A stretch of 36,378 bases of DNA. It comes from a virus. The position numbers and the translations under genes were made by a program. The notes beneath the pieces are model-generated. The model saw only the letters and a program-made list of their open reading frames with translations. It searched no databases and was not told the origin of the DNA. The stretch spans positions 1 through 36,378 of the IMG/VR virus record IMGVR_UViG_3300025584_000011, one strand, 5' to 3'. This document shows positions 1-36,378 of the stretch, one piece after another (the stretch's first letter is position 1; every line of letters starts with the position of its first letter).

Positions 1-327
1 AGGTGCCACATTGACTTCTTTTGTAATGTCTTTTACTTGTTTATGTACATTTACTAAATTTTGGTTTTGTTCGCCTACAGTTTTAATCAATTGACCAACA
101 ACTTCGAACATTCTAGCATTACCGCTATCTCGTGCATCTTGCAATAAATCTTCAATGGCCTCTTGGCCCCTTTCAATAATATTGTATATGTTTTCACGAG
201 CATATTTATAATCAGTATTCAAATCATTTGCGTTTGAATCAACCAATTTTCTTTCAATTGGGGGCTTAATAATAGAACCAGGCGGAATTTTTAACAATTC
301 ATCTAATTTATCTTCAAAATTTTTCAT
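1..327 (-). CDS. 16: Terminase small subunit gp16 (3' part cut by window start)
   Basis: I read 109 codons from the ATG at 325-327 to the window edge with no stop, so the C-terminus is missing. The protein starts MKNFEDKLDELLKIPPGS and then becomes charged and helical (IIERGQEAIEDLLQDARDSG, followed by QLIKTVGEQNQNLVNVHKQV), with heptad-like spacing that suggests a coiled-coil core. This matches the small terminase of T4-like phages, which forms a ring, recognises DNA and stimulates the large terminase gp17 during packaging. It lies directly after gp15 on the same strand, which is the T4 order 13-14-15-16-17; gp17 would be expected just outside the window. Only 11 bases separate it from gp15, and they hold a late-promoter-like octamer. 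The identification rests on N-terminal resemblance and synteny. Confidence 0.85.
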   Translation of the reverse strand, partial: MKNFEDKLDELLKIPPGSIIKPPIERKLVDSNANDLNTDYKYARENIYNIIERGQEAIEDLLQDARDSGNARMFEVVGQLIKTVGEQNQNLVNVHKQVKDITKEVNVAP

Positions 328-330
328 TGT

Positions 331-338
331 TATTTATT
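331..338 (-). promoter_or_regulatory. Late-promoter-like octamer AATAAATA before gp16
   Basis: On the minus strand the octamer reads AATAAATA and fits the NATAAATA form of the T4-type late -10 element (T4 consensus TATAAATA). Only three bases (ACA) separate it from the gp16 ATG, and no Shine-Dalgarno sequence lies between. If it is used, the transcript would start at or inside the start codon. In such AT-rich DNA a chance match is possible. Confidence 0.4.
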
Positions 339-1274
339 TTATCCATAAACACCTGTTGCAGGATCGTAATCAACTGGTGGATTGTAAAAAGTTATTGTAG
401 TATTTGCATCAAAATCATCTCCCGGAGTAATATATGTATTCGCTCCTCCTTCAGGAACAACTGTAATTTTACTGATTATATTACCAAGGCCCAATTCAGT
501 TTCACTTGCTTCGGTTATAAGATGATCTCCCGTTTCTAGTTGAAAATAATCTTCTGAAAAATTTGTACTAGATTCTAAAGACAATCTTTCAAATACTCCA
601 GTTGAAGGCGTCTCGGGAACAGTTTCTTTAAATGCAATTTCCACTGATTTAATAATTGATTGTCCGGATTTAATATCAGGATATATGAAACCCTTTAACA
701 TGAAATTTATTGTCCAAACAAGTGTTCTTCTGGCAGAAAATTCTCCTTCATAAGAATCCTCACTTGTTGCACTTTGAAGAACAATTGGAATATCTAACTT
801 GATTCCCATATCGGTTAAAATATTTACGCTTACATTGAATTCTGGAGTAAAAAAGGGAAGAATTTGTTCTAATATTTGAGTACCGTCTTCAGCATTTTCT
901 ACAAACGCATATAAAGAAAAATCAAAAATGTATGGCGAAGGATTGAACATTTTTTTAATGTTTCTTTCACCATTAATCGAATCTTTATGAGTTAATGTAC
1001 CTATTGTATTTAATTTTCTAATAGGATCATAAGCTATACCAGTCATTTCAAATCCTATTCTAGGAAGTTGAATAGCAACTTGTCTGTCTAGCGAAGCATC
1101 TTGATTTATTCTTGTAAGAAATTTTTGTTTTGGTCCATAGGATATCGGTACTTTTTGACGAGATAAAACATTACCCCCCGAGTCCTTTTTTTCTATATTA
1201 ATATCATTAAATAATGTTCCAAACAACGCAACATATTTTCTTATTGTTTGATGATAAAAAGTTTGACCTAACAT
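339..1274 (-). CDS. 15: Tail terminator / sheath stabiliser gp15
   Basis: This 311-aa protein is the counterpart of T4 gp15 (272 aa), which caps the tail tube and sheath and docks the tail to the neck. Landmarks shared with T4 gp15 are an N-terminal FY..TIRKYVALFGTLF segment (residues 6-22), a PISYGPKQKFL stretch (43-53), an LPRIGF motif (70-75), NPSPYIFDFSLYAFV (111-125), EQILPFFTPEFN (136-147) and the ARRT.VWTINF..KGFIYPD strand pair (181-200). The last ~60 residues are variable and rich in acidic residues and Gly. The start is supported by a GGAG-containing leader and by an upstream late-promoter-like octamer. It is flanked by gp16 downstream and by a counter-oriented 116-aa gene upstream that separates it from gp14. 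Confidence 0.93.
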   Translation of the reverse strand: MLGQTFYHQTIRKYVALFGTLFNDINIEKKDSGGNVLSRQKVPISYGPKQKFLTRINQDASLDRQVAIQLPRIGFEMTGIAYDPIRKLNTIGTLTHKDSINGERNIKKMFNPSPYIFDFSLYAFVENAEDGTQILEQILPFFTPEFNVSVNILTDMGIKLDIPIVLQSATSEDSYEGEFSARRTLVWTINFMLKGFIYPDIKSGQSIIKSVEIAFKETVPETPSTGVFERLSLESSTNFSEDYFQLETGDHLITEASETELGLGNIISKITVVPEGGANTYITPGDDFDANTTITFYNPPVDYDPATGVYG

Positions 1275-1297
1275 AACACTCCATAAAGATTGTAATA

Positions 1298-1305
1298 TTA
1301 TTTAG
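1298..1305 (-). promoter_or_regulatory. Late-promoter-like octamer CTAAATAA for gp15
   Basis: The minus strand reads CTAAATAA 23 bases before the gp15 ATG, followed by a short leader with a GGAG Shine-Dalgarno-like element. This is a conventional spacing, unlike the sites that abut their ATG. It lies back-to-back with the + strand TATAAATA at 1309-1316, so the 47-base gap works as a divergent promoter. gp15 needs its own promoter here because the gene between it and gp14 runs the other way. Confidence 0.5.
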
Positions 1306-1308
1306 TTG

Positions 1309-1316
1309 TATAAATA
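1309..1316 (+). promoter_or_regulatory. Perfect T4-type late promoter element TATAAATA
   Basis: This is an exact copy of the T4 late -10 consensus TATAAATA. It ends five bases (GTCTT) before the ATG of the 116-aa + strand gene. No ribosome-binding site fits in those five bases, so transcription would begin at or next to the start codon. Confidence 0.65.
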
Positions 1317-1321
1317 GTCTT

Positions 1322-1672
1322 ATGGCACTTACTATAAAAACTCAAGGCATCAATTTAACAATGTATCAGGGTAATAACTTTGAAAAAGTTTTTACCGCCA
1401 AAGATGCAAATAATTCAAATGTAACCATAAGCACAGGTACATGTGCTTCTGTTATGAAGAAGAACCACACAACTACTAACACTTCTTGGATAATGTCTTT
1501 TACAGCGACAATATCTGGCAGTAATGTCACAATAACAGCTAATGCTACTCAAACAGCAAATATGACTTCTGGTTTATATGTTTATGATGTTGAATACACC
1601 CAAGTGGATGCTATAACAAAAGAAAGGATAGTAGATGGTATGATCACAATTCTTCCAGAATCTACTTCTTAA
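1322..1672 (+). CDS. Small Ig-like/beta-rich putative virion protein, counter-oriented
   Basis: This 116-aa protein starts MALTIKTQGINLTMYQGNNF and is almost all predicted beta strand: Thr, Ser, Asn and Val rich, with no signal peptide or membrane segment. The N-terminal pattern 'I.L.QG..F...F..KD..N..V' followed by a final 'G.Y.YDVEY...D...ERIVDG.ITI' strand pair resembles the small N-terminal domain of phage baseplate/tail proteins of the BppU type. That resemblance is inference. It is the only + strand gene within the long minus-strand run. It has a perfect TATAAATA element, and its TAA overlaps the gp14 stop codon tail-to-tail by four bases. Late expression and position between gp14 and gp15 suggest a neck or tail decoration. 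The function is unknown. Confidence 0.8.
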   Translation: MALTIKTQGINLTMYQGNNFEKVFTAKDANNSNVTISTGTCASVMKKNHTTTNTSWIMSFTATISGSNVTITANATQTANMTSGLYVYDVEYTQVDAITKERIVDGMITILPESTS

Positions 1673-2529
1673 TAATCTCCCTCACTAAATGGATTTGATT
1701 CAGAAAAATCAATAATAGAATCCGCTTCTGTTTCAATAGTTATATTATTTGCAGAAGCATCATTAACAAATATTTGAGTATTTGGTGTTGTAGTTACAGT
1801 AAAATATGCACTGCTTGTATTACCGACAACATTTTGAGAGGTAGTAAAGGTGCCCACTAAATCCGTTAATTTCAACAGTCTATCAGTAGAATTCCAAGAC
1901 AACACTCTTCCCTTCGTATTTGCAGAACTTTCTGTGCTTCCAACATATACATATTCATCATCTACATAATTTCCTGTTCCACCAGCATCCAATGATATTT
2001 CAATAGCATATGCATATTTATCTTCTATTGAGTCTATATCGTCAATTCCAGTATCAATTTTTTGATCATCATATTGAAATAGTTCACACGTTAAATCAAA
2101 TATTGGTAATTTACCAAATTGATAAAACATAGATTCATGTTCGACAAATCTAACTTCGTATAATTTTTTATTTAAAGGAAAAAATATTACATCGCCTTCT
2201 CTTGGCCTATCATAACCAGTATCTAAATTTTCCCATCGTCTTCTAGCTACAGAAAAAACTACTTGATCTCTTATTTCTAATCCAAATCTTGAAATAAAGT
2301 CGCCCTCTCCCTCAAAACCGTCAACTGATTTAACATACATTTCTATTAAATGAGATTGGTTAAATTGTGAAATAGTATCTTCTCCCAAAAGAAGATCTTC
2401 ATTCATATATTGTCTTGGAAGGTAATAGTTATCCACACCAAAATTTTTTATCGATTCTATAATCAAATCTTGATGTAAATTTTGTTCTGATGTATTGTGT
2501 AGATGATTAAAATAAGAATTAGTAGGCAT
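1669..2529 (-). CDS. 14: Neck protein gp14
   Basis: This 286-aa protein is the counterpart of T4 gp14 (256 aa), which with gp13 seals the filled head and binds the tail. Typical features are the N-terminal NSYFNH..N..EQNL.QDLIIE segment (residues 4-25), the G.DNYYLPR motif (31-39), a GDFISRFGLEIRDQVVFSVARRRW block (76-99) and RPREGDVIFFPL (108-119). Residues ~193-245 hold a beta-rich segment with a GSTESSANTKGRV motif and a VVGNTSSAYFTV motif, related to modules in gp13, gp7 and gp8. The C-terminus (DFSESNPFSEGDY) is typical of marine T4-like versions. Its ATG overlaps the gp13 stop (TAATG), implying coupled translation. Its own stop overlaps the end of the opposite-strand 116-aa gene. Confidence 0.92.
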   Translation of the reverse strand: MPTNSYFNHLHNTSEQNLHQDLIIESIKNFGVDNYYLPRQYMNEDLLLGEDTISQFNQSHLIEMYVKSVDGFEGEGDFISRFGLEIRDQVVFSVARRRWENLDTGYDRPREGDVIFFPLNKKLYEVRFVEHESMFYQFGKLPIFDLTCELFQYDDQKIDTGIDDIDSIEDKYAYAIEISLDAGGTGNYVDDEYVYVGSTESSANTKGRVLSWNSTDRLLKLTDLVGTFTTSQNVVGNTSSAYFTVTTTPNTQIFVNDASANNITIETEADSIIDFSESNPFSEGDY

Positions 2530-3533
2530 TATCCTGGACCAACCATAAAGTCAACTGGTAATTCATATTTAAGAGATGCTTGTTCTTCTGTATCTCTCAA
2601 TTCTTGATTTGCTTCTTCAAATAAGGTTCTCCCATTTAATGTGGTTCCTCCGGGAAGCTGTACCCCTTCATATTTTATTAAATTAGCCCCCCACTGTCTT
2701 TTAAAAAGGGCTGTAATATATCTTTTTAAAAACATATCATTATATACATCTGCAAATGCAGTAGGATCAATTATTCTATATGCTTCTACTACAAGATATT
2801 CATCGACTTCAAGATCATTTTCCCAATCTAAGTCTATGTACAATCGATTTTGATGTCTATTAAATCGTAGAGGTTTTTTTCCTACGAACATGTCATTCAA
2901 CAATTGTAAATGTTGCATTGACATTTTATAATTTATTATAGAAGTAGCAGTAAGATAAGGCATTTCATTTAAATGAAATTGATATCTAAATGAAAACATA
3001 CTGCTTGATAATTGCCCCCCGCCAGTATCTTGTATATCAAAAATACCAGTCACACCAATTATGGAGTCATTTAATGTAATATAATGATTATCCATATCAC
3101 CAAAAGTAACTAACGATGCATCAGTATCGGCTACTGCGGCCGTCCCACTTGAACTTCCAGTTATCGTTTCAGCATTTGAAAAACTAGATGTAACATCATT
3201 ATTTGAAATTCCATTCGTATCGTTATGTGATTTGAATGTTATAATAGTAGAATTTGCCGAAACTACAGTTGCAGTTGCATTTGATGTTCCACCAGTTATT
3301 GTCTCGCCATCAGTAAAACCTGTTCCAGAAATAATTTTAACAGTTGAGCCAGTAATTTGATGTATATTATACATTCTTTCAACACCATCAAAATGATATT
3401 CTTGAAAAAATTGTAACCCCTCATCAATTCGATCTTCTAATTGATCATCTTCTACATTTATTTCAATAACCGGTTGCCCTAATGTTCTAAGACAATATTG
3501 TTTTAACTCTTCTCTTGTACTAGGTTTTGCCAT
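2529..3533 (-). CDS. 13: Neck protein gp13
   Basis: This 334-aa protein is the counterpart of T4 gp13 (309 aa), the head-completion/neck protein. The start MAKPSTREELKQYCLRTLG and INVEDDQLEDRIDEGLQFFQEYH (residues 25-47) are diagnostic of marine T4-like gp13. The conserved second half contains the YITLNDSIIGVTGIF strand (151-165), the NYKMSMQHLQLLNDM helix (201-215), DLDWENDLEVDEYLVVEAY (234-252) and a C-terminal helix with WGANLIKYEGVQLPGG (281-296). Between residues ~66 and 142 there is a Thr/Ser/Gly-rich beta segment that looks inserted (see repeat entry). There is no clear Shine-Dalgarno; seven bases separate it from the upstream fibre gene. It is translationally coupled to gp14. Confidence 0.93.
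   Translation of the reverse strand: MAKPSTREELKQYCLRTLGQPVIEINVEDDQLEDRIDEGLQFFQEYHFDGVERMYNIHQITGSTVKIISGTGFTDGETITGGTSNATATVVSANSTIITFKSHNDTNGISNNDVTSSFSNAETITGSSSGTAAVADTDASLVTFGDMDNHYITLNDSIIGVTGIFDIQDTGGGQLSSSMFSFRYQFHLNEMPYLTATSIINYKMSMQHLQLLNDMFVGKKPLRFNRHQNRLYIDLDWENDLEVDEYLVVEAYRIIDPTAFADVYNDMFLKRYITALFKRQWGANLIKYEGVQLPGGTTLNGRTLFEEANQELRDTEEQASLKYELPVDFMVGPG
3108..3338 (-). repeat. Tandem 'GETITG..S.A.A.V' module inserted in gp13
   Basis: Residues ~66-142 of gp13 carry two copies of one short beta pattern: FTDGETITGGTSNATATV (residues 73-90) and FSNAETITGSSSGTAAV (118-134). The copies are separated by a strand-like linker. The conserved gp13 sequence resumes at DMDNHYITLNDSIIG. 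Similar units occur in gp14, gp7, gp8 and the 2287-aa protein. I infer that this is an insertion because the flanks fit the gp13 family and this part does not. Confidence 0.6.
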
Positions 3534-3540
3534 TTTTATC

Positions 3541-5262
3541 TTAATTAGTATTTACAATTGATCCACCAGTATCCCTTACTCCTAATAGATAAATTGCTGT
3601 AGTAGGATGTTGTGTGGTGAGAAACCCCCCGTGGGTACCTGTCCAAATTGATCCGTTTGCTGTGACTGCAAACATATCAGCAGACGAATTTGCAACTGTA
3701 AGAATTTTTGTTGTCGCTGTGGTAGATAATCCTTTAACCAATAAAGAAGTACCAGTCGCACTAGTACTAGTTGAAAGAAATTCACCCAATGGTTCTGTAT
3801 GAGCCTGATCAGACCAAATATTTATTCCTGGTTTATCTGCATTCTGTATAACACTAATTCCTATTCCTGCATCTGTTGTAACTCTTAGTCCCATTGTTCC
3901 AGTAGCACCTGTTGCATCTTGTACTATATCAAGAATTGCTCTAGCATTTGTTGAACTATTATTATCTGTAAGTTTTATCAAAGAACCATTGGCCGCATGT
4001 GAAGTACCAGTACCCAATCCATGATGTAATGAAAGTACATGACCCGTTTGAAATGAATCAGCATTAATGTCAAAAACATTTGCGGTTGTTTGAGCCGCAT
4101 CAATTGAAACTCCCATTTGGTCTACATCGTTTAAGTCTAAATACATTCCAGCTATTCCATCAGTCGAACCAACATTTACATGTAATTTACCACCTTGAGA
4201 TCCGATAGTGTCTCCGCCAGCAAGTTGCATATATCCACCATAATCATTACCGAATTCCACCGTATTAGCACCATCTGTAACTATATGCAAACTATCTGTT
4301 GAGTGATTATATACAAATCCTCCAGCATCAACATTATCAGGATCACCAAATGCAATAACACTATTTGATACATTATTTGAAAGTAGAGTCAATCCAACCG
4401 CAGTATTACCTTCTATCACCATCTCATCAGCAACAGCCGATACTGCGGTTGCTGTCTGTAAACCTTCTGCAAAATCTGTTCTTATGTGCAATCTACCTTT
4501 AGATGAAGTTGCAAGAGTTGGACTTGTCGTATATTCTGGAAAATTACCAATAGCAACATTAGAAGATCCTACATCTGTACCAAAAATAGGCCCGGTATTT
4601 GTTACAAGAACTGATGCACTATTTACGGATATATTTGCAGAATGCATAAATCCTCCAATAGAATATGCATTACTATATGTTCCATTAGAAAATGTTGCGC
4701 CAGTAAATAAATGAGGACCCGGAGAAGACACTGTAACAACTTTATCAGAAGCCGTAATATTAACGTTTACTTCATTAATTGTTCCACCGTCAATTGTGAC
4801 AAGGGAAACTGTACCTAAATCGGCAACCGTTGCACCCGTAAGTGTGATTACAGATGATCCATTTGCATTGAAATTTCGACCATTTAAATTTATTTCACAT
4901 TCATTTATTTGGGCTCTTTCAATTTTACTATCGGGACTAGCTCCAGAAATAGTTGCACCAGCATCTTCAACTAACGCAAATTTATCAACAGTTCCAATAT
5001 CAGTAACCGCGGCACCAGTAAAATCTACAATACCCCCAGTAAATATTAATCTAGAACCCGTTACATTTGACCCCGTGACAATATTTGCTGATATTGTGTT
5101 GATTAAAAACCCACCCAAAGAATTAGCAGAAATCAAATTAGATGTAGGATTTTCATCTGAATGCTCATTCAATACGGTGATAATTTGATTGGTTTTCAGG
5201 CGCCATTGCTCAAAAGTGTTAACCAATTCTACACTAGTAATACTAGTATCAGATATTGCCAT
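3541..5262 (-). CDS. Putative tail fibre / virion structural protein
   Basis: This 573-aa protein begins MAISDTSITSVELVNTFEQW followed by RLKTNQIITVLNEHSDEN. That short helical 'F..WR..TN.I' segment heads many tail-fibre-like proteins of marine phages. The remainder is a long, low-complexity beta-rich shaft full of Gly, Thr, Ser, Asn and Val with repeating strand patterns (for example LTGATVADLGTVSLVTIDGG). No C-terminal peptidase S74 chaperone or lectin fold is visible; the end is short (GVRDTGGSIVNTN). It lies between the baseplate genes and gp13, where T4 has gp11, gp12 and wac. A fibre or whisker role is inferred from that position. The start has a good AAGGA site, and the gene overlaps the preceding 76-aa gene by 14 bases. 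Confidence 0.72.
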   Translation of the reverse strand: MAISDTSITSVELVNTFEQWRLKTNQIITVLNEHSDENPTSNLISANSLGGFLINTISANIVTGSNVTGSRLIFTGGIVDFTGAAVTDIGTVDKFALVEDAGATISGASPDSKIERAQINECEINLNGRNFNANGSSVITLTGATVADLGTVSLVTIDGGTINEVNVNITASDKVVTVSSPGPHLFTGATFSNGTYSNAYSIGGFMHSANISVNSASVLVTNTGPIFGTDVGSSNVAIGNFPEYTTSPTLATSSKGRLHIRTDFAEGLQTATAVSAVADEMVIEGNTAVGLTLLSNNVSNSVIAFGDPDNVDAGGFVYNHSTDSLHIVTDGANTVEFGNDYGGYMQLAGGDTIGSQGGKLHVNVGSTDGIAGMYLDLNDVDQMGVSIDAAQTTANVFDINADSFQTGHVLSLHHGLGTGTSHAANGSLIKLTDNNSSTNARAILDIVQDATGATGTMGLRVTTDAGIGISVIQNADKPGINIWSDQAHTEPLGEFLSTSTSATGTSLLVKGLSTTATTKILTVANSSADMFAVTANGSIWTGTHGGFLTTQHPTTAIYLLGVRDTGGSIVNTN

Positions 5263-5479
5263 CTCTATCCTTACTTAATAATTTTAAAATTTTATTTACA
5301 TTTTGTTGTATATTAATTATTTCATACTTTAAATTATTTATTTCCGCTTCATTAGACATTATCGTATTTGTTTGTAATACTTTATGCCTATGTTTCAATA
5401 AAGCCTGTTGGTCCGTTGCAATAAGCGCATTAGAATAACCATCTCTGTGATATCTTGGATCATCTGTTTTTATTATCAA
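5249..5479 (-). CDS. Small conserved-looking protein with C-terminal coiled coil
   Basis: This 76-aa protein starts MIIKTDDPRYHRDGYSNALI. Its N-terminal half (DPRYHRDGYSNALIATDQQ) is polar and looks like a short binding peptide. The second half (from about NEAEINNLKYEIINIQQNV to ILKLLSKDRD) has heptad-like hydrophobic spacing, probably a coiled coil. Its ATG overlaps the stop of the 2287-aa gene (ATGA at 5476-5479), and its end overlaps the fibre gene start by 14 bases. This placement is strong evidence that it is really translated as part of the operon. It may be a small connector or assembly factor for the fibre. That is inference; the function is unknown. Confidence 0.8.
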   Translation of the reverse strand: MIIKTDDPRYHRDGYSNALIATDQQALLKHRHKVLQTNTIMSNEAEINNLKYEIINIQQNVNKILKLLSKDRDGNI

Positions 5480-8400
5480 GGAGCGCCCTCACTATCAAGA
5501 GCAATTGCACGTAAATTGATTAATTTAGGGATTCCTATAAAAGTATCTTGTGCAACTCTATCTAAAGTCATAACCAACTTAATCGCAAACGTTCTAAATT
5601 TTTCATATTTTCCACCAGTTGCAGATATATAAGCAATTTTTTCATCTATAGTCTTAAATTCAAATCGTTTAAAATCATTTTCATTTAATGAGTAAGTAGC
5701 GCTTGCTGTTTTTTGCTCCATAAGAAACCAGGGTTTTTCATCAAAAGATTCAGAATCATCCCCCGAAAGAACTTTATAATAAACATAAATGTTAGATCCT
5801 CTTGGCTTATATGCATCCATATACACTTTAAGATCCATTGCATCAAAACCCTCTTCTAATGTTACCCGTCTTGAAATATATCTAGCTTTTAAATTACCAC
5901 CAGAAGAAAATGATACCACATTAGCTGGTTGAATATTTACACTATTATTAGCGCCTTCACCAACAATATCAACAACTGCGGTTGTCGTTCTTCGTACATT
6001 ATCAGAAATAGAACTCGTTCCGTTAATATCCCAGTTAGTAATAGTTGGTGTAGAAATATATCCTGAACCACCATGCTTAACAGTAACTTGATTTATAATA
6101 CCATTTGCATGTACATTAGCGGCTATTGTTGCGGTATTTGAACCAATATCAGGAGCAGACACTACAAACACGCTTGTATTACCTTCTGATGACACATTAC
6201 TGGTTATACTTCCGACTTCCGCGGTGTAATAACCAGTACCAAAATCAGACACAACAATATCAGAATTTGATAAACTTCCATTGTTAATAAGATTTTCAAT
6301 AGTAATAACACCTGTTCTTGTCTCATCTAATATTGGAGATAGTAAAGTGTTTGCAGATTCAAAATAAACATTAATTGTAAAACTGCTATTTGCGACTTGT
6401 GGATATGTAATTTGTTTTTGTTTTTTGAAATCAACATTTTTATTTTCTTTAAAATGCACTCCAACATTTTTTGTTATTCCCGCTAAATCTGTTGCATGAT
6501 AATTAAAACTTGTATATGTGTTTGCAAAGCTGGTTATTTCTGTCGATAATTTAAAAGTATCTATAGTTGTATTTGAACTCGTGTTTCCACTTGACACATC
6601 AAAATTATCTAATCTGGCATATGCATTCGCTGAGGTAAATTCACATCTATTCAATTGAAACATTAAACCTTGATCCGGTAATTCTTCCCAAACACCTACA
6701 TTTGATGGATTGAAAAAACTTCCAACATAAGGCTGTTTTGTTATTTTCTTAGAAGTTCCAGTATGATAAGCACCATATTCAAATCCATAAAGTTTATATG
6801 CACTACTATTGGTTTGTACACAAATTGAATATTCGTCTGGAGCAAGAAAAATAGGATGATCAAATTTAAACATCGTTCTTGTACCCCTATCGGTATTGCT
6901 TCTATTTGCAGTATATGAATTCCCTAAAAATCCGTCAGGAAATCCTCCACTAGTATTTGCGATAGGAGTATTTGTATTTGCAGTAATTCTTCCAGGAGAT
7001 AAAACAACCTCGCTTCCGGGTATAATCAAGGAAGTGCTTGGCATTCCATTAATCATAGGTCTGATCTGTAGACTTACGGGAGATTTAATTCCCTGTGAAG
7101 CGTCTTTTCCACTAAAAAACAAAGTTACAGAATCAAGAAAAACACCTGTAGAATATTGATTTTTATCAATAAAAAAAGACTGAGACATAGGGTTCATATA
7201 ATCGGTAGACGTTGATTGTCTTCCGTCAGAAGTAGATCTTGTTATTCTTTCTTCTTTAATGTTTTCTCGTCTAGAAATTAAAGGTCTAGGCGAAACAATT
7301 CCTAAATCAGTTTTAGCATCAATCACTCCTGCTGAATGAAAAATTTCTTCGGCAACTGAGGTTGTAATAGCGGGAATATTGTCAGGATCATCTGTTAATC
7401 TAAAAAGATTTTGTGAACCAGCAAACTTACCAGAAGGAACATTGAAAACGCCCCCTACAACACCTTCAGAAGAAACTGTTAATTGAGAATCTTCAAAATT
7501 ATAATGGGAAATAGCAGAAATAGAACCGTTTGCTTGTGTCCTGTCTCCTTGGATTACGGTCCCAATAGTAAAAGAAGTTTGGGCCGACATATCCGTAAGT
7601 AAAACAGTACAATTATTTTGATTGTTTCTATCGCTCATGTAAATAATTTTAGCAGTATTGCTGGCATTTACTCCAGAGCCCTGAATTGTAACTTGTTCAA
7701 AATTTCCCGAAGTCGTTCTAAATACATTAGACGAACTTACGTTTGATAAACTCACGATTGAGGCTTGCTTTACATTAGCCGACATATTGCTATCAGCAAA
7801 ATAAGCATAAACATTTTTATTTGGCTTCAATCCTTTAGCAATAAAAGTTATTGATTGTTCTCTTACCTTTGGAACTATGCTTAAATTGACTGTTTTATTT
7901 CCGATAGATTTAATTATTTTTTCCGGTACACTTCCTGTACTCAATCCAGTCAATGTTTTAGTTTGATCTGTTGTTTTTGCTCTTCTATCATTATTTCTTA
8001 CATCACCGGTGTCTCTTATGCCTTCTTTAACATTGTTATTAATTTGAGTTCCTGACCAAATTTCCTCCCAATCATTCCAATGAGTCCCGTGTCCATTATA
8101 TGTTAATTCAGAAGAAGTCCAATTATCATATTGACCTTCAACGTTAACCTTTACTTGCACTAAACTACTTTGATCATACCACACATCACCATACGGATCT
8201 AGTTTCATTTGTCCTATATAATTCTGAACGGAGAATGGATTTATTTGAAAAGTTTTTTGGACATTTTTACCATCATTCGTTCCTGTAAGAGGCATTTGTA
8301 TAAACGTATTTGAAGAAAACGGTAATGTTAATATTCCGGAATTATTTACTAAAGTTGAAAAAGCGGTTCCACCTTCAGAATTTGCATTAAAATTTAATGG

Positions 8401-11400
8401 ATATAAATCTGAACTAAAGGATGGTCTTAATTGTCTCTTATCGTAGTCAATTGACATAGAATAATCTTTATTAAAAACATCCCCGACACTATGTCCCGCA
8501 AATGGGTCTACAAGAATTCCATTTTTAAACCGATCATTATTATTAGAATCAGTAATGATTAATCCGTCTGCTTCTTTTTCCAATAAGCTAAGAGAAACAT
8601 AATATTCGAGATTTTCAATTCTTCTTTCGAGCTTACCGACATCTCTCATCGTAAATCTCTTATTTTCAACATAATTTAATTTTACATCTTCTGCATTAAA
8701 AGTATATGCTGGTATTTCAAGATTATACAGTGTCATTGAATCTTCATTATCAGGAGGCAATTGCGAAAATTTATCAGAAACTCCTTCAATAACATCGAAT
8801 GTTTTATCTCTATTTAATACAATTTTATCTTTTCTTGAAATATAATATTCATAATCTGCATTAAATGTATAATCATAATCAGGCATTGCTTTTTCATTAA
8901 ATACATTAGATGTTGCTGTAATATCATTGATTTGCGAACTAGTTCCATCAGATGTTTCATATCCTATTCGTTTAGGCCTAAAATCGATCATATCTCGTAG
9001 TTCAACTTTTGTCCCAGTCGTTGGACTCGTATATGAAGGAATATTATCATATAGCGTATTGCCAGAACCAGCATACATATAAGAATCAACAGTAAAGGGA
9101 CCATAACCTGTGTGATTATAATAATCAACGATTGCTATTACTTGACCACTTGGTTTTTGTTCTCCGGTTTTTAACGTTATGGTTCCATAATCATAATAAT
9201 TGTCTTTTTGACCATTATCAAATATAAAGCTACTAGATATATTATGAGCATTTGCAGTATTAGACATAGCCTCAGATATCATAGCATTTGTAACTTCAAC
9301 ATCTTCATCTAACGAAGATACAATTGCGACTAAGTTTTTAATATCAGATATTTTTAAACTGTTAGTCACACTAGGCTGAGCATTTATCGATGTTCCGAAA
9401 TAAATTTGACCAGAATCTGCCTGAACGGTATTTGTCGAAGAAGATGTTATATTAGCAACTGTAACATTTCCTGATACTAGGGTTTTTGTACCAATACCAT
9501 CATTTGATCTTGTTGCTCCTGCTCCTTTAAACATCATTGTAGCATAAACATATATATTTTTGTTTGAATAGTTTGACGAACCTGCTCCACCATCCACATT
9601 CATGATCAATTGATCTCCAGTCTCGTTTAAGGTCATCGATCTATTGGTTCCCACCGAAGTACCTGAAGCATTACTAAATTCAATATAATCACCTTCTTTG
9701 TTTCCAAGGCTGGCTTCAGTACAAAAAACCAAATAATTTGAATCTATAATAGATGGAGAAATTGCTCCTGCACCAGTTGCAGGATAAAACAGTTCTCCTG
9801 GTTCTGAAGCCGTTAGAGTTACAGTATTACCCGTGAGGGTCGTTGTAAATGATCTTTTTAATTTATAACTAGCCTTTGACAAGCCTGCAAGTGTTTTATT
9901 TTGAAAAGGAAATACTAATGATCTTTGGTCTTCATTATTATCAAATAGAACAGTGTTTCCCGTTTCAGTTATATCATTTTTACCACTAATATCAATATTC
10001 ATAGCATTATCAATAACTGTTGGTGTACCAGCCGTTGTTGTCACAATAGAACTAATATCTTTAACACCAAAATTTAAAGAATAAGTTGTAGTAGCTTGAG
10101 TTGGTTGGGTCAATTCACTATTTAAAACGGCAGTATATGCAGTCGCCGGAGTTAAAGTTGTGCTAGCCCCAGTCCAAACAATAATCTCTCTAGTATCAGA
10201 AGTATTAACCCCCAAATAAGCAGTATTAACCGTTATTGTTGATCCAAACAAACAATTCACTGTAGGATAAGAAAATGCACCAGTCGTTGGTAATTTAATT
10301 TGAAAAGTATTTGCATCAGCGGCGCTTACAGTACCCTCAGTTTTATTAAATATAAAATCAAATAAATGAGCATCGTATATTGCAGGATATTTTATATGAT
10401 AAGTACCGTTTGCATCAGCACCGTACCCATATTCTGAGGTTACAGTAGACGATCTTCCTGATTTAAAATCAAGTTGTCTTAATCTTACTGTTCCTATTTT
10501 TGTATTTGCTACCGATGCGGCTGTAGTAGTATCAATACCTACGTATTTGAATGCTCCATTAGATATAAAAGAAATGCCATTTGATGTTACTGTTCCATGA
10601 AGTTGAGTTGTTGAAGGCCACTTAACTAAATGTAAATCCATTAAGTCGGCCCCAGTACCCCCAGACATTGAGTTAATAGATGCAGAATTTACACCTAAAG
10701 TAAAAGCAGTATTGGAGATAACATCTGTTACAACTGCATATGGCCCAAATTCAATCCCCTGTTTCTCTGCTGAAACTGTTTCTGTATCTCTGGCTTTATT
10801 TAAATTCACATATGTAGGGAATAAAGTTTCATGTTCAAATCCTTTAATATATGCTTTTCCTGGACTTAATTCCGCGGTTATTTTTGAAGAAACACCAATT
10901 CGTTGATTGATTCCCCCATCACCTAAAACCGTTCCAGTTGTTAATGTAAGAGACGTAGTATTTCCTATAGCGGCAACTTCTGCGGTTTTTCCAGTATTAC
11001 CAGAAAAGAATATAGTATCGCCGACATTTACATCTGCTATAAAATTTGAACCATTAGCCGTAATAATCGAACTTGCATTTGTTGATGTTCTGTCACTTGC
11101 TGTTCCTCCGATTTTATGATCAATAACATCAAGTACAAATGGTTTAACCGTAAAATCACCAGAAGCATCAAATGTTCTTCTTGCTAAAACCTTTTCAAGA
11201 TTTCCCATTATGGGAAATTTTATTTCTTCTATTTTTTCACCATTTTCTAATCTTAATAGTTCAATAAAATTAATATCCGAACTTCTAGCAATGGGATCAA
11301 TCACACCTGTTATATATACAGGAGTTCCAGTAGCAGGGGTTGATGGACTACCCTGTATCAAATAAGAAAATTCTGTAGTAGATCCGATTGCTGAAATTGT

Positions 11401-12339
11401 GTGTTTTCCATTATATTCTAATTCAGATATACCTGACACAACTACAACATCACCAATAGATAAATTATGATCAGTCGTTGTTGATATACTTACTATCCCC
11501 GATCTATTATCTTTTGTGTTAATGGCAAACGTAACACCGGACGAATTTATTGTCTTACCCGATTCGAAATACTCTTTTGTTGATAACACCAGTTCAATTT
11601 TGTATCTATTTGCCCCAGGTGCAGTATAATTAGGAGTCCCTATCGCATTATCTAAAAGCGAGGAATCTTCAATACTGGAAATGATATTTTCTACAATCGT
11701 TAATCCTATTCTTATGGAAGGATTGTCATTTTCAATATCTAAAATGAGATTTTGAAAAGGAGTTCGTACAAAATAACCACCAATATAAAATAATCCCTCA
11801 TTAATACTAATAACAGAACCCGCACCAGAAGCCAGAGATGTAATATCTGTCGATTCATCCAATCCATCAGCACTTCCGGCCACAGTCGCAAAAAAGACTG
11901 TTCCTGCATCAACTGTAGAAATCGTTTCATTGTCTAAAAATGCAATATTGTCAACATAATTTATCATTAAAACGTCTAAATTGTCAGTCGAAAACTGTTT
12001 ACTGGTTACGACTTCTGCTTTTGCACCAGATGTTTGACCTTGAATAATTCTACCGTTAAAATTAGAGGATATAATAGCAACACCAGAATATAATGGAGTC
12101 AATTTTAAAGAATTGATTTTATTATTTAAAATTAACTCTGCGCCCAAAATTTTAGAACCATCTTGATAGATACTATCTCCTACTTTCTCTAATTGAGTTT
12201 GCAGAATAGACTGTATCTGATTTAATTCTCTCGCCTGTACAGAATAGCCAGGCCGATATAGTATTTTATGAAAATTAGTTGATTCATCAAAATCATCATA
12301 ATAAGGTGATATGTTAAAATCTTGTGTTAATTTAGGCAT
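5476..12339 (-). CDS. Giant baseplate-periphery virion protein (DUF4815-like), 2287 aa
   Basis: The N-terminus (MPKLTQDFNISPYYDDFDES, then FHKILYRPGYSVQARELNQIQ and LQTQLEKVGDSIYQDGS) is the signature of large marine-phage virion proteins grouped as DUF4815. Residues ~92-112 hold an IIQGQTSGAKAEVV module. Residues 279-347 hold a 'D/HNL..GD.V.V.G...LEYNGKHTI' module shared with gp7. Residues ~440-470 hold another GDTIFFSGNTGKTAEV unit. A central region (1210-1300) has YTFNAEDVKLNYVENKRFTM and a helix KLERRIENLEYYVSLSLLEK. Residues ~2030-2105 have GTGYY and HGGSGYISTPTI strands. The C-terminus (2154-2287) is conserved-looking (RRVTLEEGFDAMDLKVYMDA). It directly follows gp8, where T4 has gp9 and gp10. 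A wedge-periphery or fibre-attachment role is inferred from that position. The start is fixed by GGAG upstream and a three-base gap to gp8. Confidence 0.85.
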   Translation of the reverse strand: MPKLTQDFNISPYYDDFDESTNFHKILYRPGYSVQARELNQIQSILQTQLEKVGDSIYQDGSKILGAELILNNKINSLKLTPLYSGVAIISSNFNGRIIQGQTSGAKAEVVTSKQFSTDNLDVLMINYVDNIAFLDNETISTVDAGTVFFATVAGSADGLDESTDITSLASGAGSVISINEGLFYIGGYFVRTPFQNLILDIENDNPSIRIGLTIVENIISSIEDSSLLDNAIGTPNYTAPGANRYKIELVLSTKEYFESGKTINSSGVTFAINTKDNRSGIVSISTTTDHNLSIGDVVVVSGISELEYNGKHTISAIGSTTEFSYLIQGSPSTPATGTPVYITGVIDPIARSSDINFIELLRLENGEKIEEIKFPIMGNLEKVLARRTFDASGDFTVKPFVLDVIDHKIGGTASDRTSTNASSIITANGSNFIADVNVGDTIFFSGNTGKTAEVAAIGNTTSLTLTTGTVLGDGGINQRIGVSSKITAELSPGKAYIKGFEHETLFPTYVNLNKARDTETVSAEKQGIEFGPYAVVTDVISNTAFTLGVNSASINSMSGGTGADLMDLHLVKWPSTTQLHGTVTSNGISFISNGAFKYVGIDTTTAASVANTKIGTVRLRQLDFKSGRSSTVTSEYGYGADANGTYHIKYPAIYDAHLFDFIFNKTEGTVSAADANTFQIKLPTTGAFSYPTVNCLFGSTITVNTAYLGVNTSDTREIIVWTGASTTLTPATAYTAVLNSELTQPTQATTTYSLNFGVKDISSIVTTTAGTPTVIDNAMNIDISGKNDITETGNTVLFDNNEDQRSLVFPFQNKTLAGLSKASYKLKRSFTTTLTGNTVTLTASEPGELFYPATGAGAISPSIIDSNYLVFCTEASLGNKEGDYIEFSNASGTSVGTNRSMTLNETGDQLIMNVDGGAGSSNYSNKNIYVYATMMFKGAGATRSNDGIGTKTLVSGNVTVANITSSSTNTVQADSGQIYFGTSINAQPSVTNSLKISDIKNLVAIVSSLDEDVEVTNAMISEAMSNTANAHNISSSFIFDNGQKDNYYDYGTITLKTGEQKPSGQVIAIVDYYNHTGYGPFTVDSYMYAGSGNTLYDNIPSYTSPTTGTKVELRDMIDFRPKRIGYETSDGTSSQINDITATSNVFNEKAMPDYDYTFNADYEYYISRKDKIVLNRDKTFDVIEGVSDKFSQLPPDNEDSMTLYNLEIPAYTFNAEDVKLNYVENKRFTMRDVGKLERRIENLEYYVSLSLLEKEADGLIITDSNNNDRFKNGILVDPFAGHSVGDVFNKDYSMSIDYDKRQLRPSFSSDLYPLNFNANSEGGTAFSTLVNNSGILTLPFSSNTFIQMPLTGTNDGKNVQKTFQINPFSVQNYIGQMKLDPYGDVWYDQSSLVQVKVNVEGQYDNWTSSELTYNGHGTHWNDWEEIWSGTQINNNVKEGIRDTGDVRNNDRRAKTTDQTKTLTGLSTGSVPEKIIKSIGNKTVNLSIVPKVREQSITFIAKGLKPNKNVYAYFADSNMSANVKQASIVSLSNVSSSNVFRTTSGNFEQVTIQGSGVNASNTAKIIYMSDRNNQNNCTVLLTDMSAQTSFTIGTVIQGDRTQANGSISAISHYNFEDSQLTVSSEGVVGGVFNVPSGKFAGSQNLFRLTDDPDNIPAITTSVAEEIFHSAGVIDAKTDLGIVSPRPLISRRENIKEERITRSTSDGRQSTSTDYMNPMSQSFFIDKNQYSTGVFLDSVTLFFSGKDASQGIKSPVSLQIRPMINGMPSTSLIIPGSEVVLSPGRITANTNTPIANTSGGFPDGFLGNSYTANRSNTDRGTRTMFKFDHPIFLAPDEYSICVQTNSSAYKLYGFEYGAYHTGTSKKITKQPYVGSFFNPSNVGVWEELPDQGLMFQLNRCEFTSANAYARLDNFDVSSGNTSSNTTIDTFKLSTEITSFANTYTSFNYHATDLAGITKNVGVHFKENKNVDFKKQKQITYPQVANSSFTINVYFESANTLLSPILDETRTGVITIENLINNGSLSNSDIVVSDFGTGYYTAEVGSITSNVSSEGNTSVFVVSAPDIGSNTATIAANVHANGIINQVTVKHGGSGYISTPTITNWDINGTSSISDNVRRTTTAVVDIVGEGANNSVNIQPANVVSFSSGGNLKARYISRRVTLEEGFDAMDLKVYMDAYKPRGSNIYVYYKVLSGDDSESFDEKPWFLMEQKTASATYSLNENDFKRFEFKTIDEKIAYISATGGKYEKFRTFAIKLVMTLDRVAQDTFIGIPKLINLRAIALDSEGAP
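11299..11505 (-). repeat. Shared beta module copy in the 2287-aa protein
   Basis: Residues 279-347 read ISTTTDHNLSIGDVVVVSGI, then LEYNGKHTISAIGSTTEFSY and GSPSTPATGTPVYITGVI. The same order of landmarks occurs in gp7 at 16249-16452: HGL..G, a valine-rich strand, G...LEYN, a TF.Y strand, then GSP.TPATGT. Two different virion proteins therefore carry one ~68-aa unit. Confidence 0.65.
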
Positions 12340-12342
12340 TCG

Positions 12343-14124
12343 TTAAAACTCCAATACAATCTTAAAATCTTCTACTTGATTTTGTAGTCTAGTAATTTTA
12401 GCTCTATTTTCAATATAAAGCACATCTCCACTATATAATTTCATTTCGGGTTGAATGACACCATCTGCTGAAATGGTTCCTGTTGAACTTGTGTTTGCAC
12501 CAGTCACAACATTGCTGTCTTCAAAACTGCCCTTTACTTCATTTATTCTTAGTGTTGTAGTATTTAGAAAATCAACAACAACACCATTAGCTGTACTAGT
12601 TGCTAAAGTCGATCCCGTATAAACTTTTTCGTTTGGTTGAAAATCACCCGCAACGCTTCCTAAAAATAAAGTGGTAGATTGATCAGATAATGAATCTGTA
12701 AAAAACGCAAGAGTATTTGCAGTTTGTAGGGGGTCTCTCAATAAACCAACTTGTCTATAATCATTAGATGTTGTAAATCTCCCCGATTCATTACCGGAAA
12801 TGCGAGTATCAATCAAAATTCTATTTCCACCTAATTCTTCAATAGCATTTATTCCATGTCCACCAATTGGTCCAATAATAACTGTGGCATTTGCCCCTGC
12901 TCCATGACTCGAATTAGCATAAATAGTTGCTTCCGCTACTGTATAATTTAATCCTGATTGAGTAACAACTATTTCAGTTACACCCAGTAACTCAGTTCCT
13001 CTCGCTCTCCCTTTAAACAATGATCCATCCCCATTTAATGTAATAGACGGAGTTACTTCATAACCGGAAACAGTATTTGGTGTAACACTAAAAGCAGGTG
13101 AAACAGTTATTCTCTGAAGCAAGGCATCATACTGAGTGATAGTAGTTTGTTCACCCTGTCCCGCATTATTTACTATAAAAATTGTTGAATTTACATATAG
13201 ATCATTTAGTGTATTATTTGCACCCGATGATAATTGCATTACGGTGGAATTAGTTACACTTGCAAAAAATCCAGTATCAAATTTATATGTTGATGCGGGC
13301 TCGACAGAAATTGTTGCTCTAGAATTAGAAGATTCCCCTAACACAATTTCACCAACAGTAAATTTCGTGTTTCCTGCACTAATATCATAAATTAAACTAT
13401 TTGCCGCTGAAACAAAACTGATAAGAGATCCATATTGATTGGATGTTTGACCATGCAACACTTCACCAATAATAAAATCTTGATCATCACCAGCTGAATT
13501 TATAGGACCAGCAGTAAATTCAGCGTTAAAATAACCATTCGCAGTTTTATTAATAATATCTATTTGCCCATCAACAGTAGCATCTTCGATTGCGGATTGT
13601 CTAGCATCTATACTTTTTTGTACAGGAATATAATCAGCCGTTACAAATTTTAAAGTATCCTGAGACGTAACTGTATACATGTATTTCCACTTATACCCAT
13701 CGGCAATTTCAATAACCGCTGTACCAGTACCAGTTGGTTGAATTGTTGAAGTACCATTTGATAAATTATTTTGTAAACACTTATATACATTTAAGTCTTC
13801 TGTGACAACATAAAAATTATTTGATAATTGGTCTGGATTTGTATGAGTATAAGCAGTATATGAAGTATTTGATTCCCAATTTATCCTTGCAATAACATGT
13901 TTAACATCTGCAGGAGTAACCTTTTTTGCGGCAATCATCTGATCCCAATAACTATATAAAGTGTTCGCTACAGCTTCATTAGGTGCAGGTGGATTGGTTT
14001 CATCATCCCACTCCTGAACTTTTCCTATAAACAAATATAAATTTGTTGCTGAAGTTTCACTAAGAGACTCAATAAATTGCTCTGCGTTGTGTATTTTAAA
14101 TTTTGTCGTTACTAGTCTAGCCAT
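12343..14124 (-). CDS. 8: Baseplate wedge protein gp8
   Basis: This 593-aa protein is a long version of T4 gp8 (334 aa), a baseplate wedge component. The N-terminal third is family-typical: VTTKFKIHNAEQFIESL (residues 5-21), NLYLFIGKVQEWDDE..PP (28-46), VIARINWESNTSY (77-89), NNFYVVTEDLNVYKCL (102-117) and DGYKWKYMYTV (142-152). The C-terminus (MKLYSGDVLYIENRAKITRL, then QNQVEDFKIVLEF) is also typical. Between them lies a beta-rich extension with at least four units of the 'GE.I.G..S' type (residues ~217-240, 255-275, 495-520, 532-555), plus a VVTQSGLNYTVAEATIY strand (386-402). This accounts for the extra length. A TATAAATA element sits five bases before the ATG. The gene ends three bases before the 2287-aa protein. 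Confidence 0.9.
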   Translation of the reverse strand: MARLVTTKFKIHNAEQFIESLSETSATNLYLFIGKVQEWDDETNPPAPNEAVANTLYSYWDQMIAAKKVTPADVKHVIARINWESNTSYTAYTHTNPDQLSNNFYVVTEDLNVYKCLQNNLSNGTSTIQPTGTGTAVIEIADGYKWKYMYTVTSQDTLKFVTADYIPVQKSIDARQSAIEDATVDGQIDIINKTANGYFNAEFTAGPINSAGDDQDFIIGEVLHGQTSNQYGSLISFVSAANSLIYDISAGNTKFTVGEIVLGESSNSRATISVEPASTYKFDTGFFASVTNSTVMQLSSGANNTLNDLYVNSTIFIVNNAGQGEQTTITQYDALLQRITVSPAFSVTPNTVSGYEVTPSITLNGDGSLFKGRARGTELLGVTEIVVTQSGLNYTVAEATIYANSSHGAGANATVIIGPIGGHGINAIEELGGNRILIDTRISGNESGRFTTSNDYRQVGLLRDPLQTANTLAFFTDSLSDQSTTLFLGSVAGDFQPNEKVYTGSTLATSTANGVVVDFLNTTTLRINEVKGSFEDSNVVTGANTSSTGTISADGVIQPEMKLYSGDVLYIENRAKITRLQNQVEDFKIVLEF

Positions 14125-14129
14125 ATATG

Positions 14130-14137
14130 TATTTATA
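14130..14137 (-). promoter_or_regulatory. Perfect late promoter element TATAAATA before gp8
   Basis: The minus strand reads TATAAATA, then CATAT, then the gp8 ATG, in the 27-base gap after gp7. The match to the T4 late consensus is exact. As at the 116-aa gene, the five-base spacing leaves no room for a leader with a ribosome-binding site. Confidence 0.65.
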
Positions 14138-14151
14138 TCAATAAAAAGTTT

Positions 14152-17100
14152 TTATGCTTGTATAAATTTAGATGTTTGATTATTAAATGTTGATAGTATT
14201 TCAAATTTAAAACTACCCTCGTTTGAGGTGTTTCCAGAGTATCCCGCATTAGCAGTACCAATTCCATCTTCAAGAAGCATCAGTCCCGTAGAACTTGAAT
14301 TAATAGACAAATTCATGAAATTATTTGAACCATCATAAGGATTCGATAAAGATATTGTACCTTCGTTTCTTTCTAGATCAAAATTTCTTAAAGTATGTAA
14401 GGTTACAGTTTGGTCAGTTGTTCCATCACCTATTGCTCTATTTAAAGTTAAAGTTTGATCCGTTATTGATAAAATTTTTGCTTTAAATAACTCATCAGAA
14501 GACACTGTAATAATATCATTTACCAATAAATCTTCACCAAAAACAGAATTTTGTCCTTCTAAATTAGTATTTCCTGATAAAATACCATTCGTATTGGTTG
14601 TCCCTCTTACTGTAGATTCAAGCAAATTATAATGCAGTATATCATCATTATCGAATTTAGTAGACGTAGGATCGATATTATTTAAAACAAACTTATCACT
14701 ATTTTCTGTAATAAAAAATTCACTTGATTCAGACATAAAATTAAAAGAAATATCCGTACTTATTGCAGTATTTCCCACTAAACATGTAGAATTAATTATT
14801 TCAATTACTTCTGCAAGTTGCAAAGTTGATGATGGTTTAATCCTATCATTTATTCTAAAATCTGCCTGAAAATCTGTCGATATACCAAAAATCACATTTG
14901 ATTTAATATATTGAAATGATGCAGTTGTAATTAGATCAGCATTTCGATATATACTATCTTCTAATGCAATAATTGATACTCCATCTTCTTCCAATACAAG
15001 ATCGCCTATCAAATCAGCAGAAGTTCCTTCTAAAATCATATTATATGTTGTTATATCAAGTAATGAAGTATTACCAACTGTAGAATTTGCGTTGCTTGAA
15101 ATGTCAAATTGACCATTACAAGAATGTAAAATTAATATATTATTATTTGATGCATCTAATTCATGTTTAAGCACAATCCCTGTTACCAATTCATTCGATG
15201 CGGCTCTTACTTGTGTAACTATACTATTTGATATAAAATTAGCACTAGCATTAAAATCATTTGGTATCGTTGTAGTTTGGGGATAAGTTGCACCCATTCC
15301 TATAATAGAAATAACATTTGTTGATGATGATGATATTGTTCCTGCTAAATAATTTTCTAATCTTAATTCTCCATAAGAAATTTCAAAAGATTGTTCATTG
15401 TCAATAATTACTTGGTCTCCCTCAGCATAGGTTAGTCCGAAATCAGTAGCTATTGGATTATTAAATGCTAATTTTACACTATCTTCTAATATAAGAATTC
15501 CTCCAGAATCTAGAGTCATATAAGCATTTACTGTTCCTTGTAATATATTAGATCCACCCGTTAAAGAAATTAATCCTAAAGATAAATTTTGATTATTATT
15601 AAATATAATTTCATGTTTTGGATCGGAAGATTCTTCTAACAAAATATCATCATCATCTTCTTTTATCGCAAAATCTCCGCCTTCATATTTTAATTTATTA
15701 TCAAAACCAACATTCAGTTCAACGAGTTCTGGTGTAAATTCTCCAAAAAGTTTTGTTCCCGTAGGATGTAATAATTTAAAAATTATTTCTTGATAGTCGT
15801 TGAGTTGTTTATTTACAATTAAAGAATAAGAATAGTCTTGATAAAAATCACTATCAATGAGTTTTTTATTAGAACTTAATTGCCCATTTTCATCAAGATA
15901 TATTCCCTCTTCTTTTCTCTGCGCACCAATTCTTGCAGTTAAAACCGCATTTTCTTCACCAAGACCAGGCAATGATACTTGAGGAGAAGATGTAAACCCA
16001 ATTCCAGGATCTTGAATTATTATTGATTTAATAGAACCGCTACCAACATCAGCGGCAGAAACACCAATAATTGCATTATTTCCTAAATCTCCCCCGGAAG
16101 AAAAAGCAACACCTGTATTTACAGTTGCAACCGCTCCCGATTTGGAACCAGTAATAATGTCATTTGAAGCAAAATCAACAGAAGAAAAAGCATATTCATC
16201 ATCAACACTATGACCAAAAGGCAATGTAAATTTTACAGAAATATTTTCATCATATGTAATAGTTCCGGTTGCAGGAGTTACTGGAGAACCGTTTACAGTA
16301 TACGTAAAAACAGTTGTATTTGCTAGTGCAATTGTTGCGTTCTTATTATATTCTAATTGATCTGCTCCTTTAATAGCAACTATTTGACCATCAACTAAAC
16401 CATGTTTCCCATATGTGATCACTGTTGCGGTCGTACTGGAACGTGTAATGCTTGTTATACCAAAATTTAATGTCTGATAACCACCCGTTATTTCTATTCC
16501 GCCTGATGAAGGATACCAATCACATGTTAAATTATTGTTAGCACTATTAAACAATTCTCTAGAATCAATACCCCGTCTATATTTTATTGTATTAATAAGG
16601 GATGATCCCCCAGAGACAAATCGTAAATGATATACTGATGGCTGTGAAGATGTTAAATAAGAAGAATTGTTTACAAGTATATCATTTCTTTGATCTGCAG
16701 GAATCTTTCGAGTTACTAGTTCATCTAGAAATTTTATAGTCTTTACTCTCATCCTAGAAGGATCGGCAATACTAGATTGAGAAGTAACTTCGCCAAAAAA
16801 TGTACCTATTTTATTTCCACTGTTTGAAGTAATTTTTTCTCCAGGAACAAAAAAATCTGTAATTGCAGTTGTTAAACTATGGTCATCAGGATCGGCATTT
16901 AAATTTAAAATTTGAACAGCCGCTTCTGTAAATTCTTCAGTGGTGGGCTCTACAATTGATATCGCAGGAATAGCCTCATACCCGGTACCTGATCCGGTTG
17001 TTTGTATACTAGAAATGTGTCCCGCATCTAGTTTAGAAAAACCCAACGCATCAATCAATTTATCACTTATATTTGATCCAGTATTTCCACTCAATTCATA

Positions 17101-18393
17101 TTCAGGATCATTTAAAAAAACTGATGAAAAATTTCCTATTATGTCTTCATTTTTCGAAAATGTAAAAGTATCAATGATATCTTTAACTTTACCATCAAAA
17201 CCACTTCCCAATGTAGCAAAATTATTTACAGTCAACGTTTTATTTTCAACATATCCGTCTCCACCATCAAACACAGTAAAATGAGTTAATGAACCAGCAC
17301 CAATAGTTGATATTTTTGCTTTTGCTTCAACGCCCCCTCCACCAGTGATTGTGAGTTTTTGGCCTATTTTATAGTTCGATCCTGCTGAAGAAATGATAAT
17401 TTCAGTTATTAATCCTTGTGATACACCTGTACCATACACTCCATCAACATCATTTGAAATAATTTCTTCGCCTACAATAAATGTTCCACTTTGGTCGGTT
17501 AAAAACAATTCCATTACATCAAAAACACCAGCCGCAAATTTCAAAACACGATTTACAATTCCAAATGCACCAGATCGACTTCCTGTAATAGAATGGCTTT
17601 CAAATGATGATACGGGATCTGAAGTAATAATTCTAATAGATTGATCTTGTTGCCAATTACCAGAAGAAGGCTTAAGTATGTCTATTTTTGGGGTATAAAA
17701 AGTAAGAGCTTGTGTATCATATAAAGACTTAAATAAAAAATCGTATGAAGCACTTGTTCCTTTTGATCTGTAAACATTAGATATATGTTTTATTAAACGA
17801 GATTTATCTGCACGTAGCTTCATGGGAAAGTTTACTAAAAATTCTTTAGTAAAATTATCCAACATAGATGATGTAACACTATCGATATCTCTTGATTTTA
17901 ATAATGTTCTTGATGCGAAAAGGGGATTTTTTTCAAAACTAATTACAGTACCAATTGTGCGATTATTCGATCCTTTTATTATTTCGCCTACTTCAAAATC
18001 TAATTTTGTTACATTTGTTACATAAATTTTACTTGACGCCGTATTAGTGTTTCTATCAACCCTACCCGTAGCACCTGAACTTAAACCAGTTATTGTTTCG
18101 TTTAAATCATAGGCGCTACTAGAATTTCTATTTCCCTCCAGTAATAAGTCATCAGACGTTTCTAAAATAAAACTACCTTGTTCAGACTCTAAATTAAAAT
18201 GATACTCGTCTTGAATCACCATTGAAATAGTTAATTCATGTGATTCCATCCATCTATAATAAAGTTTTAAAAACTCAGAAAAAATTGGACCTTCTTCTTT
18301 AACGAAATCTGGTAATTGAGTATCTATTAAATTAGATATTTTACCCACTAATTTAATATTATCTTCGTCTTTTAAGAAATCGTATTCTGACAT
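14152..18393 (-). CDS. 7: Baseplate wedge initiator gp7 (1413 aa)
   Basis: T4 gp7 (1032 aa) is the largest wedge protein and starts wedge assembly with gp10. This version has the marine-phage N-terminus (LVGKISNLIDTQLPDFVKEE at 15-34, then FSEFLKLYYRWME at 38-50). A helical block follows (MLDNFTKEFLVNFPMKLRAD, residues 177-196, and YRSKGTSASYDFLFKSLYD, 208-226). The conserved HLRFVSGGSSLINTIKYRRG (589-608) is next. Beta modules interrupt this frame: GLSSGATGRV (103-112), KGSNNRTIGTV (140-150), GSRSGAFGIV (271-280), GSKSGAVATV (749-758), an HGL module (648-715) and GGSGY-like strands (~337, 377, 467, 794). The C-terminal third carries acidic LE[ED] motifs. It is separated from gp6 by a single base. 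Confidence 0.88.
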   Translation of the reverse strand: MSEYDFLKDEDNIKLVGKISNLIDTQLPDFVKEEGPIFSEFLKLYYRWMESHELTISMVIQDEYHFNLESEQGSFILETSDDLLLEGNRNSSSAYDLNETITGLSSGATGRVDRNTNTASSKIYVTNVTKLDFEVGEIIKGSNNRTIGTVISFEKNPLFASRTLLKSRDIDSVTSSMLDNFTKEFLVNFPMKLRADKSRLIKHISNVYRSKGTSASYDFLFKSLYDTQALTFYTPKIDILKPSSGNWQQDQSIRIITSDPVSSFESHSITGSRSGAFGIVNRVLKFAAGVFDVMELFLTDQSGTFIVGEEIISNDVDGVYGTGVSQGLITEIIISSAGSNYKIGQKLTITGGGGVEAKAKISTIGAGSLTHFTVFDGGDGYVENKTLTVNNFATLGSGFDGKVKDIIDTFTFSKNEDIIGNFSSVFLNDPEYELSGNTGSNISDKLIDALGFSKLDAGHISSIQTTGSGTGYEAIPAISIVEPTTEEFTEAAVQILNLNADPDDHSLTTAITDFFVPGEKITSNSGNKIGTFFGEVTSQSSIADPSRMRVKTIKFLDELVTRKIPADQRNDILVNNSSYLTSSQPSVYHLRFVSGGSSLINTIKYRRGIDSRELFNSANNNLTCDWYPSSGGIEITGGYQTLNFGITSITRSSTTATVITYGKHGLVDGQIVAIKGADQLEYNKNATIALANTTVFTYTVNGSPVTPATGTITYDENISVKFTLPFGHSVDDEYAFSSVDFASNDIITGSKSGAVATVNTGVAFSSGGDLGNNAIIGVSAADVGSGSIKSIIIQDPGIGFTSSPQVSLPGLGEENAVLTARIGAQRKEEGIYLDENGQLSSNKKLIDSDFYQDYSYSLIVNKQLNDYQEIIFKLLHPTGTKLFGEFTPELVELNVGFDNKLKYEGGDFAIKEDDDDILLEESSDPKHEIIFNNNQNLSLGLISLTGGSNILQGTVNAYMTLDSGGILILEDSVKLAFNNPIATDFGLTYAEGDQVIIDNEQSFEISYGELRLENYLAGTISSSSTNVISIIGMGATYPQTTTIPNDFNASANFISNSIVTQVRAASNELVTGIVLKHELDASNNNILILHSCNGQFDISSNANSTVGNTSLLDITTYNMILEGTSADLIGDLVLEEDGVSIIALEDSIYRNADLITTASFQYIKSNVIFGISTDFQADFRINDRIKPSSTLQLAEVIEIINSTCLVGNTAISTDISFNFMSESSEFFITENSDKFVLNNIDPTSTKFDNDDILHYNLLESTVRGTTNTNGILSGNTNLEGQNSVFGEDLLVNDIITVSSDELFKAKILSITDQTLTLNRAIGDGTTDQTVTLHTLRNFDLERNEGTISLSNPYDGSNNFMNLSINSSSTGLMLLEDGIGTANAGYSGNTSNEGSFKFEILSTFNNQTSKFIQA
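16249..16452 (-). repeat. Shared beta module copy in gp7
   Basis: Residues 648-715 of gp7 include TATVITYGKHGLVDGQIVAI, then LEYNKNATIALANTTVFTYT and GSPVTPATGTITY. It matches the unit at 11299-11505 in the 2287-aa protein, landmark for landmark. It is followed at once by a short 'GSKSGAVATV' unit of a second module type. Confidence 0.65.
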
Positions 18394-18394
18394 A

Positions 18395-20260
18395 TTAATA
18401 ATTCACTATTGTAGTTTGAGTTGTTGCGGAATCAGTAGTAATAACTTGAGTTTGGTCAATAACTGTGGAAACATCATTCATTTTCAAATTAATATCCATT
18501 TCTTGAATTGTAATTAATTGCGCCCTCAAAGATAAAACATCACTTAAAACTGGTATCATTATTATGCTAATTTCATTACCAATATATGAAAAAGGATCAA
18601 AAGCATTTAATATTAGTTTTCCAGTTATATAATTAACTGTACCAATATTATCTCTAACAAACAATTCAGTTCCTTCAGAATTTATTCTATAGATTTTTAG
18701 CACACCATTAAAATCTTTTATTCTACAGCCCTGTCTTAAAACATTTTGGTCATCTGTAATAGTAAATGAAGTAGAAGATATAGTAGCAGAATGATTCAAG
18801 TGAGGATGACTAATAGGATTATTATAGTTTAAAATATATGTTGATGAAGTATTCAATATTGGAGTTATTGTTTTTCTCAATCTAATAGCACAATCATTAC
18901 CTAATATAGAAAAATCAGTACTGTCAATTTTTGTTTGTAATTTTGACAGTCTAAATGTCTGTTCGAATTTATAAAGGTCCTCAGAAACATATGATTGTAT
19001 AGACCTTATAATACCACTTCTTAATGTTTGTGAAGTTTTTATTGTTTTTCGAGAATCAAAATTAACAGTTGTTGTTAATAAAATATAGATATAATCTAAA
19101 TCAACAAACTCAGGCGTTATAGACGCAACGTTATATTTTTTAATAATATTGGTTTTAATATGATTTTTTATCGAATCAGTTAAATAAAGTCCTGATTTAG
19201 GTTTTATGCCTATAAAAACCTTCCCATATTCTGGTGGATCTGCATCTTCTCCGCCATATACAACTATTGATTCTGCTAACGGATAATCTCTTAATATTAT
19301 TCTTTTATAATCGTCCGTTGTTACTGCTCGATTTTGAGTACTATAGTGCCTAGGAGCATTAAATCTTATAGAATTAATAGTTTCTTCTTCTGACCCACCC
19401 TCTGCTTTACTATTAGTCGTAATATTAACGGCCGAATAACCACCAGCAGTTGTCGCAACAGCGAAATTATTTGCACCATTTCCTAAACCACCCGAGCAGA
19501 TATTATAATTAATAATAACAATATTACCCGTTATTAATTTTCTTCCTAAAACCCCGTCTCCAAATTTTATTTCGGTTAAAAAATCTGTACTTTCTTCTAT
19601 AAAAAACACATTTGACGTTGAACTAAGTTCAATCAAATCGGATGCTTGATTATAAGGAGATAATATTGTACTAGAAGAATTTTCTTTAATAGAAACTGTA
19701 ATTGTCGAATGGTCAACTCCTCTATTAGGGACAGTAAATCTTTGTGACGAATCTTGTGTATTAGCAGTATAATTATAAGTTAAAGGATCTCCCTCGATTA
19801 ATGAAACATTTTGCACAACAACAGTTGCATTATCAGAATTTGCAGTTGTTGAATATGACTGATCTGTTACAAAAGTATAATTAATACCATTTATGGCAGA
19901 ACCGAATCTTGTATTTTTTGCTATAGTAATATTTGCTGGAGCATCATCAGGAGTTATTGATATATTTACATTTGCTTTTGCGCCGGTTCTTGATTTTGGA
20001 ACATATCCTAATAGTTTAGACAAAGAAATCATGGCACTTCTGGTAGTCGCTGAATCTATAAACATTTCATTTGCAACCATGTTCAAATAAAAAGCATTAT
20101 AATGAGTATTGTACGCTAAAATATCTAATAAATGAGCAATAGTAGAACCATCTAAATTATAGTCTCTAAAAACATCTTGTTCTTTAAGATAGCTTTTAAA
20201 ATTGGTTTTTATTTGATCAAAATCTAATTCTGAAACTCTTAATTTAGTAGTTTCTGACAT
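18395..20260 (-). CDS. 6: Baseplate wedge protein gp6
   Basis: This 621-aa protein is the counterpart of T4 gp6 (660 aa), which forms the continuous inner ring of the baseplate and drives its conformational change. The N-terminal signature is clear: VSELDFDQIKTNFKSYLKEQ (residues 9-28), then GSTIAHLLDILAYNTHYNAF (38-57), NEMFIDSAT.RSA.ISL.K.LGY (64-86) and PKSRTGAKANVN (88-99). Later it has IKFGDGVLGR, GGLGNGANNFA, the RHYSTQNRAVTTDDYKRIIL stretch and YGGEDADPPEYGKVFIGIKP, all typical of the gp6 / baseplate J-like family. An AGAGG sequence lies upstream of the ATG. The start is immediately adjacent to the gp25 stop, so the two are probably translated together. Confidence 0.95.
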   Translation of the reverse strand: MSETTKLRVSELDFDQIKTNFKSYLKEQDVFRDYNLDGSTIAHLLDILAYNTHYNAFYLNMVANEMFIDSATTRSAMISLSKLLGYVPKSRTGAKANVNISITPDDAPANITIAKNTRFGSAINGINYTFVTDQSYSTTANSDNATVVVQNVSLIEGDPLTYNYTANTQDSSQRFTVPNRGVDHSTITVSIKENSSSTILSPYNQASDLIELSSTSNVFFIEESTDFLTEIKFGDGVLGRKLITGNIVIINYNICSGGLGNGANNFAVATTAGGYSAVNITTNSKAEGGSEEETINSIRFNAPRHYSTQNRAVTTDDYKRIILRDYPLAESIVVYGGEDADPPEYGKVFIGIKPKSGLYLTDSIKNHIKTNIIKKYNVASITPEFVDLDYIYILLTTTVNFDSRKTIKTSQTLRSGIIRSIQSYVSEDLYKFEQTFRLSKLQTKIDSTDFSILGNDCAIRLRKTITPILNTSSTYILNYNNPISHPHLNHSATISSTSFTITDDQNVLRQGCRIKDFNGVLKIYRINSEGTELFVRDNIGTVNYITGKLILNAFDPFSYIGNEISIIMIPVLSDVLSLRAQLITIQEMDINLKMNDVSTVIDQTQVITTDSATTQTTIVNY

Positions 20261-20737
20261 TTAATTACCTCTTGTTGATTCTAAAAATGCTGTAAATGTT
20301 ACTGGTTCAGATTCATTTACAACTGAAAAAATTATCTTAATGCGATAACCTGCACCATCTCTCTCATTATTAACAATTACGTCTAATATATTTGCTCTGG
20401 GTTCAAAGTTCGCAACTACAGATCTAATTTCATCTTCAATCAATTGTTCAGTAATTATATCGTGCGGCTCAAATAACAAATCCATTATGTTTGAACCAAT
20501 ACCGGGCTGAAACACCCTTTCAAATTTTCTAGTTAGAATTAATTTTTTCAAAGATTCTTTTACTGCATTAGACCCTGTTTTTAAAGCAAGGTCTCCTGTA
20601 TTAGGATTATGATAAAATTGTATATTTAAATCTCTAGGTGATAGTAGAGACAAAAATCTAATTGATTGCCTATCAGTAAGATCTAGTTGAGCCTGATCAA
20701 AGGTATAAAAGTCTTCTTGAGTTGAATTTGTAGCCAT
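20261..20737 (-). CDS. 25: Baseplate wedge protein gp25
   Basis: I take the start MATNSTQEDFYTFDQAQLDL at 20737, giving 158 aa (T4 gp25 is 132). A longer in-frame version from 20833 would run through the end of the upstream 79-aa gene and ignore the CTAAATAT octamer just before this ATG. The family core is visible: GSNAVKESLKKLILTRKFER (55-74), VFQPGIGSNI (75-84), LLFEPHD (87-93) and VVANFEPRANI (107-117). The EPR motif (112-114) is the hallmark of the gp25/TssE family, and the protein ends in a strand-rich YRIKIIFSV segment. gp25 is the small sheath-like wedge subunit from which sheath assembly starts. It sits next to gp6, its wedge partner. Confidence 0.93.
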   Translation of the reverse strand: MATNSTQEDFYTFDQAQLDLTDRQSIRFLSLLSPRDLNIQFYHNPNTGDLALKTGSNAVKESLKKLILTRKFERVFQPGIGSNIMDLLFEPHDIITEQLIEDEIRSVVANFEPRANILDVIVNNERDGAGYRIKIIFSVVNESEPVTFTAFLESTRGN

Positions 20738-20741
20738 ATGT

Positions 20742-20749
20742 ATATTTAG
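20742..20749 (-). promoter_or_regulatory. Late-promoter-like CTAAATAT before gp25
   Basis: The minus strand reads CTAAATAT, then ACAT, then the gp25 ATG. The same octamer, with the same four-base spacing, stands before gp2 at 35269-35276 on the other strand. It marks a likely internal transcription start for the gp25-gp6-gp7 segment and supports the short gp25 start. Confidence 0.55.
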
Positions 20750-20759
20750 TCTTATTTTC

Positions 20760-20999
20760 TTATGAGAGAGTTCCTTTGCCTGTTCCCGCTCCAGAACCCG
20801 TTGTTGGACCCCCACCAGTTGAGCATACACCAACTCCAGTGGTTACAGTAGTCACTGAAGTAGTAACATCTGCGGCACTTACATAAGTGTGTATTGCAGT
20901 AGCCAATAATTCAGCAACTTTTTCTTCTGATCCTGCCGCAGATCCAATTTTAAATGCGGACTTTATATTAGTTTCTAATGTTTTTTTAAGCAGTGGCAT
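20760..20999 (-). CDS. Small protein with helical N-terminus and Gly/Thr-rich tail
   Basis: This 79-aa protein starts MPLLKKTLETNIKSAFKIGS. The first ~45 residues are predicted helical, ending in VAELLATAIHTYVSAADV. The rest is a strand-forming, Thr/Val- then Gly-rich tail (TTSVTTVTTGVG, then STGGGPTTGSGAGTGKG). It has a strong AAGGAGA ribosome site that overlaps the end of the upstream 1310-aa gene. Small helix-plus-glycine-tail proteins of this kind occur beside baseplate genes in other phages, but I do not recognise a function. It lies between the Ig-repeat protein and gp25, so a minor baseplate part or assembly factor is a reasonable guess. Confidence 0.78.
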   Translation of the reverse strand: MPLLKKTLETNIKSAFKIGSAAGSEEKVAELLATAIHTYVSAADVTTSVTTVTTGVGVCSTGGGPTTGSGAGTGKGTLS

Positions 21000-21008
21000 A
21001 CTGTCTCC

Positions 21009-24000
21009 TTATGCGGCAGTTGTGAATGAATTAAACCACGTTACATTTGTGGTTAAAGATTTTCCCCCTTCATTTGTTCCCCCCACAGTAGATCCGACTC
21101 TTAAAAAATATCGAGTTCCCGCACTTAAACTTGCACCAAGTTGTATTTTTATTTGTGTTCCGAATTTACCGCACGGTGTAAGTGTTCCATTACCTATAGC
21201 GATAGTGGTTCCTGGAGAAAAATCATGAGCCGTTCCTAATTCTATTTCTGAATTCAATGCAAACGATGTCACATCAGGAACTTCATTAAAGTGTATGATA
21301 ATAGGAGTTGATTTTGATATTACTGAAGATTGACTCGGCATATTTACAGCCAAAGCGGAACCTACTTCTAATTCTATTTCTTGACCGTCTGCGGTGTAAA
21401 CAGAAGCGTTCACTGCTTTAAAATCAATATTTGTGGCAGTATTAGCATAATACAATGTAGTAGAAAAAGCATTCTGCAAATTCATATCACCTTTATTTTT
21501 TGCTGTCTGAGTCACCTTAGCATAGAGGTTTTTATTTTGTGTTAAATTTAAACTCGTGTTTGACAATATTGCTGGTTGAAATTCAAATACAGTTTCATTA
21601 TTTGAAGTAATAAAGCTTGTACTCAATGGTATTGTATTCTGAAACCCGCTATCGTATGAAAGTAATATATTATAACCACTACGGACAGCGGAATCTACAG
21701 CATTAAAATTAATACTTTCATCATCCATTGTTTGATTAAACGTGTAGATAACATTTGACTGAACATTAATAGAATTTTTAATTGATCCGCTTGTTGACAC
21801 TAAACTGCCATCAGTATTAGTAAAAAACACATTTGCTACAATTGCAGTAGATGCGGTTTTAAATCCTGCACCAACCAAACCAGCTGTCCCAGCACTTCCT
21901 GTCCAAGCATAACCGTTCGATGTTCTTCCTACAATCCTTTCTATTGATGAAGTTCCGGCTAAAAATTCATTATCTTTTTTATTGTCTCTATACAATATTC
22001 TTTTAGTTCCTGATGTAAAAGAAACAACATTTCCTTCTGCGGGATCAGTTATTGCAACATTATCAATTGTAAAATTAACAGAACTATTTACTTTACACTC
22101 TTCGCCAGGAACCAAGGATTTAATAGATCCATCTTGACCGGGCAATTCCGTATATCTAATAGACGTTATAGCAGAATCGACTTCAATAGCATCTAAAATT
22201 TGTCCATAACCCTTTGATGTTGTTCCCAAGAACGTATCTCCAGCAGTTAATCCAGTAGTTATTGTTCCTGTATTTGATTTAATCGTTAAAGTAATAATAC
22301 CCGATATAATTTCCCCTGGAACAAAATAATCGGCAGAAGAAGGTGGATTGCTTTCTATCGAAAAAGTTTTTATAGAACTCACATTATCTGCTATCATTTG
22401 ATTTCCTTCTTGCGAAGAATCACGAACGCTCTTAAAAACTTTTAAAGTATAAACAGTGTTTGCTGACAAATTCGCTACAGGAGTGAATTTAAATGTATCA
22501 TTATCTTCATCTGTCGATGATACACGCGGAATCGATGACATTTGTACAACTGTATTGTAATTATCAGAAGATAATTGGACTGTCCCGGTAGGCACCGTAC
22601 TTGTGGTTGCAGAAGTTATTGAATTTATATTCATACTCTCGGAAAACTGAATTACTAAAGATTCACCATTAAAATTTATGGGAACAGATTGATAATCATC
22701 AGGAGAGGTTATTTCAGAAAGAGTTCCGCTTTCAAAAACTTTTCCCGCAAATCCAGAAGCACCAAAATCACTTGAACCAAATATTTTTTTAATTTCTGGC
22801 GGATCTTCGTCTTTTGAATAAATCACTTCTTTACCGGTTATTGGATCTCTGACAACCAAACCAGTCGCAATACCTTCAGTTGTTGTGAATTCATAAAGAC
22901 TATTTGTTTTTCCCAAATCTTGAATAGATGTTGTTGCTTTTATTTTATATCGATGTTCTCTTTTAAGAATTTCAGGAATAACCGCAAAAACAGAATTACC
23001 CGCACTTGCTACTATTGAAACGCAAGATTCAATATCTTCAAAACCAGAATCGGATAACTGTATTGTGCTTGAAGATGAATCTTGCAAATATGCCCACGAA
23101 TTAGAAGTTACAAAATCCCCAGTTGATCCATTTGCTGAAATTAAATGAGTACTGTTCGCAACTATAATGGTGCTTGTATTCATAGATTGACTGAAATTTA
23201 TGAATATAGAATTAAATCTTTCATCATAAGTAGCTCCATTATCATTACTAATTTGAAGTTTGGGATTGCCGGGAGCGGGACTCTGTACACCTGAAAAATT
23301 ACTAGTTGACCCCATATCATATTGAAAAGTATTTGAAGACGGAACATACAAAACAGTTTTTGTCGTATTATAAATCGATTGAGTAGATCCAACAATTTTT
23401 ATAAAACTACCGGTAGATAAATTATGAGGATGATTTGTAGACACAAGAGCAATAGCACCTTTTCTTGTAATTTGGGTAATTGTCAATTTTCTAGGAAACG
23501 ATCCTCCATTTTCAGGAAAGGTTGAAATCACTTTCGGAGCCGATGAATGAAAAGGATGCACATTATGTTCAGGAGAAGTATTCGCTTTTATATGAAAGCG
23601 AGTATAAGTATTCTGGGTCAAAGAAGTTGAAATATCAACTATAGAATTATTAACAAAAGAATCAGTTGTGATTTTTGCTTCAGAATCAATTGGAACATAT
23701 GATAGAGTTGAATTATTGAACTTTATTAAGTTCCCTTTTGCACTTGAACTGGTTGGTCCGCTATCTTTAATTGTATAAAATGTTTTATTCATCAAGTTAT
23801 CGAGCCCATTAATCGAATTTTTCTGAGAGACAGATAATGATTTTTTTCTTATAGTATACGTATTAGACGCACTATTCGCTGATTTAGACCACATTAATAA
23901 ATCATTTTTATTCACATTTCTGTAATAATTTAACCCACCGGCATCACTTGCTCTACCATCCACTGGAATAGAAAAAGTGTCTGAAGTAATTTCTGTTATT

Positions 24001-24941
24001 GTATATTCACCTATAGTGACTGCATTTCCACTTACGACATCGTAAATTTCGATTTTATCATTATCAATTAGGTGATGATTTATGCTAGTTATCACTATAG
24101 GATTTGTAGCAGTATAAGTCACATTCATGTTATACGAATCAGGCTCTAATTGATATGTTAATTTCGTCCCATCTATAGATTGAATTTTTAAAACAGTTGA
24201 TGCAGAAATTGTTCCATTTGCCCGATATAACCTCATATCATCCCCGCTCTCAAATTGTGGATGAGCATCGTTTGCTGAGACAGGACCTATTTCAGTTCCA
24301 AGCAATGAAGCAGGTTCAACTTGCATTGAAAATCCGTTATAATAATCGTTTGTAGTCACAAAACTCATTGTATTATCAGTAACAAACCCCTTTTCAGTAT
24401 TATAACTAATTTTTGATCCAGTCCAGTCAACTAAAGCATCATTATCTATTTTTAAAAAATAAGTGGTATTAGAAGAAAGATTTGCTTTTGGGGTAAATTC
24501 ATAAGTTATATTATCATCTGTTTTTGCAAGAGAAGACATTTCTACAAATTCGTCAATTGCAATGTTAGTATATGCGGTTTCTGGTAAAGAAGTCAATTTT
24601 AAGGATTGTAGATTATTGTCATCAGCAACATTTCCGGTAGTTCCAGTGACAACATGCGTTAGACCAATAGTTCCTATTACATTTTGATAAGCAACAGGTA
24701 ATTCAATATCTTTATTAAATGTTTTGACAGAACTATTATCAACTTCTTGTGTAAACTTTATAGAAATTTTATTATCGATATCAGTAAAAATAGAACCGTT
24801 TTTTAAATCATCATTAGAATAATAATCCACGCCAGAAATACCAGATGTTCCAGCATATTCATATATTCCCGAATCACCAGCACTTCCGCTTGATGAATAA
24901 GTTGTATAAGTTCCTGTTCTAGAAATTGCATTGTTAGACAT
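21009..24941 (-). CDS. Large Ig-like-repeat virion protein (1310 aa)
   Basis: The protein is built from repeated bacterial Ig-like (Big_5/SbsA-type) domains. Their signature, 'I.F...M' early and 'Y.F.P...L..NT.Y.LKI' late, recurs. I place domains at about residues 55-197 (YEFTPKANLSSNTTYFLKID), 575-688, 755-862 (FKFTPVANLSANTVYTLKVF), 1060-1165 (VFEFQPAILSNTSLNLTQNK) and 1205-1308 (SLSAGTRYFLRVG). Between them are inserts at 280-345 and 486-560 resembling the HGL module, and a FVPGEIISG / TAGDTFLGTTSKGYGQIL stretch (873-917). There is no signal peptide. Its ATG overlaps the stop of the 1115-aa gene (TAATG). Position in the hub/wedge cluster suggests a baseplate surface protein, perhaps adhesive. 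That role is inference. Confidence 0.85.
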   Translation of the reverse strand: MSNNAISRTGTYTTYSSSGSAGDSGIYEYAGTSGISGVDYYSNDDLKNGSIFTDIDNKISIKFTQEVDNSSVKTFNKDIELPVAYQNVIGTIGLTHVVTGTTGNVADDNNLQSLKLTSLPETAYTNIAIDEFVEMSSLAKTDDNITYEFTPKANLSSNTTYFLKIDNDALVDWTGSKISYNTEKGFVTDNTMSFVTTNDYYNGFSMQVEPASLLGTEIGPVSANDAHPQFESGDDMRLYRANGTISASTVLKIQSIDGTKLTYQLEPDSYNMNVTYTATNPIVITSINHHLIDNDKIEIYDVVSGNAVTIGEYTITEITSDTFSIPVDGRASDAGGLNYYRNVNKNDLLMWSKSANSASNTYTIRKKSLSVSQKNSINGLDNLMNKTFYTIKDSGPTSSSAKGNLIKFNNSTLSYVPIDSEAKITTDSFVNNSIVDISTSLTQNTYTRFHIKANTSPEHNVHPFHSSAPKVISTFPENGGSFPRKLTITQITRKGAIALVSTNHPHNLSTGSFIKIVGSTQSIYNTTKTVLYVPSSNTFQYDMGSTSNFSGVQSPAPGNPKLQISNDNGATYDERFNSIFINFSQSMNTSTIIVANSTHLISANGSTGDFVTSNSWAYLQDSSSSTIQLSDSGFEDIESCVSIVASAGNSVFAVIPEILKREHRYKIKATTSIQDLGKTNSLYEFTTTEGIATGLVVRDPITGKEVIYSKDEDPPEIKKIFGSSDFGASGFAGKVFESGTLSEITSPDDYQSVPINFNGESLVIQFSESMNINSITSATTSTVPTGTVQLSSDNYNTVVQMSSIPRVSSTDEDNDTFKFTPVANLSANTVYTLKVFKSVRDSSQEGNQMIADNVSSIKTFSIESNPPSSADYFVPGEIISGIITLTIKSNTGTITTGLTAGDTFLGTTSKGYGQILDAIEVDSAITSIRYTELPGQDGSIKSLVPGEECKVNSSVNFTIDNVAITDPAEGNVVSFTSGTKRILYRDNKKDNEFLAGTSSIERIVGRTSNGYAWTGSAGTAGLVGAGFKTASTAIVANVFFTNTDGSLVSTSGSIKNSINVQSNVIYTFNQTMDDESINFNAVDSAVRSGYNILLSYDSGFQNTIPLSTSFITSNNETVFEFQPAILSNTSLNLTQNKNLYAKVTQTAKNKGDMNLQNAFSTTLYYANTATNIDFKAVNASVYTADGQEIELEVGSALAVNMPSQSSVISKSTPIIIHFNEVPDVTSFALNSEIELGTAHDFSPGTTIAIGNGTLTPCGKFGTQIKIQLGASLSAGTRYFLRVGSTVGGTNEGGKSLTTNVTWFNSFTTAA

Positions 24942-27900
24942 TAAACCAATTCCCCAAATTCTACAGTTACAGGATGTATATCAAAGCCAATATTCAACAT
25001 TTTTTTTTCTCTTAATGATTGTCCTTCGAGATTGGTGATACCCCGTTGAACTAAAATTTTATATTTTTCATTAGATCTTGTCAATGGGACTTTTGATTTT
25101 AAATCCACATTAAAAAATTGCTGTTTAAATTTACCAGTTTCTTCATCAGCATGAGCATCTCCTTCAATACTAGTTTTTGGTTGTTGATCAAATTGATGAA
25201 AAGATGTGTCGTCAGAAAACGAAACAGCTTTGGAAACCAACGATAAAGACGATGTTCCTTGATATAATACAACCGTATCATTTTCTGTAGGGGCATTCGC
25301 AAAAATAAAATTACCCATTTGTATTTTTGGAGAAAAATCTACAGTTTTTTCCATTTGTTTATTGATCGCATTTCTAGCAGATTTGTCTAATTTATAAGCA
25401 TCGTTTGTAAATTTAATTCTTATAATTCCATCATCATCTATTCTTCCCAAGTTCTCTATTTCAACCCAATTACCGTCGCTGTCTTGTCCTTGTATTTCTT
25501 TTACATAAGGTGCTATTTTTTGAGCAATACTATCTTCTCCATCATATAAATTAGCAAGAAATCCTTGCCCAAGAGTTGCCAGTCCATTAAAATTGTTCAT
25601 AAACTTATCAAATTTTAATATATCAGGACCCTGAGCAAAAAACACAATAGCACCAGAATATTTTAAATTATCAAGCTCACTTAAGCTTTTAGGGATTCCG
25701 TCGGGTTCTATTTCATCATCAGACTTTACTCCTGGTTTTAAAACTTGTCTTTTCACCGTTTTATTTAATCCAGTAAAAGGGTCTTGTATTGTGGCATCTA
25801 TTTCTATTGTTTCAAGACTTATCTCTCGTACTTTATTTTTAGCAGTCTGCAATGCTTTTAACTTTCCTAGTTTCTCTTTAAAATCACTAACACCATCACC
25901 ATTAAACATAACAGAATAAAGACCAGCCGCATTTAATCCCTTAGAGAAAAATGCGATCAATTGTTGAATTTGATCATTTAATCTTTGTATTGCTATTATT
26001 TGTCTTTCTAAAAATGCTATGTACTCATCTAATTTTTTGGATATACTTTCAACTTGTTTTTTAAAACCCTTTACCATGCCAATTGCTTCTTGTATAGTTG
26101 CACCGTATGCTGGAAATAAATCTGATACTCTTAAATATTTCCAATTAGGCGAAATATTTTTATTAGACGAAGAAATTTGAAACGGTTGATTGGGAGGACC
26201 ATTACTATCAGCTTCCGAGGGTATTCTTGTTTTCCAAGAATAAACTACACCATTTGGTGGAGATATAGCCCCTTTCATATCAAAATTTAAAAAAGCAGTA
26301 TCATATGTCCCATCATAATCTAAAATTCCTAATTCAATTTCAAGCGTATTCATTCCGATGGGTCTGGGCGATGCTTGAGAATGTGCTTTATCTGAATAAA
26401 TAAATAGTTTATGTCTTGTTAAGTCATCCAAGCTTTCAATAGACTCCCCACCAACTTTAATATTAGCAACTCGCCACTGCACATTCAATGACGGAATTAT
26501 ATCTAATAATTTACCGTGATTAAATTGAAACGCACTACCCGTTAATTTAGACTCATTATAAATATTTAAATTTCTATCGGAGGCGTCAAACGGTTGCAAA
26601 TATTGATGATCAATTATCGATCCTTTTTTAAGATAACGTAAAAAATTAAGATAAGAATCTATGACACTTGAACTATTATTACCTTCTAATAAAATATTAA
26701 GTCCTTTTTCAAAACCGCCTGCAGACTCACACTCATTTCTAATTCGATTTCCCCATGTTCCAGAAGGTATAATTTCTGTTAAAATGGGACTACCTTCTTT
26801 AATTGTCCCGAAAAAAGATCCAGTTGCTACTGAAATCGGTTTTTCTAATGTATCTGTTCTAAAAATTGCATAATTTTCAGGAGCAATAAATTTACTTGAA
26901 ATCGCTCGAACAATTGGTATTGTTGCGGAATTAAGAGGTTTATGGTTTGTTTTTTGTAGTTCACCTCTAACATTTTTCACCTTAACATTATTTTGTATAA
27001 CCATACCATTTAAAATAACTATTGGTAGATGTTCAATAACTTCAGCAGAAAAATTGGTAAATCCTAATATTCCACCCTCTTGAATAATTTTATCTCCTGG
27101 TTTAAACATGGGCAGTTTATACTTACGGTGAGTTTTATGTATTCCGTTTTTATATGTCCCATCTTTAAGATCTGTTCTTGGTTTAAAATCCGCAAGTTCA
27201 TAGAACCACTCTTCTGGACTTTGTAAAAATCCAAGGTCTTTTCCTGAAGCCCTTTTTATTGCATTATCAGTTCCTGTTGGTTTATAAAGCGATTCTCCTA
27301 ATGAAATAGTCATTTTTGTATCATCTGGCTGGACTAAAAACGCGGACTGAGCCAGTTCATCTCCTAGGGTAGAACCAAAATAATCCACAAACGATTGTAT
27401 AATTTGAATTACATCATTAATTGTTGGAAGAGTAAACATAATCATAAATGCTTTATATGGACCAGACCCAGTTGGTCTATTGCTATCTGGATTAGATCCT
27501 GATAAAGATTCTATTATTTTATTTACACAATCTTTTGGAGTTAATTCTTTAAGGATTGCATTTTTTTGAGTAGCATCAATTGTAGCAAAAAGCGCATCTT
27601 TAGCTCCTTCAACAATTTGTCCAGTCACCGATTGTGTTATGGATCCGGGATCTGTAAACCCAGTTAAAAATGCATTTTTCTGTCTTTCGGCTGTCGCCGC
27701 GGCAGTATCAGTATAAAAAACAGAAGAACCTTTCCAGGATTCTGGATGAAAAAAATTACGAATACCCATCAACGAATCATAAATCAAAGCCCTTGACAGA
27801 CCAGAACCATCATTTTTGGCATCAATCAATGCTTGATCAGGTGTAAGTAAAGTTTCTCCGTTTTGCGTTTTTACAAACAAACCCGATTCACTATAACCAA

Positions 27901-28288
27901 GATTTTGAGCATCTTGTCCATGCAGAGCGGCGACAAGACCAAGAACTGCTTCGTCTAATTTAGAAGTATTCAATGATGGAGGATATGTTCCATCTTTCCA
28001 CGGCCAAACAGAAACACTACCAAAACCCAAACCATCCAATTCTTCAAGTGCTTCTATTAGAGCATCAATGGTTTCAATTAAAGCCGCAGTAAGAGGATTT
28101 TTAAATGCCTGCAAAAACATTTTTGTTGTTTGAAAAAACTGAATTAACGTCTCTGAAATTCTTGAAAATTCAGCACCAAATGCAGATAGCCCCTTTAAAA
28201 ATTCATTTAAAGCATCACCCGCAGATCCACCAAAAGGCGAGCCCTCCATTTGTTTTAGAACATTATCTTCAGGATTTGACTCAGCCAC
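24941..28288 (-). CDS. Unrecognised 1115-aa putative baseplate/hub protein
   Basis: I do not recognise the family. The start is a GTG (product begins MAESNPEDNVLKQM), overlapping the 57-aa gene by eight bases. Residues 22-86 are helical and hydrophobic (GDALNEFLKGLSAFGAEF, then LIETIDALIEALEEL). Residues ~275-312 contain an apolar stretch (KAFMIMFTLPTINDVIQII). Residues 380-450 look like a beta domain with KPGDKIIQEGGILGFTNFSA. A clear coiled-coil-like helix spans ~737-790 (MVKGFKKQVESISKKLDEYI and on). Towards the C-terminus, KYKILVQRGITNLEGQSL resembles the closing strand of an Ig-like domain. It follows gp5 in an unbroken overlapping gene chain, so a structural role near the hub is likely. 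A tape-measure role is less likely because helices do not dominate. Confidence 0.8.
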   Translation of the reverse strand: MAESNPEDNVLKQMEGSPFGGSAGDALNEFLKGLSAFGAEFSRISETLIQFFQTTKMFLQAFKNPLTAALIETIDALIEALEELDGLGFGSVSVWPWKDGTYPPSLNTSKLDEAVLGLVAALHGQDAQNLGYSESGLFVKTQNGETLLTPDQALIDAKNDGSGLSRALIYDSLMGIRNFFHPESWKGSSVFYTDTAAATAERQKNAFLTGFTDPGSITQSVTGQIVEGAKDALFATIDATQKNAILKELTPKDCVNKIIESLSGSNPDSNRPTGSGPYKAFMIMFTLPTINDVIQIIQSFVDYFGSTLGDELAQSAFLVQPDDTKMTISLGESLYKPTGTDNAIKRASGKDLGFLQSPEEWFYELADFKPRTDLKDGTYKNGIHKTHRKYKLPMFKPGDKIIQEGGILGFTNFSAEVIEHLPIVILNGMVIQNNVKVKNVRGELQKTNHKPLNSATIPIVRAISSKFIAPENYAIFRTDTLEKPISVATGSFFGTIKEGSPILTEIIPSGTWGNRIRNECESAGGFEKGLNILLEGNNSSSVIDSYLNFLRYLKKGSIIDHQYLQPFDASDRNLNIYNESKLTGSAFQFNHGKLLDIIPSLNVQWRVANIKVGGESIESLDDLTRHKLFIYSDKAHSQASPRPIGMNTLEIELGILDYDGTYDTAFLNFDMKGAISPPNGVVYSWKTRIPSEADSNGPPNQPFQISSSNKNISPNWKYLRVSDLFPAYGATIQEAIGMVKGFKKQVESISKKLDEYIAFLERQIIAIQRLNDQIQQLIAFFSKGLNAAGLYSVMFNGDGVSDFKEKLGKLKALQTAKNKVREISLETIEIDATIQDPFTGLNKTVKRQVLKPGVKSDDEIEPDGIPKSLSELDNLKYSGAIVFFAQGPDILKFDKFMNNFNGLATLGQGFLANLYDGEDSIAQKIAPYVKEIQGQDSDGNWVEIENLGRIDDDGIIRIKFTNDAYKLDKSARNAINKQMEKTVDFSPKIQMGNFIFANAPTENDTVVLYQGTSSLSLVSKAVSFSDDTSFHQFDQQPKTSIEGDAHADEETGKFKQQFFNVDLKSKVPLTRSNEKYKILVQRGITNLEGQSLREKKMLNIGFDIHPVTVEFGELV

Positions 28289-28454
28289 CGGTCTCCATTT
28301 CTTCTAATTGTTGTTTTTTTGCAATATCTAACTGATTTTTTAAAAATGATACATAATCATCATTAAAGTTTTTAACTTTACCCAAAAGGTCTATCATATT
28401 ACCGTTAATTATTGGCTGTTGTTCTAAAACAATTTCTTCGTCTTTTTTATTCAT
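28281..28454 (-). CDS. Small coiled-coil-like 57-aa protein between gp5 and the 1115-aa gene
   Basis: The ATG at 28452-28454 overlaps the gp5 stop as ATGA, and the TGA at 28281-28283 lies inside the beginning of the next gene. The product starts MNKKDEEIVLEQQPIINGNM and continues IDLLGKVKNFNDDYVSFLKN, ending KKQQLEEMETGG. It is charged and mostly helical, with no cysteines and no membrane segment. The double overlap fills what would otherwise be a 160-base gap in a chain of overlapping genes, and is the main evidence that it is real. It has no PAAR pattern, so it is not an obvious spike tip. The function is unknown; a small hub assembly factor is possible. Confidence 0.7.
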   Translation of the reverse strand: MNKKDEEIVLEQQPIINGNMIDLLGKVKNFNDDYVSFLKNQLDIAKKQQLEEMETGG

Positions 28455-30478
28455 GATTGAAACACCTTGTCTATTTCTGCATCAAATCCAACAAATTCAC
28501 TCATATTTGTTGCCACGCCACTCGGACCAGACGGGGTTGGAAAAGTCATATTTTGTAATGCTGTTGATAATTTTTTTAATAAAGTATGAATATCAGATCC
28601 CATTCCTTTTATAGAAATAAGTCCTGAGCTATCCATTTTAATATTAGCTACTTTATTTTTAATTTCTATATCTGTACTAGCATCAACAGAAAATTTTGTT
28701 CCTGCTTTTAGTTCAATTTTTCCTAGAGTGGCATTTACAGAAATATCACCTAACGTAGTACTAACCGCCATTCCATTTCCATTTAATTTTAAAGATGATG
28801 ATATTCCTCCAGGTCCACTATTTAATATAACACCCCCCACACCGCTTGTTGGATTTTGAGATTCAATAATAATCGATTTACCTACACATACTTTCTTCAT
28901 ACCTGGACCAAATATACCCTTTACGATTTCATTTGAACTTCCTTCTATTGTCATTTCATGATCCATCGCTATATTCGTTTTAGAACTTCCTGAAATAGCC
29001 TGTTCATGACCCTTGGCAGTTAATTTAAAATCTCCAAATTCTTGTATCATGCTTTCACCAACCAGAGTAGTTGGCGCTGACTTATCACCAGCCAATGTTC
29101 CCATTTGCTGTAATTGAAAGTTAGATTGTCCTTTAGCTGTTCCTATGATTGTAAGATTTCGTGCTTTAATAGTCATTTCACCGTCTTTTAAATCAATATT
29201 ATAATTTCCTTTAGTGACTTCCATGTTTACATCACCATCACCATCGAACAGTAAATGATTGCTTCCACCACTTCTAGAATTATAAACATGATTCATTGAT
29301 CCTTCAACATGTTTTATTTCATCTCCATAAACATGTGAATGAACATCTGAATCACAAAGAAAATACGATTTACCAACAGTATTATCGACTCTAGAACCGT
29401 CGGGTAAAAATTCAAGAAAACTTTGAGTCCTATGTAATATTCTAACTCTCTCGCCACCCGGAGAATCGTCTAATTCAAATAAATGGCCACTTTCAGTATA
29501 TGTAACATGATTATATGGATATTCAGGATTAAACCTGCTTGAAGGTAAAGACCAAGGAGCCCCGATAGCTTTTCTAATACCCGTATGCAAACTTATTTGA
29601 GTCGCACTTAAACTTCCTGCTATTCTATGAACAGCCATTTCAATTTGAGATTGAGGATGTGAAGTAGAAACCGGATCCCAGAGTTGTTGATCATACTGTT
29701 CAACAAACTTTTCTCTATTTAATCCTAATAAATTTGTTGAAGGCAACGACATAGCGGGAATACCATTCCTATCAAATATTATTCTATTTTCATCAGGATT
29801 CCTAGAAAAAATCTGAGAAGTCAACAATGGAGGGTTGTTTTTTTTATCAGGTAAACTAGCAATGGATCCGGGAGATCCAGCACCTGAACGTTTAAAAATA
29901 TTTGCTTGAATTTTCGACTCATCTTCATTTTTTCCGAACCAAATCCTTCCACCTTTCATTGGTGTTTCCCCTACGAAATCATAATGTTCTTCTTGAGCGA
30001 AACCCTGACTATGTTCTATAACTTTTGCTGAAATTCCTGAAACAAATCTATCGATATAAAGAGGTGGATAGGGGGCATTACGCCTTTCCCAAATGGTTCT
30101 AGAATCATTAAACCCTCTATCAGGATTTGCAATATTTTCAGGAATTCCACCAGATGTCCCTAAAACAACTGGTTCTTGGGCGGCTCGACCATCTCTAAAA
30201 AAACCAAATACGTGAGTACCTTCTACTAATCCAGTAGGAGTAGTACCAATTCCAGATATTGCCGCTGATGTTATTGGCTGAATAATATCTGCCCAAGGTA
30301 AATCGCCTGTAGGTATTAATGTTTTATCATCTGTATGAAATCCAATACACCTTACTTTAACTCTACCAAGAAAAAGAGGATCTTTTCTATTTTCAACAAC
30401 ACCATAAAACCAGACAAACCCATCTGTTCCCATAAAATCTTTTATGTCATTATCGTTTAAAAAAGTTGAACTATTCAT
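28451..30478 (-). CDS. 5: Baseplate hub / central spike gp5, no visible lysozyme domain
   Basis: This 675-aa protein opens with the OB-fold of T4 gp5: FVWFYGVVENRKDPLFLGRV (residues 21-40), KVRCIGFHTDDKTLIPTGDL (41-60), PWADIIQPIT (61-70), SGIGTTPTGLVEGTHVFGFF (75-94) and EPVVLGTSGGIPE (102-114). Where T4 gp5 (575 aa) has its lysozyme domain (about 174-342), this protein has a longer linker without a recognisable T4-lysozyme active site. From 327 onward the HLFELDDSPGGERVRILHRT block (332-351), FLEFLPDGS and then repeated short polar strands (from ~390 to ~625) fit the triple-stranded beta-helix spike. The ATG overlaps the end of gp27 (ATGA), matching their 3:3 hub partnership. Confidence 0.9.
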   Translation of the reverse strand: MNSSTFLNDNDIKDFMGTDGFVWFYGVVENRKDPLFLGRVKVRCIGFHTDDKTLIPTGDLPWADIIQPITSAAISGIGTTPTGLVEGTHVFGFFRDGRAAQEPVVLGTSGGIPENIANPDRGFNDSRTIWERRNAPYPPLYIDRFVSGISAKVIEHSQGFAQEEHYDFVGETPMKGGRIWFGKNEDESKIQANIFKRSGAGSPGSIASLPDKKNNPPLLTSQIFSRNPDENRIIFDRNGIPAMSLPSTNLLGLNREKFVEQYDQQLWDPVSTSHPQSQIEMAVHRIAGSLSATQISLHTGIRKAIGAPWSLPSSRFNPEYPYNHVTYTESGHLFELDDSPGGERVRILHRTQSFLEFLPDGSRVDNTVGKSYFLCDSDVHSHVYGDEIKHVEGSMNHVYNSRSGGSNHLLFDGDGDVNMEVTKGNYNIDLKDGEMTIKARNLTIIGTAKGQSNFQLQQMGTLAGDKSAPTTLVGESMIQEFGDFKLTAKGHEQAISGSSKTNIAMDHEMTIEGSSNEIVKGIFGPGMKKVCVGKSIIIESQNPTSGVGGVILNSGPGGISSSLKLNGNGMAVSTTLGDISVNATLGKIELKAGTKFSVDASTDIEIKNKVANIKMDSSGLISIKGMGSDIHTLLKKLSTALQNMTFPTPSGPSGVATNMSEFVGFDAEIDKVFQS

Positions 30479-32214
30479 GCGACACCTCCAACGTCGATGC
30501 CTAAATCTATTCCATCCATGATAAATTGATCATCTTCTGTGATATTCAATTCCCGAGAAATCGTACCTCTTTCAAAAGAGGTGCCTCGTGTATTGTCAAG
30601 TTTAGAAAACAATGTATCTTTTGCTAATTCCATTGTTGTCAAATAACTGTTACCGTGTATTATCGAATGTTGAATTTTCGTTATTAAATATAATCCCGCA
30701 TAAAAAGAATGTTGTTCGTCTGGATAATAATTTGAAGGATATTTTAATTCTATTATTTCACCTATAACTCTATTGTGATCACCGGGCACTGTTATTTGCG
30801 TTATTATATTACTCAGTTGCCTTGTTTGAGCATAACTTTGTAACAACCACCTCTCAACTTGTTTATCCACTGAAATAGCGCCAATATCATTATTCGTCAT
30901 AATATTCTGTAATAGTTTTGTGATCATTTTTTCGTTATGTTGAAAATTCGTTGATGCATACTTATAAAAAGTTTCAGATGTATCCATCCCATAATGCTCA
31001 TCATTTGTTAATGGATATTTTTCTCCCGTTCTTCCGACATGCCTAAAATCATCGAACTGTTTCCGATAATCATACTCATAATAACTTACTTGATGATTTG
31101 CTTTATATAACTTATTAGTTAATCTTTTATCAAAACCGCTTGACGGAATAAATGGTGTAGCAGACGATTGATTTATAGAACCAATTCGGTGAGTCGTTGG
31201 ATCATAAGTCAACAATCTTCCAGAATACATTCCTTCAATTAAATTATTTAAAACATTAAAAGTAGATTGTATTTTATATTTTACTACTGTAAGTTCTTTT
31301 TGAAGAGGAGTAATTGATAAGGCCTCTACTGGTCTTATTACGTAAGATGACATTGGTACATCAACTGATGTCGCTTGTGCTGGTTTTGAAACTCTTACAG
31401 CATTTTCTGTTCCAATGCCATCTCTACGCAATGTTTTTTGATCATCATAATCTAGACCAGTTTCGTCTAATAATGAATCATCAACTTCAGCCGATGACTG
31501 GGTAATTAAAGGATGCAATAAATCAGATAATGATTTAAAATAAAATCCAAATTTATTCTCATAAAATACAAATTTTCCAAAATTTGCACTTTTTTTCCCC
31601 TGTTGATTCATTTCGACGTTTGAAGCAACCGATTTTTTAGTAACCATATCTATTGCTTGAAAAGGTCTTATTGTAGGAAATACAAAATGCATTCCATAAA
31701 AAGTTCCATCGGTATCTCCTTTCCGATCAAAAGTTAAATCTTTTTTATGACTAATAAAAGAATCTGAACTTATATAATTATCATATACATCTTCAATAAT
31801 AGTAGAAGCCAAAACAGATTTATAGGATTTTGACACTCTATTTCTCAAATTAGCAATAAACTCGTCTGAACAAAAATCCAATACATAAAATCTTGTAGGA
31901 CCGTCTTCTATAGTAGCAGATCTTTTAACAATTGTATATTCAGCATCCCAATCTGGTCCATCCAATAATTTATTTTTTAACAATATACGTATTTTTTCTT
32001 GTCCAATAATAGGAATTCTTTCGTCTAATCCAGCCACATCAAATATTTTTACATCACCGGTTATAACATTACTTTCAAATAAAGATTCATTTATTGTAAA
32101 TCCAGCAATCGCTGAATTATTTTCAGAATCGATTGTGTATGATGCCCCCTTATAATTTATGAAAGTTATTTTCCAGACCGAATCAGTACTAAAATGAGAA
32201 TCTACATGTGACAT
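30475..32214 (-). CDS. 27: Baseplate hub protein, gp27-like
   Basis: This 579-aa protein precedes and overlaps gp5, with which T4 gp27 (391 aa) forms the trimeric hub. Tube-like domain features are ITFINYKGASYTIDSENNSA (16-35), then IAGFTINESLFESNVITGDV (36-55), DERIPIIGQEKIRILL (64-79), FYVLDFCSDEFIANLRNRVS (109-128) and VFPTIRPFQAIDMVTKKSVA (178-197). A second tube-like domain ends with ITVPGDHNRVIGEIIELKYP (474-493) and YAGLYLITKIQHSIIHGNSY (505-524). The added length lies mainly in the middle (~240-450), which is polar. The upstream gap to gp53 is 12 bases, with GGTAAG as a weak ribosome site. The assignment rests on the family pattern plus the gp5 neighbour. Confidence 0.83.
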   Translation of the reverse strand: MSHVDSHFSTDSVWKITFINYKGASYTIDSENNSAIAGFTINESLFESNVITGDVKIFDVAGLDERIPIIGQEKIRILLKNKLLDGPDWDAEYTIVKRSATIEDGPTRFYVLDFCSDEFIANLRNRVSKSYKSVLASTIIEDVYDNYISSDSFISHKKDLTFDRKGDTDGTFYGMHFVFPTIRPFQAIDMVTKKSVASNVEMNQQGKKSANFGKFVFYENKFGFYFKSLSDLLHPLITQSSAEVDDSLLDETGLDYDDQKTLRRDGIGTENAVRVSKPAQATSVDVPMSSYVIRPVEALSITPLQKELTVVKYKIQSTFNVLNNLIEGMYSGRLLTYDPTTHRIGSINQSSATPFIPSSGFDKRLTNKLYKANHQVSYYEYDYRKQFDDFRHVGRTGEKYPLTNDEHYGMDTSETFYKYASTNFQHNEKMITKLLQNIMTNNDIGAISVDKQVERWLLQSYAQTRQLSNIITQITVPGDHNRVIGEIIELKYPSNYYPDEQHSFYAGLYLITKIQHSIIHGNSYLTTMELAKDTLFSKLDNTRGTSFERGTISRELNITEDDQFIMDGIDLGIDVGGVA

Positions 32215-32226
32215 ATTATATCTTAC

Positions 32227-32805
32227 CTAATTAAAATAAAGGGTTCTTAACTCACTCATAATTTGCGCAGAATAAGTATTTTCTATTAAAATAATTTCTT
32301 TTTTTTCATTATTTTTCATTAATTCATAATCATAATTATATATTATTTTTCTTTCTGAATCATCAAGATCATTATATGTTTCTTTATTAATGATTGCAAC
32401 TTTTTCCAGAATTTTGCCAGTATCCACAGTCGCTTTAGATTCTGTTCTTAATATTTTTTCATAATGATGTATACCCGTTCTTGCAGAATCAAGTGAACCA
32501 TATTTTTCTTCGATAAACAGCGTTAATTCATTTCCAAATAAGGGCCAATCATATAAAGGATCTAGAATATGATTTGCTAAAAATATTAAATACGTATAAT
32601 CAGAAGATCCATAATATCGATGAGCTATAATATCAGGCCTTTCGAATTCCTTTATTCTATAAGGATAATATGAAGAAATATTTTTTAAAATTTTATTATT
32701 TATATCTACTCTGGACAACAAATTTGTTGCAAGCGTGGCCCTAATCGGAGTAACTTTATCTATATTATAATAAAATGTTTTATAATTTCTAAAAAATTCT
32801 GACAT
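32227..32805 (-). CDS. 53: Baseplate wedge protein gp53
   Basis: At 192 aa it matches T4 gp53 (196 aa), the wedge component that links neighbouring wedges and allows the hub-wedge assembly to close. The family signature is clear: FFRNYKTFYYNIDKVTPIRA (residues 4-23), then SSYYPYRIKEFERPDIIAHR (44-63) and YYGSSDYTYLIFLANHILDP (64-83), followed by LYDWPL. The last resembles the LysM-like part of the family. A strong GGAGGA site lies ~8 bases before the ATG, and the start overlaps the gp48-like stop (TAATG). Confidence 0.95.
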   Translation of the reverse strand: MSEFFRNYKTFYYNIDKVTPIRATLATNLLSRVDINNKILKNISSYYPYRIKEFERPDIIAHRYYGSSDYTYLIFLANHILDPLYDWPLFGNELTLFIEEKYGSLDSARTGIHHYEKILRTESKATVDTGKILEKVAIINKETYNDLDDSERKIIYNYDYELMKNNEKKEIILIENTYSAQIMSELRTLYFN

Positions 32806-33902
32806 TAATAGTCCTCCGCATGTGATCTATCTAGAGTAAAGTTTTCTTTGAATTGAAGCTGTAAATTTATTGATGTCGGTAAACCATTTTCTTCAAAAAA
32901 TTTAGGTGCATATTTCGCTTTAAGTGATGTTAAAAAAGAATTTCCTATACGATGTAAATATGTATTTTTTTCTAAATTACTATAAAATTGAATCCTATAT
33001 GTATTAGGAAAAGAAAAGAAAGCAGAATTCATTTTGTTTGAAATTTTTAACGTTGTTTTCTTTTTAGACACTCCCGGATGATGGTCCAATCCTATTGGAT
33101 CATATGACACTATTTCTTGTTCGGGCTCGACAACATTGGACCCATCTAAACTTAACTGATTTAATCCAGGTAACATACCGACTTTTAAATTGGTTATAAT
33201 TTTCATAAGGGCTTCGGATTCGCTCGCAGATTTAGGATTAAAGTCAAAAGTGAAAGAATGTTGACGTAATTTTTTTACTCCTGTAAATATAAGAGATGTA
33301 TATGGATTTCTCGACTCTCTCATAGACATGGAGGCCACTTGTTCTCCTTTTGCGTGTGAAGGAGCTAATGCACCAAGAGCAGATGTAATATTAAATTTAA
33401 TATTATTTGCAAAATCTCCTCTAACACCTTTACTATTATATGGTGAAGCTTGTTGCATAACATCTTTACCCATTCTTCCATAAAACTCCATTGATTTTTG
33501 TATAAAACCGCTACCAGATCCACTTGAAAAAGTCTCAAAATTTTCTTTTAAGTCTTTTGTTATTTGATGAGCATTTTGAGACAATATATCTCCAAAAATA
33601 CCTAAATCCACATCGGAATAATCTGCGGAATAGTGTGTTTTTAATGAACCAACTGGCAAATGTAAAACAAAACTTTTACCTCGTATATAATAATCACTTG
33701 CCTCATTACCGGAAGTAATTTGTTCAAAATTCATCTGAGCATTAAATGCATCTTTATTTTTAATGGGTGGTTTAAATATCAATTCTGATATTACCATAAA
33801 ATGTTGCAATCCTTTAGTTGTAGCAATACCTTTAGGATATTCGAATCTATTTTCGCCCAATAAACTAGTTAAATTGCCGCTGGGATTTTTTGTTATAGCC
33901 AT
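32805..33902 (-). CDS. 48: Baseplate tail tube cap, gp48-like
   Basis: At 365 aa it equals T4 gp48 (364 aa) in length. Landmarks are HFMVISELIFKPPIKNKDAF (34-53), a Ser/Gly patch GSGSGFIQ (128-135), NPYTSLIFTGVKKLRQHSFT (199-218), then FDFNPKSASESEALMKIITN (219-238). The C-terminus ends TLDRSHAEDY. The NPY...F..V...SF.F...PKS..E motif also occurs in the next gene upstream, so the two are paralogues. Both belong to the tube-like family (gp19, gp48, gp54) that stacks on the hub and nucleates the tail tube. Deciding gp48 versus gp54 rests only on length, so the labels could be swapped. The start follows a 14-base gap with an AAAGAG sequence. Confidence 0.78.
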   Translation of the reverse strand: MAITKNPSGNLTSLLGENRFEYPKGIATTKGLQHFMVISELIFKPPIKNKDAFNAQMNFEQITSGNEASDYYIRGKSFVLHLPVGSLKTHYSADYSDVDLGIFGDILSQNAHQITKDLKENFETFSSGSGSGFIQKSMEFYGRMGKDVMQQASPYNSKGVRGDFANNIKFNITSALGALAPSHAKGEQVASMSMRESRNPYTSLIFTGVKKLRQHSFTFDFNPKSASESEALMKIITNLKVGMLPGLNQLSLDGSNVVEPEQEIVSYDPIGLDHHPGVSKKKTTLKISNKMNSAFFSFPNTYRIQFYSNLEKNTYLHRIGNSFLTSLKAKYAPKFFEENGLPTSINLQLQFKENFTLDRSHAEDY

Positions 33903-33916
33903 TTATCTTTCGCTCT

Positions 33917-34807
33917 TTAATAAGTTTTCCAAGTCAATTTATACATATCACCATAATCCTCAATACATCTTTCTCTAGTATAAATTTCAGTTTCTTTAAT
34001 TGTCACATTTAATGTAGCTGTTAGTGGCGCATTTGTTTCTTTAAAAAAAATAGGATTTTGTGTTCCTGCAGAATATTCAACTGTAAAATCTTGTATAACC
34101 GCGTTCTTAATTGTTACTAGTTTATTCTTATTTTCTTTACTATAATCGTTAGTAGTAGGAAAAAACGTAATATTAACTTTATCTGGCATTGTTAAAATTC
34201 CTGTACTTTGAGAAGACACTTCATCGTCTCGTCTTGTTGTTACTTTTTCAGGTAACATTGCGTGTTTAAAAGTTTCAATAATTTGTTTTATGGTATTACT
34301 TTCATTAGAATTTTTAGGCATTAGCACAAACGAAAAAGAAAAATCTCTAAATCCCACACTATTAAATACGCTTGTAACATATGGATTTTGTATCGTATTT
34401 AACCCCTTTGCTACTCCCGCTTTTAAACCAGGAGTTCCGCTTAACACTACATCTGAAGCTATTCTGGCAAAAGAGCTTGGGTTAAATGAAGATATTCCTG
34501 TTTTTGCAATATTCGATAATCTATCTATGTTTATATTTCCAGCCGCCGCTCCTACTGCAATTGCACCAGCAACATCAAATTCGGCATTATCATAGGTTAC
34601 ATTAATAGCATCATTTATTTCCGGAAAAGGTAGCACTACACAAGAAGCTATTTTTGAAGCTCCGTGTTCAATAGTGGCAAATTCAAACATGCAAAATTTC
34701 TTTGATTCTGGATCTTTCACAGAAGATCCGAGATTTCTTGGAAATCTGTGAACAGGAATACCTGTTTTCGCATTAATTAATTGGTTTAACTTAGTGTCTG
34801 TGGTCAT
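33917..34807 (-). CDS. 54: Baseplate tail tube initiator, gp54-like
   Basis: This 296-aa protein (T4 gp54 is 320 aa) is the first gene of the minus-strand run. An Ala/Gly-rich hydrophobic stretch (VAGAIAVGAAAGNINIDRL, residues 79-97) is followed by NPYVTSVFNSVGFRDFSFSF (141-160) and VLMPKNSNESNTIKQIIETF (161-180), then KHAMLPE. The motif is shared with the neighbouring gp48-like protein. The C-terminus YTRERCIEDYGDMYKLTWKTY is of the same type. The hydrophobic patch resembles membrane-interacting or packing segments noted in baseplate tube-cap proteins of marine T4-like phages. That reading is inference. Expression looks strong: a CTAAATAT octamer, then AAGGAGA six bases before the ATG. Confidence 0.75.
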   Translation of the reverse strand: MTTDTKLNQLINAKTGIPVHRFPRNLGSSVKDPESKKFCMFEFATIEHGASKIASCVVLPFPEINDAINVTYDNAEFDVAGAIAVGAAAGNINIDRLSNIAKTGISSFNPSSFARIASDVVLSGTPGLKAGVAKGLNTIQNPYVTSVFNSVGFRDFSFSFVLMPKNSNESNTIKQIIETFKHAMLPEKVTTRRDDEVSSQSTGILTMPDKVNITFFPTTNDYSKENKNKLVTIKNAVIQDFTVEYSAGTQNPIFFKETNAPLTATLNVTIKETEIYTRERCIEDYGDMYKLTWKTY

Positions 34808-34819
34808 TATTCTCCTTAT

Positions 34820-34827
34820 TATACATA
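34820..34827 (+). promoter_or_regulatory. Possible late promoter TATACATA for gp4
   Basis: On the + strand TATACATA differs from TATAAATA by one base and lies nine bases before the gp4 ATG. It is the best candidate for rightward transcription in this 29-base divergent gap. It is weaker than the other sites. Confidence 0.3.
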
Positions 34828-34835
34828 ATATTTAG
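34828..34835 (-). promoter_or_regulatory. Late-promoter-like CTAAATAT for the long minus-strand operon
   Basis: The minus strand reads CTAAATAT, then 12 bases, then an AAGGAGA ribosome site and the gp54-like ATG. This is the conventional arrangement of promoter, leader, ribosome site and start. It heads the run from gp54-like through the baseplate genes. Confidence 0.6.
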
Positions 34836-34836
34836 C

Positions 34837-35268
34837 ATGAGTTACAAAGGGAAATATAAAATAAAGAATCTAAAAAAGTATAGGGGAGATCCTACTAAAA
34901 TAACTTATCGTTCTTTATGGGAAAAAAAATTCATGAATTATTGTGAAGAAAATCCTATGATTATTGAATGGTCGAGTGAAGAAATAGTTGTTCGCTATAG
35001 GTCTCCTATTGACAAAAAAATACATAGATATTTCCCTGATTTTTGGATTAAGGTAAAAAGAAAAACTGGTTTAACAGAAAACATTATTATAGAAGTCAAG
35101 CCCAAAAAACAAACATCTCCTCCCAAGAAACCCAAAAGAGTTACTAAGAGATATTTATCCGAAGTATACACCTTTGGTGTTAATGAGGCAAAATGGAATG
35201 CGGCTATAGAGTTCTGTAAGATCAGAAAATGGCGATTTGAAATCATTACGGAAGATCATCTTTTTTAA
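34837..35268 (+). CDS. 4: Head completion protein gp4 (PD-(D/E)XK nuclease-like)
   Basis: This 143-aa protein is a clear T4 gp4 (gp50/gp4) homologue. Shared landmarks are SYKGKYKIKNLKKYRGDPTK (2-21), YRSLWEKKFMNYC (24-36), IEWSSEEIVVRYRSPIDKKI (43-62) and HRYFPDF (63-69). In T4 it is needed to complete packaged heads before tail joining. The residues form a nuclease-like set: E29 in SLWEKKF, D68 in YFPDF, and E86/K88 in IIIEVKPK, which fits a TnsA-like PD-(D/E)XK fold. It opens the + strand run of gp4 then gp2, the same order and the same divergence from gp53 as in T4. Confidence 0.95.
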   Translation: MSYKGKYKIKNLKKYRGDPTKITYRSLWEKKFMNYCEENPMIIEWSSEEIVVRYRSPIDKKIHRYFPDFWIKVKRKTGLTENIIIEVKPKKQTSPPKKPKRVTKRYLSEVYTFGVNEAKWNAAIEFCKIRKWRFEIITEDHLF

Positions 35269-35276
35269 CTAAATAT
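35269..35276 (+). promoter_or_regulatory. Late-promoter-like CTAAATAT before gp2
   Basis: CTAAATAT begins on the base after the gp4 stop and is followed by AACT and the gp2 ATG. It is identical in octamer and four-base spacing to the gp25 site on the other strand. There is no separate ribosome-binding site in the 12-base gap. Confidence 0.55.
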
Positions 35277-35280
35277 AACT

Positions 35281-35865
35281 ATGGCTCAACAAAATCAAAC
35301 ATTTTTAGATAGATTAAAAAACGCATTGAGAAGGAATGAAGGACAACCAAAAACACGTAACGCATCACAATGGTTTCGTAGAAAAGTTGGTGCCCTAAGA
35401 TCAGAATTGCGAAGTAGATTTAGTGAAGTTGATACAGCAGACGAATTTTATAAAACTGCTAAAAAATCAGGCACGGGAACAATATTGCCTGGAGCAATGG
35501 CGTCCTATTTTTATGATCCAAAGACTAAAGAAAAAATGAAATACTATGATAGATTTCCTTTAGTCATGTGCGTAAAAATGTATGGTAATGGATTTCTTGG
35601 TTTAAATTTTCATTATTTACCCCCATTACTTAGAGCAAAACTGATGGATGCTATTGATCAAACTAAAAGCGTAAATTATGAAGCCCTTTCAAAAATTAAA
35701 GTGCTTAAACCAACAGTAAAAAGATATTTATATAAACATATTACATCTAGAGTAGTAATTATAGACGAAGACGAAAAAGAAATTGCATTATTTTTACCAA
35801 CAGAAAGATTTAAAAAAGAAAACAAACTTGTTGTTTGGGGAGACAGTAGGAGAATGATTAAATGA
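35281..35865 (+). CDS. 2: DNA end protector protein gp2-like
   Basis: This 194-aa basic protein (T4 gp2 is 274 aa) has an Arg/Lys-rich N-terminal half: LKNALRRNEGQPKTRNASQW (12-31), then FRRKVGALRSELRSRF. A conserved-looking core follows: YYDRFPLVMCVKMYGNGFLG (88-107), LNFHYLPPLLRAKLMDAI (108-125). This core fits the marine T4-like DNA end protector, which in T4 binds the ends of packaged DNA and protects them from host RecBCD. The basic N-terminus fits DNA binding. T4 also has gene 2 next to gene 4. I am moderately sure of the name because it relies on the core motif and synteny. The next gene overlaps it by ATGA. Confidence 0.75.
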   Translation: MAQQNQTFLDRLKNALRRNEGQPKTRNASQWFRRKVGALRSELRSRFSEVDTADEFYKTAKKSGTGTILPGAMASYFYDPKTKEKMKYYDRFPLVMCVKMYGNGFLGLNFHYLPPLLRAKLMDAIDQTKSVNYEALSKIKVLKPTVKRYLYKHITSRVVIIDEDEKEIALFLPTERFKKENKLVVWGDSRRMIK

Positions 35866-36378
35866 CTTTAAGCATAGACAAATTTAGAAATACCCTAAAT
35901 GTCAAGGGCGGTCCTGCGCCAATAAATAGATATGAAGTTTATATTCCGAGAGGTGAAATGAGCGATTTAACATTTCGTTGCGAACAGGCAGAACTTCCTG
36001 GTAAATCCATACTCACAGTTGAAGATAAATTATATGGACCTGTAAGAAAAATTGGGTATGGTCAAATGTTTATTGATACTACAATGACATTTATTTGTAC
36101 TGCAGAAGGATGGGAAGAAAAATCATTTTTTGATGATTGGCAAAATCAAATAGTTGATCCTGATACGCATGACGCTTCATACTATGAAGATTATACGTCT
36201 GATATTTGGCTAAGAACATTTACAGAAGAAAATAAACCATCGTATGGAATAAAATTTGAAGAAGCATATCCTTTAAATGTGGGAGCGGTAAATATAGGAT
36301 GGGCGCAAAATAACGAATACGCAAGACTTAGTGTCACGTTCGCATATCGAAAATGGAGCCAATTACCAAAACTAGTTC
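35862..36378 (+). CDS. gp19-family tail-tube-like protein (cut by window end)
   Basis: The gene starts by ATGA overlap with gp2 and stays open for 172 codons to the window edge. The product begins MTLSIDKFRNTLNVKGGPAP and has the tail-tube pattern: RYEVYIP (23-29), LTFRCEQAELPGKSILTVED (36-55), the YGPVRKIGYGQMFIDTTMTF loop and strand (58-77), FFDDWQNQIVDP (89-100), YYEDYT (107-112) and a final NVGAVNIGWAQNNEYARLSV strand pair (139-158). T4 gp19, the tube monomer, is 163 aa, so only a short C-terminal piece may be missing. In T4 this position (after 4 and 2) holds gene 3, the tail completion protein. It may be a tube paralogue serving tail completion, or the major tube protein itself. Confidence 0.75.
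   Translation, partial: MTLSIDKFRNTLNVKGGPAPINRYEVYIPRGEMSDLTFRCEQAELPGKSILTVEDKLYGPVRKIGYGQMFIDTTMTFICTAEGWEEKSFFDDWQNQIVDPDTHDASYYEDYTSDIWLRTFTEENKPSYGIKFEEAYPLNVGAVNIGWAQNNEYARLSVTFAYRKWSQLPKLV

What the first reader, a model, noticed from the sequence alone, without database searches (positions are those of the whole stretch)
2529..18393. A short 'GE.I.G..S.A.A.V' beta unit recurs across neck, wedge and peripheral baseplate proteins
Seen in sequence: gp13 (FTDGETITGGTSNATATV; FSNAETITGSSSGTAAV), gp14 (YVGSTESSANTKGRV; VVGNTSSAYFTV), gp8 (GEVLHGQTSNQYGSLI; GEIVLGESSNSRATI; VVTGANTSSTGTIS), gp7 (ITGLSSGATGRV; GEIIKGSNNRTIGTV; ITGSRSGAFGIV; ITGSKSGAVATV) and the 2287-aa protein (IIQGQTSGAKAEV). 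Proteins with unrelated cores share the same ~20-30 residue unit. This looks like a small exchangeable surface module of the virion, perhaps for glycan or capsule contact, shell packing, or trimer interdigitation. T4 gp8 and gp13 are shorter and would lack it.
Basis: partly seen in the sequence, partly recalled or inferred. Interest (0 to 1): 0.6.

Follow-up and report, generated by a model that had tools for sequence, protein, structure and literature searches.

The report
Recurring insert domain in phage virions
The repeated motif is real: it marks a small, apparently uncatalogued beta-rich domain of about 60 residues, two similar halves in tandem, that marine viruses of bacteria have inserted into loops of many otherwise unrelated virion proteins; it most likely serves as a structural add-on, but its job has not been tested.

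Summary
All 12 quoted strings exist. They are halves of a ~55-65 aa domain, two 'F..GE.I.G.tSgA.a.V' units in tandem. One such domain lies in gp13, one in gp14, two in gp8, two in gp7 and one in the 2287-aa protein; gp7 also has a lone unit. Profiles built without the tested protein still find it in each (15-47 bits; best of 100 shuffled proteomes 12 bits). Profile-profile comparison links most copies at 90-98% probability; reversed controls stay below 3%. AlphaFold models of gp13 and gp8 show six strands, A-B-C-A'-B'-C', set between core strands matching T4 gp13 and gp8. Homologues with and without the domain exist. Among 225 marine gp13/gp14 loci all four presence/absence combinations occur, yet the tree needs only about three changes each. 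The domain is therefore modular but position-stable, not freely swapped now. Exact-motif scans find it mostly in viral contigs, also in an SU10-like adaptor, a nozzle-like tail protein and a tailspike. No Pfam family covers it, no PDB sequence resembles it, and no paper in the library prints the motif. Function is untested. Structural packing or reinforcement fits best; glycan contact is unsupported. T4's structural cluster lacks the domain.

The parts
3093..3350 (-). paired-unit domain in gp13 (aa ~62-147), inserted between core strands 51-59 and 158-166
   Evidence: model strands 63-69, 78-81, 87-93, 97-104, 123-126, 132-135; absent from T4, HTVC008M, P-SSM2, OC, Mosig and S-SZBM1 gp13; held-out HMM 47.1 bits
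1780..1974 (-). paired-unit domain in gp14 (aa ~186-250), in the C-terminal arm
   Evidence: held-out HMM 14.8 bits; hhalign to gp8b 97.8%; absent from the gp14 of 89 of 225 complete loci
13297..13503 (-). gp8 pair 1 (aa ~208-276)
   Evidence: strands 199-203, 222-225, 230-238, 243-248, 260-263, 269-272, pLDDT 90-95; absent from many gp8 homologues
12460..12678 (-). gp8 pair 2 (aa ~483-555), between core strands 456-463 and 567-577
   Evidence: strands 484-492, 500-503, 512-520, 524-532, 539-542, 548-557, pLDDT 91-94; T4 gp8 has a short loop here
17929..18126 (-). gp7 pair a (aa ~90-155)
   Evidence: held-out HMM 22.8 bits; hhalign 98.2% to gp8a and 97.6% to gp13
17404..17610 (-). gp7 pair b (aa ~262-330), more divergent
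   Evidence: hhalign 96.8% to p2287, 95.9% to gp7a, 91.9% to gp13; held-out HMM only 6.4 bits
16108..16182 (-). single unit in gp7 (aa ~738-762)
   Evidence: hhalign 64% to gp13 and 82% to gp7a over ~22 columns; 30.3 bits with the iterated HMM (not held out)
11875..12069 (-). pair in the 2287-aa protein (aa ~91-155), second unit degenerate
   Evidence: held-out HMM 18.4 bits; hhalign 96.8% to gp7b

Best explanation
The repeated motif is the signature of one homologous, undescribed, phage-associated beta domain (~55-65 aa, six short strands, two pseudo-repeats of A-B-C). It was duplicated and inserted long ago into loops, in gp13 and gp8 at the tip of a core beta-hairpin, of several otherwise unrelated virion proteins of marine T4-like phages and also of other tailed phages. 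Because both ends of the module sit on neighbouring antiparallel strands, it can be added at a hairpin tip without disturbing the host fold (inferred from the models). Its most likely role is mechanical: extra packing surface or spacer at the outer edge of the neck and wedge rings. Shown: homology, insertion relative to relatives, strand order in two models, position-stable inheritance. Inferred: the hairpin-tip rule as a general rule, and the mechanical role.
For: Homology: held-out HMM and profile-profile tests with controls. Insertion: gp13, gp14 and gp8 homologues with and without it. Models: gp8 mean pLDDT 90.8, core matches T4 gp8 (1n7z, 5hx2); gp13 core matches T4 gp13 (9mkb, 9lu4, 9lu6). 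Mechanical role: the gp14 copy lies in the arm that contacts gp15 in T4, the gp13 copy in the peripheral swing domain (PMC12270204); the gp13 insert is not hypervariable (44% identity against 41% for the rest of the swing region in distant pairs); recurring residues are a strand-entry aromatic, GE and G at turns and beta-strand hydrophobics.
Against: No function has been tested. In closer gp13 pairs the insert varies more than the rest (62% against 73-80%), which also fits a surface role. The gp13 model as a whole is modest (mean pLDDT 67.6) although the insert is its best part. Presence in gp13 and gp14 is uncoupled, so no obligate contact between those two copies can be claimed.
Confidence: 0.6

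Rival explanations
1. The module is a weak adhesion domain (glycan, capsule or particle contact) displayed on the virion, like Ig-like or BACON domains.
For: Present in a tailspike (L412), and PHROG tail-fibre families match; the insert evolves faster than the helical core in close gp13 pairs; beta-rich, Thr/Ser/Gly-rich.
Against: Also in neck and adaptor proteins, and in the gp14 arm that faces gp15 in T4 (PMC12270204); no conserved aromatic or ligand-like surface set; no significant carbohydrate-binding family match.
Confidence: 0.2
2. Non-adaptive promiscuous insertions: a domain that spreads because it folds alone and is tolerated at hairpin tips, with no common function.
For: All four gp13/gp14 presence combinations; different sequences fill the same gp13 loop in S-CAM9 and S-8S56; scattered across many families.
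Against: Retained in whole clades with conserved turn residues, so at least purifying selection on folding.
Confidence: 0.18
3. Chance or convergent low-complexity Thr/Ser/Gly beta sequence.
For: Short motif, biased composition; identity between positions only ~26%.
Against: Held-out HMMs beat 100 shuffled and the reversed proteomes; hhalign over 45-66 columns with reversed controls; same six-strand order in three modelled copies.
Confidence: 0.02

Closest known systems
Promiscuous Ig-like domains of tailed phages (e.g. Hoc-type; PF13205 Big_5 in the window's own 1310-aa protein)
   Same: Small beta domains added to virion proteins and present or absent among relatives.
   Different: About 60 aa with two pseudo-repeats; no Ig-like Pfam model matches it; in gp13 and gp8 set into core hairpins rather than added in tandem at an end.
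BACON tandem repeats of crAss-like phages (PMC6949934, abstract only)
   Same: Repeated beta module in phage structural proteins.
   Different: No match to any BACON model; here spread over several unrelated proteins, one or two per protein.
T4 gp13 domain III (fibritin-binding, aa 190-239) (PMC12270204)
   Same: A lineage-specific addition to gp13.
   Different: Different site and sequence; binds fibritin in T4; absent from marine gp13.
Small beta-barrels (SPT5 KOW, eIF2-gamma domain III, V/F-ATPase N-terminal barrel)
   Same: Weak Foldseek hits of the gp13 and gp8 models.
   Different: E 0.003-1 with probability mostly <=0.2, best 0.57: not evidence of kinship.

Membership tests
Homologous repeat family (common origin of the copies) | Held-out profile finds each copy above shuffled and reversed controls | tested here: met
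   gp13 47.1, gp7 22.8, gp8 20.9/16.4, p2287 18.4, gp14 14.8 bits against max 12.0; gp7b alone not (6.4)
Homologous repeat family (common origin of the copies) | Profile-profile similarity between families across the domain | tested here: met
   gp14 and gp8b to p2287 and gp14 to gp7b are the weak links
Insertion domain (not family core) | Homologues lack it while the flanking core aligns | tested here: met
   gp13; gp8 pair 1; gp14; SU10-like adaptor:
Insertion domain (not family core) | Separate structural element in models | tested here: met
   (DSSP and pLDDT; coordinates not available for measuring surface exposure)
Ig-like / FN3 / BACON / known CBM families | Match to a Pfam profile at its cut-off | tested here: not met
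   best YDG domain E 0.0014 for one of 20 members, none of the named families
Recently exchanged module | Copies within a genome more alike than between genomes, or many gains and losses | tested here: not met
Glycan-binding module | Binding to a sugar | not testable with these tools
   needs purified domain
SH3-like / KOW small barrel | Fold match of the isolated domain | tested here: inconclusive
   only whole-protein models could be searched; weak hits

The most novel reading that the evidence does not exclude
An undescribed phage-associated insertion domain that spread across T4-like and other tailed phages and entered head-tail adaptors of two lineages (T4-like gp13 and an SU10-like adaptor) in the same part of the protein, acting as a general add-on for bracing virion rings, alongside other modules that use the same loops.
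Probability: 0.3. Interest if true: 0.6.

Novelty: new member of a known kind. Interest (0 to 1): 0.48.

Why it matters
It gives a named, searchable domain to stretches of marine phage neck, wedge and fibre proteins that lack a Pfam annotation, helps explain why cyanophage and pelagiphage structural proteins outgrow their T4 counterparts, and warns that shared annotations such as 'tail fiber' between such proteins can come from this module alone. It also offers a natural series of gp13, gp14 and gp8 with and without the insert to test what additions to virion rings do.

Tried and rejected
The first 22-column seed HMM built from the window copies was circular and reached few other phages; replaced by paired-domain and held-out profiles. 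One PHROG/Pfam/tblastn round used the wrong L348 ORF, the capsid gene (first protein); redone on the right ORF. Some hhalign values were stale output; redone with a guard, which also reproduced the key values. The first tree counted gp14 genes cut off at contig ends as domain-less; redone with complete genes only. gp13 and the SU10-like adaptor cores could not be aligned by profile (0.3%), so the equivalence of their insertion sites is not claimed as shown. The S-CAM9 gp13 insert is not this domain (0.1-0.4%) and only weakly like the gp7 'HGL' module (29%). The domain profile was too divergent for the search for related loci in cellular genomes.

Full report
The window is a 36.4-kb IMG/VR virus record with the wedge and neck genes of a T4-like marine phage: Pfam and PHROG hits identify gp6, gp7, gp8, gp13 (head-tail adaptor) and gp14 (head closure).

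What repeats is a domain, not a lone motif. Two units, each 'F..GE.I.G.tSgA.a.V' followed by a hydrophobic strand, stand in tandem over ~55-65 residues in gp13, gp14, twice in gp8, twice in gp7 and once in the 2287-aa protein; a further single unit lies in gp7. To test chance, HMMs were built from all families except the one tested. They score the left-out proteins 14.8-47.1 bits, while the best hit among 100 locally shuffled window proteomes is 12.0 and among reversed proteins 4.3; gp7 copy b alone does not pass this test (6.4 bits). Profile-profile comparison gives 90-98% for most pairs, over 44-66 columns except gp13 to p2287 (20 columns), with reversed controls at or below 2.5%. The links from gp14 and gp8b to p2287 are weak (5%, 2%), as is gp14 to gp7b (25%); those copies are tied in through gp7 and gp13.

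It is an insertion. gp13 of T4, HTVC008M, P-SSM2, Mosig, S-SZBM1 and the Ochrobactrum phage has no such domain between the 'H..T' strand and 'NYI.[VM]P..V..V..VF', whereas the freshwater BUCT-ZZ01 has it there and S-CAM9 and S-8S56 carry a different sequence in the same loop. gp8 pair 1 is absent from many gp8 homologues; pair 2 occurs across the marine gp8 sampled and not in T4. In gp14 it lies in the C-terminal arm, which in T4 binds gp15; the gp13 site lies in the T4 'swing' domain of the peripheral ring (PMC12270204).

Structure. AlphaFold gives gp8 a mean pLDDT of 90.8 and gp13 67.6, the gp13 insert being the best-modelled part (77-85). All three modelled copies show the strand order A-B-C-A'-B'-C'. 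In gp13 it lies between core strands 51-59 and 158-166, in gp8 pair 2 between 456-463 and 567-577. The cores match T4 gp13 (9mkb, 9lu4, 9lu6, 9lu7) and T4 gp8 (1n7z, 5hx2). Other fold hits (small barrels of SPT5, eIF2-gamma, ATPases) are weak and not used.

Evolution. Among 225 loci with complete gp13 and gp14, presence is ++ 62, +- 15, -+ 74, -- 74, with cleanly two-peaked scores; the core tree needs three changes for each gene. Copies at the same position in different genomes share 37.6% identity; copies at different positions share 26.5% within a genome and 25.8% between genomes. So the module was inserted rarely and then inherited in place; recent exchange is not seen.

Spread. Members of the domain match 10 PHROG families, but no Pfam family beyond single weak hits, no PDB sequence (best E 0.017, to elongation factor 1-gamma, over 23 positions), and none of six motif spellings occurs in any paper of the library. 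The exact pattern GETITGxTSGATA has 8 matches in 257 Gb of cellular genomes, two of them in proteins that match the window's own gp7 and p2287 families, and at least 120 in viral contigs. Viral carriers outside the window's families include an SU10-like head-tail adaptor whose relatives CRP-901 and DSL-LC04 lack the insert, a tail protein of PHROG 376 (L388) and a pectin-lyase-type tailspike (L412). T4's structural cluster (24 kb) and 50 kb of HTVC008M contain no copy above threshold.

Function. Nothing here measures it. Placement in the gp14 arm, in the gp13 ring and in adaptors, conservation of turn residues, and an insert rate close to that of the neighbouring swing region favour packing or spacing; the faster change in close gp13 pairs and the tailspike copies leave adhesion open. 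From T4 stoichiometry (gp13 12, gp14 6 copies, PMC12270204; gp8 12 and gp7 6, general knowledge) a virion would hold some fifty or more copies of the domain, an inference.

Noticed in passing
window gp7 aa 650-715 and p2287 aa 265-330: A second shared module, 'HGL.dGq.V.I.G...[LY]N...' related to E1_FCCH (PF16190, below cut-off), shared by gp7 and the 2287-aa protein at 97.8%; similar text in the 1310-aa protein and in L388.
   Followed up: partly
window gp8 aa 385-420 and gp7 aa 325-380: A third module, the 'GsGYt..p.v' repeat, shared by gp8 and gp7 (89%) and expanded in gp14 of S-CAM9 and P-SSM2.
   Followed up: partly
L084:26336-27457 (S-CAM9 gp13) and L167 (S-8S56 gp13): The gp13 loop that holds the domain in the window carries an unrelated ~110-aa insert here: a possible insertion hotspot.
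   Followed up: partly
L348:3295-4197: SU10-like adaptor (PF24175) with the domain replacing a short loop near a Y-LP motif; relatives lack it.
   Followed up: yes
L039 gp14 (798 aa): gp14 roughly three times the usual length through stacked inserts in the C-terminal arm.
   Followed up: no
L331, L334, L335 (Mesorhizobium genomes): Tailspike-like protein with three copies of the domain by HMM, in three Mesorhizobium genomes.
   Followed up: no
window 21009-24941: 1310-aa protein with Big_5 Ig-like stretches (PF13205) and possible degenerate units such as 'GDTFLGTTSKGYGQI'.
   Followed up: no
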